Shown: positions 1 to 62,334 of the stretch, in pieces
Layout: each line of letters opens with the position of its first letter
How positions within the stretch are numbered: position 1 is the stretch's first letter
IMG/VR virus record: IMGVR_UViG_3300002514_000011
Coordinates: 50,631 to 112,964 of that record
DNA from: a virus
DNA: 62,334 bases
Reading direction: 5' to 3' (one strand)
Notes under the pieces: generated by a model
What the model saw: the letters and a program-made list of their open reading frames with translations, nothing else
Database searches by the model: none
Told to the model about the DNA's origin: nothing
Position numbers and translations under genes: made by a program

Positions 1-19
1 AGAAAGAGGAATATAAAGG

Positions 20-382
20 ATGAAAACTATTGTAGTGCTAAGTGTGTTTTGTGTTGCTTTTGCAGCCGCTATGGTGTTTTTAATTTGGTATATTCGTAAA
101 ATATTAAATGAATTATTATATATTTCTGAGAATATCGGAGATTTTTTAGTAGTAATTGATAACTATGCAGAACACCTAGAAACGGTTTATAATATGGAAA
201 CATATTATGGAGACGAAACTATTCAAGGCATGATCGAGCATACAAAGGCAGTAGTGGAAGAAATTTCGCAATTCGAATCGATTTATTCCTTAACTACCGA
301 TCTAGAGGAAGACACAGAATATGAAGATGAAGTAGGGGAAGAAATAGATGACGAAGAAGAACTCATCACAAACAGCGCCTAA
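20..382 (+). CDS. Small N-terminally anchored membrane protein
   Basis: The 120-residue product begins with one hydrophobic helix (about residues 4-24) followed directly by Arg and Lys, so it should be a single-pass inner-membrane protein with a cytoplasmic C-terminal part. The rest is helical and becomes very acidic after residue 90 (runs of Glu and Asp). A purine-rich stretch upstream (AAAGAGGA, 3-10) can serve as ribosome binding site. Its end overlaps the next gene, the late sigma factor, by 35 bases in another frame, so the two are probably translationally coupled. From memory, small membrane proteins of this kind precede gene 55 in some marine T4-like phages. No function can be assigned; it might tether or regulate a host or phage factor at the membrane. 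Confidence 0.7.
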   Translation: MKTIVVLSVFCVAFAAAMVFLIWYIRKILNELLYISENIGDFLVVIDNYAEHLETVYNMETYYGDETIQGMIEHTKAVVEEISQFESIYSLTTDLEEDTEYEDEVGEEIDDEEELITNSA

Positions 383-1079
383 GCCAAAACGCCGCCGGCG
401 CCGTTCAAAAAAAGGAAGGCATTATTTTACCGAAGTACACGAGAAGGCAATAGTAGAGTACGCCAATACAGAAGATATAAAAGTAAGAACTGAGCTATAT
501 ATAAACTATATCCAGCCTGCTTTTGATGAAATGGTTGACAAAATAGTGTATACATATAAGTTTACAACTCTTCCCAATATAGATGAATTGAGAGACGAGT
601 GTAAAATATGGTTAACAATGATTCTTGATAAATACGATCCCAATAAAGGCTCCAAAGCCTTTTCTTATTTCAGTGTAATTACAAAAAACTGGTTTATACA
701 CAAAGTTAAAAAAAATTCAGCTAAATTGAAGAAAGAAATACACTTAGAGTCCATCGTTCGTATAGAACAGCACAGTACGCTAATTACCGATCATGGATAT
801 TATAGAAAAAGAAAAGAAGAAGAATTTTGGAGGAGCTTGTGGCAAGAGATTGATTCTTGGGATACAATAAACTTAAAAGAAAATGAAAAAAAGGTCTTAG
901 AAGCGGTAAAAATTTTATTTTCAAATACCGAAGATATTGAGATTTTTAACAAGAAAGCTATTTACCTATACTTGAGAGAAATTACTGGTCTAAATACCAA
1001 GCAGGTCGTCAATAATCTCAATAAACTTAGAAACAAATATCGAAATTTTAAGGAAAAGTGGAACAAGGGCGAGATATGA
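348..1079 (+). CDS. gp55: Late-transcription sigma factor, T4 gp55-like
   Basis: This is a 243-residue sigma-70-type factor that would direct host RNA polymerase to phage late promoters. The diagnostic part is the region-2-like core (about residues 75-140): an ELRDEC helix, DKYDPNKG, then the aromatic stretch AFSYFSVITKNWFIHKVKK, which matches the layout of T4 gp55. The N-terminus is strongly basic (KPKRRRRRSKKGR). The start ATG has AGGGGAAG eight bases upstream. The protein is longer than T4 gp55 (about 185 residues). Its C-terminus carries a basic helical segment (about 200-243) instead of the short acidic-hydrophobic clamp-binding tail of T4. It sits just before the virion genes it would switch on. 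Family call is firm; the role of the extra C-terminal part is inference. Confidence 0.88.
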   Translation: MTKKNSSQTAPKPKRRRRRSKKGRHYFTEVHEKAIVEYANTEDIKVRTELYINYIQPAFDEMVDKIVYTYKFTTLPNIDELRDECKIWLTMILDKYDPNKGSKAFSYFSVITKNWFIHKVKKNSAKLKKEIHLESIVRIEQHSTLITDHGYYRKRKEEEFWRSLWQEIDSWDTINLKENEKKVLEAVKILFSNTEDIEIFNKKAIYLYLREITGLNTKQVVNNLNKLRNKYRNFKEKWNKGEI

Positions 1080-1357
1080 AAGATTTAAATACATATTTGA
1101 AAGAAGCGATTACAAATATACGACAAGATCGAGAAGTTACAAAAGAGCTTCTGGAGGATGTGTTTAAATATCTAAGTAAAAACGAGGCTCACCACCGCGA
1201 AGTCGGAGCAATTGCGGCCAAATATGTTGAAACTTTACAGAGATCTAACGAGCAATTGGTAAAAGTCTCTGCACTGATACAGAAAAAAGAGCATCAATCA
1301 CAAGATTTTTCCATTGATAAAGAGCGCATATTTGATTTGATCAAGGAGGATGAATAA
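1076..1357 (+). CDS. Small helical protein of unknown function
   Basis: The product has 93 residues. I chose the ATG at 1076 because it overlaps the sigma-factor stop as ATGA; an upstream in-frame ATG at 1058 would add six residues inside that gene. The sequence is charged and almost entirely helical (KDLNTYLKEAITNIRQDREV, then a region rich in Glu, Lys and Leu), consistent with a short coiled coil, and it has no membrane segment. The next gene starts on the last base of its stop codon, so the three genes at 348-2427 form one translational unit. The place between the sigma factor and a baseplate-like gene suggests a late regulator or small assembly factor, but nothing in the sequence proves either. 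Confidence 0.7.
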   Translation: MKDLNTYLKEAITNIRQDREVTKELLEDVFKYLSKNEAHHREVGAIAAKYVETLQRSNEQLVKVSALIQKKEHQSQDFSIDKERIFDLIKEDE

Positions 1358-2427
1358 TGTCGGATCCCGACACAATGCAGCCAGCTGGCCTCGGCCCAAC
1401 AGAACTCGGGCCACCGGAGACCACCGGATTCCCCAACTTTAACGCCGGCATCGGCGTCGGTATAGTAGGCCGCCGCGGCCCAACCGGCCCCCGGTTAACT
1501 CTTCCATCGCTAGCCCGCCGCTTTTATCTAGATGAAGCTACAAGGCAAGCAACGGGCTCCACACGATGGGCCCCGCTCACAGCCGACCAGTTTCACGCCA
1601 TAGTCACAACGCCGGTCCGCATTATGAATGGCGCCGAAATAGTACAACGCTGCATTGATAATGGTTGGGACATTCCGGATAGATTACGACGCCCACTTCA
1701 CGCCCCGGGCGAAGGAATTCCAGAACTGGCTCAGCTTCAAATACCGGTTGTATACGCATGGGTGCCAATGTTAAATATGGAGCCTCCCCCGCGCCGTCGC
1801 TCCTGCGACAGCGTCTTTCTGAACCCCGCAGAAGACCCGGCAGTTTTAGAGCAAAGAGCCTTTTTGGGATTGGTGCCCGGGCAATCGCTCCCGATGCCGC
1901 CCCCCGGCTCTCACATTACTGTTGAATTCGATGCCGGAACCCTCAGCTCCGGCCTATCCGGCGTAGGCTATTTTACTCGAATTGATGAGTGGCGCACGAC
2001 AAATAGTACAGATCGCACAGCGGATCCCGGCACAGATCCGGATAATTATTTAACCGAATGTCCCACCGGCGCCTCCTCTGCGTTTGAAGACTCTGGCGAG
2101 GTACCCCAGACATTGGACGAGAATACTAGCCAACAAGCCGACGAGGCTTGTTCTGCCGAGGCCCGGTGGGATTGGACAGAAAGCCTTATGGGCACGGTTG
2201 AAGAACGAGCAGACCGAGGCAATTCGATAGCTCAGATGAGGTGCGAAGGCGGCTGGCTTTATGGTGAAGGCGCCGGTGGCCTGCTCGCCGGTCAAAGAAA
2301 CGCCGTCGGCCGCGGCGGAGTAGTAGAATTTGTTGCTAACTTTTGGACAGCCACCCCGGGTGCCAACGAAGAAGCTACCAATGAATCGCGCCTGGCTCGC
2401 CAAGCAACCATAGATATTAATGAGTAA
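1357..2427 (+). CDS. Probable baseplate/tail-spike component with OB-fold-like segment
   Basis: This 356-residue protein is rich in Pro, Gly and Ala. The middle (about residues 125-215) reads as a possible OB-fold like those of gp5/VgrG spike proteins: a strand IPVVYAWVPML, a proline-rich loop, then PGSHITVEFDAG and a Gly-rich turn into GVGYFTRI. That match is by eye and weak. The C-terminal half has Ser/Thr/Glu-rich linkers and three Cys residues. The gene is visibly richer in G and C than its neighbours, using many GCC, GGC, CCG and CGC codons, although its start overlaps the previous stop by one base as in a native operon. Position before a spike-like gene and the baseplate genes supports a tail role. 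It could also be an unrelated virion protein. Confidence 0.6.
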   Translation: MSDPDTMQPAGLGPTELGPPETTGFPNFNAGIGVGIVGRRGPTGPRLTLPSLARRFYLDEATRQATGSTRWAPLTADQFHAIVTTPVRIMNGAEIVQRCIDNGWDIPDRLRRPLHAPGEGIPELAQLQIPVVYAWVPMLNMEPPPRRRSCDSVFLNPAEDPAVLEQRAFLGLVPGQSLPMPPPGSHITVEFDAGTLSSGLSGVGYFTRIDEWRTTNSTDRTADPGTDPDNYLTECPTGASSAFEDSGEVPQTLDENTSQQADEACSAEARWDWTESLMGTVEERADRGNSIAQMRCEGGWLYGEGAGGLLAGQRNAVGRGGVVEFVANFWTATPGANEEATNESRLARQATIDINE

Positions 2428-2463
2428 CGAGGATAATATATTGAATGGTTAAAGGAGAATTCA

Positions 2464-3513
2464 ATGGCTAAACGCCGAAAAAGGCGCCGCTTCGGCCGCC
2501 ATAAACATATAACTGAAGCAAAAGAGGCACAAGCTGGTATAAAAATTGCCGATGATGCCGGCCTAGGTAACTCAACAGGGGACTCTGAATGGATCCCCGC
2601 GTACAACCGCGCAGAAAACGAAATTGATCTCTCAATGGCCGGCCGAGGCAGCATAAAAAAGACCGAGAATTCATGGATTCTTCTTGGAAGAGACCGGTTC
2701 GCATCACCATATACCGGAAAAGGGGGAATGGGCGATCACGGCGCCGCCAGTATTGATCTCGTTGTCGGCATGGGAAATGTGGAAGCTGGCGATCTTCCGG
2801 ATTCCTTTATTAGCAATTTTATCACCACTCCGGGCACTATAGCCCCGGGAATACCAATTATAGGAACTTTGTGGGATAAGAATTTTAAAACGGATGCCGC
2901 TCGGGTATACATAAGTCAAAAAGCAGATATCGATAGATATTTCGACATCGATCCGGGAAAAGGATATTCTGGCATAGATAACTCTGTTGATCGATCCGCA
3001 GTTGGAATTAAAGCAGATGCCATACGAATCATAGGAAGAGAGGGAATTAGACTAGTCACCAGAACAGAAAGTAAAAATTCTCAAGATGGAAAGCTCAGAA
3101 AAACCTCCGGAATTGAACTCATGGCTGGTGGCGATCCGACAAATTTGCAACCAATAGTAAAGGGCGGTAACTTGGCACGGGCCCTACAGAAGCTAGCCGA
3201 ATTAGTCCAGCAGCTTGTTAGAAATATTGATAAATTAGCAGAGGAAACTATGCAAATGGGCGTCGACTTGTCCATGCATATGCACCCAACTGCCGCTCCT
3301 GGCCCACCAAGCACCGCACTATCCATCATTGCTCCTGTGGTCGGGGATCCCATCGATGTCGCCTCAGCATTACAAATGTCTGTTGGTAGGCTCGCGTCTG
3401 TGAGAATGGACACGATGGCAACCGGAAAGCGCATCGGCGTTGGCTGGAAGGGAACATATGCTCAAGCTGGTGGCCAATATTATATTAACAGCTATTACAA
3501 CAAGGTAAATTAA
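2464..3513 (+). CDS. Probable baseplate hub/spike-associated virion protein
   Basis: The 349-residue product starts with a basic patch (MAKRRKRRRFGRHKH). Its central region has the pattern KADAIRIIGREGIRLVTRTE (about residues 180-200), a strand-rich stretch of the kind found in beta-structured phage spike and baseplate proteins. A helical segment (about 235-265) is followed by LSMHMHPTAAPGPPST, an HxH-Pro motif reminiscent of metal-binding tips of tail spikes. A strong AAAGGAG ribosome binding site lies at 2452-2458. It is followed after one base by the giant gene at 3515. I infer a hub or spike-tip role together with its upstream neighbour; no domain was confirmed by a search, and a general virion-structural label is the safe fallback. 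Confidence 0.6.
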   Translation: MAKRRKRRRFGRHKHITEAKEAQAGIKIADDAGLGNSTGDSEWIPAYNRAENEIDLSMAGRGSIKKTENSWILLGRDRFASPYTGKGGMGDHGAASIDLVVGMGNVEAGDLPDSFISNFITTPGTIAPGIPIIGTLWDKNFKTDAARVYISQKADIDRYFDIDPGKGYSGIDNSVDRSAVGIKADAIRIIGREGIRLVTRTESKNSQDGKLRKTSGIELMAGGDPTNLQPIVKGGNLARALQKLAELVQQLVRNIDKLAEETMQMGVDLSMHMHPTAAPGPPSTALSIIAPVVGDPIDVASALQMSVGRLASVRMDTMATGKRIGVGWKGTYAQAGGQYYINSYYNKVN

Positions 3514-3514
3514 C

Positions 3515-6500
3515 ATGGCAACAGACGAAACAGAATCAAATGCCGACAACCTGCCTTTAGCAGCAAGCCCAGAAGGTCCGGGAACAAAAGCAGCCGCCGT
3601 TGCCGCCGCCGTCGAAGCAAGAGATTTATCGGTGCTGACCAGCGAGGAGATTTATTCTGAAGCTTGTCCGGCCGATGACGAGGAGGAGGAGATCTGTGAG
3701 GAGCCCCCGTGCCCTACATGCATTCCAGACGAAAATCAACCCGTACCAAATTGGAAGAGTAAAATTAGTCCTTTTTTAAACAAAAGGACCTGTAACTATC
3801 AAGTTACTTGGTGGACGGATTATAAACTTAGTGATTGGCTTGAAATATCTGAGAGTGAAACTGCACAGTCTTGGACCAAGACAGAAGACGAAATGTTCGA
3901 AGAGTGGCTCGACGCCGTTAGAGAGAGTGCGAAGAACGATGGACTTGCCAAGTTAATTGAATATTACGGTAAATCTCTAGAATGGCCCGGGCCACCGCCG
4001 TTGTGTTACCCAGAAGGCACAGTTCCGCAAGAAGGCGGTATAGCCGTTGATGAATATGGCTGTAATCGCCTAGGCGGAGGAACGATTTTCAAAGCAGGCG
4101 AAGCGCTAGAAACCGAAGTTGGACAAATTTATCGCGACATTAACGGAGAAGTTCTGACAGAGCCGCCATCTCAAGCTCAAGAGTCTGTAAGTTGGGCCGG
4201 CATCAAGTATTACTGGGACAGCATAAAATTCAGCGAAGATATGTACGAAACTGAGCACCTTCTCGAAGATGCCTCCGAAGGAGATTTTGACTCCTCGCAT
4301 CCTCACGGCTGGTACACAGAAGATGAATTCTGGTCAGTAGAAGAACCAAGTGTCGATCCTGATATAGCATCTAGCTGGACGGTTAGGCAACTAACAGATG
4401 TTATAAATAATGGCATAGATGGCGCCCCCTTTAGAGACATGTATGACACTTCAACTGTTGTTGGGCAATATCACGATTATAGGCGCGCCGATACAAATGG
4501 TGACGGCTATGGCGACGGAGATTACCAAGACTGGTATACAAGCGGCTTTTTACTTGCACTGGTTTCTGCAAATCCGCTAAGAATTGATCCACAAGGAAAC
4601 TTGTATATACAACATTATCCTGAAAGCAACGCTATACAATATACCCCAATTAGTAGCAGCAAATGGATAAAGTTTATTACATGGATGGGAGATCGGGAAC
4701 TTGGATTAACAGATACTGCCGGATATGACTACTGGGATGATTGGTATACTTTTACATTAGAGCTTATTGAAGAATCTCAAGAAGAGACCGAAGTTGCTAC
4801 AGAAGAGGAAGAAGAGGGGCTAGATATAGAAACTGAGTGGGAATATATCGACCAAGAAGAAGTACCAGAATCTAAAACTGGCCCATCCTCTCTTGAACAG
4901 TGGTTGGATGCTAATGTGGACTCGGGTTGGCAGGCGTGGAAAACGGATGTAGAGGCAAGCGAAACGGGACAATATTTGTTAAACAACGATCATGTATCTG
5001 TTCTGAAGCCATGGCATCAAACCGGCATCGACGGCCGCATTAAAGTTGTTATTGCTATTGACTCTGAGATATTTGAACAAGTACCAGAAATACCTCCAGG
5101 AGAGGATCAGCCATATTCTATAATAGAAGAATTAGAGACTTCCGGCGAGAGTATAAAATTACCATATGAAGTAGAATTTACCACTGAGGAAATCGCTGAT
5201 GGTATGATTACCAGGGTTAGGTGGCTACTTAGGCATTTTGGAAACAAAAAACTTGCTATGGCCTACGAAGAAGACGGCACATGTTTAATCGAAACTTTTA
5301 AAGACACCGGCGTAGCGTCCGTCGATGATTTATCTACGGAAGACGACTCTAATAGTCTTACTCCCGGGAACAAGATGGATGCGTGGAATTCTTGGATAGC
5401 GAATCTAAGAGGCGAGCAGCCCAGTCCCTATCCTAGAGTTTACTCTTCAGAAGCTATTATGATTCAACAAGAGAATTTAAAAGCTTTTAAAAATGCATTG
5501 CTTGATTTTCTAAATGAAAATATTGACGGTTATCATGGATTTTCATATTTAGCAGAACACAATAAACGATCTGGAATTGAGAATATTAAAATTAAGTTTA
5601 CTTCGACATTTCAAATTGAAGAAGTTACATATAATCTTAGGAGCTGCCCGCCTGTAACCTTAACGAATAAGGAGCGTTACAAACAGCTTTTAGACGAAAG
5701 AAATGATGCTATTGAAGCCGGCGACTATATATGGAATCCCTTTAGAAATCCAGAGTTCAAAATAGCTAAAGGTTGGTCAGAATTTGCATACAAATATCCA
5801 CAAACAGATCCTAGGACTATGGCATATATAGCTTCATTGCCTTACATGAACGATGTGGCCGTGGCCACGACGCCGATGGAGTGGCAAGACTTTATGACGC
5901 TATGGACTTATCCTAGAGTTGAAGTTGCCAACTTCAATGATCTTCGTGATAATGGCATGCCCTGCGTTTCTGTTTCGTCAGCCGCCGAGGGAATATTAAA
6001 AACTGGCGTAGATGTGTTCATAAATACGCTAACTAAAAAATTCGATCAACAACTGTGTAAATCTATTGAAGCTGGAGCAGATGCTAAAACCTTATACTGG
6101 CGCCGAATTGACGCAAAGGCAGATCGAGCCGCTGAAGCACTCGCCGCTGCCGCGGGCGGCGAGCCCGGCACGCCCGAGACTGAAGAAGAACCGTCAAACG
6201 GCGGCCAATTTGTACGAGATGTACAGCTAGCAACCCAGGCAGCAATTAGAGAATCTCTGGCCGACGATCCGATGCTTAAAAATATAATAGACAACATCGA
6301 TTCGGTTAGATCGATCGATGGGCTCTGGAGCACTATTCTCGGCCAGCTAAACTGGTGCGGATTACTGGGCTTTTTAGAAACTCTTTTTGCATGTCTTTTT
6401 CAAGGAGTTGAGTTTGATGAGATCATGGAGCAGGCCCTTATCAGCGCACTACAAAAAATGGATATGAATCTTTTTAAAAGATTGCTGGTTGGCCTCCCGC

Positions 6501-9500
6501 CACATGTGCAAAATCAAATAGGAGAAGCAGCAACTGCTGGGTTATCAGATAATCTAAAAGACTGGCGCCCATGGGATAAAGAACCGTCAGAAGAAACACA
6601 AATGCGCAATGCTGAAAATTTAAAGCAAGCGGCATTAGATTATCACAATGCACGCCTTGAAGAACAGATCGAATCCGGAGATCTTGACGGCGACGGGGTA
6701 TCAGAGACTCCGGAGGACATCGCCGCCGCCGAGGCCTACAGCGCACAATCAGTAGATATTCGAACCGCATTCACACAACAGATTGAAGAAGCCGCAGAAC
6801 AACAGCTAGCCTCCGCCAGTGCGCTGTTAGACTATGATTATCAGGGATATGACGAAACAAAGCATACAAAAACTTTAGGATCCGTCCTTGTAGACTCCGG
6901 AGCGTTAGATGAGGTCAAGGACGCGTATATAACAGAACTCATGAATTTTATGGCACCAGAAGAACTGCTGGAAATGTTAGAAAACATTCCTGGCTTCACT
7001 TTTCTGACTGAATTATTAGATTTAACTAATTGTCCTGGCGTGTCACTGTTTCATCCGCCACTAAAGGGGTGGTTTAATGATCTTTCGAAGGCCTTGGACG
7101 AGTGGGACATGGGACTGGTCTTTTGGTGTACGAAACCACTCTATATACCAGAATTAGCTCTGAATAGGCCGTTTTTGCTATGGGACAGGCTTAAAGCAAT
7201 TGCTAAGCTTCTATTGGCTGCGATTGAGGCAGCGATAATAGAAGCTATGAAAGTGATAATAAAAATGATTATTGACTGGATTATGGACTTACTATGTTCT
7301 ATGATGGGAACAATGGGCGCCGCTGCTCTGACCGCAGTCGGAGTCATGGATGCTGGTGAGTTTAATTCGTTCATTAAGGATGCTTTGTGCGGTTCGAACG
7401 CGTCTGACGAAGAGATCCAGCAGGCGCTAGGGACAATTGTAAGTGCGCTCGGAGCAGCCAGCGCAACAACCGAAGAAGAATTAACAGATCTGGGTAGAGA
7501 GTTCATCTCTGCTACTGGCGATATGGTCGAACGAATGCCCAGTATTTATGTTCTAGAAATTCTCAGCGGTGAAGGTTCATATGCCGCCCTCCGCGCCGCT
7601 GCAGACTTTTATGAAACTTCCGGAACAAGATTTGCACAAAGTTTAGGCAGCGTCCAGGCGGTTCGTACAACTTTTGGAACTTTGGGGCAAACATTTATTG
7701 GCGCCGGTGCCATCGACAAATTAAAAGAAGCTTATTTAGAACAACTAAAATGTGTTAATGATGCCGGCCAAGAAATAGTGCCATTTTGTTCTCTTTCTGC
7801 CGGCCGAGACGCAATTAAAGATGCCTTCGGCGAACTTGGGTTACCAGATACGGCCACCTCTTCTATGGCAGACGAAGCGGTCTCGGATTTAGACGATGCA
7901 ATAGCTTCGGCAATCCAAGTGGCCGTATCTAACGGAGACATAAGTCAAATGCCCGGCTTTCCGACAGGCTCTATGGATTCCTGTAATCCAGCAGATCCGG
8001 GAAGCATTATTCCGCGTGACGATGAAGCCACCCTGGCAGCAGCAGCACAGCATATTTTAATGGACACGGCGATCTTGAGAACTCAATATGAGGCAGAGCT
8101 TAATTCAGACGGTGGCCTATTTGATAGAATTTTATCTGATAAGGATGGTAGCGGCAAGAGTTCACACGATAGACGATTAGAAAGGCTATTGAGAAAGCAT
8201 ATTGCCGGTAATCCCACTGGCATTGCAACATATCTTCGTGATATTATGAAGGGAGAGCGAGAGGACATAACGGCCGGCTCCATCGCGGCCGACAGCACAG
8301 TAATTGATTATGGTGGTACTTTTAAATATATAGAATTCGATCCTATTAACGGCGTCGGTCATGGCGCCCTCGACGGCGGCTGGAGCTATAGTTGGGGAAA
8401 TTCTTTAGAAACATATAACGGAGAAAAGGTATATGCATGGTCATATGGAGATGTTGCAACGGATACCTATGAGTATCGCTCTGAACTTTCTAAAAGTGAG
8501 TTAGATGGCTTCACCGACGACGACGGCAACAGTGCAATTTATAGGGAATGGGATGCTTCCAAGGCGTATGAGCCCGATACGGGCACGGGAGAGCCTCCGA
8601 GGTTAGCCGATCCCGATGCGGTTTTATATCGCAAATATATAACAGAAAAGCCTGATAAGTGGTATTTTTATCCCGCTCCCGATGCTAGAATGGAATTTTT
8701 GGGAACAGACCCTTCGAAGGGGAAGTACTCTTCCAGAGATGCCGGCCAGCCGGCGTTCCACTTCCATTACTGGCATGAAGAGCGCCACGAACAAGAGGAA
8801 GCCCCTCCAGAATCCGCTTCAGGCACACCGCTATCTCCATATTATCTATCTGATGAAGAGTTGATGAAAGATATCGCTACCTTGCATATTTTTAAACTAG
8901 TTCCAAATGAAGCCGGATTTCCAGATTCACATGATGACTTTGCCGCCTATGAAGTAGGAGAGTACACCCACAGATATCGCAAGGCCCGCGGCTTTTCATT
9001 CATGGAAGATCGTGCTTATGGCAATATAGAAACCGAATTCAACGGGTTTGGACCCCAGCAAGACGGCCCAGGCAAGAGTCGTTCTAAAACTGCGCTTGAT
9101 CCGTTCATTCGGGTTGTACGAAGCCTTGACGATGAGATAATAGAATATATCTCATCGATGGAGCTTGAGATGATAAGCGGTAAAAAACAAAAACCCACCA
9201 TATGGGCAACAAGCATAATAGATCGATTAGTAGAAGCTATTGGAGAATCTGGCGACACCGACACCGGAACAGTAGACACAACCTCATTGTATGATAAGTT
9301 GTACGAAGAGGATTACACAGCTTTATGTAACAGCTTTGTCCAACAATATTCGGCACAGATTACGGACGATGACGATGCGTGGGAAAGCGGCCTGCTTAAT
9401 TTTGAAATGATCGAATTAACAGAGCAAGAGTGTATAGAATTAGGAATCTCTAAATATAAAGGAGATGATTCGGATAAAAAAGAAATCTCCCTCCCTCGGC

Positions 9501-11536
9501 GCCGGAAAATGAAAAATCGAGCTGAATATCCATATCGCGAGACCAATGCTGCCGACACGGGCTGGTATAGACCTCAGCCGGCCCCTGGATATGAAGGTCT
9601 GGCAGAAAATGTTGATCTTCCACAAGATGAATATGGTTTGGCGGCGTATTATATTCATCAACAATATCAAAGAGGGTGGGCAAGAGTTGCAGATGAATAC
9701 CTTCCCGGCCCGGGCAATCCTTGCGAAGAACAAATGTCAAAAGATATTTTTGACTGGGCCGACATATCAGATTATAGGACAGAGTCCCGCCGCCAGATGG
9801 AAGATGACCCTAGGATATCTTCGGATCCTTCCTGTGTCTGGGATCCTCCGTTCGACAGAGTTAACACGCGCGATGCGAAGGCTGGCCTGGAGAGTTATAT
9901 AAAGGCTGTTATGAGAATAACGGTGCATGAAAATCTAATTAAAGCTCTACCGGCTTTCAAAAAATTCAATGCAGCAGCAGGGTGTTACGGAGATCTGCTG
10001 ACGGCATATTTATATACTAATATGAGAGAGGATATATTCCAACACTCTAGAAGAAGGCGGGTATTTGGATCCCGCGGCAGAGTTCAGTGGGGCCATCGGC
10101 GATATGATTATAAATTTTTAGAACAATGTTGTAACATGTATGTCCGCGCCGTAGCCCGAGGTGAAATAGAGGCCACAACAGAGACGCTGGATGCTATTGA
10201 AAAAATAGACTCTATAAATGAAAAAATATATTACCAACCACACGGAGACTGGTTTAAGGCGAAAAGAAAAGCAGCCAGAAGAAAAGTGTGGGAATATTGT
10301 GAACCCTATACAAAAGTGGTGGCACAAGAACTTTTTCAAAATGAGTTTCAACATGCGACAGAAAAATTCTCTAAGTGGTCCTGCGCAGAAGTAGATAATT
10401 TACAATTACACTTCATCTCGGGCAGTATGAACATAAATAATGCTCCAACTTCTTGTACATTGACGGATGTTGCTGTTGACTTGCAGGAAAATCGCTTCGG
10501 CCTCGAAGGTAGTTATTCTGGCGAATATGCATATTTAGAAAACGGAGGATTTGTTCTTGAAAAATATATAAGGATCCACGACACTGACGATGTGGACACC
10601 TTTTTACTCACTGCAATCTCGCGAGAGGATCATTTATACGGAATTGTCAATTTAGATGAGTGGAATTCTTGGTTATCGGACCAATCTTATGAAGATAACA
10701 AGATATCTGACCATTTCGCCGGCTGGTCCTATGGTTTGAGATTGTCATATATACCAAGCTTCCATGGCGACTCCGCGCTTGAATCCGTATGCGCTGAAAT
10801 TTCAGACGAAGTATCATTGAAACACAAGGCCTTTAATCTTGAACAAATACCGCGGGAGAAAGGGGATGATATTACCACCCCGGCGAGCCAACCGGTAAAT
10901 TTAATACCTATAACATCTACGGAAATTGAAATCCCAACCGATCTTTTCTTGGGCGACTTTGATGTTGTTGAAAATTATGATATAGAATGTTTAATGTCAC
11001 AACTTTTAGAGGAAGTGGAATTTAGAACCTTATTCGAATATGTATTTCCTCTTGATAGATTTTTGTCTCTTCCAACAATATATATGATGCATACATTCTT
11101 ACACTCAATTGGCCTGGATGATGACTGGTATCAAGATGGTGAAGCTACCGATGAAGATTTGGACCCATGGGAAGGAGGAGCTATCATGAGTTGGATGCGT
11201 CAACGACAACATAGAGAAGGCGGCCCGGGCCTAAAGTCCGGAGACTGGTGGAAGTTCACCCCGGGCTTGAAAAAACTTACAAGCTTTAGAAACTGGGACA
11301 AGAGAGCCTTTCCCAAGACAAAAGAGTCTTTAAGCGATCTTTTTATGTCGGAATATGATTTTAGATCAAAACTTTTTAGAAGGTGGAAAATGCCAACATT
11401 TAGTATTAACTTTAATTTTCCACCATTTGGTATCAATTTCGGCCGCGGCTGGTTTGCAAATAGGAGGTACCCTGGACCTGACTGTGATGATGAACCAGGC
11501 CGATTTGCCTTACTCGCTGCATATAACCGAGGTTAA
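3515..11536 (+). CDS. Giant virion-associated protein (2673 aa)
   Basis: This single uninterrupted ORF encodes one of the two largest proteins here. I do not recognise a named family. Near the N-terminus an acidic run leads to PPCPTCIPDENQPVPNWKS, a CPxC motif that from memory recurs in large marine-phage baseplate-region proteins. EF-hand-like loops occur near residues 326 (DTNGDGYGDGD), 1055 (DLDGDGVSE) and 1542 (DKDGSGK). Hydrophobic, Ala/Ile-rich helices lie around residues 1225-1285. The region after about 2000 is rich in Tyr, Trp and Arg, and the C-terminus is Phe/Gly/Asn-rich. It sits between the spike-like gene and gp25, so a baseplate, host-contact or tape-measure-like role is possible. 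Frequent charged and aromatic residues argue against a simple coiled-coil tape measure. Confidence 0.65.
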   Translation: MATDETESNADNLPLAASPEGPGTKAAAVAAAVEARDLSVLTSEEIYSEACPADDEEEEICEEPPCPTCIPDENQPVPNWKSKISPFLNKRTCNYQVTWWTDYKLSDWLEISESETAQSWTKTEDEMFEEWLDAVRESAKNDGLAKLIEYYGKSLEWPGPPPLCYPEGTVPQEGGIAVDEYGCNRLGGGTIFKAGEALETEVGQIYRDINGEVLTEPPSQAQESVSWAGIKYYWDSIKFSEDMYETEHLLEDASEGDFDSSHPHGWYTEDEFWSVEEPSVDPDIASSWTVRQLTDVINNGIDGAPFRDMYDTSTVVGQYHDYRRADTNGDGYGDGDYQDWYTSGFLLALVSANPLRIDPQGNLYIQHYPESNAIQYTPISSSKWIKFITWMGDRELGLTDTAGYDYWDDWYTFTLELIEESQEETEVATEEEEEGLDIETEWEYIDQEEVPESKTGPSSLEQWLDANVDSGWQAWKTDVEASETGQYLLNNDHVSVLKPWHQTGIDGRIKVVIAIDSEIFEQVPEIPPGEDQPYSIIEELETSGESIKLPYEVEFTTEEIADGMITRVRWLLRHFGNKKLAMAYEEDGTCLIETFKDTGVASVDDLSTEDDSNSLTPGNKMDAWNSWIANLRGEQPSPYPRVYSSEAIMIQQENLKAFKNALLDFLNENIDGYHGFSYLAEHNKRSGIENIKIKFTSTFQIEEVTYNLRSCPPVTLTNKERYKQLLDERNDAIEAGDYIWNPFRNPEFKIAKGWSEFAYKYPQTDPRTMAYIASLPYMNDVAVATTPMEWQDFMTLWTYPRVEVANFNDLRDNGMPCVSVSSAAEGILKTGVDVFINTLTKKFDQQLCKSIEAGADAKTLYWRRIDAKADRAAEALAAAAGGEPGTPETEEEPSNGGQFVRDVQLATQAAIRESLADDPMLKNIIDNIDSVRSIDGLWSTILGQLNWCGLLGFLETLFACLFQGVEFDEIMEQALISALQKMDMNLFKRLLVGLPPHVQNQIGEAATAGLSDNLKDWRPWDKEPSEETQMRNAENLKQAALDYHNARLEEQIESGDLDGDGVSETPEDIAAAEAYSAQSVDIRTAFTQQIEEAAEQQLASASALLDYDYQGYDETKHTKTLGSVLVDSGALDEVKDAYITELMNFMAPEELLEMLENIPGFTFLTELLDLTNCPGVSLFHPPLKGWFNDLSKALDEWDMGLVFWCTKPLYIPELALNRPFLLWDRLKAIAKLLLAAIEAAIIEAMKVIIKMIIDWIMDLLCSMMGTMGAAALTAVGVMDAGEFNSFIKDALCGSNASDEEIQQALGTIVSALGAASATTEEELTDLGREFISATGDMVERMPSIYVLEILSGEGSYAALRAAADFYETSGTRFAQSLGSVQAVRTTFGTLGQTFIGAGAIDKLKEAYLEQLKCVNDAGQEIVPFCSLSAGRDAIKDAFGELGLPDTATSSMADEAVSDLDDAIASAIQVAVSNGDISQMPGFPTGSMDSCNPADPGSIIPRDDEATLAAAAQHILMDTAILRTQYEAELNSDGGLFDRILSDKDGSGKSSHDRRLERLLRKHIAGNPTGIATYLRDIMKGEREDITAGSIAADSTVIDYGGTFKYIEFDPINGVGHGALDGGWSYSWGNSLETYNGEKVYAWSYGDVATDTYEYRSELSKSELDGFTDDDGNSAIYREWDASKAYEPDTGTGEPPRLADPDAVLYRKYITEKPDKWYFYPAPDARMEFLGTDPSKGKYSSRDAGQPAFHFHYWHEERHEQEEAPPESASGTPLSPYYLSDEELMKDIATLHIFKLVPNEAGFPDSHDDFAAYEVGEYTHRYRKARGFSFMEDRAYGNIETEFNGFGPQQDGPGKSRSKTALDPFIRVVRSLDDEIIEYISSMELEMISGKKQKPTIWATSIIDRLVEAIGESGDTDTGTVDTTSLYDKLYEEDYTALCNSFVQQYSAQITDDDDAWESGLLNFEMIELTEQECIELGISKYKGDDSDKKEISLPRRRKMKNRAEYPYRETNAADTGWYRPQPAPGYEGLAENVDLPQDEYGLAAYYIHQQYQRGWARVADEYLPGPGNPCEEQMSKDIFDWADISDYRTESRRQMEDDPRISSDPSCVWDPPFDRVNTRDAKAGLESYIKAVMRITVHENLIKALPAFKKFNAAAGCYGDLLTAYLYTNMREDIFQHSRRRRVFGSRGRVQWGHRRYDYKFLEQCCNMYVRAVARGEIEATTETLDAIEKIDSINEKIYYQPHGDWFKAKRKAARRKVWEYCEPYTKVVAQELFQNEFQHATEKFSKWSCAEVDNLQLHFISGSMNINNAPTSCTLTDVAVDLQENRFGLEGSYSGEYAYLENGGFVLEKYIRIHDTDDVDTFLLTAISREDHLYGIVNLDEWNSWLSDQSYEDNKISDHFAGWSYGLRLSYIPSFHGDSALESVCAEISDEVSLKHKAFNLEQIPREKGDDITTPASQPVNLIPITSTEIEIPTDLFLGDFDVVENYDIECLMSQLLEEVEFRTLFEYVFPLDRFLSLPTIYMMHTFLHSIGLDDDWYQDGEATDEDLDPWEGGAIMSWMRQRQHREGGPGLKSGDWWKFTPGLKKLTSFRNWDKRAFPKTKESLSDLFMSEYDFRSKLFRRWKMPTFSINFNFPPFGINFGRGWFANRRYPGPDCDDEPGRFALLAAYNRG

Positions 11537-11574
11537 ATATTAAAAAGCTCCTATTTATTTAAAGGTAAACTAAT

Positions 11575-12186
11575 ATGTCACAACTTTATGGATATTCACC
11601 GAGAATTTTGCCATTTAAAAGGGATTCTCGAACAGGGTTTAGTCAAAACTTGACACTTGAACAGGTGGCAATACAGAATTTTATTAATCTTGTTCTGTGC
11701 GCACCTGGAGAAAGAATTATGTATCCTACTTTCGGCGTGGGCCTGAGAAACTATTTATTTGAAATGAATATTGCATCTACAAGGCGGAAAATTAAGTCTT
11801 CAATAATAAGTCAAGCTGGCACATATATGCCATATATTAAGATAAAAGAAATTAGTTTTCAAGGAAGTAACGAGGACAGAAATCTATTAAAAATTAATAT
11901 AATTTTCTTTATAGTTTCTACTGAACAGGTGACTGGTATGTCTTTTGCTCTAGATACTGGGAAAGGGACCTATAAGATTATAGAGTATGGGCGCGAGCAT
12001 GCCGGCGATCATTGGCCGAATTTAGAGCATTATGATCCTGAAAATTATTCGAAAGAAGAAGAGCAATTTGACGATAACGACTTTCCCTCTGGTTTGGATG
12101 ATGCCGAAGAATATAATCGCCGCCGAGACACCAGCAGGAAGTCGAGACCGACTCCTCCACCACCTTTGGGCACACCAACTTACTGA
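11575..12186 (+). CDS. gp25: Baseplate wedge protein, T4 gp25-like
   Basis: The 203-residue protein carries the conserved gp25/GpW core: LEQVAIQNFINLVLCAPGER, then YPTFGVGLRNYLFE (about residues 30-65) and the downstream alternating strands of the family. In T4 and other contractile systems gp25 joins the baseplate wedge to the end of the sheath and helps start sheath polymerisation. The core would end near residue 130, the length of T4 gp25. Here an acidic then basic, proline-rich tail of about 70 residues follows (RKSRPTPPPPLG near the end), which may contact a lineage-specific partner. It stands directly before gp6, the usual partner in the wedge, with a 30-base gap. The call is strong; the tail function is unknown. 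Confidence 0.92.
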   Translation: MSQLYGYSPRILPFKRDSRTGFSQNLTLEQVAIQNFINLVLCAPGERIMYPTFGVGLRNYLFEMNIASTRRKIKSSIISQAGTYMPYIKIKEISFQGSNEDRNLLKINIIFFIVSTEQVTGMSFALDTGKGTYKIIEYGREHAGDHWPNLEHYDPENYSKEEEQFDDNDFPSGLDDAEEYNRRRDTSRKSRPTPPPPLGTPTY

Positions 12187-12216
12187 TAGATATCAACTCC
12201 ACTAGGAAACCAACAT

Positions 12217-14019
12217 ATGTCAACAAAAATAGTACCAATAAACTATACAAGTCGAGAATTTAATTCTATTAAAGCAGATTTAATGGAATATGCAAGAAGA
12301 TATTATCCCGACACATTTCAAGACTTTAATGAGGCCTCCTTCGGCGCTTTAATGGTAGATACCGTAGCATATATTGGCGATGTGTTATCATTTTATATAG
12401 ACTATCAAGTAAACGAGTCTTTTTTAGATACGGCTGTAGAGTTCAATAATGTTATGCGCATAGGCCATCAGCTTGGCTATAAGCGTCAAGGAAATCCAAG
12501 TAGTTTTGGCGAAACATCGCTTTATCTATTGGTGCCTGCAAACGCAACCGGCCTCGGGCCCGATGTTGATTACTTGCCAATAGTAAAAGCAGGAAGTCCC
12601 ATGACCTCTACATCTGGAGGAAAGTTTGTTTTGACTGAAGATATAGATTTTTCAAATTCAAGCGTCGAAGTGGTAGTGGGTAAGGTAAATAAACAGACTG
12701 GAATTCCAACACATTATGCTATAAAAACTACTGCCAAGATTGCTTCCGGCGCATTTAGAAAAGTAAAAAAAACAATAGGCGCTCACGAAAAGTTTAAGAG
12801 AGTAAGGGTGGGAAATAAGAGTATAACAGAAATTGTTTCTGTAAAAGATTCGGAAGGCAATTCATATTTTGAAGTAGAACATCTATCGCAAAATACCATA
12901 TATGTACCTATAGTGAACAACAATGCGGATAAAAGAGAAGTTACCAGTATATTAAAGCCTATTTTAGTACCTCGTCGATATACCGTAAAAAGAACTGGAA
13001 ATTCTTTATTTTTACAGTTTGGATATGGCTCTGAATCTGAACTCACATCAAGGAGTGTAAAGGATCCTCGCAATGTTGTGATGAACATGCACGCTCGCGA
13101 ATATATTACAGATAAAGAGTTTGACCCCTCTAAACTGGTGAAAACGGATAAATTTGGAATATGTCCATCGAACACAGCGCTATCAATAACATATAGAATT
13201 AACAGTCCATCAAAAACGGCCACTGCAGCAAATACTATTCGAGCTTCAAAAGCAATGACCTTTAGGTTTCGAAAGGCACACACACTAAGTGCTTCGAAAA
13301 TGTCAGAAGTAAGAAATTCTATAGACGCCTCTAACGAGATGGCAATTTCTAGCGCCGCACCAGAAACTTCCTCGTCAGATATGAAAAGAAGAATTTTAGG
13401 ACACTTCGCCACACAGAACAGGGCAGTCACAAAGCAGGATTATTTGTCTTTGTGTTACACCATGCCTGGAAGGTTTGGTTCGATCAAAAGAGCAAACATA
13501 GTTCAAGATGCAGATTCTTTTAAAAGAAACCTCAACTTATATGTGATCGGAGAAAACATAAATACACATTTATCACCTTTGACGGCCACGGCTAAAACAA
13601 ATTTAAAAATTTGGCTAAATCAAAATAGAATGGTAAACGATACAATTGATATTTTTGATGCTAAAGTAGTCAATTATGGAATACAATATACTGTAAAGGC
13701 GATCCCCGGCGCCGATAAAAATGCTATTCTATCCAGATGCAATCGCCTACTTGGTTCTACTTTCGCCGGAAGATGGAATGTTTTAGACATATCCGAACCA
13801 TTATATATTTCAAAAATTTATACTATTTTAAATCGGCTTACGGGCGTCTTAGATGTTAAGAGTGTTAAAATAATACCAAAAGAGGGTACCTTATATTCTA
13901 GTGTTGCATTCGACTTTACAGATCGTAAAGCCGCGGACGGCACTCATATATCGGTACCGGAAAATGTAATATTGGAATTAAAATATCCAAACTTAGATAT
14001 TGAAGGAACTGTTAAATAA
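12217..14019 (+). CDS. gp6: Baseplate wedge protein, T4 gp6 / gpJ-like
   Basis: This 600-residue protein begins with INYTSREFNSIKADLMEYAR and continues with FNEASFGALMVDTVAYIGDVLSFYIDYQVNE, the hallmark N-terminus of gp6/gpJ-type baseplate wedge proteins. The middle is beta-rich (about 95-400), followed by FATQNRAVTKQDYLSLCYTM and a C-terminal part with the wedge-dimer fold pattern (TAKTNLKIWLNQNRM, then DISEPLYISKIY). gp6 forms the iris-like ring of the baseplate that opens on sheath contraction. T4 gp6 is about 660 residues, so the length fits. The gene follows gp25, as expected, and its stop overlaps the next ATG by one base (TAATG). Nothing appears missing. Confidence 0.92.
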   Translation: MSTKIVPINYTSREFNSIKADLMEYARRYYPDTFQDFNEASFGALMVDTVAYIGDVLSFYIDYQVNESFLDTAVEFNNVMRIGHQLGYKRQGNPSSFGETSLYLLVPANATGLGPDVDYLPIVKAGSPMTSTSGGKFVLTEDIDFSNSSVEVVVGKVNKQTGIPTHYAIKTTAKIASGAFRKVKKTIGAHEKFKRVRVGNKSITEIVSVKDSEGNSYFEVEHLSQNTIYVPIVNNNADKREVTSILKPILVPRRYTVKRTGNSLFLQFGYGSESELTSRSVKDPRNVVMNMHAREYITDKEFDPSKLVKTDKFGICPSNTALSITYRINSPSKTATAANTIRASKAMTFRFRKAHTLSASKMSEVRNSIDASNEMAISSAAPETSSSDMKRRILGHFATQNRAVTKQDYLSLCYTMPGRFGSIKRANIVQDADSFKRNLNLYVIGENINTHLSPLTATAKTNLKIWLNQNRMVNDTIDIFDAKVVNYGIQYTVKAIPGADKNAILSRCNRLLGSTFAGRWNVLDISEPLYISKIYTILNRLTGVLDVKSVKIIPKEGTLYSSVAFDFTDRKAADGTHISVPENVILELKYPNLDIEGTVK

Positions 14020-15539
14020 TGGCAATTAAAAGATATTATGCTACAGCAGATACAACAATCACCAATGCCTATAAAACGGATCTTAGTACTAGGGGCACTG
14101 GCTCTAATATGGGAGCCTCAGATATTCTTGAAGCTTTCGTGCTGTATGGACAAGCTTCGTCATCTTCCGGCCTGTCAGCAGAGAAATCTAGAATATTAAT
14201 TAAATTTCCTACCGCCGACATGTCATCAGACCGAACCGCAGGGACAGTGGCCGCTAGCGGAAGTGTGAGTTGGTATTTGAAGATTTATAATGCACCACAT
14301 TCGCAAAATGTGCCAGACAATATGTATTTGTCCATAAATCCAGTTACGACTGACTGGAAAGAAGGCCGCGGCCTGGATATGGAAACATATTCTTATAGCG
14401 GATCTGCCAACTGGCTTGCTGCAAAAAGCTCATCCGCCTCCGGCGTAACTACTTGGACTAACAACGGGGGCGATTGGACAGAGGTCGGTAAATATGGACA
14501 AATAACTGCCTCTTTTGGCACAGGCACAGAGGACATTGAAATAGATATTAGTTCTATAGTTGAAGACGGTTGGCTCAAATCCAGTGGAGGAATAACAAAT
14601 TATGGCTTAATGATTAAGTTCCCAGAACACGGCGAAACAGCGATTTCTTCTTCATATACGAAAAGGTTTTTTTCCCGAGAATCTCAATTTTTTTACAGAC
14701 GCCCGGTTATAGAAGCTCGATGGAATTCTACTGTAAAAGACGATCGTAGTAACTTTTATATAAGTAGTTCGTTAGCTAGCTCTGAAAATATTAATAATTT
14801 GTATCTTTATAATTATGTAAGAGGTCAGCTGAAAACAATCCCGTCGGCAGAACTTGTTACTGTCGCCTTATATTCTGGCTCCGCAGGCCCTGATGCAACT
14901 CCATTACAGATTAAAAATTCAAGCGATACTTCTGTATATGTTGTCACTGCCTCCGAGGGCTCGACAGGGATTTATAAAGCTCAAATAATGTATACCGGAT
15001 CCGTTAAGACTACTGAATCGCTATACGATGTTTGGTTACTCGGATCCGATCCAGGCGGAGCTAGCTCCTCAGATAGAAGGGAACAAATACACACTGGCTC
15101 TGCTATCGATCCTAAGAGATTTGATGATGGCCATGCTTGGACCGCGGACCCCACCCCGCAATATATAATGTCCCCGGTGAACATGAGGTCGACATACTCT
15201 ATAAACGAAAAAGCAAGGTTTAGATTTTTTGCTAGAAAAAGAAATTGGAATCCCACCATTTATAGCAAGGCTATAGCGACCTTGGATAGTGAAATAATTG
15301 AAAGCGGCTCCTATAGGATATTCAGAGTAGCAGATGGATTCGACGCCATTCCATATGGAACGGGCTCCACCGCGCATACACGAATGTCATATGATTCATC
15401 TGGTAGCTTTTTTGATATTGATTTATCTATGCTTGAGCCGGGATATTCTTATGGCGTACAATTGGCATATTATAATGGATCTTTAGGGGGCTGGGTCGAA
15501 ATGCCCTATGAGTTTAAATTCAGAGTAGAAGAGCCATAG
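14019..15539 (+). CDS. Beta-rich virion protein, possible DNRLRE-like N-terminal domain
   Basis: The 506-residue product follows gp6 with a one-base overlap, so it is probably a baseplate-attached structural protein. The first 220 residues look like a jelly-roll module: YYATADTTITNAY, then SRILIKFPTADMSS, a repeated pattern of exposed Ser/Gly/Thr strands, and a strand pair ending in FFSRESQFFYRRPVIEARW. That order resembles DNRLRE-type carbohydrate-associated domains, but the match is by eye. The C-terminal half has several Ig-like strand patterns and ends in a soluble beta segment. There is no signal peptide or membrane segment. It might decorate the baseplate periphery or contact host glycans. 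Confidence is good for a virion protein and low for the domain. Confidence 0.6.
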   Translation: MAIKRYYATADTTITNAYKTDLSTRGTGSNMGASDILEAFVLYGQASSSSGLSAEKSRILIKFPTADMSSDRTAGTVAASGSVSWYLKIYNAPHSQNVPDNMYLSINPVTTDWKEGRGLDMETYSYSGSANWLAAKSSSASGVTTWTNNGGDWTEVGKYGQITASFGTGTEDIEIDISSIVEDGWLKSSGGITNYGLMIKFPEHGETAISSSYTKRFFSRESQFFYRRPVIEARWNSTVKDDRSNFYISSSLASSENINNLYLYNYVRGQLKTIPSAELVTVALYSGSAGPDATPLQIKNSSDTSVYVVTASEGSTGIYKAQIMYTGSVKTTESLYDVWLLGSDPGGASSSDRREQIHTGSAIDPKRFDDGHAWTADPTPQYIMSPVNMRSTYSINEKARFRFFARKRNWNPTIYSKAIATLDSEIIESGSYRIFRVADGFDAIPYGTGSTAHTRMSYDSSGSFFDIDLSMLEPGYSYGVQLAYYNGSLGGWVEMPYEFKFRVEEP

Positions 15540-15553
15540 AACAGTAATTTATT

Positions 15554-18500
15554 ATGAGTATTAAAAAACTATTTTCAAAAGAAAAAACAAATCAGGTTGT
15601 AGCCTCAAAGACAGATAAGACTCATACTGAAGATGTAGAGTCAGAAAGGCTGGTTATAGCAAAAGACGATAACAGCAAAAGGTTCTTAACGCATGTTAGG
15701 TATCATCCCGCTTCAGCCTCCAATTTTGCAATATATGGCTCTGCTAAAAAATATTATAACGATGCTCTGTACAGAATTTATGAGCAATATCCGTACGACG
15801 GGACACTGGCAGAGAAAACACAGTGGGAGCTTTCTTCTTCCCAACTAGATTTATATATATTTGAAAATCTATATCCACGAACAAACGGATATGCTAAAAT
15901 ATGTTCTACAACTTCTGGGTGGGGCACACTAAATGGCTCCATAACATCTGATTACGGATTGCCGGAAACGATTGAATATATACAGTTATTCGGCGGACCC
16001 CATACCGGATCCGGCGACTCGCTTGTTGAACAGTTTTATACACACAAGCCGGGTGTTGGCTCTAATATTTATCAAACTTATAGTGAATTAACAGCGTCTA
16101 TTGGTAATACAGAAGTTGGTTCAAGAGAGTCTAATTTAAAAACTAACTTAGATGACGGCGTCACTGTCGAATTTTGGCTCAAAAAACCAACATTTACTAC
16201 TTCAAAGACTGTAAAGGAAGTTATTTTTGATTTATGGAACGGCAATACTGTCGGCACCGGCGATTATGGACGGCTGCTGATTGAAATGAAGGGAGACGCC
16301 TCGGCCTCTCCTTTTGTAATTACTTGCGCCTCTGGCTCTTCGGGCTTTACAAGGCAATCAATCGGCACCAGCTTAACGACTTCCTCGGTTGAAGATTGGG
16401 CACATTATGCATTTACATTTAAAAATAAAGATTCAAAAATAAGAAGTCGTTTGTATGTTGACGGAGTTTTAAATCATGAAACAGAATTAGGTTCTAATAT
16501 ATCCGAAATAACAGGTTCTCTAATTGCAAATATCGGAGCCCTGAGAGCAAGCCCGGTTTCTGGTGTGAGTTTAACAGAAGGCGCCGGAAAACTATCGGGC
16601 TCGATAGATGAGTTTAGGTTTTGGAAAACAGAAAGAGATCACAAAAGAATTGGTCAAAACTACTGGAGACAAGCAAATGGCGGCACCAATACTGATACTG
16701 CAAATATAAAACTTGGCGTTTATTATAAATTTAATGAAGGAATCACCGGAAATAAAAAAATAGATCAAGTCGTATTAGATTATTCCGGAAGACTAACAAA
16801 TGGCCAGTGGGTAGGCTACCCGGGCTCTACAGCCCGAGCTACAGGCTCAGCGATGATCGAGGCCTCTGCAACATTAAAAGAATTTTTAGACCCAATTATA
16901 TATACGGAACATCAAGATGTAGCTGATTTGAAATATAATCTTGAAGAAAGCGGCTCGTTCTGGGATCAAAGCAATAGCACGATATTGTATAACTCATTGC
17001 CCGCCTGGATCACAGAGTATCAAGAAAATAGTCAGCATGAAGATTTAGAGAATGTCGTACAAGTTGTAGCTTCTTATTTTGACAAACTACACTTACAGAT
17101 TGCGAACATTAATCGACTCAAAGATACTAATTATCTATCTGCTAGTTTAAAGCCGCTTTCCTTTGCAGATCGCTTGTTAGAAAACTATGGAATGCCGACG
17201 GCAGAAATTTTTGCAAATGCGGAAATAATAGAGAAAATATTATCTAAAAGTGAAACACAGAACTTTGAGCTTGAACTATACGATATAAAAAATCTTATAT
17301 ATCATAACATATACAATAACCTTGTTGGGATCTATAAAGCAAAAGGAACAGAAAAGGCATTTCGAAATTTAATTCGTTGTTTTGGTGTAGATGATGAGTT
17401 AATTAAATTAAACTTATACGGCGACAGCGTTACTTACAAGTTCGAAGATAACTACAAAACAACAGCAAAAATAAGAAGATATGCCAATTTTAATGGATTG
17501 GGCCTAACCCAAGGAACTGTATATCAATACCCGGAGTCAGGCAACACTAATGCTCTTGGGTATATATCGGGCTCTGATTCTAATGACAAAGAGGCGCATT
17601 TTGGCTCTACATTAGAAGTAGAAACCTTTTTTCCACTCCAAGCTAAACCACAAGATCCTGGATATTTTGAAACCACCTTTACGGATGTTTCCCTGTTCGG
17701 TATGCATACAGTAGGATCAGATGCAAGCAGTTACAGTATTCCAGATCCGGATCCGGCTAGTTTTTATGTAATGGCAGTCAAGCCCGAAGCTATGTCGACA
17801 GACGCATATTTTATGCTAACCTCTTCGACTACCTCTGGAATACCATTGCTGACAAGCAGCACTTTTATTGATGTTTATAATAACGAGAAGTGGAATTTTG
17901 CAGTAAGAATTAAACCGGATAACCATCCGAGAACCGATGGCATGAAGACCGAGGTGTCTGAAGGTTATACCATAGAGTTTAGAGGAGTAAACAATACGCT
18001 AGATATTACACAAAAAGAATTTTACCTTACATCTTCTCTTTCGGAGACAGCGGCAAGAAACTTTTTATCTTCTTCAAAGCGTGTTTTCATAGGGGCCCAC
18101 CGAACCGACTTTACGGGGGATGTAATAACTTATTCTGATATCGAAGCCGGAGCAGTTAGATATTGGACAAATTACATAGACGACTACACTTTTCTGTCTC
18201 ATGTGAAAGATTTAGATTCTTATGGAACTAAGAATCCATACAGAAATACGACCCTATTACATTCAGAAACAGAAAATATCCGCATCCCAGAGATTAAAAC
18301 TTTGGCTTTAAATTGGGATTTCGATACACTCCAAGAAGCGGACTCTAGTGGACAATTCACAGTACCGGATGCTTCCTCTGGTTCGGCAAGCTCAGAAGAA
18401 TATGGGTGGGTAGGCAATATTACTAAATACCAACATACCGGCCGCGGCTATGGGTTCCCCACAAGCTCCGAAAAAGCAATAATGGAACGCTATATTAATT

Positions 18501-21500
18501 CAGCCAAACAGCAGCTACCAGAAGTAATAAATAGCTCCGACATGGTGAGCATTAGAAGAGAAGATGATAATCAATTTACAAGAGAGCATCGTCCGATAAG
18601 GTTTTATTACGCAATAGAAAAAAGCATGTACCAGACAATATCAGAAGAGATGCTGAACATGTTTGCTACAATTATAGATTTTAATAATCTTGTCGGACAA
18701 CCAGTTAATAGATACCGACAAGAATATAAAGCCATGGAGAAGTTGAGGCAGCTATTCTTTGAAAGGGTTTCTAATACTCCGGATTTAGATAAATATGTAG
18801 AGTTTTATAAATGGATTGATCACAACCTTAGTGAAATGATATCTGCTCTAGTTCCGGCCTCCGCAAACACATCTGATGGCCTGCAAACAATAATAGAGAG
18901 CCACATATTAGAAAGGAACAAATACTGGAATAAATACCCGACCATAGAGATGAAGTCAGACCCTCCTACTGCTGGCCTCCGCGGGATCAATGAACAGTTA
19001 TATAATTGGAGATTTTCTCACGCTCCCGTCTCTGACACAAGCAATCAACTTGCAAATTGTCCATGGTGGTACGAGCGCGCCGAACGCGACGGACCAGCTG
19101 CTTCTGGAGACTCCACCATTGATAGTGCAAGGGAAACAATAAGAAAGATCACAGGCCTACATCGTGACGAGTATAGAAAGGTTTCTACTATAGATAACAC
19201 TGTATACAGCGGCTCTGTATTCGCGACTAGCAGATTTACAAAGCCATATAGAATGAATATAGAAAAGACAAAGATGATTCATGGCGGAACAAATTATGTA
19301 CATAGTAAAAATATAGATATTGCCAGAACAGCTACGCTGCCTCTAGGATTTGACAACGACGCAGGATTCCCAGTCAATGTAGTCTTATTCGATGATATAC
19401 ATGTTAATAAGTCTGCAAAACATGTACTCGATTCTGATCCGTCAAGAAGGGTCTCTGGCCGCCGAGAGCCAACTTGCACTGATGGCACTGAGTCTGTGTG
19501 GCCACATAATAAATATAGATATGATTATAAAGCAAGATTGTTGAGAGATTTTGGAGAAGGAGAAATACACTCCGGCTCACACCCGCCAGAATATTTTACG
19601 ACCATGAAGGGCGAATATGTCGCACCATTCAACCTATATTATACAACACTAACTAATACTTTTCATTCTTATATACAAGAGCGCTTTAAATCTAATTTGA
19701 CCATAACGAACTTACATGCAGATACATATGGAAGCAACAATGAGGAGCCAATGCAGGGACCATTTACCTATACTCATGTAGGTGGCCGGCAAAATAGACA
19801 TGTTGCGTTAAACACTGGAGAAGACAATTATGATAACCGAGCAGAAGCTTGGAAAATTTTGATTGGCCCTACAAAAGCTGCAGCAGAAGATGCTGCGTTT
19901 GAAACCGATAAAACTTGTGATGAAACTCCTAGCTTCTCGCCAGATCCATATATGCTTGGATTGGTCGGCCCGGATTATCCATGGCCCCTACAAAGTTATG
20001 ACTCCGGATCCACCACTTGTGGTGCTGGAAGTATTCGTCCTGTAGATCGCCCTAGGGCGACATTGTTAAGAAATGCTGGCGCTAAGCGCCCAGTGAATAT
20101 TAGAAATATTAAATTTGGCACAGGCTCTGTTTCTATAGGAAATTATCAAAAAGAATACGAAATTGTACAAGTCCCTGGCCGGCATCTAAATAATACAGCA
20201 CTCATCGCTGCCGAAGGGTTTAATGTAACTGGTAGCGGGACAATTGATTATGCCGCAGACGAGTACCTCACAGATGTTTACGGATATCATAACCCATCGA
20301 GAACCCGAAGGGCTCATGTCGTTGTTTCTCGGTTTAGTGCCCCAGGCTCTCATGAACAATCTGGCGGGCCAAACGGAGGTTTCGGTCTAGATTTGGAATC
20401 TGGTCAATTTTCTATTTATGATACGATGAATTATCGCAATTCGTTGATAAGGGGCCTAGGCCGCTGGCCAAACGGAGTTAGAGAACTTTTAAGCAACCAC
20501 ACAAGACAATTTGGCCACTTAAGCGATCAGATGAATATATCTAATGGCGCCTCGGTAGATCCGGGTGATACCATATTGTCATCTTCAGCAAACTCTCTAG
20601 ATTATAAAGGTCGCGCGAATTTCCATAAAACGAATAGAAACTCTATCAAAAGAATAGATTTTAAAGATCCGACTTGTGCAGCGACCACCTATGAATATAA
20701 TACAAAAGCAGTTCAATGGGACTCAAATGCCACTGCGTCTTCGGGCCAATTTGAAGGATTTATCTTGGTGCAAATACCAGACTATCCTAGTTCGGGCAAG
20801 CGATATCAGGCCGCCCATATGTTTTATGCAAATGCTGTCGTAGAAAAATCGGATGGCTATTACCTTACAGCAGGCTTGTCTTTTGGTTCGGTCAGCTCAG
20901 GAACGGCAATTGGAGTCGTTCCCGAGTCTGCAACCAAAATCACTGCCGGCACAGAACGGCCGCAGTCTTATTTAAATCCTGCCTCTGGCGAAGTGACAAA
21001 AGTTGAAACCGGCACGGACTATATTGAGGGCCTAACTTACGATAATAATATAAAAGTAAAAGATACGCCAATGTCTCTTAATGCTTTTGCTAAAGAGTGG
21101 TCTCTCTCGGCCTGGATCTATCCAAGCGCCGGCAGCTATCATCGGGGAATTCTATCGTTAGGACATCTCGGAATAAGAGATTTGAACGGAACTACTGTAA
21201 ACCTACCAACTACAGAAGCTGGTACTCCAACTACAAATCCTGCTGCTCGAAGGGTGGTTTATTTAGACAACAGCAATAAGGTTGTTGTTGAAGTATCATA
21301 TATTCGCGAAACCACCCCAGCATCGGGAACTTCTTATTGGACAACATACTATGGAAAATGGCGCACAAACAATGCAGTTAGCTTAACTGCGTGGAGCAAT
21401 ATCGTGGTCGCGCATAACACACTGGCGATTAACACCTCGGGCCAGCCGCAAGGTCCGGAAATTTATATTGATGGTACTATACAGACCTTAACGGAAGTCT

Positions 21501-24500
21501 CCGTGCCCCCGGTTGATTCTGTTGCTGTCCCTCCAAATGGAGCCATTCTTATAGGCCAAGCAACACAAGTTGGTGGAGGCACCACCACATATAACTGGAA
21601 CGGCCGCATGGACGAAGTAGTGCTGTGGCCAAAACAGCTAGATTCTGCCGACGCGTCATATTTGGCGCACGCCCCAGCGCCGTTTGTTATAGAGGATCAC
21701 CCCAATTTTTCAGCTTGCGCCATGTGGTTCCGCATGGGCGATGGCGAGTCGGGGACAAATTCAGATGCGATTTCTGGCACCGGCGCAAAAGATCCAGCAA
21801 ACAGAATATGGGACATGTGCACAAATGTGAGAGCCTTCAACGGAACTCCGTCTAGCCATCTATCAACTACGCTTACAGACACTTCTTCGGATCAAAGCAC
21901 CGTTTCCTTGCGCCTCCCTGGCAAAACAGTGCATGAGGAGAGATGCGATTTTAATACAGGTTCGATGCACGATAACTGGTATATCACTCATGAGATACCT
22001 CGCAGCGAACCTCAATATCTATGGATTTCCGGCTCTAGTTTGAAAGACAGCAACGGAACCTCACTGGATGGAAATGGCCACGGCGTTTTCGGACACCTCC
22101 ACACATCAGGGCTGATCCCGGCCAGACCCTTTAGTAGTCGTACAGGTTCTGCATATGTGCCGGCAATAGAGTTTATAACCGGAAGTAATTTTGGTTCCGC
22201 CTATGGCGTCTGGGGGGCCTCCGGCACCAGTCCAAGTAGGAAGTTTGGCTTGAATCTCAATGGAACCACTTCCGGAAGTCTAATATTTACACCATTTAAC
22301 TTAAACATTAACACATACGAGCCTATGACTGGCTCTGGTAATTATCTGGGATATCCTCTAAACGACGGAACAACAAGCGCCATCGGCGCCGCCGGATTTA
22401 CAAACTCTGCTGAATATATTAATAGTAATATAGTCAGCGATGGCCTCGCGATGGATACCGACGAAGAAGGGAACAACAAGCCAACAGGAGAGGCGGGGAT
22501 ATTAAACGCCATCTTGTTGAGCCGGCAAGGGCCTTATGGGTGGCCTTCATGGAAACAAGTCCGCGGCGCCGAACATAGGATAACCAGAGATCAACGAAAG
22601 AACAACATCATAGCTATTGTCGATGACCCGCCGCACATCACAATTCAAACAACGATACCTCAAAATCCGGTCGGCTCATCGGATCCTGATGAATTTGCAA
22701 TCTCTGCGGCAGATCTGCAGCTTCCGGATATTGTAGTGGAAGAGACGATTGTAGGGTTGTCACACGGCGCCGGAATAACCAGATACACTGAACGGCCGAT
22801 TGTTTATAATCGTCCAATGACGCATGTTGTTGATAACCGAACCGTTATAACACATACATATAGAAACAACATTTGTATGTATTCTAATCAAGAAATCAAC
22901 AATCGATTGGGCTTATCCGAAAACGCAAGTACAATGTATGATTCGCTTGTCGAACAGTATACTGCCGCCACTCCGGAGATAACTTTTAATTATTTAGCAT
23001 ATTCCGAAGGAGTATACCCAAAAGAAACAAACAGGTATGATAATTCTGTCCGGATTCGCGAAAATTTCATGTTCAACTGGCACAGCAGAAGAGAATTGCG
23101 AGGAACAACAGTTAACCCTCCCGACTGGGCCCCCGGCGGAGAATCCGGCGATGCTCCCTATGCGCGTCTTCAGTATATTGTACATCCGCAATCTTTTACA
23201 GCATTTAGAAATTCTCAAGGATATCCAAATCCATCATCCGACAAGCTTGGAGGATTTTTCTATCAGAACGAGGGCGAGAAATATGCCCACAGTATTTGGC
23301 CATTAGATGCAACCTCCGATGGCCCCGGCCCTCGCCGCGGCCCATCTAAGACAGGTCCGGACAAAGGTTGGCCAATTGAGGACTGGTGCACAAATGCGAA
23401 GCGCGCCGAGGTTCACTTTTCCCGCGGAACATACTCCAGCGGATCCGGAGAGCTTCAGAATTATTATGTACAGCTTAGAGGCACGATGTATAGCGGATCC
23501 GGCAACAACCTACAGGATCTACAGCAAGCCTCCTGCTATAAAGACTCCCTAACCCCTGCCGCACAATATCACAGGCGCCATACAATCGCAACAACAGGAT
23601 CTGCGGATCAGTGGCGATATGGAGTTAGAGGCATGACTGCCGAGTCTCTATCTTCCGCCGGCGCAACTGGAACTTCACCGCGTAAATTTACGATGAGTGG
23701 TTCTTCCTTGGACTGGTTTTGCCATACAAATGATGGCACTCACGATGGTTGGCAGGTTTTTGGAGGAGAAACAGATTGGGAAGTTCCACACCAATCGGGC
23801 AAATACCCATTTTATGATTCTTATAAGGAGTATGCAGCAGGGGATTTGAGACTTAGAGCTAAAGACTGTAGCATTGTACCAGAATTCAGGATTAGCGAAT
23901 ATATTCCATATTATATGTTAGAAAAAGGCGGAGATTGGCTAGCCGAAAACACGGGCTCCCTTTCCTTAACGGGCTCCTCTCAAGCAGACTCGTCTACAGA
24001 AGATTTTTATAAAATTTATAGTCACTCAGATTTCATGAAAAAGTTTGATATTATCGACAAGGATCATGAACCCTCCACTGGCGGGCCATCTAAGATTGAA
24101 CTTAGATGTACGGCACATCTTAAGCTTTTGCCGTACGACGGGTTTTACCCGGCCCAGAGAACCGTCCAGCTGGCTTCTATATTTTCACAATCTTATGGTC
24201 CAAGCTTATATGAGATTAAAAATAAACTTGCAACATCCGCGGCAGGCACATTAACGGGCCAACTTAATACAGGTCGCAGTAGAGCCTTTACCCCTCTTGA
24301 TACAGATCCGCTCCGCGATCGCGGAGCATATTGGTCTGTATATATGCGTCCATTTTTTGCTCCTGGAATAATGTTCAACAGCATTAAATCTGGAATCGCT
24401 GTCGACTATCCCGTTATGACAGGTTCGTTTAAGGTACACAAAAATCCTAGAATGGCTAGACCCGGCACTAGTTTAATTGCAACTGCGGCACCAAACAATA

Positions 24501-26599
24501 CCTCAGCAGCAGTTAATCTTACTGCTAGTGGATTTTACATAGCAGAACCTAGATTCCATCACAGGATACCATTTGAGGCTATTGTAGAGCCGCAGCAATA
24601 TATTGTTGATTTACCAATTACTAATATGGAGCCACATCCTTCAGGCTCACTGGAACTGCCAATTACTGGGGCCGTTAGCTCGACGCATAACGATCTCTAC
24701 AAAATGGCAGCAAACAACTTTTTTGCAGAAGTGCCTGAATTTTTCTTACAAGAAGGAAACTTTAGTTCTATTTCTTCACTTCCAGAAGGGCACCAACAGT
24801 TTGGCCAGGTCACAGAGATGGATATTAGTACGGGTAAGAAATTTGCTGCGCTCATAAAATTAACAAAGAGCGTTAAAGGACACGAAAATTATAATCCCTT
24901 AAGTGCAAGTTACGACACAAGCGAATATGCTAATCGCGCCGGCCAGATGAATGTGGAGAGGCTAGGTACGGACGAGCCGGTGCCTCACCCCTGGTCTCTT
25001 GGCGAGCCGACAATTAATATGTATAGTAGACCCTCGGCGTTTGGGCCCCCATCAATTGGTTTGTGGGGCTCTAATGCGGGATTCAATCTCCCATATACGC
25101 CCCCATATTATGACGGCGGCGCCTGGGCATACTTAGAGTTTGAGCCTAAAATGGGAGCAAAACAATATACTTTAGATGAGATATTGGAAAATACAAAAGT
25201 TACATATACAAGAACTGGCAAACAAGCGGTCACGCGAAATTGGGGAGACAATCGTGCCGCAGCAGCCGGCGAAACTGACGCCAAACATGTTCCCAATTGG
25301 CCATGGTCAAGGCCTGTTACCTATGATGGTTCTACGGCTTTAAGTGCTAATGACAAATCATTAACAGACGGCGAAGGAAATATAATAGATAAAGTTAATG
25401 AAGGTTATGATCCGTTCCCGCAGGGTAGAGATTTGGCTGACGACAATGCGATGCAAATATCGGCATCCCTTAACATAATGCAAAAAGCGGAAGTTAGCGC
25501 GATTGAATACGATCCGGCTACCGGAATGCCATATAGCGCTACTACATCTATAAATCAAAAAAGCGCCTGGGTGATACAAACTAAATTTGAAACACCAATA
25601 TTAAATTTTCAAAAATCTTCTAGCGTCGGCAGAGCATATGCAAAAGAATCTTCTGCATATGGTATGTGGCACCAGTATGGAACATACCCCGCATCCGCCA
25701 GTGTCGGAATATTTATGCAAATTGAAGATGTTCCAAGCAGCTTTTTAATAAGGGGTCTGGGTAAAACTCCAAATGACGCCTCTTTAGTTGGATCATTGAC
25801 TGATTTAGTGGGATTTGATACGACTCCTGTTAAGCTAGGGAAGCCTGCTTCGAAGAAAACTATTTCCGAAGCTCTCGTCGCCGTCCCATTTATTGAAAAA
25901 GATGGTGAAAGACACTTCTTTGAAATACCAAGAAGAATGGTTGACGAAGCTGCGGGAATCTTGAGCATAGAGCCGATGTCGGACATCTCCGAATCGTTAC
26001 CTCCGGGAGACTCAATAACAGACATGGTTGAAAAAATGCAGAAATATGTATTTCCCCCAAAAATGGATTTTATAACAAACAGTGATGTTCAACCTTTCGC
26101 CATGTATGTATTTGAATTCTCTGTAGATCTGGAGCAGCAAGATTTAACTGATATTTGGCAAAATGTGTTACCAGAAATTGGAAGAAGTTATCAAACACAA
26201 ACAAAGACAGTTTCACATGAACTGGCAGTAAACGAGTTGATGGGATATGATTCTTCCTTTACTGGTAAAAAGATGCAAGACAAATTACAATGGATGGTCT
26301 TTAAGGTGAAGCAAAAAGCTCAGAAAAATTATTTTGACAAAGTTCTTGGCGAAAGTCATGGCCAGTCTGGACACATAGATACACAAATGAGTAATTTTGT
26401 TGTTGTCCGCAGTGCAACGCAATCAAAATTAGTTCCGCTAGATTATAGTTATAACTGGCCTTACGATTATTTTTCATTAATTGAATTGGCTAAGATCGAT
26501 AGCACCGTTGAATATGGAGAACATCCCCTTAAAATTTTAGAGCAATTGCAAGCAACCGCAGGCAATACCGCGCGACCGACAATTACGGAAGAAGAATAA
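15554..26599 (+). CDS. Giant baseplate/tail protein with two LamG-like lectin domains (3681 aa)
   Basis: The 3681-residue product is the largest in the window. Residues about 200-365 form a LamG/concanavalin-like domain (VTVEFWLKKP, HYAFTFKNK, RLYVDGVL, GSIDEFRFWK). Residues about 540-620 contain YKAKGTEKAFRNLIRCFGV and the following LNLYG, resembling the P2 gpI/tail-protein-I pattern of baseplate wedge proteins. A second LamG-like domain lies at about 1850-2035 (LSAWIYPSAG, IYIDGTI, WNGRMDEVVLWPK). Long Ser/Gly/Thr-rich beta regions occupy the rest, with a more helical C-terminus (YVFPPKMDFITNSD, then DLTDIWQNVLPEI). Position after gp6 suggests a gp7-like wedge arm fused to adhesion modules. 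The lectin domains are fairly clear; the wedge equivalence is inference. Confidence 0.7.
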   Translation: MSIKKLFSKEKTNQVVASKTDKTHTEDVESERLVIAKDDNSKRFLTHVRYHPASASNFAIYGSAKKYYNDALYRIYEQYPYDGTLAEKTQWELSSSQLDLYIFENLYPRTNGYAKICSTTSGWGTLNGSITSDYGLPETIEYIQLFGGPHTGSGDSLVEQFYTHKPGVGSNIYQTYSELTASIGNTEVGSRESNLKTNLDDGVTVEFWLKKPTFTTSKTVKEVIFDLWNGNTVGTGDYGRLLIEMKGDASASPFVITCASGSSGFTRQSIGTSLTTSSVEDWAHYAFTFKNKDSKIRSRLYVDGVLNHETELGSNISEITGSLIANIGALRASPVSGVSLTEGAGKLSGSIDEFRFWKTERDHKRIGQNYWRQANGGTNTDTANIKLGVYYKFNEGITGNKKIDQVVLDYSGRLTNGQWVGYPGSTARATGSAMIEASATLKEFLDPIIYTEHQDVADLKYNLEESGSFWDQSNSTILYNSLPAWITEYQENSQHEDLENVVQVVASYFDKLHLQIANINRLKDTNYLSASLKPLSFADRLLENYGMPTAEIFANAEIIEKILSKSETQNFELELYDIKNLIYHNIYNNLVGIYKAKGTEKAFRNLIRCFGVDDELIKLNLYGDSVTYKFEDNYKTTAKIRRYANFNGLGLTQGTVYQYPESGNTNALGYISGSDSNDKEAHFGSTLEVETFFPLQAKPQDPGYFETTFTDVSLFGMHTVGSDASSYSIPDPDPASFYVMAVKPEAMSTDAYFMLTSSTTSGIPLLTSSTFIDVYNNEKWNFAVRIKPDNHPRTDGMKTEVSEGYTIEFRGVNNTLDITQKEFYLTSSLSETAARNFLSSSKRVFIGAHRTDFTGDVITYSDIEAGAVRYWTNYIDDYTFLSHVKDLDSYGTKNPYRNTTLLHSETENIRIPEIKTLALNWDFDTLQEADSSGQFTVPDASSGSASSEEYGWVGNITKYQHTGRGYGFPTSSEKAIMERYINSAKQQLPEVINSSDMVSIRREDDNQFTREHRPIRFYYAIEKSMYQTISEEMLNMFATIIDFNNLVGQPVNRYRQEYKAMEKLRQLFFERVSNTPDLDKYVEFYKWIDHNLSEMISALVPASANTSDGLQTIIESHILERNKYWNKYPTIEMKSDPPTAGLRGINEQLYNWRFSHAPVSDTSNQLANCPWWYERAERDGPAASGDSTIDSARETIRKITGLHRDEYRKVSTIDNTVYSGSVFATSRFTKPYRMNIEKTKMIHGGTNYVHSKNIDIARTATLPLGFDNDAGFPVNVVLFDDIHVNKSAKHVLDSDPSRRVSGRREPTCTDGTESVWPHNKYRYDYKARLLRDFGEGEIHSGSHPPEYFTTMKGEYVAPFNLYYTTLTNTFHSYIQERFKSNLTITNLHADTYGSNNEEPMQGPFTYTHVGGRQNRHVALNTGEDNYDNRAEAWKILIGPTKAAAEDAAFETDKTCDETPSFSPDPYMLGLVGPDYPWPLQSYDSGSTTCGAGSIRPVDRPRATLLRNAGAKRPVNIRNIKFGTGSVSIGNYQKEYEIVQVPGRHLNNTALIAAEGFNVTGSGTIDYAADEYLTDVYGYHNPSRTRRAHVVVSRFSAPGSHEQSGGPNGGFGLDLESGQFSIYDTMNYRNSLIRGLGRWPNGVRELLSNHTRQFGHLSDQMNISNGASVDPGDTILSSSANSLDYKGRANFHKTNRNSIKRIDFKDPTCAATTYEYNTKAVQWDSNATASSGQFEGFILVQIPDYPSSGKRYQAAHMFYANAVVEKSDGYYLTAGLSFGSVSSGTAIGVVPESATKITAGTERPQSYLNPASGEVTKVETGTDYIEGLTYDNNIKVKDTPMSLNAFAKEWSLSAWIYPSAGSYHRGILSLGHLGIRDLNGTTVNLPTTEAGTPTTNPAARRVVYLDNSNKVVVEVSYIRETTPASGTSYWTTYYGKWRTNNAVSLTAWSNIVVAHNTLAINTSGQPQGPEIYIDGTIQTLTEVSVPPVDSVAVPPNGAILIGQATQVGGGTTTYNWNGRMDEVVLWPKQLDSADASYLAHAPAPFVIEDHPNFSACAMWFRMGDGESGTNSDAISGTGAKDPANRIWDMCTNVRAFNGTPSSHLSTTLTDTSSDQSTVSLRLPGKTVHEERCDFNTGSMHDNWYITHEIPRSEPQYLWISGSSLKDSNGTSLDGNGHGVFGHLHTSGLIPARPFSSRTGSAYVPAIEFITGSNFGSAYGVWGASGTSPSRKFGLNLNGTTSGSLIFTPFNLNINTYEPMTGSGNYLGYPLNDGTTSAIGAAGFTNSAEYINSNIVSDGLAMDTDEEGNNKPTGEAGILNAILLSRQGPYGWPSWKQVRGAEHRITRDQRKNNIIAIVDDPPHITIQTTIPQNPVGSSDPDEFAISAADLQLPDIVVEETIVGLSHGAGITRYTERPIVYNRPMTHVVDNRTVITHTYRNNICMYSNQEINNRLGLSENASTMYDSLVEQYTAATPEITFNYLAYSEGVYPKETNRYDNSVRIRENFMFNWHSRRELRGTTVNPPDWAPGGESGDAPYARLQYIVHPQSFTAFRNSQGYPNPSSDKLGGFFYQNEGEKYAHSIWPLDATSDGPGPRRGPSKTGPDKGWPIEDWCTNAKRAEVHFSRGTYSSGSGELQNYYVQLRGTMYSGSGNNLQDLQQASCYKDSLTPAAQYHRRHTIATTGSADQWRYGVRGMTAESLSSAGATGTSPRKFTMSGSSLDWFCHTNDGTHDGWQVFGGETDWEVPHQSGKYPFYDSYKEYAAGDLRLRAKDCSIVPEFRISEYIPYYMLEKGGDWLAENTGSLSLTGSSQADSSTEDFYKIYSHSDFMKKFDIIDKDHEPSTGGPSKIELRCTAHLKLLPYDGFYPAQRTVQLASIFSQSYGPSLYEIKNKLATSAAGTLTGQLNTGRSRAFTPLDTDPLRDRGAYWSVYMRPFFAPGIMFNSIKSGIAVDYPVMTGSFKVHKNPRMARPGTSLIATAAPNNTSAAVNLTASGFYIAEPRFHHRIPFEAIVEPQQYIVDLPITNMEPHPSGSLELPITGAVSSTHNDLYKMAANNFFAEVPEFFLQEGNFSSISSLPEGHQQFGQVTEMDISTGKKFAALIKLTKSVKGHENYNPLSASYDTSEYANRAGQMNVERLGTDEPVPHPWSLGEPTINMYSRPSAFGPPSIGLWGSNAGFNLPYTPPYYDGGAWAYLEFEPKMGAKQYTLDEILENTKVTYTRTGKQAVTRNWGDNRAAAAGETDAKHVPNWPWSRPVTYDGSTALSANDKSLTDGEGNIIDKVNEGYDPFPQGRDLADDNAMQISASLNIMQKAEVSAIEYDPATGMPYSATTSINQKSAWVIQTKFETPILNFQKSSSVGRAYAKESSAYGMWHQYGTYPASASVGIFMQIEDVPSSFLIRGLGKTPNDASLVGSLTDLVGFDTTPVKLGKPASKKTISEALVAVPFIEKDGERHFFEIPRRMVDEAAGILSIEPMSDISESLPPGDSITDMVEKMQKYVFPPKMDFITNSDVQPFAMYVFEFSVDLEQQDLTDIWQNVLPEIGRSYQTQTKTVSHELAVNELMGYDSSFTGKKMQDKLQWMVFKVKQKAQKNYFDKVLGESHGQSGHIDTQMSNFVVVRSATQSKLVPLDYSYNWPYDYFSLIELAKIDSTVEYGEHPLKILEQLQATAGNTARPTITEEE

Positions 26600-26602
26600 G
26601 AT

Positions 26603-27652
26603 ATGTCATTTTTTAATAAAAAAGAAGAAGTTTTACAAATTAAATTAACTCAATATGGCAAACACTTATTGTCAAAAGGAAAATTTAATCCGACATATTA
26701 TGCTTTTTTTGATGATTCTGTTTTATATGATACAGAGTGGGCATTTTACGAAGAGCATCAAAACGAAGCAGAAGAGAGAATTCAAGACAACACTCCATCT
26801 CTAAAAGTACAGCACATCTTCGCCGGCGCGGAAACTAACATCAAAAAGCTAACAAAAAATCCAGCGACAGCCCTGCAGTATTGGGAAAAGGATTTGCCAT
26901 ATTCTCAGCACACAGAAGATAAACACTATTCGATTGTAGCTACTCCTTTGGGAAGATCTAGTTATGGCATACAAGAGGCACCATCGTTTACCGTCAATTT
27001 TTTAATTGGAGAAATGACAGGTTCGTCGTATTATCTGACCGGTTCCCACCAAACACTAAAAATACCTCAGTTAGATATTGATTTAACATATGAAACTTCT
27101 TTTTCTTTCGAAGAAGACGCCCCGCAGTTATCAAATATTCTGTTACGCGGACCAGCCGGTATCGAATTGGGCGGAACTTTTCCGGACGGAAGCAAAATTA
27201 ATGTTACTGAAAAGCACCTATTGTTGGAAATAGTTGAAAATAATACTGAATTTTCTAATAAAAACTTTGATATTGAAGTATATGAAATAGAGGAAGAGGA
27301 AGTTAACAATTATAAAACACCCGGAATCGATAGTCCGCGGAAAAAATTTAATTTGTTGCCACTGTCATTCATCCGGCCTCGCGAAAATATTATTAATAAT
27401 ATCTTATTAGACCCGATAGAAGAAGAAAACGATTTGGATTTAAATTTAGATTCTACTTACATACGACATTATTTTGACATATATGCAGATGGCGGAATCG
27501 ATTCTGCATTAATGTGCAGTGCATCCACCGGTGAAAAGGTTGAAGAAATGTATGATGAATTTGGATTTGAGTGCCCTGAAGACACCGGAACTGGCACCAC
27601 GAATGAGGATTCGAATGTTTTTAATGATAACGATCAAGAGGCGTGTGATTAA
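26603..27652 (+). CDS. Virion structural protein of unknown fold
   Basis: The 349-residue product starts MSFFNKKEEVLQIKLTQYGK and continues HLLSKGKFNPTYYAFFDDSV. From memory this N-terminus recurs in marine-phage virion gene clusters without a function. The centre is beta-rich (about 125-230) and the C-terminal 60 residues are strongly acidic with two late Cys residues. It begins three bases after the giant gene and ends two bases before the next, so it belongs to the same late transcript. An N-terminal part similar in feel (LxxYGxxxLxxGxF) is reminiscent of proteins that sit on tail or baseplate surfaces, but I cannot place it. No membrane or signal segment is present. Confidence 0.6.
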   Translation: MSFFNKKEEVLQIKLTQYGKHLLSKGKFNPTYYAFFDDSVLYDTEWAFYEEHQNEAEERIQDNTPSLKVQHIFAGAETNIKKLTKNPATALQYWEKDLPYSQHTEDKHYSIVATPLGRSSYGIQEAPSFTVNFLIGEMTGSSYYLTGSHQTLKIPQLDIDLTYETSFSFEEDAPQLSNILLRGPAGIELGGTFPDGSKINVTEKHLLLEIVENNTEFSNKNFDIEVYEIEEEEVNNYKTPGIDSPRKKFNLLPLSFIRPRENIINNILLDPIEEENDLDLNLDSTYIRHYFDIYADGGIDSALMCSASTGEKVEEMYDEFGFECPEDTGTGTTNEDSNVFNDNDQEACD

Positions 27653-27654
27653 CC

Positions 27655-30600
27655 ATGGCCATAAGAAAAAATGTTGTAACAGAAACAGTAAAAAGGCGAA
27701 ACGCCTCATATCAAGAAACAGAATCTGCTGCGTCCGATGAGTTTATAGAAAATTACGAATTTGAAGAACAAGACAATACAGAAAGCGGCGCCGTCTCTGC
27801 CGCATACGATGTATATGATCTTGACAGCCTACCTTATGTGTCGATTACAAAAATTGCTTTAGAACCGACGGGCGGAGATATAATGCCAGAAAACAATCCT
27901 CATATTGATGATGTCGACGGCGCTAATATAACAGTCGACGAATATGGCAATGTAGAATTTGTATCCAAGGGAATTGATTATTTGACAAAAACGGTATCTT
28001 CTTCGGGTCTGCTGGTTAACTTGCAACTTTCTATGAAAGAAATAATTAAGCCAAATGACGCAACATATACGAGAGCGGACGGTAGCGTTTTAACGGTTAC
28101 CTCAGCCCCGGGAACCGGCACATGGTATGATAATCCTGAATTTTTAAAATATTTGAACATTCGCATACTAGAAAGCAGGCACCCCAAGTTGACAGAAGAG
28201 ATCCGAACCGGCCGCTATGGATTGAACCCTAAAGATTACTCGGATACTGGATTTAGAAAATATGCAACAGAAAATATAATTTCAATTGAAAACGAGATTA
28301 ATAAAGATATTAACAAATATGAATTTTTTTACAATGCCGATGGCAATAAAATATATGATATAACGCTCGAAACATCTTTTTATCATAATAAGACGGATCC
28401 GGCTCATCTTAGCTATTTTATACAAACTTTTCTCGATGTAGAACAAATTTCGGCAGATTATGGATGTGGCTCTGGAAATATACAAGCAATGGGCCTAGAA
28501 GAGAAGTCGGGAACAATTGCAGCAGAACAAGTGATAAATAAGAAAAAAGTTTCAAGAAATAGTTTTATTTTTTATACTTCAGATAATAAAATATGGATAG
28601 GTCCCGTACATCGCCGTGATCCCGGAGGCTTTTATTCTGGCATTGACGCGTCCAGCCCGCGCAGCGGACCTTTAAGAAGGGTGGTTGTGAGTAATAGCAA
28701 AATAGAAGACCTTAGAGATGAATTAAGTTTGGAAAGAGCCGAAATAGAATTTTCTATTATAGAAAATGAATTGTTAGACCTAAAACTATCTTCATTAGAA
28801 AGATCTACAGCAGATGTACAGAGAATGTCAGAATATTTTTCAGAGTTTCACAACACAAGAGATAGATCCGGCCGCTGCCGCGGCCTCTTCGCATTAAACT
28901 ATCAAAAAATCCTGAGAGATAAAACTGAATTTGGAAAGATGTTTATGAATAAGAATTTGTCTGTTGTCGAGGGGCTGATAAACTCATGTAGACTTTCTTA
29001 TATAAAAATAGTTCGCGAGAGAGTTGAAGACTTAGATACTCTTAATAGGGTGGGCTCGATTGTTAGAGGGAGGGTCTTATTTGGTTCAAATCAGTTAGAG
29101 GGTACGGTTGTAAATTCCGTGCCTAAAAAAACTGTTGTTTATTCATCCGCCACCGCTGGCCAAAAAATCAAAACATATAATAGAAAGGTCACCTCCACTG
29201 GCCAAGCTGTCGAAACAATCAATAAAGACAAGAGTATACAAGCGGATTTAACCACAGAAGCGACTATAAAAGAAATAGATGTTTATCCAACAACCGAAAA
29301 GGATATAAGACATTTTGCCTTTTCTGATCATGAAATATCATTAGCCACTGACGGGCTTTATCGATATGGAGTTGAGGTAACTATAGAAGATGGTACAAAA
29401 GATTATCTTGTCTCACTATCCAAGAGGCTTTTATTAGCAAAGAAGAAATTATTAACATATTATAATATTGCTTCTGGCAGAATAAATGGAAAAAAGAATT
29501 ATAACATTACTAATAAAAAATACAGCCAATCGTTTATAAATTTACAAAATTCACAATATCCCGCTTTAGAAAGAGGCAGAATAGCGGGAGAGACAAAGGC
29601 GATGTATCTGGGCGCCTCAATGCAGAAAGATCCAAACAGCATTAGTTCGCATAGTCACAGCTTTGTTATAGGTGTCAACGGAAACGGTAACACAAGTGTA
29701 GAAAATGATCACTATCATGCAGTTGCGGGATTTAAGTTTGGTCAAGCGATTACTGAAAATGGAAAAGAGATTCCAGGTTCCCACACACATGCATCTTTAA
29801 TAATGGGCCCGCAATCGGCTGCTCCATGGGTTGAGTCAATAGCGGAATATTTGGAAATATTAGATATATTTTCAGCAGGAAATCATGATATAGATGTCGA
29901 GAAGCTATCTCTAATGTTATATAGAATGTTGGCACCAGAATCCGGAAACCCGGACAGCATTCTAAGGTTTATTAAACTAATAGATAACTTATATACTAAA
30001 ATTGATAGTGTAACTGGAAACCCGGTTTCTCTATCTGGTAGAGCATCTCCGAGTAGCAAAGGCGCAAGTAAAAGGCTTATTAAATTTGAAAAGATGTTTG
30101 ATGAAATATTTGACTCTAATATAACAAAAAATGTCGGAATTGATTATTTATCATCAGATTCAGAACTTGTTGACTCCGGCCTATACATGGTTTCTGGCAC
30201 CACATATATTACAAGAGCCAAAAAAGAAACTACTAAATTTTATGGCACCTCTGCAAGCCTAGTAACAGAGATAAATCCGGGAAAGATAACGAACGATCTG
30301 GTAGCGAACAATGAGTTGAGTTTTTTAAGCCCAGGTACAATTGAATTGGGCGCCATCGGATCAGCTGATCTGTTGTCAGCAAGCGACATGTTTGATCAGC
30401 CAAACTATGCCGCAGAGTTAGAAACAAAGATAATGGATTTAAATTTAAGTCCGGAAGCATCTTCGACCATCGGAGGCCTGGGTGATTCTAGCGATTCCGC
30501 GATTTTAAATACAAAAAGCAGTATGGAGAGGATCTTTAACGCTCAAAACGCAATCGTCGGAGATATCACCGAAAAAGACGCTCTCGGAAACTCAATAGCG

Positions 30601-31596
30601 CTCCTTCTTTCAACAGAAAGGGGGCTTGAAGAGGTCAAGACATATCTTGGAAAAGAATCTGTAATGATCCGCGGATCAATGAATGTTGAAAATTTGACTG
30701 GCGGAGATGTCGGATCACTGCCCTCGTCTGCACAAGTTGAACTAGCAACAAACACCAACAGCACGCTTGGCTTGTTGGCTACCTCGCTTAAAGCCAGTAC
30801 AGCTTCTGCTCCGTTCAGAGCAGTCTCAACCACCGCAGAGGGTTCTGCTACGGCGGTTCTATCGGGAGCCCCCTCAGCAAGCCCGCTTACTACAGGAATC
30901 GACATGGCCGTGTTTGATCCTGAATCGGAAGATAGCTTATTGGACTCTATGCAAGAAACAGAATTTTTAGGATTGCCAAATCAATTTAAATCCCTGTTTG
31001 TACAAGAGAGCACTCTTATGAGCAGCTGGATTCAGAAACTCGATGCCGTCGACGAAGAATCGAGTTCTACCAGCAAAGCAGCGCTGGAAAGCGTATTGCG
31101 TATAAATTTACAATTATTAAAATCTGTAGAAGTTTTTGCTGGATATGTTGTTAAGACCGATGGTACAAAATTAATAAAATATCCTCGCTGGACAAGCTTG
31201 ACATATGATATGTATAATGAATCGACTGAAAAAGTATTGCTGTGTCGTCTTAAAGATTACGACAATGGCCAATTGGGCGCCACTCAAGGAGAACTTATGC
31301 AGCTGCCAACATATAATGAATATTTTCTTTTAAATCCTTCCGTCACACAAGAAGTTAAATTAACTAAAAAATCGCAAATGACATTTTCACAGTATAGAAG
31401 AGATATAGAAAAGCAGAAGTTTTCCCTACAGAATGCCGTTCAACAAACTGTAAAGAAGCAGTCCTTCTCGGCCAGCATGATCAACTCTAACATGTTGGTC
31501 GGTATGGCCATACCTGAACGGCAAACAAAATCTAAAGACTCTGACAATAGTCAAGGCCGGAGCCGCCGCAGAACCGGAAGGACAGGGAACTATTAA
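27655..31596 (+). CDS. Large virion protein with histidine-pair (HxH) motifs
   Basis: This 1313-residue protein has an acidic N-terminal 60 residues and a beta-rich body. Around residues 660-715 it holds three evenly spaced His pairs: SSHSHSF, NDHYHAV and GSHTHAS, separated by a Gly/Asn-rich turn (NGNGNT). In T4 short fibre gp12, HxH pairs bind a metal on the trimer axis, so metal binding is a reasonable inference. The C-terminal third is Ala/Ser/Leu-rich and partly helical, ending in the basic, Gly/Arg-rich tail GRSRRRTGRTG. It lies in the run of tail genes, two bases after the previous stop, and ends next to the 851-residue gene. It is likely a baseplate or fibre-attachment protein; I recognise no named family. 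Confidence 0.62.
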   Translation: MAIRKNVVTETVKRRNASYQETESAASDEFIENYEFEEQDNTESGAVSAAYDVYDLDSLPYVSITKIALEPTGGDIMPENNPHIDDVDGANITVDEYGNVEFVSKGIDYLTKTVSSSGLLVNLQLSMKEIIKPNDATYTRADGSVLTVTSAPGTGTWYDNPEFLKYLNIRILESRHPKLTEEIRTGRYGLNPKDYSDTGFRKYATENIISIENEINKDINKYEFFYNADGNKIYDITLETSFYHNKTDPAHLSYFIQTFLDVEQISADYGCGSGNIQAMGLEEKSGTIAAEQVINKKKVSRNSFIFYTSDNKIWIGPVHRRDPGGFYSGIDASSPRSGPLRRVVVSNSKIEDLRDELSLERAEIEFSIIENELLDLKLSSLERSTADVQRMSEYFSEFHNTRDRSGRCRGLFALNYQKILRDKTEFGKMFMNKNLSVVEGLINSCRLSYIKIVRERVEDLDTLNRVGSIVRGRVLFGSNQLEGTVVNSVPKKTVVYSSATAGQKIKTYNRKVTSTGQAVETINKDKSIQADLTTEATIKEIDVYPTTEKDIRHFAFSDHEISLATDGLYRYGVEVTIEDGTKDYLVSLSKRLLLAKKKLLTYYNIASGRINGKKNYNITNKKYSQSFINLQNSQYPALERGRIAGETKAMYLGASMQKDPNSISSHSHSFVIGVNGNGNTSVENDHYHAVAGFKFGQAITENGKEIPGSHTHASLIMGPQSAAPWVESIAEYLEILDIFSAGNHDIDVEKLSLMLYRMLAPESGNPDSILRFIKLIDNLYTKIDSVTGNPVSLSGRASPSSKGASKRLIKFEKMFDEIFDSNITKNVGIDYLSSDSELVDSGLYMVSGTTYITRAKKETTKFYGTSASLVTEINPGKITNDLVANNELSFLSPGTIELGAIGSADLLSASDMFDQPNYAAELETKIMDLNLSPEASSTIGGLGDSSDSAILNTKSSMERIFNAQNAIVGDITEKDALGNSIALLLSTERGLEEVKTYLGKESVMIRGSMNVENLTGGDVGSLPSSAQVELATNTNSTLGLLATSLKASTASAPFRAVSTTAEGSATAVLSGAPSASPLTTGIDMAVFDPESEDSLLDSMQETEFLGLPNQFKSLFVQESTLMSSWIQKLDAVDEESSSTSKAALESVLRINLQLLKSVEVFAGYVVKTDGTKLIKYPRWTSLTYDMYNESTEKVLLCRLKDYDNGQLGATQGELMQLPTYNEYFLLNPSVTQEVKLTKKSQMTFSQYRRDIEKQKFSLQNAVQQTVKKQSFSASMINSNMLVGMAIPERQTKSKDSDNSQGRSRRRTGRTGNY

Positions 31597-31597
31597 A

Positions 31598-34153
31598 ATG
31601 TCTGCAGGAAAAACAAAAACAATTATCGACCTTGTTCACTATAAAAGTTCGGAAGATCCTTTGCGAACTGTTGCGGGCAAATACTGGTCACAGAAATTGG
31701 GAACAGAACTTTCGATATTTAAGCAAGGGTTTGACTCGGAAATTGGAGATTCTTTGGACTCTCCCGGCGCCCCGTTTAAGATAATTTTCAAAGATGTTCC
31801 AAATAGAATAGAGGAAGAGCAATTTTATGAGTTTGAACAGAAGATAGTTCTTAAGGCAAACTCATATAGAATTGCTCAAGAAGCAGATCCTGAAAGTGCA
31901 TGGGGTGAGTTAATAGAATCCATTACAGATGAAGGGGCGATCTACTCTGATCACGCCTTTGCAATAGACCTTCCATATTCTGAAAAGGAATTAAAAATAT
32001 TAAATATAAATCAAAAAGTAAATACTGCCGACATAAAGCCGACATATAACTTTTATATTGAAGGGTATGAGGAAAAAACTGTAAAGCAAAAAATACCAGA
32101 ACAAATATTGCCAAATTTGTATGTGTTCACGCAATCAGAAATTAATGGAAATACTGCATACGATGTCCAAGATGAAGATCTTGATGGCCTCATGAGTTTA
32201 GGTGGCCAAATTCCAAAGACTTCTCAAAATATTATGAAAAAGCGAAAAAACTCTTTGAACGAACCCACCTCGACTCAAGATAATAATGAAAAATATTTTA
32301 AGAATTATGGCAAACACTATAGAAATTTTGCCAAAAGCAGCAAAACAACCTTAAGTCGCATGAAGAGTCGATATTCAAACATTTCACTCACAAACGATTT
32401 GGTAGAAAACATAGCAGAATATAATGAAAAAAAATATATATTTCCAATGTTCTCTGATATACAATTCACTACAGATAGTTCCACTTATGTCGCGCAAATA
32501 TTAAAAGATGCTGGCCTCAGTACACCCCTCATGAATTATCTTATAACCATGTCTGACGATCCCCGTGTTCCTCGCCGCAGGTTTGTTGAAGCTAGAAAAA
32601 AAATATCTACTCAAAAAAACAAGAAGCTCGAAAAAACGGCTAAAATGAAAACTGTGTTCCGACGCAAGAGCGTGGCCACACTTGATTTACTAAAGTGGTG
32701 GGATAGTTATTCTAGCAGCAAGGGCGCCATGGACTCCACCTCTGCTACCAAGGCCATAATGATAGGGCAAGAGCAGGCAGCGTCAGATCAATATGGTAGA
32801 TTGAGGAATGCATATATTCAACATATTCTAGAAACCGTATTCGAGAGTAAATTTAGAAAATTTATCAAAAACTATATTAGATCCTATGGTTCTATATTGA
32901 ATGGAGATCTAAGCTATTCAGAAACAATAGTATACAAAATACAGAAATTCTTAGGAAATCCAGTGGGTACCCCAATACAAACTTTTTATGCATGCAATTC
33001 AAACGAAGTTGATATTCTAAACATTTTAGACACACAAGTAAAATATAACACTGAATACACATATACTATAACAGCACATCAGTTAGTACTGGGAACCGAG
33101 TATCAGTATAAAGATGTCGTTGTTGGTTCTAGGGCTTCAACTTCGGCTGAAACGGGCACTACCACGGATTATTATGCAAAAATGACGGTTGTATCGCGGC
33201 CGTCTCTTAAAATTATAGAGGTTCCAATCTTTGCAGAAAAAGAAAGAATTATTGATGATCCTCCGGTCTCGCCAGATATTAATATCATACCATATAGAGC
33301 AGTAAACAATAGGCTTTTATTTAATTTTATGGGCAATGTGGGCGAATATGATTTGCAGCCAATATTCTTTAATGAAGAAGAACGACTAAACTATGAAAAA
33401 ATACGAAAGGCGCAAAAGCGTATGCCCGAAGAGCCGCTTAGATTTAGTAGCGATGACCCCCCGGCCGTCTTCGAAGTATTTAGGATTACGAAAAGACCAA
33501 AGTCATACATGGACTTTAAAGGTTCTAAGAGAGTTAGTGTACAGACAGACATATCACTAGAAACCATACAAAAGGCTTCCACCGCTTCATATGTTGAGCG
33601 ATTAGCGCCAAATATGAAGTATTATTATATTTTTAGATCTATAGACATACATGGCCATATTTCCTATCCATCCGCCGTATATGAGGTACAGCTTGTCGAT
33701 GACGCCGGAGCCGTATATCCAAGAATTAGTGTTGTAGATTTTGAGCCAGAAATTCGAACAATGTCATCAAAACCAATAAAAAAATATATGCATATAGTGC
33801 CCGCAATAGAACAGGTGTTGGTCAACCCAGAGAAATCCGGCCTTATGAACGAGTATGGTGAACCTATCGATTCCGCGCTAGATTCGAGCGGAGATATCCA
33901 GCTAGGATTCCAAGAAAGTCCGATATGGGGAAAGAGATTTAAGATTCGTCTGACCTCTAAACAAACGGGAAGAAAGCTTGATTTGAATTTAAGATTTGAG
34001 CACGAACATATTATTACAGAAGAAGACTACAAAAACGAAGAAATATTTAGAGAAGCTGAATCAAAAGCAAGTACGACTCGCGGGAAAGCTTACTACAGTT
34101 CTACCGGCGATGTCAAAGAAGAACAAGATGAATTAATGGAACTCTTAGAGTGA
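31598..34153 (+). CDS. Virion protein with fibronectin-III-like segments
   Basis: The product has 851 residues. The first 300 are mixed helix and strand with no recognised motif. A basic stretch (about 330-370, rich in Lys and Arg) precedes a region with two Ig/FN3-like patterns: YNTEYTYTITAHQLVLGTEY (about 485-505) and MKYYYIFRSIDIHGHISYPS (about 675-695), each showing the Tyr-rich strand and turn of FN3 folds. The end is acidic and helical. FN3-type modules are common on phage tails and are thought to aid surface binding. The gene follows the HxH protein by one base and ends before a 71-base gap, the clearest break within the tail block. Virion role by context; domain calls are tentative. 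Confidence 0.6.
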   Translation: MSAGKTKTIIDLVHYKSSEDPLRTVAGKYWSQKLGTELSIFKQGFDSEIGDSLDSPGAPFKIIFKDVPNRIEEEQFYEFEQKIVLKANSYRIAQEADPESAWGELIESITDEGAIYSDHAFAIDLPYSEKELKILNINQKVNTADIKPTYNFYIEGYEEKTVKQKIPEQILPNLYVFTQSEINGNTAYDVQDEDLDGLMSLGGQIPKTSQNIMKKRKNSLNEPTSTQDNNEKYFKNYGKHYRNFAKSSKTTLSRMKSRYSNISLTNDLVENIAEYNEKKYIFPMFSDIQFTTDSSTYVAQILKDAGLSTPLMNYLITMSDDPRVPRRRFVEARKKISTQKNKKLEKTAKMKTVFRRKSVATLDLLKWWDSYSSSKGAMDSTSATKAIMIGQEQAASDQYGRLRNAYIQHILETVFESKFRKFIKNYIRSYGSILNGDLSYSETIVYKIQKFLGNPVGTPIQTFYACNSNEVDILNILDTQVKYNTEYTYTITAHQLVLGTEYQYKDVVVGSRASTSAETGTTTDYYAKMTVVSRPSLKIIEVPIFAEKERIIDDPPVSPDINIIPYRAVNNRLLFNFMGNVGEYDLQPIFFNEEERLNYEKIRKAQKRMPEEPLRFSSDDPPAVFEVFRITKRPKSYMDFKGSKRVSVQTDISLETIQKASTASYVERLAPNMKYYYIFRSIDIHGHISYPSAVYEVQLVDDAGAVYPRISVVDFEPEIRTMSSKPIKKYMHIVPAIEQVLVNPEKSGLMNEYGEPIDSALDSSGDIQLGFQESPIWGKRFKIRLTSKQTGRKLDLNLRFEHEHIITEEDYKNEEIFREAESKASTTRGKAYYSSTGDVKEEQDELMELLE

Positions 34154-34224
34154 TCAGTCATTCAATAAAAAAAATAGACATTTATAAAGTAAAATACTAA
34201 TTATTTAACAGGAGACAATACAAA

Positions 34225-35163
34225 ATGGCATTTTTAGATAACTCTGGGGATATTGTGTTAGACGCAGTATTGACAGATACTGGCCGAATGAGGCTGGCAA
34301 GAGGAGATGGCTCCTTTAAAATTACAAAATTTGCGCTTGGCGATGATGAAATAAATTATTCAGTGTATAATAAAACACACGCTAGCGGCTCGGCATATTA
34401 TGATCTGGAAGTTTTACAAACTCCAGTACTTGAAGCGTTCACAAATAACGCTTCTTCAATGAAGACACACCTGATCTCAATAACCAGAAATGATTTACTA
34501 TATATGCCAATTTTAAAACTCAATGATTTAAACCCCAGCACAAAGAAGCATACACTGCAAACATATATGGTTGCTGTAAATACGGCTACTGAACAGAAAT
34601 TTACTGGCGGAGACGGAGACAATCCGGTTCACGGCTTGGTGTATGGTGTCTCTTCTGAGAGTCCGTTTCATGTCCGCGTCGATCAAGGTATTGATGCCGT
34701 AGACTCTGGCAACAGACCCATTATTTCTCCCGGCCAAGCGCTCGATGCAGATTTGGTTGAGACACAATATATGGTACAGCTGGATAACAGGTTTGCAAGC
34801 ATTAGATCAATTAATGATAATATAGCAACGGTTTCTTTTGTAGATGATGATAACATTGCGTCATATTATCTAAACTTGGGCACGGACTTGGAATATGTAA
34901 AGGAAAACACTGTAAGAACTACAGAGACCAATACACAGGCCATTAGAGGACCAAGAGGTACAATACTAGAGTTCCGACTACAATCTTCCCTCGAATTAAA
35001 TACAAGTAACTATTTATTTTCAAGACTTGGTAGCACCACGACCATGACAGATACAGCCGGCGTTTCTCAAGACATATACTTTATTGACTCTACCATCAGA
35101 GTCCAGGGTGCAACGACGGGATATTCTATGGACATCCCGGTACGGTTTGTCAAATTACAATAA
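34225..35163 (+). CDS. Virion structural protein
   Basis: The 312-residue product begins MAFLDNSGDIVLDAVLTDTG and continues RMRLARGDGSFKITKFALGDD. I remember this N-terminal pattern from several marine T4-like phages, always next to virion genes and without a function. The protein is beta-rich and soluble, ending in a strand-rich C-terminus (GYSMDIPVRFVKL). An ACAGGAGA ribosome binding site lies upstream, and it is the first gene after the 71-base gap, so it may head a new translational group of three related-size genes (34225-37580). Candidates include a tail-tube-attached, collar or fibre-base protein. Nothing allows a choice between them. Confidence 0.62.
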   Translation: MAFLDNSGDIVLDAVLTDTGRMRLARGDGSFKITKFALGDDEINYSVYNKTHASGSAYYDLEVLQTPVLEAFTNNASSMKTHLISITRNDLLYMPILKLNDLNPSTKKHTLQTYMVAVNTATEQKFTGGDGDNPVHGLVYGVSSESPFHVRVDQGIDAVDSGNRPIISPGQALDADLVETQYMVQLDNRFASIRSINDNIATVSFVDDDNIASYYLNLGTDLEYVKENTVRTTETNTQAIRGPRGTILEFRLQSSLELNTSNYLFSRLGSTTTMTDTAGVSQDIYFIDSTIRVQGATTGYSMDIPVRFVKLQ

Positions 35164-35189
35164 AATAGTAGATTAACAGGAAATAATAA

Positions 35190-36350
35190 ATGGCTACAAC
35201 ATATAAAACATTAACAAATAGCGATGTAGTGTCCACAAGAACATTGCTCCACGAAGCAATACCAATTACTGGTTCTATAGTTTCTGGCTCATATAGTGAA
35301 AATAACATCAAAAACTATGCACACGGTATGTTTCAAAGTACATACGACTATCCGTATTTAAGCTCTTCGGCAAATCATATTTTTGATATTACTTGCGGAT
35401 ATTCCACCAAAGCTCCCGGCCCCGCAGCCGCATCCACTTTGTCGTCATCGACAAATACACAAAATTCTAAAAAAGTAAACATATATAACCAAATGGCACA
35501 AGTGCTTATGGGGTATGATCACACCGGCTCTATTCAGAGATTTGACGAAGATGGAAACATCCTCGCCGGCGGAACTAAGGTCGATACATGTTATTTCTTA
35601 AATTTCTCAAGATTGCTTACAAAGGATGAGATCAAGAAAGGCTCATTCGAATTAGAGCTTGGAGTGACTCCGGGTACAGCCGGCCACACAGATCCGTTTA
35701 CTACAAGTAGAATTAAAATCCATGATGCATCGGCATCGAGTGACTTCAGAGTTAATTCTCCCGCAGGAGAATACGGAGTTCTCCAGGCTGTTAATTCACA
35801 AGGTACCCCAATCGCCGTTGCATCTCAAAATGTTGCATGTGGCCTAATCTTTTATCAAGCTGGCATAGCTGTTGTTTCTGCCTCTGTTTTTAATTCCGAT
35901 GTCGACGGAGGCATATTGGATGGAGGAACCTATGTTGCTGCCAAGGGCTTTGATTTTTCCAAGACTGTTATAATGTCCACAACTGGAGAAGGTGGCCATG
36001 GCCTCATGTTCTCCACACAAGAGATGACTGCATCGCAGGTTTCTGGAGCCGCAGACAGCTTCAGAAGAAGAATTTATAATTTACAGTTTAATAATACAAC
36101 AGAACTTAATTCAACAATTTATTTTTGTCGAGTTAACCATAACGACTTTAACTATAGTGCTAATCCGACTTATTTAGATGGTAGCCAAATTAGGGTAAAA
36201 AATACTAGATCTGACGCGCCCGTATCATATATAACAACTGTAGGCCTTTATTCTGCAGACAATGAATTGCTGGCTGTAGCAAAACTATCAGAGCCTCTTA
36301 AGAAAGATCCGACAACAGAGCTTACTTTGCGCGTTAGATTAGATTATTAA
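35190..36350 (+). CDS. Virion structural protein, paralogue of the next gene
   Basis: The 386-residue product is Ser/Thr/Gly-rich and beta-structured. Its last 65 residues (DFNYSANPTYLDGSQ ... ITTVGLYSADNELLAVAKLSEPLKK ... LTLRVRLDY) align well with the end of the following protein (LNYSNNPTFLEYGQ ... ITKIGIYDEDRNLIGIANLATPVKK ... FKLKLDI), so the two share a C-terminal domain and probably arose by duplication. The GSYSENNIKNYAHGMFQSTY region near the N-terminus has no counterpart there. A weak AGGAAAT ribosome binding site precedes the ATG. Shared C-terminal domains in adjacent virion proteins often mean a common docking site. Function is otherwise unknown. Confidence 0.62.
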   Translation: MATTYKTLTNSDVVSTRTLLHEAIPITGSIVSGSYSENNIKNYAHGMFQSTYDYPYLSSSANHIFDITCGYSTKAPGPAAASTLSSSTNTQNSKKVNIYNQMAQVLMGYDHTGSIQRFDEDGNILAGGTKVDTCYFLNFSRLLTKDEIKKGSFELELGVTPGTAGHTDPFTTSRIKIHDASASSDFRVNSPAGEYGVLQAVNSQGTPIAVASQNVACGLIFYQAGIAVVSASVFNSDVDGGILDGGTYVAAKGFDFSKTVIMSTTGEGGHGLMFSTQEMTASQVSGAADSFRRRIYNLQFNNTTELNSTIYFCRVNHNDFNYSANPTYLDGSQIRVKNTRSDAPVSYITTVGLYSADNELLAVAKLSEPLKKDPTTELTLRVRLDY

Positions 36351-36383
36351 TCGGATCTTTAAACATAGACTAATTAAAATGAG

Positions 36384-37580
36384 ATGCCGATATATAAATT
36401 TAAACAAAACGATATTCTTAGAAATGTCATAAAATCGCATCCATCAGCAGAATTTTTTATCTATAATGGAAGTGTATATCATAATAAAGAAATACCAGTT
36501 GCCGGCGAATTTATTGATTTTACTCCCCTTGGCGCCGCCGGCGGAGTTAGTTTATATGAATTAAATGTTGATAGAACCGCTGATGACACGGGAATTATTT
36601 ACCCGTTTATGACAAAAGACGGAACTTTAACTCCATTCAAGACAATATCTTTAACTTCCTTCAATTCAGATTTTGGATATGGCGATACGATAACTGGCAG
36701 CTATCCTCTGACGGCAAGCATAAGAAGAGACTATTTGGCCAGCGTGGGTTCAAAGTCAAATATTAAAGCATTAAAAAACACTCTTAATCATTATATCCCC
36801 CTAAGCAAGCATTACGAATATTCATCTAGTTTGGGAGATAAAGAGACACAAGACTTGTCGCTTATAAGTATTCCGTCTATTTTTTATGGTTCCTCTATAC
36901 AAAAAGGCACGGTTACTTTAAACTATTATATAACCGGCTCTTTAATAGCAAAGTTGCAAGATAAAAATAAAAACGGAGAACTTATACAGGTGTCTCCCGT
37001 AGATTCGAATGGCTCTGGTTCTGTTGCTGGTGTAGTATTATACACAGAGGGCTTCATAATATTAACCGGATCCTGGGCAGTCGAAAATGACGCTACAGTC
37101 GAAAGAGATTATATTGATGATCCGACTAATTTGAAAAAATCTTCTTGGCTTTTTTGGGGAGCCGGCGGAAACGACGGAATTTCCGGCGCCGGATCCGGAA
37201 CACCAGCCGTCAGCGCAAGTTATGATTTAGCCTTCAGTGGAACGATGTACACCCCCGTTGTCACAATGTTGGCTCATGCAAAGGTCGGGGAATTAAACTA
37301 TTCGAACAATCCCACTTTTTTAGAATATGGCCAAACAGGATCTTTGAGCCCCACAACCAGTTCTGTATTATTTCGTGAGGCCTCTGATCTGCTCATCAAA
37401 AACACTATTTCTTCATCATATTCTAAATATTCTGAACCTAATTTTCAAAGACAAACTTTTATTACAAAAATTGGTATATATGATGAGGATAGAAACTTAA
37501 TTGGAATTGCGAATCTTGCAACCCCCGTTAAGAAAAAAGAAAATCAAGAATATACTTTTAAACTAAAACTAGACATATAA
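36384..37580 (+). CDS. Virion structural protein sharing C-terminal domain with previous gene
   Basis: The 398-residue product starts MPIYKFKQNDILRNVIKSHP followed by SAEFFIYNGSVYHN, an N-terminus that I recall from marine T4-like phages. The middle is Gly/Ser-rich (GAGGNDGISGAGSG near residue 265). The C-terminal segment, about 65-75 residues, is paralogous to that of the preceding protein. No clear Shine-Dalgarno sequence lies before the ATG, only an AT-rich leader. Its TAA overlaps the ATG of the RuvC-like gene by one base, which couples the end of the virion block to DNA-metabolism genes. It is likely exposed on the tail or baseplate together with its paralogue. Confidence 0.62.
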   Translation: MPIYKFKQNDILRNVIKSHPSAEFFIYNGSVYHNKEIPVAGEFIDFTPLGAAGGVSLYELNVDRTADDTGIIYPFMTKDGTLTPFKTISLTSFNSDFGYGDTITGSYPLTASIRRDYLASVGSKSNIKALKNTLNHYIPLSKHYEYSSSLGDKETQDLSLISIPSIFYGSSIQKGTVTLNYYITGSLIAKLQDKNKNGELIQVSPVDSNGSGSVAGVVLYTEGFIILTGSWAVENDATVERDYIDDPTNLKKSSWLFWGAGGNDGISGAGSGTPAVSASYDLAFSGTMYTPVVTMLAHAKVGELNYSNNPTFLEYGQTGSLSPTTSSVLFREASDLLIKNTISSSYSKYSEPNFQRQTFITKIGIYDEDRNLIGIANLATPVKKKENQEYTFKLKLDI

Positions 37581-38104
37581 TGGTAACTATAGGACTTGAT
37601 ATAAGTTCTTCTAAAATTGGAATCGCAGTACTAAACAAAGATGAAAATATAGTACTGAGTGAAGTTATTAAATTCAAAACTAACACCACTTTAGAAGACC
37701 GTGCATATAAATTTGAAAGACGCATGCACGAAATTGAAAAAGCGTATGTACCTCTTGATATTTTTATAGAGCAGCCGGCAATGATGTTTAAGGGCGGCAA
37801 GACTACGGCGCAAACAATGGCCAAGTTGCAGAGATTCAACGGTATGTGTTCTTACATTGTCTATAAAGTGTTCGACATAACACCAACACTGGTCAATCCA
37901 CGAAGTGCAAGATCTAAATTAAACATTAAAATACCTAGAGGACAAAAGCCTAAAAAAATAATTATAGAATGGGTCGAAAATAGGTATAAAGAGCAATTTA
38001 AGTATAATATGACTCGCCATGGAAACCCACAGCCCGGCACAGACGACCGCGCGGATGCAATAATTGTCGCTTTGGGCGGAACAAGGCTTGACAACATGTC
38101 CTAA
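37580..38104 (+). CDS. RuvC-like Holliday-junction resolvase
   Basis: This 174-residue protein has the RNase H-fold layout of RuvC-type resolvases. The acidic centre is visible: Asp7 in TIGLDISSSKIGIAV, Glu64 in IFIEQPA, and the C-terminal pair Asp155/Asp156 with Asp159 in TDDRADAIIVALGG. A basic helix with INIKIPRG-like spacing (KLNIKIPRGQKPKK, about 115-128) could contact DNA. It would cut four-way junctions and branches so that DNA can be packaged. T4 itself uses the unrelated endonuclease VII (gp49) for this step, so this is a functional replacement seen in several phage groups. It overlaps the upstream virion gene by one base and precedes the primase. It could instead be a related RNase H-fold nuclease; the catalytic set is complete. 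Confidence 0.85.
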   Translation: MVTIGLDISSSKIGIAVLNKDENIVLSEVIKFKTNTTLEDRAYKFERRMHEIEKAYVPLDIFIEQPAMMFKGGKTTAQTMAKLQRFNGMCSYIVYKVFDITPTLVNPRSARSKLNIKIPRGQKPKKIIIEWVENRYKEQFKYNMTRHGNPQPGTDDRADAIIVALGGTRLDNMS

Positions 38105-38105
38105 A

Positions 38106-38122
38106 GACATTATAATAATGTC
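38106..38122 (+). promoter_or_regulatory. Inverted repeat abutting the primase start codon
   Basis: GACATT and AATGTC form a perfect six-pair stem around a five-base AT loop, filling the whole gap between the resolvase stop and the primase ATG at 38123. No Shine-Dalgarno sequence lies in this interval. A hairpin touching the start codon could act as a translational operator or make primase translation depend on ribosomes finishing the resolvase gene. This is inference from position only. Confidence 0.4.
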
Positions 38123-39064
38123 ATGCAGAAAAAATTGAAAATTATCAAAAGTATCCTTGGCTCTTGCCATAGCTCAAATGATGAGCTACTTTTTTATTGT
38201 CCCTATTGCCGCCACGAAAAGCGAAAACTGTCTATAAATATAGCAAAAAATGTATTTAAGTGCTGGGTTTGTGATACTACAGGAAGAGATTTGCGTAGGA
38301 TCGTCCGTCGCTTTGGGACCTTTAAACAGCTGCAACACTGGGATGAGTTAACAAACAGGGTCGATATAGGCCAATTTGAAAACCTCTTTTATGAAAAGAG
38401 TCCGGCCGTAGTAGAAGAGCAAATTATAAAGCTCCCAGAAGAATTTAAGTCACTTGCAAACGGCTCTACCCCTTTTACTGCATTGTTCGCTTTAAAATAT
38501 CTTACAAAACGAGATATATCCAAAGAAGACATCCTTCATTGGAAAATAGGATATTGTGATTCTGGAAAATATGCAAATAGAATTATAATTCCAAGTTTTA
38601 ACAGAGAGGGGTATGTAAATTATTTTATTGCCCGCTCTTATTATGATAACGCTAGCTGGCGATATAAGAATCCTCCCGCGTCGAGAGATATCTGCTTCAA
38701 TGAATTATATATTGATTGGGATGCAGATTTGGTGATTACTGAAGGCGCCATTGATGCAATTAAGGCCGGCCCCAACTCTGTGCCATTGCTTGGCTCTACT
38801 TTGCGAGAAAACTCGCGTTTATTTCAAAAAATTGTAAAACACGATACTCCAATTTATTTGGCTTTGGATGCAGACGCAAACAAAAAAGAGATAAAAATTA
38901 TTAACCTTTTGTTGAAATATGGAATTGAACTCTATAAAGTCGATACTACCGGATATGATGATGTCGGAGCTATGACAAAAGAGAAGTTTAAGCAGAGAAA
39001 AGAAAAAGCAACTTTTATCGCCCATGGTGACTATTTATTGAGGAAAGCTTTGATGCACATCTAA
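38123..39064 (+). CDS. gp61: DNA primase, T4 gp61-like
   Basis: The 313-residue protein is a small DnaG-type primase that would lay RNA primers for lagging-strand synthesis, working with a replicative helicase (gp41 in T4), which is not in this window. The zinc-binding domain is complete: Cys26, Cys29, Cys47 and Cys50 in CPYCRHEKRKLSINIA and FKCWVC. The TOPRIM catalytic core shows Glu207 in VITEGAIDAIKAG and Asp249/Asp251 in LALDADANKKE. T4 gp61 is about 340 residues, so the length is normal. The start lacks a ribosome binding site and is preceded by a small inverted repeat, so expression may be coupled or regulated. It is followed by the head-protein cluster, an unusual place for a replication gene. 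Confidence 0.9.
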   Translation: MQKKLKIIKSILGSCHSSNDELLFYCPYCRHEKRKLSINIAKNVFKCWVCDTTGRDLRRIVRRFGTFKQLQHWDELTNRVDIGQFENLFYEKSPAVVEEQIIKLPEEFKSLANGSTPFTALFALKYLTKRDISKEDILHWKIGYCDSGKYANRIIIPSFNREGYVNYFIARSYYDNASWRYKNPPASRDICFNELYIDWDADLVITEGAIDAIKAGPNSVPLLGSTLRENSRLFQKIVKHDTPIYLALDADANKKEIKIINLLLKYGIELYKVDTTGYDDVGAMTKEKFKQRKEKATFIAHGDYLLRKALMHI

Positions 39065-39082
39065 GCACCTTGGAGAAAAATT

Positions 39083-39442
39083 TTGAATATTACAACTAGA
39101 AGGTTAAGAGAGCTTATAAAAGAAGAGCTTGTAAAGGAACAAATCGACCAGCCATTCCGAACCGGCCTCTCTGATGAAGATATCCGCAGCGGCGCCGCCT
39201 TCGATAAGCCCGTGACAGAGCCAGAAAGGCTTGGCGATATGCTCGCAGCAGCAATGGAAGGCGGAATCCGGGATGTCTTGCAGTCAGAATTTGGTGACGA
39301 AAGAGGCATGGAAATATTCGATAGACATCTGGCCGATCTTGATGAAGATATTTTAAACATTGCCATGAGGATGAGAGATGCAGCATTAGATTTAGCTGGA
39401 GAGCCAGAGGGCGTCCTGAGCACCGGCGAGGGAATGCTATGA
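39083..39442 (+). CDS. Small internal-head-protein candidate with targeting-like N-terminus
   Basis: The 119-residue product starts at TTG, supported by GGAGA seven bases upstream and the fit of its N-terminus to neighbouring proteins. That N-terminus, NITTRRLRELIKEELVKEQ, is the first copy of a motif repeated through this region (basic, then hydrophobic-x-Glu-Glu-Leu). T4 internal head proteins carry a similar capsid-targeting sequence that gp21 cuts after (Leu/Ile)-x-Glu. The remaining 90 residues are acidic and helical (LAAAMEGGIRDVLQSEFGDE), rich in Ala, Glu and Asp. Its stop overlaps the next ATG (ATGA). A packaged head or prohead-core protein is the best inference; no named family is recognised. 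Confidence 0.6.
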   Translation: MNITTRRLRELIKEELVKEQIDQPFRTGLSDEDIRSGAAFDKPVTEPERLGDMLAAAMEGGIRDVLQSEFGDERGMEIFDRHLADLDEDILNIAMRMRDAALDLAGEPEGVLSTGEGML

Positions 39443-40731
39443 AAAATAGAAAACTAAACCAAATGATCAAAGAAGAACTTGGAAAGGCATTACGCGAAGG
39501 GCCAGCAATGGACGCGAAGCGAGAGCGCGATGCTAGATACGGAGTCGTTGATCATAACCAGCCTGGGATGGAATCGCAGAAGCCGGTACCGCCAGACCAC
39601 GGCGATACCGGAGACACCGGCGCCCCGCCGATGGTGGACTCGGCGCCTCTTGTTGATCCGGTACCTGAAGAGGGAATAGATCTCATGGATCTCATCACCA
39701 AAGCAGTGGAAAAGTATGGCCCATCGGTCAAACAAGGTATTCTCAGCGTCCTTAGTCAGGCCGCCGAAGGTGCCTCTAAAAGAGCAAGAGAAGGAAGTTC
39801 AAGTTATATGAACCCTCACCCAACAACCACCTTGGGAGGAGCACCACACGGTCCGATGTCGCATCCGGACCACATGGAAGAGCGGCGACACATTAAAGGA
39901 AACCAAATAATGAAAAACAAAAAATTAAACCATATGATCGCCGAAGAGCTTTCAAAAGCATTAAATGAGCAAGTGCCGCCAATGCCGCCCATGGGCGCAG
40001 GCTCCGTTGGTCCTCAAGACCGCGGGCATATCGGCGGAGGTTTAGGCGGCGCGCCCCCCGGCCCTCCCGGCACCGGACTTGAAGGCGCCGTTATGGACGC
40101 AATACAGGCTCTGGAATCGGGAGATTCAGCAGGAGCGCTCGCAGCACTTAAGGGTGCCGTAGGTGGCCCAGTCGGCCCACCCCCTCGCCCTCCCGGCGAT
40201 GGCCGCCGGCTTTCGGACCCCAACTTTCCCGCCCCGATGCCCGGCCCCCCAGGACTGCCTCCAGGTAGAAGAAGGTCTCTATACGAAATGGAGATGATGG
40301 GTCACGATCACGATATGGAGTCTGACGAGGACGAAATGGAAATGGATGATATGGAGTTTGTTATGGGAGGCGGAGGAGAAGAGACGCATGGTGACCATCA
40401 GGAAAGCGATTTAGAAGGATTAGCATCCGCAGCCATGGCCGCAGTTCATCAATTAGCTGCAGCAGCAGGAGCAGAACTGTCCACATCCGTCGCCACCGGA
40501 GATGACATGGGAGATGATATGGACGAATCACCTTGCCCGTCCGATGAAGAAGAGCTTGAAGAAGGTTCCGGAGATCGTAATGATCCAGATCGCGAACAGG
40601 GCCATGGCAACCAAAGACAGCGCCCCGGCTCTCGCGGAAACCCAGGCAAACTTCAGGAATCGAAAGACCCCTTTAGGAGAATGAAACAGCTTGCGCTTGG
40701 GTCTTATGGTAGCACAAAATTTGAGGATTAA
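39439..40731 (+). CDS. Two-module head-protein candidate (in-frame fusion)
   Basis: The 430-residue ORF contains two similar starts. Residues 1-21 (MKNRKLNQMIKEELGKALRE) and 158-178 (MKNKKLNHMIAEELSKALNE) are copies of the targeting-like motif, with similar DNA. The second has its own ATG at 39910 behind AAAGGA, so it could also start translation. The first module ends in a helical stretch (about 75-110). The second is rich in Pro and Gly, holds the segment AVMDAIQALESGDSAGALAA and then highly acidic Met/Asp/Glu runs and Ala-rich helices. Low complexity and acidity resemble prohead-core or scaffolding proteins. It may be cleaved by the prohead protease at its Leu-x-Glu and Ile-x-Glu sites. 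The function is inferred from motif and context. Confidence 0.6.
   Translation: MKNRKLNQMIKEELGKALREGPAMDAKRERDARYGVVDHNQPGMESQKPVPPDHGDTGDTGAPPMVDSAPLVDPVPEEGIDLMDLITKAVEKYGPSVKQGILSVLSQAAEGASKRAREGSSSYMNPHPTTTLGGAPHGPMSHPDHMEERRHIKGNQIMKNKKLNHMIAEELSKALNEQVPPMPPMGAGSVGPQDRGHIGGGLGGAPPGPPGTGLEGAVMDAIQALESGDSAGALAALKGAVGGPVGPPPRPPGDGRRLSDPNFPAPMPGPPGLPPGRRRSLYEMEMMGHDHDMESDEDEMEMDDMEFVMGGGGEETHGDHQESDLEGLASAAMAAVHQLAAAAGAELSTSVATGDDMGDDMDESPCPSDEEELEEGSGDRNDPDREQGHGNQRQRPGSRGNPGKLQESKDPFRRMKQLALGSYGSTKFED
39895..39912 (+). promoter_or_regulatory. Internal ribosome binding site and ATG
   Basis: AAAGGA at 39895-39900 precedes an in-frame ATG at 39910 by nine bases, inside the ORF at 39439-40731. 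The ATG opens the second copy of the targeting-like motif, as if a separate gene had been fused in frame to the one before. A shorter product of 273 residues is therefore likely in addition to the 430-residue one. Confidence 0.5.
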
Positions 40732-40733
40732 AC

Positions 40734-41996
40734 ATGAAATTGTCTAGACAATTGCTTAAGCAGTTAATTGCAGAAGAAAAAGCCAAATTAAATGAGCAGT
40801 GTGGCGTTATGCCATCGCAAGGTCTTATGGTTGGTCACGAAATGGAACAGGGCCCAGCCGTGCAGCATCCCTCCTATGCCGGCAGTGGCGATATGTCAAT
40901 GGCGGACGACCATAGCGATCAGGAGGGCCAAATGGCCCTTTCTCAATTACAGCAAATTATGAAAAATGCAGATATGCTTAAAGGAATTGTCAGCGAGGAC
41001 GACGAACTACAATCGTGGGTTCAGTCCAAATTAACAAAAGCTTCAGACTATTTAGATTCAGTAAGAGGCTTCCTTGAATATGAAATGATGCCCAATAAGG
41101 CCCAAGCAATTGCTTTACAAGAAGGAAATTTAAGCTTTTCAAAGAACCAGCTTAAGCAGATCGTCGCAGAAGAGCTGGCCACTCTTTCGGAACAATCGGG
41201 CGCCCGATCCTCTGCGACTGACAGCGGTGTTGATTCCGACTACCTCGCGTACCGCAACGCGGACCCGTACGAAGATTACTTCGACGAGGGCGGGCAGATG
41301 TACGATTTCGGGCCCGATGTGTCCACTCGCCGAGGAGCCCGCCAAGCTCGCAGAGCCGATCGCCGAGAACTTAGAAGAACGACTCCTCGTGAACCAGGAG
41401 GACTAAGCCAGGCCCTGAGTCAAGGCCGACAAGTACGCGACGATATTCGAGGTCAGCGAGCCCCAGGAGGGCTGAGGCAGGCCTTGGCCCAAGGCCGACA
41501 AGTACGCGACGATATTCGAGGCGGAACGGGACTAACAGGCCTGCAGCAACAAGCAAGACTCGGTCGTACAGGCCAATCATCCTCTTGGGAGCCGTCATTT
41601 GGCTCAGAATGGGAGTCAGACGATGATGCGCGCTTCGAAGCCTCCCCGCATTGGGTACAAAACATGCCAAATCAAGGCCGCGGCCAGACGACGGAAGCGG
41701 AGGATGATCAGTATCGTTGGGACACCATGCCCGATTGGGTGAAAGCGATACCCGATGGCCCGCCCGTAGAGCCCATCTCTGAACAACAATTGTTTGAATA
41801 TGGCCTAGCGCCCGGAGCTTCTTTGGGAGACGAAGGTCAACCATCTCCTCAAGATGTGCTTAGATCGTCCATAATGGACGCTATAGACCTTTTGAAGGCC
41901 GGAAACACAGAAGATGCCATAGGAACGCTGGAGGCGACTCTAGACGCCTATACGGGCTCCGGAGAGCTTGACAGTGCCGTACAAGACGAAGGGTAA
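40734..41996 (+). CDS. Head-protein candidate with two targeting-like motifs and tandem repeat
   Basis: The 420-residue product opens with MKLSRQLLKQLIAEEKAKLN and has a second motif copy at about residues 135-154 (FSKNQLKQIVAEELATLSEQ). Between them lies a helical segment, ELQSWVQSKLTKASDYLDSV, that I remember from other marine T4-like head-region proteins. After the second motif comes an Arg-rich, low-complexity stretch with a 23-residue tandem repeat (QGRQVRDDIRG twice). The C-terminal segment IMDAIDLLKAGNTEDAIGTL matches one in the preceding protein. The gene starts two bases after the previous stop and overlaps the next gene. DNA of the second motif is identical over 26 bases to a site at 49496. 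A packaged, protease-processed head protein is the inference. Confidence 0.58.
   Translation: MKLSRQLLKQLIAEEKAKLNEQCGVMPSQGLMVGHEMEQGPAVQHPSYAGSGDMSMADDHSDQEGQMALSQLQQIMKNADMLKGIVSEDDELQSWVQSKLTKASDYLDSVRGFLEYEMMPNKAQAIALQEGNLSFSKNQLKQIVAEELATLSEQSGARSSATDSGVDSDYLAYRNADPYEDYFDEGGQMYDFGPDVSTRRGARQARRADRRELRRTTPREPGGLSQALSQGRQVRDDIRGQRAPGGLRQALAQGRQVRDDIRGGTGLTGLQQQARLGRTGQSSSWEPSFGSEWESDDDARFEASPHWVQNMPNQGRGQTTEAEDDQYRWDTMPDWVKAIPDGPPVEPISEQQLFEYGLAPGASLGDEGQPSPQDVLRSSIMDAIDLLKAGNTEDAIGTLEATLDAYTGSGELDSAVQDEG
41151..41176 (+). repeat. 26-bp dispersed repeat within targeting-like motif (copy 1)
   Basis: These 26 bases, beginning CTTAAGCAGATCGTCGC, are identical to 49496-49521 in another gene more than 8 kb away. 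Both encode LKQIVAEEL within the recurring motif. Exact DNA identity, including third codon positions, suggests recent copying or recombination and not only protein-level conservation. Confidence 0.85.
41394..41531 (+). repeat. 69-bp imperfect tandem repeat (two units)
   Basis: Two units of 69 bases lie at 41394-41462 and 41463-41531. A 32-base core is identical in both (41421-41452 and 41490-41521). The unit is a multiple of three, so it adds 23 residues in frame, giving QGRQVRDDIRG twice. The identity of the core and the frame-preserving length point to a recent duplication inside the head-protein gene. Confidence 0.85.
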
Positions 41997-43905
41997 ATGC
42001 GTATATAAAAAGGATACAGGCGAGAAAGTTGGCTGCACAGATGGTTCTGTCAAAGATTATCTCGCCGCTCTTCATGCAAATGCAAACGAGGGATTAAATG
42101 TGGATATTAAAGGTTCTGATCTCATACAAGTTGTAGGCGAAGAGCTATCAAGGTTGCTGGCTGAGTGGACAGCACCAGGCCTCTCCGATATCGGAGACAC
42201 TATAGAGGATGCTGCCGAAACAGCCACATCTGACGAATTTCAACTCGGAAATGATCCAGAAGATTATGTTCATGTTATGCATGACCCCTCAAAACAGACA
42301 AGCGATCTTATGCGTCGAAAAGAATATAAGGGCTTTGAAGAAGGGAGCAAGTACCGGCACCTTCACGCCGCCGAGGACTATGCACACGATTATAGCGACC
42401 CAGAAGACATCGAAATAGGCGCCCATGGGCCCAGCCTAGGCGCAGTAGATCCAAATACGGGCGAATATCCTACTGAGTCCGATGTCGGCGCCCATCCCGA
42501 CTATCTTGAGGACGACGATCTGATCGGAGCTTGGGACCATTTGGGCCAGCGCTTCGCCGGCATCGAGGATGAAGAGACGCTCCGCGCAGCCATGTCAGAA
42601 GCAATGGGCGAGATCCGAGCACCAGCAAAAATGAGAATAGTGGATGTGGACACCGACTGTGACAGCAGCTGGGGATGTAGGGTTGTTGGAGAATTTTATG
42701 ACAATGCAGCGGGAAAGTGGTACCACGCTAGTTTTAGCCATATGGAGATGGACTCAATCCCGGATCTCAAGGCTGGCGACATAATCGAGTCCGGCCAAGT
42801 TGTTGGCCGGATGGGCGGTACCGGCGGATATGCTCCGCACTTACATTATGAAATGTGGGAGCCCGAAACAGACGAAGAGGGCAATAGAAAACTCTACACC
42901 GGATCTACTGCCGGCACAGGAGACTATGCCATTAAAGGCCGCCCGACTGGCATTTCTTGGAGCGAATTTCTCAAAGAGCGCCGAGCCATGGCCGCACAAA
43001 ACAGAGGAGAGATCCCCGAGAACGCACCATCAGAGCGAACCTACGCCTACGATCCAGAATCGGGCGAATATATCGAGACTACGCCACGAACTACAGTGAA
43101 CGAGGACAAGTTAACAAGGAACAAAAAAATGAACATAACAAAAGAACAGCTTAAGCGGATTATTAAAGAAGAGATGGCAAGAGACTCAAAGCTAGAAGAA
43201 ATTGCAGCAAGCCCTCCAATTTCAGATCCTCCTAGAATGGATGCATCTAGAGCCATACCGGCAGACTCTCGCCCGGCCGGCGGACCAACGCTTGGATCGA
43301 GTGTATCCTCTATGATGAAGAAGCTAGGTACTTCCGGCTCTACTACAGCAGCCTCAAAATTCCAAGAAAAGCCACTCCAGAGAGCAATGGATATGGTGAC
43401 GGATGTACTTTCCAAGGCCAATGAAAGAAAAAAGAGAGAATTCCTTGTAACGCTTCTAGATCAGCTTGGAATAGATCCACAGACCCTGTCATTAGCTAAA
43501 TCTGAACTTACAGCGCTGCAACAAGACCGCGGATCAGCTACACCAGGATTGGGTGACGAGCCAACATTACAGGAAGTTCGAACAAGTCTGGCCAGTATTA
43601 AACAGATTATCATGGAAGAGCTTTCCGTTGTTTCCGAAGGCGGCAAGATGGGCCACTATCACGGCCCAGGCCCCGGAAGAGGTGAGCCAGATGAACAAAT
43701 GTATGATATTCTCAAAGGTGAGCGACCTCCACCGCGCGCAAGAGATGTAGCTTCCTTAATGCCAACAGATAATACAGAAGCCAGTATGACTCCCAATTAT
43801 GAAAGAGAGGTTGAGCAGCTGGTGTATGACATGTCTTCTTCCGGAATGAACAAGGAACAAATAATGTCCATGGTTGAACAATCGTTAGACTTTTTGATGA
43901 AATAA
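41974..43905 (+). CDS. Multi-module head-region protein with M23-like peptidase domain
   Basis: I place the start at GTG 41974, seven bases after GGAGAG, giving 643 residues that begin MPYKTKGKCVYKKDTGEKVG, a Cys-containing N-terminal module I recall from marine phages. A TTG six bases upstream is the alternative. Residues about 43-64 hold a targeting-like motif (DLIQVVGEELSRLLAE). Residues about 225-300 resemble an M23/LytM metallopeptidase: SFSHMEMD, GDIIESGQVVGRMGGTGGYA and the HLHYE zinc/catalytic motif. The usual first zinc motif (HxxxD) is not at its normal distance; HAAED far upstream is a candidate. A new motif starts at residue 386 (MNITKEQLKRIIKEE) with its own ribosome binding site, and another lies near 540. 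It may be an internal virion peptidase or a lysis enzyme; both are inference. Confidence 0.62.
   Translation: MPYKTKGKCVYKKDTGEKVGCTDGSVKDYLAALHANANEGLNVDIKGSDLIQVVGEELSRLLAEWTAPGLSDIGDTIEDAAETATSDEFQLGNDPEDYVHVMHDPSKQTSDLMRRKEYKGFEEGSKYRHLHAAEDYAHDYSDPEDIEIGAHGPSLGAVDPNTGEYPTESDVGAHPDYLEDDDLIGAWDHLGQRFAGIEDEETLRAAMSEAMGEIRAPAKMRIVDVDTDCDSSWGCRVVGEFYDNAAGKWYHASFSHMEMDSIPDLKAGDIIESGQVVGRMGGTGGYAPHLHYEMWEPETDEEGNRKLYTGSTAGTGDYAIKGRPTGISWSEFLKERRAMAAQNRGEIPENAPSERTYAYDPESGEYIETTPRTTVNEDKLTRNKKMNITKEQLKRIIKEEMARDSKLEEIAASPPISDPPRMDASRAIPADSRPAGGPTLGSSVSSMMKKLGTSGSTTAASKFQEKPLQRAMDMVTDVLSKANERKKREFLVTLLDQLGIDPQTLSLAKSELTALQQDRGSATPGLGDEPTLQEVRTSLASIKQIIMEELSVVSEGGKMGHYHGPGPGRGEPDEQMYDILKGERPPPRARDVASLMPTDNTEASMTPNYEREVEQLVYDMSSSGMNKEQIMSMVEQSLDFLMK
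43116..43131 (+). promoter_or_regulatory. Internal ribosome binding site and ATG
   Basis: AAGGA at 43116-43120 stands eight bases before an in-frame ATG at 43129, inside the M23-like ORF. The ATG begins another motif copy (MNITKEQLKRIIKEE). A separate 258-residue C-terminal product is likely, and the layout repeats that of the internal start at 39910. Confidence 0.5.
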
Positions 43906-43909
43906 AGTC

Positions 43910-43938
43910 TTGACATGTGTAGCTAGGTGTGTTACATT
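43910..43938 (+). promoter_or_regulatory. Sigma70-like promoter upstream of the Mre11-Rad50 gene
   Basis: A perfect -35 box TTGACA (43910-43915) is followed after 17 bases by TACATT (43933-43938), which matches four of six -10 positions. Transcription would begin near 43945. It lies in the longest non-coding gap of the window, at the change from head genes to a recombination gene, and could allow early or middle expression by unmodified host polymerase. Confidence 0.5.
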
Positions 43939-43953
43939 TAGTATGGGTGAAAT

Positions 43954-44073
43954 GTGCATACTTTTGAAACCGTGCCTCCAAGCTTATTGTTCGCGTTTAT
44001 TTGCGCCGGCTTGGCCCTATTTTTATTTGGGCTCTTCTGTGGCCTAATATCCAAAGATAAGGAGAGCGCGTGA
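43954..44073 (+). CDS. Tiny membrane protein ORF upstream of gp47/46
   Basis: A short open frame ends in TGA overlapping the next start as GTGA (44070-44073), the spacing typical of coupled genes. From GTG 43954 it gives 39 residues; from GTG 43972 it gives 33 (PPSLLFAFICAGLALFLFGL, then FCGLISKDKESA). The core is one clear hydrophobic helix followed by a charged tail, so it would be a single-pass membrane peptide. No strong Shine-Dalgarno sequence marks either start; GGGTGA lies five bases before the first. It could be a leader peptide that tunes translation of the following gene. The overlap and the membrane-like composition make it more than a random frame, but expression is unproven. Confidence 0.4.
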   Translation: MHTFETVPPSLLFAFICAGLALFLFGLFCGLISKDKESA

Positions 44074-47000
44074 AGTTTGCTCATATTGCGGACACGCATA
44101 TTAAAAATTTAAAATATCATTATGAATATCGAATTATTTTCGAACAATTATATGAACAGCTAAGAGAAGAAAAAGTGGATTGTATAATCCATTGTGGCGA
44201 TATTGCCCACACAAAAACACAAATTTCACCAGAATTTGTTGAAATGTGTTCGGACTTTTTTCGTAACCTAGAATCCATAGCGCCAACCTATATTATATTG
44301 GGCAATCATGATGGGAATTTAAAGAACAGTAGTCGACAAGATGCACTGACGCCAATTGTTGAAGCACTAAATCTATCCAATTTACACTTGTTGAAGAATT
44401 CGGGGGAAACGCACATTAACGATCAATTTTGTTTAAATGTATTGTCAGTATTTGATGAAGATAACTGGAGTAAGTCAACAGATACAGATAAAATTAATAT
44501 TGCCCTTTATCATGGTTCAATATCTGGTGTAAAAACTGATATTGGCTGGGTTATGGAGCACGGCGAACATGATGTCAAAATCTTTAATGATTTTGATTTT
44601 GCATTTTTGGGAGATATTCACAAAACTAATCAAACCTTAGATCTCAAGGGAAGGATCAGATATCCGGGCAGTACGATTCAACAGAATCATGGCGAGACAA
44701 ATGATAAGGGAATTCTTATTTGGGATATTCGTGATCGCTGGGATTGGGATGTAAAGCATGTTGCTTTTAAAAATCCAAAACCTTTTATTACAATTGAGTT
44801 AACTCCAAAGGGCAGAATTCCCAAGGGTACCAAAATTCCTAAAGGCGCCCGATTACGACTTGTTTCAAACAATAACCTTCCTCTAGCTCGCATGAGGCGA
44901 GCTGTTGACATTGCAAAACACCGCTTTCGTCCCGAGGCTATTACATTTCTGAACAGGGCGTCTGGACAAAGAGGAAGCGTCGACTCGCTAACAAACACCA
45001 TTGTAAAGGAAAATCTACGCGATACTGCTGTGCAAGAAAAGCTGATGCGCGAGTACTTGAAAGGTTATGAGGCCGACGAAGCTCTTTTGGAGCGCGTCCT
45101 ATCTCTTAACAGCAAATATAATCAAATGGCGGAAGAAGAAGAGGAGGTTAGTAGAAATGTTAATTGGAGACTTAAGTCTGTAAGATGGGACAATTTGTTT
45201 AATTATGGGAAAAATAATGTAATTGACTTTTCTAAGCTTAATGGCGTTGTTGGAATCTTCGGAAAGAATTACAGTGGAAAAAGCAGCATCATTGATTCTA
45301 TCTTATATACGATGTTCAATTCAACTTCTAAAAATGAGCGTAAAAATTTAAATGTTATCAATCAAAACAAGCAATCTTGTTTGGGAGAAATTGATATTTC
45401 CATCGGCGACAAGACTTATAAGATTAGTAGAAATTCTGAAAAGTATATTAAAAGACTAAAAGGCGAAGAAACACTAGAGGCAAAAACAGATGTAAATTTT
45501 GAGTATACGGATGAAGCAACCAATATTACTCAAAGTCTTAACGGTTTGAGCAGAATAGAGACAGATAAGAATATTCGTAAAAAGTTTGGAACTCTAGATG
45601 ATTTTTTGTTGTCCTCTATGGCCAGTCAATTAGAATCGCTAACATTTATCAATGAAGGTTCCACTAGGCGTAAAGAAATTTTAGCCAAATTCTTAGATTT
45701 AGAGATATTCGAAAAGAAGTACAAACTAGCCAAAGAAGACGCTAGTGATTTGCGTGGTGCACTAAGGAGATTGCAGAATAGAGAGTTTGATGAAGACATA
45801 GCCGCGGCAACGATTGAGCTATGCGAAAGCGAAGACAACATATCAGAACACAAAAGCAAGTGCGAGACATATCAGTTTTCGATCGACAAGATAGCCGAGA
45901 AATTAGCAAAGATTGAGCTTGAAATTGGTTCAATTCCGGTTGAAATTATTGATATTGTAAAAACAAAAAGTGAAATAAAGAAATTAAAAAATCAACAAAT
46001 GTCACTACAATCAAAAATTGTTGAAGATCGACAAGATTTAAAGATAAGAACTGAGCTTTTTGAGAAAATTGTTAACTTTATAGACAATATAGATATCGAA
46101 GAGTTGGAAACGCAAAAGAATGAGATCGTATCGCTCAACAATAACATCGAAAATATGCAAAAAGAGATAGATAGCGCCAATAAAAAGGCGAAATTACTTG
46201 AAGGAATTCCTTGTGGCGATTCTTTTCCAAAGTGTAAATTCATTAGAGATGCAAATATTGCTGTTGCATCCATAGAGCACGCAAAGAGCGAACTCGACAC
46301 AGCAACAAGTAGCTTAAAAAGTATAGATCCGGATACGGTATTAAGGCATATTGATAAATATAATAACATTTTAAAGAAAAAGACAGAGGTTTCAACCAAG
46401 ATAGCCGAATTGAACCTCTCTATCGAAAGAAATACGAATTTGTTGGAAAAGATATCAAATAATTTAATTGATTTAAACGAAAAAGTAACAGAATACGATA
46501 AAAATAAGAAAGTTATTGATAATCTTGAATCGTTGATTGCTAAATCTACTAAGATGAAGGGCAAAACAGCAAAATTAGCCGCGGAGAAGAACGCATGCGA
46601 GGAAAATCTCACCAGCCTGTATGTCGAACACGGCTCCTTGGAACAAAAATTGAGAAATTTAGAAGAGCAAAAACAGGAATATCATAACTTGCACGATGAA
46701 TACTCGGCTTTTGATCTTTATATGCGCTGTATGCACTCGAACGGTATTGCATACGACATTATTAAGCGAAAATTGCCAATTATCAACGAAGAGGTAGCTA
46801 AAACACTAGCAAACATCGTTAATTTTGATATATATTTTGAAGACGATGGAAAAAAACTAAACATCTTCATCAAACACCCAAGACACGACCCTCGACCAAT
46901 TGAAATGGGCTCCGGAGCAGAAAAAACTATCGCCTCTATGGCAATTCGCATAGCTCTATTGTCTGTTTCGAATTTGCCAAAGGGAGATCTGTTTGTTTTG

Positions 47001-47180
47001 GACGAGCCCGGTACCGCACTTGACGCTGAAAATTTGGAAGGGTTCATTAGAATTTTAGATATGATTAAAAGTTATTATAAGACCGTATTATTGATATCAC
47101 ACATGGATACGCTCAAGGATAATGCAGACATAATCATCGATATTGATAAAAAGGAGGGATATGCACATGTCAGATATTAA
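44070..47180 (+). CDS. gp47-gp46: Single-chain Mre11-Rad50 (SbcD-SbcC) nuclease-ATPase, gp47-gp46 fusion
   Basis: One 1036-residue frame, starting at GTG, joins two proteins that are separate in T4. Residues 1 to about 345 are the Mre11/gp47 phosphoesterase: HIADTHI, HCGDIAH, LGNHDG, then LYHGS and GDIHKTN. After an acidic linker (MAEEEEEVSRN), from about 364, comes Rad50/gp46: Walker A GIFGKNYSGKSS (about 395-406), coiled coils around a hook-like CGDSFPKC (about 714-721), the ABC signature GSGAEKTIASMA (about 948), Walker B DLFVLDEPGTALD (about 972) and LLISHMD. The complex resects DNA ends for recombination-dependent replication. The combined length is near the sum of T4 gp47 and gp46. All catalytic motifs are present and there is no stop or frameshift between the halves. 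Confidence 0.93.
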   Translation: MKFAHIADTHIKNLKYHYEYRIIFEQLYEQLREEKVDCIIHCGDIAHTKTQISPEFVEMCSDFFRNLESIAPTYIILGNHDGNLKNSSRQDALTPIVEALNLSNLHLLKNSGETHINDQFCLNVLSVFDEDNWSKSTDTDKINIALYHGSISGVKTDIGWVMEHGEHDVKIFNDFDFAFLGDIHKTNQTLDLKGRIRYPGSTIQQNHGETNDKGILIWDIRDRWDWDVKHVAFKNPKPFITIELTPKGRIPKGTKIPKGARLRLVSNNNLPLARMRRAVDIAKHRFRPEAITFLNRASGQRGSVDSLTNTIVKENLRDTAVQEKLMREYLKGYEADEALLERVLSLNSKYNQMAEEEEEVSRNVNWRLKSVRWDNLFNYGKNNVIDFSKLNGVVGIFGKNYSGKSSIIDSILYTMFNSTSKNERKNLNVINQNKQSCLGEIDISIGDKTYKISRNSEKYIKRLKGEETLEAKTDVNFEYTDEATNITQSLNGLSRIETDKNIRKKFGTLDDFLLSSMASQLESLTFINEGSTRRKEILAKFLDLEIFEKKYKLAKEDASDLRGALRRLQNREFDEDIAAATIELCESEDNISEHKSKCETYQFSIDKIAEKLAKIELEIGSIPVEIIDIVKTKSEIKKLKNQQMSLQSKIVEDRQDLKIRTELFEKIVNFIDNIDIEELETQKNEIVSLNNNIENMQKEIDSANKKAKLLEGIPCGDSFPKCKFIRDANIAVASIEHAKSELDTATSSLKSIDPDTVLRHIDKYNNILKKKTEVSTKIAELNLSIERNTNLLEKISNNLIDLNEKVTEYDKNKKVIDNLESLIAKSTKMKGKTAKLAAEKNACEENLTSLYVEHGSLEQKLRNLEEQKQEYHNLHDEYSAFDLYMRCMHSNGIAYDIIKRKLPIINEEVAKTLANIVNFDIYFEDDGKKLNIFIKHPRHDPRPIEMGSGAEKTIASMAIRIALLSVSNLPKGDLFVLDEPGTALDAENLEGFIRILDMIKSYYKTVLLISHMDTLKDNADIIIDIDKKEGYAHVRY

Positions 47181-47430
47181 AAATATCAATTTAAGAGAGA
47201 TGCTAGAGATTAAACAACATATTGATTCAGGAAACTTTAAACTTAACATTCACAAAGTTAATGAAAATGAAAATGGATCGGCGACAATCAATGTTGAAAT
47301 GAATGATGAGTTTATGAACTGGTTTAAAGACCGAGAAGGGTTAAAACGCTGGAGTAATAAAAGATTTCAAAAGTTTTTTACTACAAATCTGCAAAAATTC
47401 TTAAATTCTGGCCGCCAAATGGAAAAATAA
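47167..47430 (+). CDS. Small conserved-looking protein downstream of gp46
   Basis: The product has 87 residues from the ATG at 47167, which lies eight bases after AAGGAGGG (47151-47158). In-frame TTG 47143 and ATG 47161 are upstream, but the second would be only two bases from the ribosome binding site. The first 14 bases overlap the end of the Mre11-Rad50 gene. The sequence has a helical N-terminus (NLREMLEIKQHIDSGNFKLN), a strand pair and a basic, aromatic C-terminus (FMNWFKDREGLKRWSNKRFQ). I do not recognise the family. Coupling to the recombination gene suggests a DNA-metabolism accessory role. Confidence 0.7.
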   Translation: MSDIKNINLREMLEIKQHIDSGNFKLNIHKVNENENGSATINVEMNDEFMNWFKDREGLKRWSNKRFQKFFTTNLQKFLNSGRQMEK

Positions 47431-47457
47431 ACTAATTAAGGTCAGGAGGAAGATACT

Positions 47458-47658
47458 ATGAGAAAAGGTACTCTTGATCGAATTTTAGAAAAAGCAGTCT
47501 CTCGAAAGCTGTTTACATTTTTGACCGCAACCGGCCTGATGATGTGGTCCAGTCTGGATTCTGAGACTTGGGGCATGATCGCGGTCGTATACATTGCTGG
47601 CCAAAGTGTCGTTGATGTTATGAAAGCTTATCGTTTTGGCGATTCCGGGGGAGCGTAG
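47458..47658 (+). CDS. Small membrane protein, holin candidate
   Basis: The 66-residue product has a basic N-terminus (MRKGTLDRILEKAVSRK) and two hydrophobic stretches (about 18-31, FTFLTATGLMMWSS, and 37-50, WGMIAVVYIAGQSV), compatible with two membrane helices. Small proteins of this type with a VYIAGQSVVDV-like end occur near phage lysis genes and are annotated as holins. A strong CAGGAGGA ribosome binding site precedes the ATG. The next gene, a spanin-like protein, starts at a GTG overlapping the stop by one base, supporting a lysis cassette. A holin role is inference from size, topology and neighbours. Confidence 0.6.
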   Translation: MRKGTLDRILEKAVSRKLFTFLTATGLMMWSSLDSETWGMIAVVYIAGQSVVDVMKAYRFGDSGGA

Positions 47659-48071
47659 TGAGTTGGTTAACCTGGGACGCTATTAAGCTTTTTGTGAAAA
47701 AGGCGTGGGTATGGTCTAAGCATCATTGGAAGATTATAGCTCTTGTTATATGGACCATCGCTGTTTGGACTATATCTAGAAAGCGATCGAAAACCATGAT
47801 GAAGGTGTTGGATACAGCCAGGAAAAGTTACGAAGCCGAAATCGACGCCCTAAGTAAGACACACGCTGAAGAGCAGGCAAAAAAAGCAGAAGCAATTGAC
47901 GAATACCACAAAGTAGTTGATTCAATAGAAGAGCGATATAGGGAGAAAAGAGACGAGCTTACTTTTGAAAAAAGAGCCCGTATTAAAGAACTTGTAGACT
48001 CACACGCCGGCGACCAAGAATCTCTCGATCGAGCTTTACAGGAAGAGTTTGGTTTTGAACATGTTGAATAA
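47658..48071 (+). CDS. Inner-membrane spanin-like protein (Rz-like)
   Basis: This 137-residue protein starts at GTG, overlapping the previous stop by one base, with GGGGGAG five bases upstream. It has a Trp-rich N-terminus, one membrane helix (about residues 26-42, WKIIALVIWTIAVWTIS) and a long charged coiled coil (about 50-137), the layout of i-spanins such as Rz. Spanins fuse inner and outer membranes at the end of lysis in Gram-negative hosts. It overlaps the next gene, which has a signal peptide. A topology match alone does not prove spanin function, and a DNA-anchoring or other coiled-coil membrane role remains possible. Confidence 0.55.
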   Translation: MSWLTWDAIKLFVKKAWVWSKHHWKIIALVIWTIAVWTISRKRSKTMMKVLDTARKSYEAEIDALSKTHAEEQAKKAEAIDEYHKVVDSIEERYREKRDELTFEKRARIKELVDSHAGDQESLDRALQEEFGFEHVE

Positions 48072-48498
48072 AATTATTAGTATAGCTTTGATTTTATGCA
48101 CATCAGCGTACGCTGATGACACGCCACAATATACACATCTAGAAATAGGTGACGAAGCGCCGTTTGCTGGCACTCTATTTAATCCGTCGGCCACCGCCAC
48201 CTTAATAGCAGAAAGTCAGTTTAATATGTCCGATTGTGATTTGAGGGTGGAATATGAAGTGGAAAGAACATCAGCGCGCTATCAATTACAGCTGGACTTA
48301 TTACAAGCTAGTTATGATTCGTTAGATGAGCGCCACAATCTTCTGATGGATATAAAAGATGAAGAAATAGACACATATCGCACGCTATCGCTTGATCGGC
48401 CGAACAAGAATAACCACTGGTGGCTCGCCGGCGGCATAGTCGCCGGAGTTTCGTTAACTTTGGGAGTTTTATTTGCGACACAAGAGATACAACAATAA
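48061..48498 (+). CDS. Signal-peptide protein with C-terminal membrane helix, lysis-cassette partner
   Basis: From ATG 48061 the product has 145 residues; TTG 48049 is an alternative start lying closer to GGAAGAG. It starts with a typical signal peptide (LNKIISIALILCTSAYADD) with a likely cut after Ala-Tyr-Ala. The exported middle has the pattern GDEAPFAGTLFNPSATATLI, a single Cys (SDCDLRVEYE) and a coiled coil. Near the end is a membrane helix (WWLAGGIVAGVSLTLGVLFA). Proteins with this APFxGxLF and WW-helix layout are familiar to me from marine phages, next to small membrane proteins. Exported coiled coil plus membrane anchor fits an envelope-spanning lysis role, but it is not a classic outer-membrane lipoprotein spanin. 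Confidence 0.6.
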   Translation: MLNKIISIALILCTSAYADDTPQYTHLEIGDEAPFAGTLFNPSATATLIAESQFNMSDCDLRVEYEVERTSARYQLQLDLLQASYDSLDERHNLLMDIKDEEIDTYRTLSLDRPNKNNHWWLAGGIVAGVSLTLGVLFATQEIQQ

Positions 48499-48884
48499 TG
48501 AGCAAGAAAGATTTAAATTATATTGCAAAAGTTGAAAAGGCGATAGCAGAAAAGTATGGACCAGAAACAATACAAAATCCCAAAAGCTTGTGGACCAAGG
48601 AAAAAGAAGAACAATATATAGAACAATTAAGGGAACTACAAAAAAAGTCTGATTTACTTCAGGAAAAAGTTGAAAAGATTGAATTTAATGGTTTTTTAAT
48701 ATCTAAAAAGCTACTTAATAAGGGCGGTAATCGTACTTGTACAACTTGTAATACATATTCGTTTGACAGCAAAGACGATGTTTATATGAACAAGTTTAAT
48801 TGCTGCTTTAAATGTTATATACAACATGTTGAAGATCGAGAAGAAAGATGGCTATCTGGCTGGCGCCCAGGAGAAAATATATGA
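48498..48884 (+). CDS. Zinc-ribbon-like protein of unknown function
   Basis: The start is ATG 48498, overlapping the previous stop by one base (TAATG); a longer frame reaching 48420 lies inside the upstream gene and is not needed. The 128-residue product has a helical N-terminal half (KVEKAIAEKYGPETIQ, a Glu/Lys coiled coil) and a C-terminal four-Cys site: CTTC near residue 80 and CCFKC near residue 107. This is a plausible zinc ribbon, followed by HVEDREERWLSGWRPG. I recall this family as widespread in marine T4-like phages, without a known function. It overlaps the next gene as ATGA. Confidence 0.7.
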   Translation: MSKKDLNYIAKVEKAIAEKYGPETIQNPKSLWTKEKEEQYIEQLRELQKKSDLLQEKVEKIEFNGFLISKKLLNKGGNRTCTTCNTYSFDSKDDVYMNKFNCCFKCYIQHVEDREERWLSGWRPGENI

Positions 48885-50029
48885 GTAAAAAAATAAATGA
48901 ATATAGCGAAGAAAACGAGCAGTCCCGTATGCCAAAGTCGCCACAAGAGAGTATGGAGGCCAGAGTAGCAGAAGCGATAGATTTACTTAAGAGCATGTCT
49001 AACGCGCTCGATGCCTTGGTTTATTATGCAACACCTAGTCGTAGTCCTGCCACAGCCGGCCTTGAAAAATCAATCGGTTCGTCGCTAACTCAGCTTGGTA
49101 GCGGATTATCTGAGAATCAAATTAAAGGTTCCGATCCTAAGCAGAGGGTAGAAGAGAGGTACGGACTCCGCCAAGACCAACGCGCCACCAAGCGCCAACC
49201 GGCTAATGTACGGAGTAGTGTTACGGATGTAATGTCGCAAGGATCCAACCGCGATCTGTTAGGGCGATCCGAATACCGCGCTGATGTGGAACAAGGAGAT
49301 ATAGGGACCAGCGAAAGAACGACTCAAGGAACTGGAACGACCCCAAGGACAAGTGCAGAATTGTGGCAAGGAGGGGAACTTGATGCTGTCCGTCGCCCCG
49401 GGATGCAAGATGTTTCTGGTGACGAGTGGACCACCGCCATGACAGACCTGTCCGGCCATGGCTTCGCCGAATCGACCCAAATTAAAGGTTCCGAACTTAA
49501 GCAGATCGTCGCAGAAGAGCTTGAAAAGAACCTATACGAACAGCAAAAACATGCCTTGGGCGGACCCAGCAATCCTTATGAGAAATACTCTATACCAAAT
49601 TTAGTTTCGCTAACAGGAGATACCCCGGAAGATATAGTGCAGGAAATGCAGGAGGCCGGAATTGAAATTACAGACGAGACAGCCGCCCGGGCAGCTATGA
49701 ATGCTGGAGTTGTTGATGACGATTTACCAGATTTTGTTGATGCAATTATGGAAATTGCTCATCACGGTGATACTATGCTTCATGAAGGCCGCTCAAACAG
49801 AGTTAGAGCCAGATGGAAAAGCCCGCTCTCGGAGCCTTTGTACGAAATGATAGAACAATCAGTTGAGGCTTCCGGAATTGGCGGCTTGGGCAAGATGTGG
49901 GAATATGATAGAATTTTGGTCGACGAGGTCGATGAGTGGTTTGCTGAGGGGCACTTTGGCGAAGACCCGGAAGAATTTGAGCGAGCAAAGATGGAAGTAT
50001 TTCAATATGTAAAGGCGATGTTTCCATAA
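48881..50029 (+). CDS. Head-region protein with targeting-like motif copies
   Basis: The start is ATG 48881, with AGGAGA eight bases upstream and an ATGA overlap. The 382-residue product begins with a conserved-looking helical segment (PKSPQESMEARVAEAIDLLK, then SMSNALDALVYYA). Two motif copies follow: a degenerate one near residue 80 (QIKGSDPKQRVEER) and a full one near residue 200 (QIKGSELKQIVAEELEKNL). Their DNA shares the start AAATTAAAGGTTCCGA. Between them is a low-complexity Arg/Gln/Thr region with no clear fold. The C-terminal 180 residues form a separate helical domain ending in FQYVKAMFP. Motif and context suggest a packaged head protein processed by gp21, as for the genes at 39083-43905. 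Confidence 0.58.
   Translation: MSKKINEYSEENEQSRMPKSPQESMEARVAEAIDLLKSMSNALDALVYYATPSRSPATAGLEKSIGSSLTQLGSGLSENQIKGSDPKQRVEERYGLRQDQRATKRQPANVRSSVTDVMSQGSNRDLLGRSEYRADVEQGDIGTSERTTQGTGTTPRTSAELWQGGELDAVRRPGMQDVSGDEWTTAMTDLSGHGFAESTQIKGSELKQIVAEELEKNLYEQQKHALGGPSNPYEKYSIPNLVSLTGDTPEDIVQEMQEAGIEITDETAARAAMNAGVVDDDLPDFVDAIMEIAHHGDTMLHEGRSNRVRARWKSPLSEPLYEMIEQSVEASGIGGLGKMWEYDRILVDEVDEWFAEGHFGEDPEEFERAKMEVFQYVKAMFP
49496..49521 (+). repeat. 26-bp dispersed repeat within targeting-like motif (copy 2)
   Basis: This copy is identical to 41151-41176 and encodes LKQIVAEEL. It lies in a different gene, separated from the first copy by the Mre11-Rad50 and lysis-like genes. Confidence 0.85.
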
Positions 50030-50094
50030 AGATCGCAAAAGAATTGGTCGAAGAACAGATCAAATGACTAATTATAAACAAGGATAACAAACAA

Positions 50095-50673
50095 ATGGCT
50101 GAATCAAACACAATAGACATTATTAGAGGTATCGCACAAGCTGCTGCCAACTCCTACGACGGCGCCCACGACGAGAAATACTCTTTCGACGGAGAAGAGC
50201 GCAAGGTAGGCCTTAAAAGAGAAGAAGGCGATCCGATCATAGATTCTAGAATAGTAGATGGGTTTCGGATTAAGTTTCAGGGCCCGCTGCTCTGTATACA
50301 CTATCATGGGGAAATTAAGATTAAAGATGTTCACGATAGCAAATTTGAATCTGACATTGAAAGCATGATCAACGACATTGCAAAGTTTCTCAAGAAGGAA
50401 TACAAAAAGGTAACCAGCAAAAGCCTAACACTAACCGCAGAAGATGAGGTTCAAGTAGATGTGCAGAGCACTTCTAGAGTTAGAGCCTGGGTACAGGCTT
50501 TTCGCTATTACAAGATTGGCGGACTATCTGATGTAGAACGAGATCCTGCTTACGATGAGGGTTCTTCTTCTGAAGATAGATTAGACGCTTCGATCAAGAA
50601 GTTTTTGGCTATTGGAAAAGACACCTATCCTGGTGCCAAAAAACCCAAAAATGTTACAAGAAAGGGAGAATAA
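50095..50673 (+). CDS. Conserved-looking phage protein upstream of terminase
   Basis: The 192-residue product contains TIDIIRGIAQAAANSYDGAH, VGLKREEGDPIIDSRIVDGF, a strand pair around LLCIHYHGEI, a helical segment ending FLKKEYKKVTSK and the core STSRVRAWVQAFRYYKIGGL. I remember this combination from marine T4-like phages, always near head genes and without an assigned function. It is soluble, mixed alpha/beta, with a Ser/Asp-rich linker and a basic C-terminus. AAGGA lies 10 bases before the ATG. The neighbours (motif-bearing head protein before, histone-like and terminase genes after) suggest a head-assembly or packaging role. A nucleic-acid-binding role is possible but no motif proves it. 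Confidence 0.68.
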   Translation: MAESNTIDIIRGIAQAAANSYDGAHDEKYSFDGEERKVGLKREEGDPIIDSRIVDGFRIKFQGPLLCIHYHGEIKIKDVHDSKFESDIESMINDIAKFLKKEYKKVTSKSLTLTAEDEVQVDVQSTSRVRAWVQAFRYYKIGGLSDVERDPAYDEGSSSEDRLDASIKKFLAIGKDTYPGAKKPKNVTRKGE

Positions 50674-50674
50674 A

Positions 50675-50860
50675 ATGGTACTGGAAAAACTACAAGAAAT
50701 CCTCAGCGAGCTTTCTTTAGCCGTCAGAGACGCTGAGAAGTTTGATAGCGGAAATGCCTCCGCCGGCCGTCGGGTCAGGAAGTCTGCTATGTTAGCAATT
50801 AAAGAACTTAAAGAGTTAAGAGCAGAGGTCATGGTGGAGCTTCACGAAAGAAAAGGCTAG
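50675..50860 (+). CDS. Histone H1-like (Hc1-type) DNA-binding miniprotein
   Basis: From ATG 50675, directly behind GGGAGAA, the product has 61 residues. A longer frame upstream overlaps the preceding gene and has no better start. Its centre, DAEKFDSGNASAGRRVRKSA followed by MLAIKELKELRAEV, matches the N-terminal domain pattern of bacterial histone-H1-like proteins such as chlamydial Hc1: EKFxxGNxSAGxRxRKxxxxIKxLxxLR. The usual Lys/Ala-rich C-terminal tail of Hc1 is missing, so this would be only the short conserved helical domain. It sits just before the large terminase, so it could organise or compact DNA around packaging, or act on host DNA. The family call is from pattern memory. Confidence 0.68.
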   Translation: MVLEKLQEILSELSLAVRDAEKFDSGNASAGRRVRKSAMLAIKELKELRAEVMVELHERKG

Positions 50861-50875
50861 CCATTAAGAGTCAAA

Positions 50876-52462
50876 ATGACATATCAACTTTCAAAAGAAG
50901 AGGTTTTGAAAGAAATTGTAAAATGCGGAAAAAACTCCAGCTATTTCTTAAACAACTATGCCAGGATCTCACACCCCCAAAAAGGCCTAATACCGTTTAG
51001 AACATACGATTTCCAGACGGACCTCTTAAAGAACTATAATGACCATCGGTTTACGGTCATATTAAAGGCGCGCCAGCTTGGCATATCTACGATTACAGCA
51101 GGATATGTTGCTTGGCTTATGATGTTTCATCGTGACAAAAATATCTTGGTTGTAGCTACAAAGTTTGGCACGGCGTCTAACTTAGTAAAAAAAGTTAAAG
51201 CAATCTTAAAAAGAATTCCGCGTTGGTTACAAATTTCTGATATATCAATTGACAATAGAACTTCCTTTGAGCTTTCTAACGGTTCACAGATTAAAGCCTC
51301 TTCCACCTCCGGCGATGCCGGCCGATCAGAGGCTCTTTCCTTATTGGTCATTGACGAGGCAGCTCATGTCGAGGGCTTAGAAGAGCTGTGGGCCGGCCTA
51401 TATCCTACTCTTTCTACTGGTGGTCGATGCATTGCTTTATCCACACCAAATGGTGTTGGAAACTGGTTCCATAAAATATACACAGAAGCAGAATTAGAGG
51501 AAAACGAGTTCCACCCGGTTAACTTGCGATGGGATGTACATCCAGATCGCGATCAGACATGGTTCACCCGCGAAACAAAGAATATGTCTCGCAGAGAAAT
51601 TGCCCAAGAGCTTGAATGCAATTTCAATACTTCTGGTGAAACAGTAATTCACCCAGATGACATAGCTTGGATCGGAACTACTACAAAAAATCCCGAATAT
51701 AGAACCGGTTTTGATCGAAATTTTTGGATTTGGGAAAAATACGATCCGGCCAACACTTACTTGCTCGTCGCCGATGTTGCCCGCGGCGATGGCCTGGACA
51801 ATTCAACATTTCATATATTTAAATTAGAAACAATGGAGTTGATCGCAGAGTATCAAGGAAAGCCGAGCCTAGATCAGTATGCAAACATTTTATTTCAGGC
51901 TGGATCCGAATTTGGTAATTGTCTGCTGGTTGTCGAGAATGTTGGCGTCGGCATTTCAGTGCTTGAGAAGCTAATAGATTTAGAATATTCTAATTTATAC
52001 TTCTCTATAAAGAGTTCACACGAATTTGTCGAGCAATATCAGGCAGAGGCAATAACGAATTCGGTACCGGGATTTACCACTTCAACAAAAACAAGACCAA
52101 TTATAGTTGCTAAACTTGAAGAATTCATAAGAAATAAACTAATTACTATATATTCACAAAGAACTTTTAAGGAAATAACAACTTTTATTTGGTATAACGG
52201 CAAGCCACAAGCTATGCGCGGGTATAACGATGACCTAATCATGGCTTTGTCGATCGGCTGTTGGGTTAGAGATACCGCTTTACAAGTTAACAAAAGAGAG
52301 TTAGAATACAAAAAGGCTTTATTAAATTCTATGATAGTTTCGAACACCACAATAAATACGACGGTAAAAGGTATGCAAGGCTATAAGAGAGAAGAAGATT
52401 TAGATCGATTTGACAAAGCAAAAAAAGAACATGAACAATATAAATGGCTTTATAAGGGTTAA
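50876..52462 (+). CDS. gp17: Large terminase subunit, T4 gp17-like
   Basis: The 528-residue protein is the DNA-packaging motor ATPase and nuclease that loads DNA through the portal. ATPase motifs: Walker A variant Lys64-Thr72 (KARQLGIST) and Walker B LLVIDEAAH with Asp160-Glu161, followed by the coupling motif ALSTPNG. Nuclease residues: Asp300 in LLVADVARGDGLD, Glu354 in VVENVGVG and Asp452/Asp453 in YNDDLIMALSI. T4 gp17 is about 610 residues; this one is shorter, mostly at the N-terminus. The small subunit gp16 was not recognised upstream. It stands two genes after a conserved head-region protein and three bases before the portal gene, the usual arrangement. Confidence 0.95.
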   Translation: MTYQLSKEEVLKEIVKCGKNSSYFLNNYARISHPQKGLIPFRTYDFQTDLLKNYNDHRFTVILKARQLGISTITAGYVAWLMMFHRDKNILVVATKFGTASNLVKKVKAILKRIPRWLQISDISIDNRTSFELSNGSQIKASSTSGDAGRSEALSLLVIDEAAHVEGLEELWAGLYPTLSTGGRCIALSTPNGVGNWFHKIYTEAELEENEFHPVNLRWDVHPDRDQTWFTRETKNMSRREIAQELECNFNTSGETVIHPDDIAWIGTTTKNPEYRTGFDRNFWIWEKYDPANTYLLVADVARGDGLDNSTFHIFKLETMELIAEYQGKPSLDQYANILFQAGSEFGNCLLVVENVGVGISVLEKLIDLEYSNLYFSIKSSHEFVEQYQAEAITNSVPGFTTSTKTRPIIVAKLEEFIRNKLITIYSQRTFKEITTFIWYNGKPQAMRGYNDDLIMALSIGCWVRDTALQVNKRELEYKKALLNSMIVSNTTINTTVKGMQGYKREEDLDRFDKAKKEHEQYKWLYKG

Positions 52463-52465
52463 TAA

Positions 52466-54478
52466 ATGGCAAGAAGACCATCAATAAAAAATCGCAGAAA
52501 CAATAATCCCAGGAACCAAGAGTCAGAACTCTTTAGGAGACTGACAAGGCTCTTCTCTGGGCCTATTATTAATTACAGGACGCAGAATATCCGCCGCTAC
52601 CGCCGGCGTCACTTAGACAAATTTAAATTTAAGTCTGCTAGCGGAAAAACATTTAAAAAAACTGATAATAACCCTTTTGCTGCTTTAGAAGCAGATTTGA
52701 TGGCGAATCAAAACCGCCAACATCGATATTCAGACTTTGATCAAATGGAGTATACTCCAGAAATTGCCTCGGCTATGGATATATATGCCGACGAGATGAC
52801 CACTTCTAGTGACTTAAAGGCAATGTTGAATGTTGTGTGCCCGAATGAAGAGATAAAGGTGATATTGTATAATCTTTTTATCAATATCCTTAATGTCGAG
52901 CACAACTTGTTTGGTTGGTGTAGAACAATGTGTAAATATGGAGATTTTTTCTTATACCTGGATCTCGACGAAGACATGGGAGTGAAAGCAGCGATCGGCC
53001 TTCCTCCTAATGAGGTCGAGCGGCTTGAGGGAGAAGACGACTCAAATCCTAATTATGTACAATTTCAGTGGAATTCAGGCGGCCTAACCTTTGAAAATTG
53101 GCAAATTGCTCATTTTCGTATATTAGGAAATGATAAGTATGCGCCATATGGTACTTCAATTTTAGAGCCCTCACGCCGGATCTGGCGCCAATTAACAATG
53201 TTGGAAGACGCAGTGATGGCGTATCGCATTGTCCGCTCTCCAGAGCGCCGCGTATTTTATATTGATGTTGGTGCGATCCCGCCAGAAGATGTAGAACAAT
53301 ATATGCAAAAAGTGATGACACAAATGAAGCGCAATCAAGTGATAGATCCAGACAATGGCCGTGTAGATCTGCGCTACAATCCAATGAGTGTAGAAGAAGA
53401 CTATTTTATTCCTGTGCGGGGAGGATCTTCTTCTAAAGTTGAAAACCTTCCCGGAGGAACATATACGGGAGACATCGACGATATCAAGTATTTGAGAGAT
53501 AAGCTTTTTTCTGCTTTAAAAATTCCTCCGTCCTATTTGTCTTCAACCGATGAGGGCGGCGAAGATAAGACCACATTAGCACAAAAAGATATAAGATTTG
53601 CCAGAACAGTCCAGCGCCTTCAGCGTGTCCTGATTTCTGAACTAGAAAAAGTCGGGATCATACATTTGTATACTTTAGGCTTCCGCGGCGATGATTTATT
53701 AAGTTTTAAATTACGACTTAATAATCCCTCAAAAATTGCTGAACTTCAAGAACTTGAACACTGGAAGCAGAAATTTGATGTAGCCGCCTCCGCGACCGAA
53801 GGTTTCTTCAGCCGCAGATGGATATCTCAAAATCTCTTCAGTATGGACGAGGAAGAATTTGTCAGGAATCAGCGAGAGATGTATTATGATAAGAAATTTG
53901 AAGCAAGTCTTGAAGTCGAGGCAGAGGCAATTGTCCAAGCCGGCTCTGTTGAGGCCGAGGCGGATGCGATGGAAATCGCCGAAGAAGAGGGTTTAATGGA
54001 CGAAGCTCCCCCAGAAGAAGGCGGTGAGGCTCTACCAGAGGAGGGCGCCGAAGTGCCAATGGAGGAGGCCGGAGAAGAAGACATGCTTTTGGCTGAGCCC
54101 GGCAAGCGGGATATCGATGGGAACCCAACGATGAGGCGAAAGCGTATACAAAAATGGACAGAGCGGGCCCCTGGTCATCGTGACGAAGGTACCACAACGC
54201 CAGCCTCAAAAGGTAAAGTATACTATCCAACAATAGTCGACAATCGTTCTTCCGGAGCCTTCCATAGACACCAGCTGGCCCAGGCCGGCGGAGGGCGCAC
54301 CGGCATCGGTCTGGACGATCCGCTTGCAATGGATAGCCTAATGACTGCTGCTCATGGGATTTATGAAGAAAAGCAGACTATTTATAAAGAAGAGGAAAAG
54401 AAACTTTTTCAAGTTAATCAAGAAATGAAAAAGCTTATTGAGGATTTGGAGAAACGGCATGCCCAGAAGAAAACATAA
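52466..54478 (+). CDS. gp20: Portal vertex protein, T4 gp20-like
   Basis: This 670-residue protein forms the twelve-fold portal ring where DNA enters and the tail attaches. Portal features are DQMEYTPEIASAMDIYADEM, WCRTMCKYGDFFLYLDLDED, HFRILGNDKYAPYGTSILEP, RIWRQLTMLEDAVMAYRIVR and SPERRVFYIDVGAIPPEDVE, followed by KIPPSYLSSTDEGGEDKTTL and the helical stem. The N-terminus is Arg-rich. T4 gp20 is about 520 residues; the surplus is an acidic low-complexity C-terminal tail from about 490 (runs of Glu, Ala and Pro) and a final coiled coil. The end overlaps the next gene by 20 bases. It follows terminase and precedes gp21 as in other T4-like head clusters. Confidence 0.95.
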   Translation: MARRPSIKNRRNNNPRNQESELFRRLTRLFSGPIINYRTQNIRRYRRRHLDKFKFKSASGKTFKKTDNNPFAALEADLMANQNRQHRYSDFDQMEYTPEIASAMDIYADEMTTSSDLKAMLNVVCPNEEIKVILYNLFINILNVEHNLFGWCRTMCKYGDFFLYLDLDEDMGVKAAIGLPPNEVERLEGEDDSNPNYVQFQWNSGGLTFENWQIAHFRILGNDKYAPYGTSILEPSRRIWRQLTMLEDAVMAYRIVRSPERRVFYIDVGAIPPEDVEQYMQKVMTQMKRNQVIDPDNGRVDLRYNPMSVEEDYFIPVRGGSSSKVENLPGGTYTGDIDDIKYLRDKLFSALKIPPSYLSSTDEGGEDKTTLAQKDIRFARTVQRLQRVLISELEKVGIIHLYTLGFRGDDLLSFKLRLNNPSKIAELQELEHWKQKFDVAASATEGFFSRRWISQNLFSMDEEEFVRNQREMYYDKKFEASLEVEAEAIVQAGSVEAEADAMEIAEEEGLMDEAPPEEGGEALPEEGAEVPMEEAGEEDMLLAEPGKRDIDGNPTMRRKRIQKWTERAPGHRDEGTTTPASKGKVYYPTIVDNRSSGAFHRHQLAQAGGGRTGIGLDDPLAMDSLMTAAHGIYEEKQTIYKEEEKKLFQVNQEMKKLIEDLEKRHAQKKT

Positions 54479-55292
54479 TAAAAAAAGAAATACTGGCTTT
54501 TTATATGAAACTTTAATGGTTGAGCTTACAAAAGCTGTATTATCGGAAAATCACGATAGCAAACAAGTGATTCTTGAAATTGTAAAACAATATTTTGGTG
54601 ATGAGACGAGCCTTAAGCAAGATTTAAATTTTTATAAAGCACTTAATGAGACGACTGGCTTAGATAATTACACAGCAGAAAAATTAATATTTGAGGTTAA
54701 ACACGATCGAAAATCCAGAACAAACAAAAGAGAACTTTTTAACGAACAGACTGCATTAATCAGCTTGATGAATCGGCGCCTATCTCGAAATGTATTTTCT
54801 AATTTTGTTCCTGGGTATAAAAATTTAGCAACAATTGCGCAAATATTTAATAGCGAGATTTCTACAAAACAGAGAGTACTTTTGGAAAAAGAATTAATGC
54901 AAAGGCTAATATCCGAGATGGAGGAGGCTTCAAAGAAAAAAGAGGTTGTACAAATAGATAATTTAACCTATAGAACATTTACCAAGAAATTTAATGATAA
55001 ATATGAAAATACTTTGTTATCAGAGCAGAAAGATCTGTTAAATAGGTATGTTATGTCTTTTGCTGACAACGGGGTTTCGCTTAAAATATTTATGGGCGAC
55101 GAACTGCATAGATTAGAAACAACATTAAACGAGTCCATGGCATTAGCAGATATGAAGGCCGATAAAAATATGCTGGATTCTACACAAAAAGTGGTACAAG
55201 TAATACGGGAATTTAAGGCGCGCCCAATTGATGAACCTATGATTAAAAAGGTTCTTAAAATACAGAATTTAGTTAATGAGATTAAAAGCTAA
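54459..55292 (+). CDS. Head-cluster protein between portal and prohead protease
   Basis: The start is ATG 54459, with GGAG seven bases upstream; an in-frame TTG at 54438 would add seven residues inside the portal gene. The 277-residue product begins with a basic patch (MPRRKHNKKRN) and continues TGFLYETLMVELTKAVLSEN. It is almost all helical, with many Lys and Glu residues and coiled-coil stretches (about 145-165 and 240-277). From memory, proteins with the FLYETLxxELTKAV pattern lie beside the portal gene in marine T4-like phages. In T4 this interval holds the small prohead-core genes 67 and 68, so a core or portal-assembly role is a reasonable inference. It overlaps the next gene as TAATG. 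Confidence 0.7.
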   Translation: MPRRKHNKKRNTGFLYETLMVELTKAVLSENHDSKQVILEIVKQYFGDETSLKQDLNFYKALNETTGLDNYTAEKLIFEVKHDRKSRTNKRELFNEQTALISLMNRRLSRNVFSNFVPGYKNLATIAQIFNSEISTKQRVLLEKELMQRLISEMEEASKKKEVVQIDNLTYRTFTKKFNDKYENTLLSEQKDLLNRYVMSFADNGVSLKIFMGDELHRLETTLNESMALADMKADKNMLDSTQKVVQVIREFKARPIDEPMIKKVLKIQNLVNEIKS

Positions 55293-55861
55293 TGACAATT
55301 GAAGTAACCATAACAGACCCACAAACAGACGACGATCAGAAGCGAGTCGGCGCCGGCGAAACACAAACAAAGATGAAGCTCGATATGCGCAAGGGCGTCG
55401 ACGGCAGTATTATGATTTTTGATCATGATGATATTGATATTGTAATTTTGCCGGAACAAACAAAGATTGTAGTGTTGCCAAAGCAAACTCAAACAGATGA
55501 AGTTTACGACAGTCAAAATCATTTATTCAAACATTTGTCAAAAAAAGGAATTATTGAATTTGACAGCATAAAGGGCGGCAATGTACACGGCTCTTTAGAG
55601 GGTTTGATACAGAAATCTGCATTTGAAGGCGCCCATCCGATACAATTGGCGATATTCCAGATCGGAAAGTGGATCGAGGATGAGCGTCCGTATTTCGAAT
55701 CCGAGAAGGCCTACTTCGATAGAGAGGAAAAAAAGCTTCTTGACCCCGGAGAAGAAGACTCTACTGAGCTTGGAGAGGTCCCACACGAAGAAACTAAAGG
55801 TTCTCTCCGCCCAGGTTGGATCCGCGGCCCATATGGTATTTATGATATGTATCGGGTGTAA
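55292..55861 (+). CDS. Head-cluster protein of unknown function
   Basis: The 189-residue product has an acidic N-terminus, then KLDMRKGVDGSIMIFDHDDI, DIVILPEQTKIVVLPK and a segment with SQNHLFKHLSKKGIIEFDSI and KGGNVHGSLEGLIQKSAFEG. I recall this order from marine T4-like phages at the same place between portal and protease. It looks like a small mixed alpha/beta fold with helical segments, followed by a Glu-rich tail and GWIRGPYGIYDMYRV. It has no membrane segment. The gene overlaps the one before it by one base (TAATG) and is followed three bases later by a membrane-protein gene. A head assembly factor is likely from location only. Confidence 0.68.
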   Translation: MTIEVTITDPQTDDDQKRVGAGETQTKMKLDMRKGVDGSIMIFDHDDIDIVILPEQTKIVVLPKQTQTDEVYDSQNHLFKHLSKKGIIEFDSIKGGNVHGSLEGLIQKSAFEGAHPIQLAIFQIGKWIEDERPYFESEKAYFDREEKKLLDPGEEDSTELGEVPHEETKGSLRPGWIRGPYGIYDMYRV

Positions 55862-55863
55862 AG

Positions 55864-56184
55864 TTGATAGATTTATTATGGTTTGTACTCGCGGCCTATG
55901 GATTAACTCAAATCTTGGTATATGGCACTATTTTTAATTCAATAAGGCCATCTAAAGGAAAGCTTGGAGAACTATTTCGATGCCCCATGTGTATGGGGTT
56001 TTGGGTAGGCGCATTTTTGTTTGGAATAAACGAATACACAGAACTATTTACATTTGAATATACAATTGCCAATTTATTCATATTGGGGTGGCTTTCATCT
56101 GGCACTTCATATATTCTTAATATGATTATGGGTGACTGTGGCTTCAAAATCGAACACACTAGGAGTAAAAACGATGAGCACTAA
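55864..56184 (+). CDS. Polytopic membrane protein with CPMC motif (DUF1360-like)
   Basis: The 106-residue product starts at TTG three bases after the previous stop. It has about three hydrophobic segments (LLWFVLAAYGLTQILVYGTI; MGFWVGAFLFGI; IANLFILGWLSSGTSYILNM) and the motif FRCPMCMGFWVG, typical of the small DUF1360-type membrane family found in phages and bacteria. The role of the family is unknown. The gene lies in the portal-protease interval, so it may help place prohead assembly at the membrane, as T4 proheads start on the inner membrane. That link is inference. A small frame begins 10 bases before its end. Confidence 0.65.
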   Translation: MIDLLWFVLAAYGLTQILVYGTIFNSIRPSKGKLGELFRCPMCMGFWVGAFLFGINEYTELFTFEYTIANLFILGWLSSGTSYILNMIMGDCGFKIEHTRSKNDEH

Positions 56185-56242
56185 CATTTGGACGACAAAA
56201 TGGATGCTGCAGCCCGTTAGACACTGCTGTAAGGGATCTTAA
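56174..56242 (+). CDS. Possible 22-residue miniprotein
   Basis: The short frame ATG 56174 to TAA 56240-56242 encodes MSTNIWTTKWMLQPVRHCCK plus Gly-Ser. It has a strong AGGAG ribosome binding site at 56161-56165 with eight bases of spacing, and overlaps the end of the membrane-protein gene. The peptide has three Trp/Met-rich turns and a Cys-Cys pair next to a His. Good translation signals in a gap with no other gene make it a real candidate; its function is unknown. A hairpin follows four bases after its stop. Confidence 0.42.
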   Translation: MSTNIWTTKWMLQPVRHCCKGS

Positions 56243-56245
56243 ATC

Positions 56246-56264
56246 GTGCGGGTCGCGCCCGCAC
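56246..56264 (+). promoter_or_regulatory. GC-rich hairpin upstream of gp21
   Basis: GTGCGGG and CCCGCAC form a perfect seven-pair stem with a TCGCG loop, immediately before the AAGGA ribosome binding site (56266-56270) of the protease gene. No T-run follows, so it is not a standard terminator. It could set mRNA stability or protease level. Confidence 0.6.
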
Positions 56265-56275
56265 CAAGGAAAAAT

Positions 56276-56881
56276 ATGGGTAAAAAACTATTAAGAGAGT
56301 ATTATGAATTATGTGACGGCGGCTCTTGTCCTGATGTTTTAACTGAGTCGGAAAAGAAGTTTGTCTCCGGCGGAGGGGTTATATTATCTGGAAAATTACA
56401 GGAAGCTGACGCAAAAAACGGTAATGGCAGAAAATATCCCAAGCATATATTAGAGAGGGAAATGAAAAACTATCAAAAGTTGATAGATGAAAGACGCGCC
56501 CTAGGAGAACTCGACCATCCTGAAGATTCCGTAATAAACCTAAAAAATGCATCTCACTGTGTAACGGAAATATGGTGGAAAGGTCCAGAAGTGCATGGAA
56601 AAATTAAAGTCCTGAACACGCCTTCCGGAAGAATCCTGCAGGAGTTAGTAAAAGAGGGTATAAAATTGGGAATTTCCTCTAGAGGCCTGGGCTCCGTTAA
56701 GGAAGAAAAGGGGAACACTATAGTAGAGGATGACTTCCAGCTTATTTGCTTTGATATGGTGTCAGAGCCATCGACGAACGAGGCCTTTATGATAAAAGAA
56801 GCAAAAAGTCACGAATCAAACATCTTTACAAAAGCAGATCGGATCAATCGTGCCTTAAATGACATCTTAAGAGAAGAATAA
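56276..56881 (+). CDS. gp21: Prohead protease, T4 gp21-like
   Basis: From ATG 56276 (AAGGA five bases upstream) the product has 201 residues; an in-frame GTG at 56246 lies inside the hairpin and is rejected. The serine protease shows its catalytic set: His81 in GELDHP, Ser134/Ser135 in LGISSRGLGS (or Ser140) and Asp160 in ICFDMVSEPS. GKLQEADAKNGNGRKYPKHI and WKGPEVHGKIKVLNTPSG are family features. gp21 digests the prohead core and trims capsid and internal proteins after (Leu/Ile)-x-Glu before DNA packaging. T4 gp21 is about 210 residues. This protease is the likely processor of the repeated motifs at 39083-43905, 49470-49540 and 56881. Confidence 0.93.
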   Translation: MGKKLLREYYELCDGGSCPDVLTESEKKFVSGGGVILSGKLQEADAKNGNGRKYPKHILEREMKNYQKLIDERRALGELDHPEDSVINLKNASHCVTEIWWKGPEVHGKIKVLNTPSGRILQELVKEGIKLGISSRGLGSVKEEKGNTIVEDDFQLICFDMVSEPSTNEAFMIKEAKSHESNIFTKADRINRALNDILREE

Positions 56882-57345
56882 TGAACAAAAATAATTTAAA
56901 ACAAATGCTAAGACCTCTTATAAAAGAATGTATAAAAGAGGTCATATTTGAAGAAGGACTTTTGTCCGGAATCGTGTCCGAAGTACTTGTCGGGGTTCAT
57001 AATTCCGGCACCACGCCACTGACAGAGGTCACAGTCTCGTCGCCGACTCCATCACGCGAGTCACAAGCGCAAAGAGAACAAGAGAGGTTGCGCCACGCAG
57101 AAATAGCCGATCGTGAGCGCCGAAGGAAAATTGTAGAAACAAAGCATCAAATGTCTCAGGCAGTAAATAAAAGTAAAAAGTCTTACAACGGAGTCAACCT
57201 CTTTGAGGGCACGGAGCCTTTGGCTAAAGGTGGAACTACTTCTCCCGCGGCAACAGCCCCGGGCGCCCTGGCTGGCGTAGACCCTAGCGACTCTGGCGTT
57301 GATATATCTGCGTTTTTTAATGCAGGGGCAAATTGGAGTAAATAA
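56881..57345 (+). CDS. Prohead-core or internal head protein candidate
   Basis: The 154-residue product follows gp21 with a one-base overlap, the position of scaffold gene 22 in T4. Its N-terminus, NKNNLKQMLRPLIKECIKEV, then IFEEGLLSGIVSE, is related to the targeting-like motif, with possible gp21 sites at Ile-Lys-Glu and Ile-Phe-Glu. The middle is a charged coiled coil (REQERLRHAEIADRERRRKI) and the C-terminus is Gly/Ala/Ser-rich and flexible. Similar N-termini occur after gp21 in marine T4-like phages as I recall. It is too short to be a full scaffold (T4 gp22 is about 270 residues). A core-protein role is inferred from place and motif. Confidence 0.62.
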   Translation: MNKNNLKQMLRPLIKECIKEVIFEEGLLSGIVSEVLVGVHNSGTTPLTEVTVSSPTPSRESQAQREQERLRHAEIADRERRRKIVETKHQMSQAVNKSKKSYNGVNLFEGTEPLAKGGTTSPAATAPGALAGVDPSDSGVDISAFFNAGANWSK

Positions 57346-57590
57346 TGTCTAGAGGAGCAAATGTAACAATAAAGCCATTCAGAAGGAATGACTCGCAAGA
57401 AAAAATGATCAGAAGATTCACTAAAAAGGTTAAAAAACTTGGACTTATTGAAGAAATTAAAAGAAGAAGAAGATACGAAAAGCCATCTGATCGTAAGCGA
57501 AGGGAAAAGATTGCTCAAAAAAGAGCAGTTGAAAGAGCAAAACAAAAAGCAAAAGCAAGAAAAGCGACTAATTATAAACGCAGAAAATAA
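57345..57590 (+). CDS. rpsU: Ribosomal protein bS21-like protein
   Basis: The 81-residue basic product contains the bS21 signature: a strand NVTIKPFRRND, the helix EKMIRRFTKKVKKLGLIEEI and RRRRYEKPSDRKRREKIAQK. Bacterial bS21 binds the 30S subunit near the anti-Shine-Dalgarno end and helps initiation. Phage copies are known from several marine and large phages and are thought to favour phage translation by replacing the host protein. It is slightly longer than typical bS21 (about 55-71 residues), with a Lys/Arg-rich tail. It overlaps the upstream gene by one base (TAATG) and precedes virion genes, so it would be made late with them. No other translation genes are present. Confidence 0.88.
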   Translation: MSRGANVTIKPFRRNDSQEKMIRRFTKKVKKLGLIEEIKRRRRYEKPSDRKRREKIAQKRAVERAKQKAKARKATNYKRRK

Positions 57591-57609
57591 ATTTAAGGAG
57601 TTTAAATAA

Positions 57610-58035
57610 ATGGCTAATTGGCAAACACACGGAGTCGGATTACATAATGTAGGCTCATACCAGTCTTCCGGTATTCCATATGTTACTGGGTCCGCAGATA
57701 TGGCAGCGTCAGGAAGCGCTGGCATGCAGGACAAGATTGAGTTTCCGACAGTCACGAAGTCAGTTACCTTGATTAATACGGGCACCAGTGAGTTAAGATT
57801 ACATTTTGCAGACGCTACAACAGAAACGGCAACATGGACTCAATTTCACTATGTGGCTTTGCCGCATAATAAAGATTCTGTAACTTTAAATGTTAAGTGT
57901 AGTGATATATATGTTTCTAATGCCGGCACTGGAACGGGAAAATATACGCTTTTTGCCGAATTAACAAATATTCCTCGTGAACGAATGTTTAAACTAAGTG
58001 GCTCAGGTATCAACGAAGACACACGCGATGCATAA
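57610..58035 (+). CDS. Small beta-rich virion protein
   Basis: The 141-residue product has SSGIPYVTGSADMA, VTKSVTLINTGTSELRLHFA, SVTLNVKCSDIYVSNAGTG and FAELTNIPRERMFKLSGSG, an Ig-like or small beta-barrel pattern. I recall similar proteins from marine T4-like virion clusters, but the function is not established; a capsid or tail decoration protein is possible. AAGGAG lies 10 bases upstream of the ATG. There is no signal peptide. Its position between bS21 and another small virion protein, before the fibre genes, suggests a late product incorporated in quantity. Confidence 0.65.
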   Translation: MANWQTHGVGLHNVGSYQSSGIPYVTGSADMAASGSAGMQDKIEFPTVTKSVTLINTGTSELRLHFADATTETATWTQFHYVALPHNKDSVTLNVKCSDIYVSNAGTGTGKYTLFAELTNIPRERMFKLSGSGINEDTRDA

Positions 58036-58077
58036 GAGGTCGCTTTAGATGGGAAGCTTTAATGGTGGAGATTTATA

Positions 58078-58647
58078 ATGGGCGAATTTAAAGCATCTAG
58101 ATCAGCAGTATCAGGCGAACAGACGGTTTCGTATAAAGATGCAAATTCTACAGGTGGCGGCTTCGACGGCGCCGCCGGCGTTACTGTATATGTTAGTAAA
58201 ATCAATGGAGAAATCTTAACTACAATTTTGGTTGATATTCAAGATTTACTTGTTTCTGGAACTGTAAAAGATATTATTGGCGAGGACGGCGTAGCGGCCG
58301 CCTATCTCACACAGATCACCACAGCGGTAAATGGAATAATATATAAAGCAGAGATGGCCTGTATTGAGGTCCCAGCCGGGTCCAATACGACCGCAGATAT
58401 TGATTTGGTTTCAAATTCAGCTTCATTAGCAGAAGACGCGGAATATGACGGTTCTGGAACGGCCGTAGCGCTGATCGCTGCCGGCGGTGCCTATACAGCA
58501 GGAATGGTTAGATTTAGTGCCGCCGGTACCGATTTTTCTAATTGTGTAGATGATTATCTATACCTTGCAAACGGATCCGGTTCTAATTCTGGAGGCACCT
58601 ATACGGCGGGAAAATTCATTATTAAACTTTATGGAGCCAGCTTCTAA
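58078..58647 (+). CDS. Small virion protein
   Basis: This 189-residue protein is rich in Ala, Gly, Ser and Thr, with KINGEILTTILVDIQDLLVS, VKDIIGEDGVAAAYLTQITT, IIYKAEMACIEVPAGSNTTA and DIDLVSNSASLAEDAEYDGS. The strands and the short helices resemble small phage coat or decoration proteins. I remember the IIGEDGVAAAYLT and IDLVSNSASLAE segments from marine phages without function. GGTGGAG precedes the ATG. It could be exposed on the head or tail. It is not the major capsid protein of T4 type, which would be more than 400 residues long. Confidence 0.65.
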   Translation: MGEFKASRSAVSGEQTVSYKDANSTGGGFDGAAGVTVYVSKINGEILTTILVDIQDLLVSGTVKDIIGEDGVAAAYLTQITTAVNGIIYKAEMACIEVPAGSNTTADIDLVSNSASLAEDAEYDGSGTAVALIAAGGAYTAGMVRFSAAGTDFSNCVDDYLYLANGSGSNSGGTYTAGKFIIKLYGASF

Positions 58648-58707
58648 TACTTCTTGATGCTACTTAATTATGTTAGCACTATTTATTAGCAAAAGGAGAA
58701 TTACCAT

Positions 58708-60051
58708 ATGGGAAGAAGTGGCTGGGCATACACCGATTTAGGTTATTTTAACGAACTTGGCGGAATGACAGGCTCGGTTCAGTTTAGGACCGACTGTAAC
58801 TCTTTGAGTGGGAGCACTAATTTTGTTTTTGCGACCTCATCAAATCGAGTCGGCATTCGTGAAGACTTAACCCAATCAGGATTTGACATCCAGAGGGGCA
58901 GCACGGCCCTTCCATTATATCATCCTAATGCAGCTTTAGAAGTCCGCGGCGACATGAATGTTACGGGCTCTATTTACGCGAAAAACTATTACATACAAAA
59001 TGTGTCCTTCATGGACTTTACTGGATCTACAAAGTTTGGGGATAGTTCCGGTGACTATCACTCATTTACTGGTAGTGTTTCAGTTAGCGAAAAGATTGGC
59101 ATCGGACTTGCAACCCCCGAAGTTCCGCTTCATTTGTACGCCGCGGCAACTACAGCTACAACTCCGCATGAAGTGCTGAGGCTGCAAATTACCGACGAAG
59201 GCGTTGATATGAATGCTGGCGGAGGCGGCCCATCGATTGATTTTTATGTTGGGGAGACCTCTGGCCAGAATTTCGGCGGCCTGATAGGAGTTATCAGAGA
59301 AGAGGCTAGTGATGTCGACTCTGATGCTGCTATGGTCTTCCATACAACAACGGATGATCAGGGACGAGGTAATGATCGTGAAAAAATGCGAATTACTAGC
59401 GTCGGAAAAGTTGGCATTGGGACCACTTCTCCTACTGATTTGCTAACCGTTGCCGCCGATTTGTCTAGTGGAACCGATGCTGGAATCCACATCGCGGCCG
59501 ACGGGGATGATGACGCTTATATAGACTTAACAGAACAGGGCGGATCTTCCATAGCGGCTTTTGGCGCCTCTGACGCTTATGGCTTTAGAATTGTTTATGA
59601 CGGAGGCTCCGGAGTAGAGGCTCTGCAAGTTAAGTCTGGAAACGAAGGCACCGTCAACGCCAGGATAACCATCAAGAGAGATACGGGAAATATTGGCATC
59701 GGTGTTACTGATCCTGATACCGCGCTAGAGATATTAAACACCTCATCCCAGCTTAAACTTTCTTATGATGGCTCTCAGGCCACGGCATTTACTGTTGATA
59801 ACGGTGGCGATTTAAAAATAGTGCCCTCTGGCGGCGAGGTAATTATACAAGGCAACCTTATTCCGAACATCGACGATGGACGAAATCTTGGATCGGCCTC
59901 TAAGCGCTGGGCCCATATATATACAGGCGACCTCCACCTTAAAAACGAACGCGGTGACTGGACAATGGTTGAGGAGGCGGATTATTTAACCTTAGTGAAC
60001 AATTCTAATGGTAAAAAATATAAAATTATGATGGAGGAGATTGAGGACTAA
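58708..60051 (+). CDS. Tail-fibre protein
   Basis: The 447-residue product is a fibre of the modular marine-phage type: SNRVGIREDLT near the N-terminus, the repeat-like VGIGTTSPTDLLTV and IGIGVTDPDTALEI, and YVGETSGQNFGGLIGVIREE. These repeats suggest a trimeric beta shaft. The C-terminal 65 residues (NLGSASKRWAHIYTGDLHLK, then NERGDWTMVEEADYLTLVNN) form a capping module that is repeated almost intact in the next small gene, with 37 identical bases (59918-59954). A central block is paralogous to the third fibre gene. AAAGGAGA is the ribosome binding site. It probably forms part of a host-binding fibre. Confidence 0.8.
   Translation: MGRSGWAYTDLGYFNELGGMTGSVQFRTDCNSLSGSTNFVFATSSNRVGIREDLTQSGFDIQRGSTALPLYHPNAALEVRGDMNVTGSIYAKNYYIQNVSFMDFTGSTKFGDSSGDYHSFTGSVSVSEKIGIGLATPEVPLHLYAAATTATTPHEVLRLQITDEGVDMNAGGGGPSIDFYVGETSGQNFGGLIGVIREEASDVDSDAAMVFHTTTDDQGRGNDREKMRITSVGKVGIGTTSPTDLLTVAADLSSGTDAGIHIAADGDDDAYIDLTEQGGSSIAAFGASDAYGFRIVYDGGSGVEALQVKSGNEGTVNARITIKRDTGNIGIGVTDPDTALEILNTSSQLKLSYDGSQATAFTVDNGGDLKIVPSGGEVIIQGNLIPNIDDGRNLGSASKRWAHIYTGDLHLKNERGDWTMVEEADYLTLVNNSNGKKYKIMMEEIED
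59918..59954 (+). repeat. 37-bp direct repeat in fibre C-terminal module (copy 1)
   Basis: This stretch is identical to 60157-60193 in the following gene. Both encode YTGDLHLKNERG. The identity indicates a recent duplication or recombination of the fibre capping module. Confidence 0.88.
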
Positions 60052-60290
60052 TGGCTATTCACATCATACGACATTCAGCCATGCTTCCGGCAGTTGATAA
60101 TCTTACTGATTTAGGCTCTGATGAGAAGCGTTGGGCGAATATATATATGCACAACTTATATACAGGCGACCTCCACCTTAAAAACGAACGCGGAGACTGG
60201 ACCATTATCGAGGAAGAGGACTACTTATCCATAGTCAACAATAAAACCGGAAAGAAATACAAATTCGTATTAGAGGAGGTTAAGGATTAA
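60051..60290 (+). CDS. Stand-alone fibre C-terminal module
   Basis: The 79-residue product consists almost only of the C-terminal module of the preceding fibre: NLTDLGSDEKRWANIYMHNL, YTGDLHLKNERGDWTIIEEE and SIVNNKTGKKYKFVLEEVKD. It overlaps both neighbours by one base (TAATG), so it is a translated gene and not a leftover. It could cap or trimerise another fibre protein, act as a chaperone, or be a spare module for recombination. DNA identity with the previous gene is highest over 60157-60193. The origin by duplication is clear; its role is inference. Confidence 0.75.
   Translation: MAIHIIRHSAMLPAVDNLTDLGSDEKRWANIYMHNLYTGDLHLKNERGDWTIIEEEDYLSIVNNKTGKKYKFVLEEVKD
60157..60193 (+). repeat. 37-bp direct repeat in fibre C-terminal module (copy 2)
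   Basis: This is the second copy of the sequence at 59918-59954, inside the 79-residue fibre-module gene. Confidence 0.88.
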
Positions 60291-62334
60291 TGGGAGTTTA
60301 TACATCACATCTATCGTCTTCTGCAGGCGCTCAGATTACGGGTTCTATGACCGTTTCAGGATCCAGCACTTTTACAGTTTATGGCCCCTCGGTATTTAAC
60401 GAAGACGGCAGCGATCACGATTATCGTATTGAATCTCGCGACAATGCAAATATGTTTTTTGTCGACGCCGCGAACAACCGAGTCGGCATCGGAACGGGTA
60501 CCCCGGGCGCCGCAGTTGAAATAGCTCAAAACGCAATCGGCGCTTCTGGCCTTCCACAAGAATTTTTAAGATTAACACAAACAGACGCCGGCGTCGATAT
60601 GGATATTGGGCACGGCCCCGGTATCTTTTTCTATGTTGGCGAAACCAGCGGTAATGATCATGGCGGCACAGTGGCGGTCGTTAGAGAAATCGCCAGCGAT
60701 GCCGATTCGGCTGCAGCTATGGTCTTTCACACTGCGGTTGATGACACAACCCCGGCCGAGAGAATGCGAATCAGCAGCACCGGCCTTGTTGGTATCGGCG
60801 TCACAGATCCGGATACTCAACTTGAAGTGTTTAAAGCCGGTACACAACTTAAGCTTTCTTATGATGCTTCCGACAGTGCGACTTTTGCCGTAGCTGATGG
60901 CGGAGATCTCACTATTAATGCTTCTGGCGGAGATATAACATTAGATGACAATGTCACCGTTTCTGGAGATCTTACGGTCAGCGGAACAACAACGACAATT
61001 AGCTCCACAGTGACAACCATCGCCGATCCTTTAATGGAGCTTAACACTGGTGCAAGCTCAAACTCCAATGATTTAGGCTTTGTTTTTGAACGAGGCTCGA
61101 CTGGCAATAACGCCTGTCTAATCTGGGATGAGTCTGAGGATGGATTTGCAGTTGGAACCACAACTGCGACGGGAACATCGACCGGAAACATGTCCTTCTC
61201 GGCCGCCGCATTCCAGTCGGCTGCCCTTACAGCCACTACTGGTACTTTTTCTGGTATATTAAAGACGGACGACACGACTGACGCAACTTCTACAACAGAC
61301 GGCTCCTTGCAGACAGATGGCGGCTTATCCGTTGCCAAAGATGTCATAGCCGGCAATGATGTGAAATTACTTTCAGATAGTGCGGTTCTCGCCCTCGGCG
61401 CAGGAAGCGATGCTACTTTTACTCACGATGGTACAACCGGACTAACAATTGCGGCAAATCCGATATCGATCGATTCCACTGGTCAACTACATCTTAGCGC
61501 GACCCTAGGCGACATTAGGCTTCAAGACGGGGGCGTCGATCAGATTCAATTTGACTTAGACGGCACCGCCGGCGAAGTAATCATGAAGATTATGGTCGAC
61601 AGTGATGATTTTGTATTTCAGCAGTATGACGGCACAGAAGTTTTTCGTGTCGAAGATAATGGCGCTTTCGACATCGCCGGCGGAGTAGGATCTTCAGGAG
61701 TAACTGTTAGCGCAGCAGGTGCAGTTCAAGCCGCCGGCCGCATTACAACTGACGATGCAACCGAGGCCACTTCTACTACTGACGGCTCTTTGCAGACCGA
61801 CGGTGGCCTAAGTGTTGCCAAGAGCGCCGTTATTGGTGATGATTTAGATCTCTTATCCGACGGAGCCATTATTAATTTCGGCGCTGATAAAGATATTGTC
61901 TTAACCCATGTGGCCGATACCGGATTAACTCTTGAATCTTCGGCCGCCAGCACTCCAGTGTTTGAAATCAAAAATACAAACAACGGTGGAACTGCAGGTA
62001 TACTCAAGTTTAACAATACAGAGGCCGGCAACGACGGCGCTGATGGAGATGACTTGGGTTCGATTACTTTCTGGGGTAACGATGACGGAACTCCGTCTGT
62101 GCAACAATATGCAGGAATTCTCGCAGAAATTTCAGATGCATCCTCGGGTGCAGAAGGTGGTAAATTAAGCCTTCAAGTGGCAGAGCATGACGGCACTGTC
62201 ACCACCGGTCTCTTGTTACAAGACGGCGATGCGGACGGCGAGATTGATGTAACTATCGGCGCAGGCGCCGCATCTATTGTTACCATACCAGGCGTTCTAC
62301 ATATAACCGGCTCTTCTGGCGAAGCGCTGAGAAT
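60290..62334 (+). CDS. Long tail-fibre protein, partial (runs off the window)
   Basis: The frame opens at ATG 60290, overlapping the previous stop by one base, and stays open to the window end: 681 complete codons with no stop. The N-terminal third (YVGETSGNDHGGTVAVVREI, then RMRISSTGLVGIGVTDPDTQ) is paralogous to the fibre gene at 58708. After that come fibre repeats, including two copies of an ATSTTDGSLQTDGGLSVAK unit about 161 residues apart. The composition (Gly, Ala, Ser, Thr, Asp) and regular strands suggest a beta shaft. The distal host-binding end lies outside the window, so the total length is unknown. It is probably the main receptor-binding fibre of this locus. Confidence 0.82.
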   Translation, partial: MGVYTSHLSSSAGAQITGSMTVSGSSTFTVYGPSVFNEDGSDHDYRIESRDNANMFFVDAANNRVGIGTGTPGAAVEIAQNAIGASGLPQEFLRLTQTDAGVDMDIGHGPGIFFYVGETSGNDHGGTVAVVREIASDADSAAAMVFHTAVDDTTPAERMRISSTGLVGIGVTDPDTQLEVFKAGTQLKLSYDASDSATFAVADGGDLTINASGGDITLDDNVTVSGDLTVSGTTTTISSTVTTIADPLMELNTGASSNSNDLGFVFERGSTGNNACLIWDESEDGFAVGTTTATGTSTGNMSFSAAAFQSAALTATTGTFSGILKTDDTTDATSTTDGSLQTDGGLSVAKDVIAGNDVKLLSDSAVLALGAGSDATFTHDGTTGLTIAANPISIDSTGQLHLSATLGDIRLQDGGVDQIQFDLDGTAGEVIMKIMVDSDDFVFQQYDGTEVFRVEDNGAFDIAGGVGSSGVTVSAAGAVQAAGRITTDDATEATSTTDGSLQTDGGLSVAKSAVIGDDLDLLSDGAIINFGADKDIVLTHVADTGLTLESSAASTPVFEIKNTNNGGTAGILKFNNTEAGNDGADGDDLGSITFWGNDDGTPSVQQYAGILAEISDASSGAEGGKLSLQVAEHDGTVTTGLLLQDGDADGEIDVTIGAGAASIVTIPGVLHITGSSGEALR
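61265..61810 (+). repeat. Internal fibre repeat, two units
   Basis: Two similar blocks begin near 61265 and 61748, 483 bases (161 codons) apart. Both read TDDxTxATSTTDGSLQTDGG and continue LSVAK, with many silent differences between copies. The repeats are coding shaft modules of the partial fibre gene. Confidence 0.7.

Follow-up and report, generated by a model that had tools for sequence, protein, structure and literature searches.

The question raised by this viral locus is why one short peptide pattern recurs in protein after protein of its head region, and whether this pattern could be an address that sends proteins into the capsid. We approached it by analysing the whole stretch of DNA (62,334 nucleotides, here called the window) together with related viral sequences. 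An earlier, sequence-only reading of the same DNA had counted at least ten copies of the pattern, often followed by Leu-x-Glu and sometimes several to a chain, and had proposed a large family of packaged head proteins processed by a gp21-type protease.

A recurrent motif in the head region of the window

The recurrence is real. The pattern [LI]xx[LIVM][ILVM]xEE has 11 matches in seven head-region proteins (genes starting at 39083, 39439, 40734, 41968, 48848, 56246 and 56881), whereas residue shuffles of these seven proteins gave a mean of 0.13 matches, with a maximum of two in 5000 shuffles; the 23 other window genes (15,990 residues) contain two matches. A six-frame scan placed in-frame matches on the plus strand at 39104, 39454, 39925, 40755, 41151, 42121, 43150, 43597 and 49496, with weaker ones at the C-terminus of gp21 (56855) and at 56932. 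A profile made solely from other viruses recovered nine window copies scoring 3.2 to 34.5 bits, two of which (3.2 and 9.5 bits) are weak when taken alone, and in eight of the nine the motif is followed by [LV]xE, the exception being the copy at 39104. Nine copies stand; the one placed at 56881 has no match to the other-virus profile and represents at most a degenerate form. The same profile search yielded only weak matches, of 8.8 bits and below, in the first 51 kb of the record.

Three of the nine copies stand at gene starts (39083, 39439 and 40734). Those at 39910 and 43129 lie within open reading frames but coincide with in-frame ATG codons preceded by Shine-Dalgarno-like sequences (AAAGGA and AAGGA, respectively), which makes them possible internal starts of the 430-aa and 645-aa genes. 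Four of the six in-chain copies are truly internal (41136, 42106, 43585 and 49481), and to this extent the suggestion of several copies per chain holds; otherwise the multiple copies are explained in part by in-frame starts or by fusion of separately tagged genes. In one related locus (L222), tag 2 of the 430-aa protein has as its counterpart a gene of its own that bears a tag, and the relative of the 119-aa protein is likewise tagged. The copies at 41136 and 49496 have 26 identical bases in common.

Table 1. Genes and tag copies of the window.
Feature	Position	Strand	Evidence
119-aa protein, TTG start, N-terminal tag LNITTRRLRELIKEEL	39083..39442	+	profile; six-frame scan
430-aa protein: N-terminal tag, second tag inside, scaffold-like C-terminus	39439..40731	+	
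Tag 1 of 430-aa protein, MKNRKLNQMIKEELGKALRE	39439..39498	+	profile 18.3 bits
Tag 2 of 430-aa protein, MKNKKLNHMIAEELSKALNE	39910..39969	+	profile 12.4 bits
C-terminus of 430-aa protein, DPFRRMKQLALGSYGSTKFED, resembling clade scaffold C-terminus (DPxxxRMKxLAGIK)	40666..40731	+	
420-aa protein: N-terminal tag and internal tag	40734..41996	+	
Tag 1 of 420-aa protein, MKLSRQLLKQLIAEEKAKLNE	40734..40796	+	profile 18.2 bits
Internal tag of 420-aa protein, FSKNQLKQIVAEELATLSE, without start codon	41136..41192	+	profile 18.4 bits
645-aa protein: three motif copies and M23 peptidase domain	41968..43905	+	
Internal copy of 645-aa protein, IKGSDLIQVVGEELSRLLAE	42106..42165	+	profile 3.2 bits, weak
Peptidase M23 domain, between copies one and two of 645-aa protein	42610..42861	+	PF01551 E 1.8e-8
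Tag in 645-aa protein, MNITKEQLKRIIKEEMARDSKLEE	43129..43200	+	profile 34.5 bits
Internal copy of 645-aa protein, SLASIKQIIMEELSVVSE, without start codon	43585..43638	+	profile 9.5 bits
393-aa protein with internal tag	48848..50029	+	
Internal tag of 393-aa protein, IKGSELKQIVAEELEKNLYE	49481..49540	+	profile 13.6 bits
Terminase large subunit, untagged	50876..52462	+	
Portal protein, T4 gp20 type, untagged	52466..54478	+	
gp21-type prohead protease, Peptidase S77	56246..56881	+	E 3.5e-30
154-aa protein after gp21; N-terminus NNLKQMLRPLIKECIKEVIFEE, at most a degenerate tag	56881..57345	+	

Several of these proteins have recognizable relatives. The scaffold C-terminal pattern is present in 32 of 12,748 ORFs and occurs in the gene preceding the capsid gene. 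The 420-aa protein has a domain in common with gp079 of phage immuto and with cyanophage proteins, the 393-aa protein is related to a multi-motif SLT protein of another locus (L009), and homologues of the 154-aa protein were found in 89 loci.

The tag and its carriers in related viruses

In the relatives the motif forms an N-terminal tag with the consensus MK[I/L]TKxQL[K/R]xII[K/R]EE..LLxE. Its profile has 704 matches in 271 loci, as against a single match in reversed ORFs, and 583 kb of random viral DNA yielded no match at all. A start codon occupies tag position 1 in 650 of the 704 matches (92%), a Shine-Dalgarno-like sequence precedes 573 of 649 tagged starts, and the helical moment of the tag exceeds that of shuffled sequences. 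Third codon positions are 59% identical, compared with 81% for positions 1 and 2; codon choice thus varies while the peptide stays, and the tag is conserved at the protein level. Some copies are internal or C-terminal, places unexpected for an N-terminal address. A conserved DNA stretch, tatgaatggattagcaac, lies upstream of some tagged starts, and the T4 late promoter TATAAATA is not enriched upstream of tagged genes. Searching the literature by tag strings, we found no published description of the tag. Phage records searched by tblastn with the 22-aa tag returned nothing, which the shortness of the query leads one to expect. Matches to the tag pattern in bacterial genomes are mostly on contigs, one of which is phage-like.

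The proteins that carry the tag are strikingly diverse. Grouped by the sequence that follows the tag, 604 tagged proteins make up 415 unrelated families, and a single record may encode up to 40 tags. The idea that the carriers constitute one large homologous family of head proteins therefore has to be abandoned. Pfam and PHROGs put a name to very few of 141 tagged proteins; some have enzyme-like or pentapeptide domains, and no replication-fork or tail families occur among the few named.

Linkage to the prohead protease and a cleavage-like pattern

The ORF earlier proposed to encode a gp21 homologue is indeed a member of Peptidase S77 (PF03420, 105 bits against a curated cut-off of 27). Among 68 records selected by the tag alone, an S77 protease is present in 35, and in 17 of the 19 that are at least 100 kb long, compared with one of 26 random records. 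In the tag-selected records without S77, the head region is absent or the contig ends at the portal, so that they appear truncated, with one doubtful case: G016 (101 kb, 21 tags) has neither S77 nor portal and only a sub-threshold trace of terminase at its end. Apart from contig ends and this record, none of the 68 contains a packaging module without a gp21-type protease. The sequence-only reading had held that the motif should not be common in phages lacking such a protease, and our check revealed no clear case of this kind. The converse does not hold, since many S77 phages, T4 included, are without such a tag, and the protease thus does not require it. Tagged genes flank gp21 and stand upstream of terminase, but no terminase, portal or tail gene carries a tag; most tagged genes are situated in arrays distant from gp21.

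The I/L-x-E consensus of gp21 cleavage is found within the tag or at its end. I12-x-E14 is nearly invariant, and [LIVM]xE comes after the tag core in 372 of 560 cases, compared with 154 in shuffled sequences, the second LxE being missing from some tags. The Glu at which T4 gp23 is cleaved is invariant in the capsid protein of the clade, mostly as LLRE.

Possible role of the tag and known parallels

We consider it probable that the tag serves a large clade of marine T4-like phages as a capsid-targeting propeptide, cut by the gp21-type protease to free the cargo in the head. Some 20–22 N-terminal residues, predicted to form an amphipathic helix, would take many proteins, unrelated to one another, into the core of the prohead as it assembles; the protease would cut after I-x-E (residues 12–14) and/or L-x-E (about residues 20–22); and the cargo, left free within the head, would enter the host along with the DNA. 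From gene to gene the tag may move by recombination, a spread that would enable a single genome to load different proteins by the dozen. In the sub-lineage of the window some tags appear inside longer chains with wall-degrading domains, where they would either belong to separate proteins made from internal ATGs or mark cleavage points. What the sequences themselves display is the tag, its N-terminal position, conservation of the peptide, cargoes of unrelated kinds, the pattern [LI]xE, linkage to S77 and placement next to gp21; import, cleavage and ejection we infer. A cleavable capsid-targeting sequence tied to gp21, as initially proposed, is well supported by this indirect evidence, without the single protein family then associated with it.

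In an unlikely alternative, the tagged proteins would serve solely as parts of the prohead core, joining the scaffold by means of the tag and then being degraded by gp21 like T4 gp22, gp67 and gp68, so that they deliver nothing useful. Such a role would suit the tags in genes flanking gp21, the scaffold-like end of one tagged protein and the comparable I/L-x-E stretches at the start of T4 core proteins, but a scaffold needs fewer than the dozens of unrelated proteins encoded per genome, some of which have enzyme-like or pentapeptide domains, and most tagged genes are found in arrays at a distance from gp21. The position of many tagged genes far from the head genes, with packaging itself being deduced, might also suggest binding to some other phage hub (for example a site on a membrane, or the machinery for transcription or replication) unrelated to the head. 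We regard this as quite improbable given the linkage to S77 and to gene slots adjoining gp21, the cleavage-like look of I-x-E and L-x-E, and the fact that none of the few cargoes with a name belongs to a replication-fork or tail family. The stretch conserved before some tagged starts and the 26 bases identical in two window copies could point to a DNA-level element, such as a recombination or translation-start cassette, with the peptide as a by-product; we rejected a DNA repeat devoid of peptide function because the peptide is kept despite varying codon choice, and internal copies without start codons make it still harder to sustain, leaving it very little credence. A chance or low-complexity coincidence in charged, helical proteins has in its favour nothing more than that character of the motif, and its probability is negligible: shuffles, reversed ORFs and random viral loci together rule out chance or composition.

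If the tag is indeed a targeting propeptide, the virus could bring a large stock of proteins, already made, to the bacterium that it infects. Among the many unknown genes of abundant marine phages, the 22 residues would single out those whose products reach the host as infection begins, probably for counter-defence and takeover. They would also offer a simple sequence criterion by which phage-delivered proteins can be sought (the present set alone has hundreds of families) as well as a natural, many-replicate system for testing how T4-type heads recruit internal proteins. Whether we face a modular head-import code is an evenly balanced matter. Under such a code, a recombining tag would make almost any gene virion cargo, each particle would inject dozens of different proteins (20–40 kinds where genomes are larger) out of a pool of hundreds of families, and in some members of this widespread marine phage clade internal tags would give polyproteins divided by the protease inside the head; it would be, in effect, an effector-delivery repertoire.

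A close parallel is the capsid-targeting sequence (CTS) of T4, a short stretch at the N-terminus of internal proteins (Mullaney and Black 1996; reviewed in PMC9958956 and PMC5694885), which is about 10 aa long and common to IPII and IPIII only (PMC9958956). Both are N-terminal (in the window, three of nine copies plus two possible internal starts), both have an I/L-x-E cut pattern, an S77 prohead protease and neighbouring gp21 and gp20 genes, and the tag, too, is common to several unrelated, presumably internal proteins. Unlike the T4 sequence, it is about 22 aa long, marks up to 40 proteins per record and has internal copies. Nothing in T4 matches the tag profile, and a likeness to MLKEQLIAEA of T4 gp22 is seen by eye only. 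The tag is best read as a CTS-like propeptide lacking detectable T4 homology and used on a far larger scale.

In the giant phages SPN3US and phiKZ many head and ejection proteins likewise lose N-terminal propeptides to a prohead protease, and the paralogues gp53 and gp54 have 15 N-terminal residues in common; these propeptides, however, mostly exceed 100 aa, have A-x-E sites and seldom share a start (PMC5694885, PMC10052503), in contrast to the one common short tag with I/L-x-E described here. In P1 DarB the N-terminal 30 residues are enough to direct a reporter to the capsid, but this was described for one large protein, and no tag shared by multiple proteins is reported there (PMC9024508). 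The closest cultured gp21 (44% identical over 85%) is that of Flavobacterium phage immuto (NC_055915), for which our literature search found no virion proteomics. Its copies are few and weaker, with one profile match (E 0.003), but its gp080 starts with MKKSQLRQIIKEAL and its gp079 has an internal copy of 21 residues.

Recurrence of the motif in the window and in related viruses

The recurring motif that the sequence-only reading described in head-region proteins is real: the pattern [LI]xx[LIVM][ILVM]xEE matches 11 times in seven motif proteins of the window, against 0.13 matches expected from residue shuffles (at most two in 5000), and twice in a set of 23 other genes that is nearly seven times larger in residues. 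A six-frame scan places nine in-frame plus-strand copies in the stretch 39083-49540; the gene for gp21 (the T4-type prohead protease) ends in a weaker form, and another lies just downstream of it. A profile built from other viruses only likewise recovers nine window copies, two of them weak, and fails to recover the copy proposed at 56881.

Searched as degenerate DNA patterns, QLKRIIKEE matches 73 stretches of the viral collection and QLKQIIKEE at least 120, and the reversed QLKRIIKEE peptide has zero matches there. The consensus of this N-terminal tag is M-K-[IL]-T-K-x-Q-L-[KR]-x-I-I-[KR]-E-E-[LKI], often followed by L-L-x-E; because a Met at about this position was a criterion for picking the seed sequences, the 98% Met in the seed set arises by construction, and the start-codon share in the profile search is the fairer measure. 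Profile search of 271 loci, to which the profile is not blind because its seeds come from part of them, returned 704 matches of at least 10 bits versus one in reversed ORFs, and 67 random viral loci (583 kb) gave no match of 7 bits. A start codon stands at tag position 1 in 650 of the 704 matches, and a Shine-Dalgarno-like sequence precedes 573 of 649 start-codon tags, compared with 213 at a control offset. Conservation acts at the protein level: within loci, agreement is 59% at third codon positions and 81% at the first two.

For several tagged genes (L249, L255, L307, L352 and others) the DNA immediately upstream of the ATG is itself conserved, tatgaatggattagcaac, and looks as though it had moved together with the tag. 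Tag-like sequences also occur at protein C-termini, LEQLIKEELLRVLNEKK and LPKDQLKQIIKEELIKILTK (L015 ORF 10584-11957, L315 ORF 4308-5159), the L015 protein being encoded close to gp21. A 304-aa frame outside the window starts MSMRRHLIKKIIREELAAAAKQRG, which may be a weak N-terminal tag (8.8 bits).

Diversity of the tagged proteins and copies within one chain

The tag sits on unrelated proteins. With the first 24 residues taken off, 604 tagged proteins at least 60 aa long form 415 single-linkage BLAST families (346 singletons), a count that would fall if homology too distant for BLAST were included. When 141 representatives are aligned, the tag is conserved and essentially nothing downstream of it is. 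Large virus records carry many tags (E up to 0.01: G017 40, G044 30, G002 28, G019 26, G006 and G016 21 each). Known domains are rare and comprise, besides those tabulated, AAA/polynucleotide kinase and EF-hand motifs; in the window's 645-aa protein an M23 peptidase domain lies between motif copies, and a relative in L009 is a single 889-aa chain with three copies and an SLT transglycosylase domain. Such domains would be in keeping with an action on the host during entry.

Six window copies lie inside longer ORFs, and the proposal of several copies per chain holds in part. Four copies (41136, 42106, 43585 and 49481) lack a start codon and are truly internal; those at 39910 and 43129 follow AAAGGA or AAGGA with an in-frame ATG and may start separate proteins. 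In locus L222 the counterparts are separate tagged genes, an arrangement that suggests fusion or regrouping. Tags inside a chain are also present in other loci and in gp079 of Flavobacterium phage immuto, the cultured phage with the closest gp21. Two internal copies in different genes share 26 identical bases, which suggests copying within the genome, either recent or by gene conversion.

Features of the window and of related loci
Feature	Location	Strand	Evidence or remark
Very long open frame, 2673 aa	3515-11536	+	structural part of window
Very long open frame, 3681 aa	15554-26599	+	structural part of window
Domain of 420-aa protein	40905-41084	+	common to immuto gp079 and cyanophage proteins encoded near terminase genes (T4-GC 119 in S-SM2)
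26 identical bases	41151-41176 and 49496-49521		internal tag copies
1036-aa frame, candidate fusion of recombination nuclease and ATPase (T4 gp47/gp46 type)	44070-47180	+	by eye: HIADTHI, GDIAH, GNHD, later GKNYSGKSS
Terminase large subunit, T4-type head region	50876-52462		
Portal gp20, T4-type head region	52466-54478		PF07230, E 6.6e-77
gp21-type prohead protease	56246-56881		Peptidase S77, PF03420, E 3.5e-30
Ribosomal protein bS21 gene, two genes after gp21	57345-57590	+	PF01165, E 1.4e-10
304-aa frame, outside window	L155 10255-11166 (= G000 10255-11166)		weak tag candidate
Pentapeptide repeats, tagged protein	L125		
L,D-transpeptidase, tagged protein	L290		
Exonuclease, tagged protein	L330		

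Position beside head genes, cleavage pattern and proposed role

The gp21 homologue that the same reading named is borne out by a Peptidase S77 match. No gp23-type major capsid protein was found in the window's record (112,964 bases, the window being bases 50631-112964), which is perhaps a fragment. The bS21 gene near gp21 has parallels in published bS21-encoding Bacteroidetes phages (PMC9723584) and in Microcystis phage Mel-JY01.

Over 110 distinct loci, with positions counted from the gp21 start, tags number 0.3-1.0 per kb at -10 to -7 kb and fall to near zero over the terminase and portal genes (-6 to -2 kb); from -1 to +2 kb the densities are 0.35, 0.18 and 0.15 per kb, and further downstream they are again near zero. 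Some loci were picked by tag patterns, which inflates the absolute densities and does not account for the gaps. The slots beside gp21 that hold tags in this clade are occupied in T4 by the prohead core genes 67, 68 and 22. The clade gene before the capsid gene, at the gp22 position, ends in a C-terminus like DPxxxRMKxLAGIK, found in only 32 of 12,748 distinct ORFs, one being the window's double-tagged 430-aa protein; the tagged 553-aa protein of L251 ends in the same way. This scaffold-position C-terminus on tagged proteins would be a further tie to the head.

From T4 gp23 the gp21 protease cuts off 65 N-terminal residues, and it also trims short peptides from the N-termini of internal proteins (PMC9958956). 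When the clade capsid proteins are aligned with T4 gp23, Glu 65 is invariant among them, usually within LLRE and with A or S as the next residue. The tag carries a gp21-type pattern twice. I12-x-E14 is nearly invariant apart from its variable middle residue, and [LI]xE at residues 20-22 is present in 31% of tags, versus about 1% at offsets further along. In the stretch after the tag core, [LIVM]xE occurs in 372 of 560 tags (shuffled mean 154). By eye, T4 proteins of the same class start similarly (gp22 MLKEQLIAEA, gp24 MAKINELLRES, IPI with ITEA), and the tag profile has no match in T4.

We consider it likely, from this placement and pattern, that the tag binds a core component and brings its protein into the prohead, where gp21 would cut the tag off, leaving the cargo packed in the head to enter the host with the DNA. 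The main rival explanation is that tagged proteins serve the core only and are then degraded. Capsid targeting itself is already known, from targeting sequences in T4 and P1 and propeptides in giant phages (PMC9958956, PMC9024508, PMC5694885, PMC10052503). Compared with these precedents, the scale, the two-site design and the internal copies are new, as is a tag sequence without detectable homology to T4. A literature search for tag strings, of incomplete coverage and with sequence figures not searchable, found no paper.

Occurrence relative to the gp21-type protease

Among 68 records selected solely by tag patterns, S77 is present in 35, and in 17 of the 19 that reach 100 kb, versus one of 26 random records (one of six of at least 100 kb). 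Four of the 33 S77-less records (G028, G033, G040 and G064) have a portal and stop inside it or soon after it; in the remaining 29 neither a T4-, HK97- or SPP1-type portal nor an above-cut-off terminase is present, and they are thus, as far as these families show, fragments without the head region. The sequence-only reading would have been contradicted by the motif being common in phages without a gp21-type protease; no such phage is demonstrated among the 68 records, the one doubtful case being G016, of 101 kb with 21 tags, where a terminase trace below threshold lies near a contig end. The link is one-way, and gp21 presence does not imply the tag: T4, cyanophage P-TIM40, Caulobacter phage Cr30, Stenotrophomonas phage RAS14 and Vibrio phage VH7D have gp21 without it. 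The tag-rich 101,404-base contig of G016 (L367, PBIO01000025.1) is both a virus record and part of a Halobacteriovorax metagenome-assembled genome, possibly a hint to the host or a binning error.
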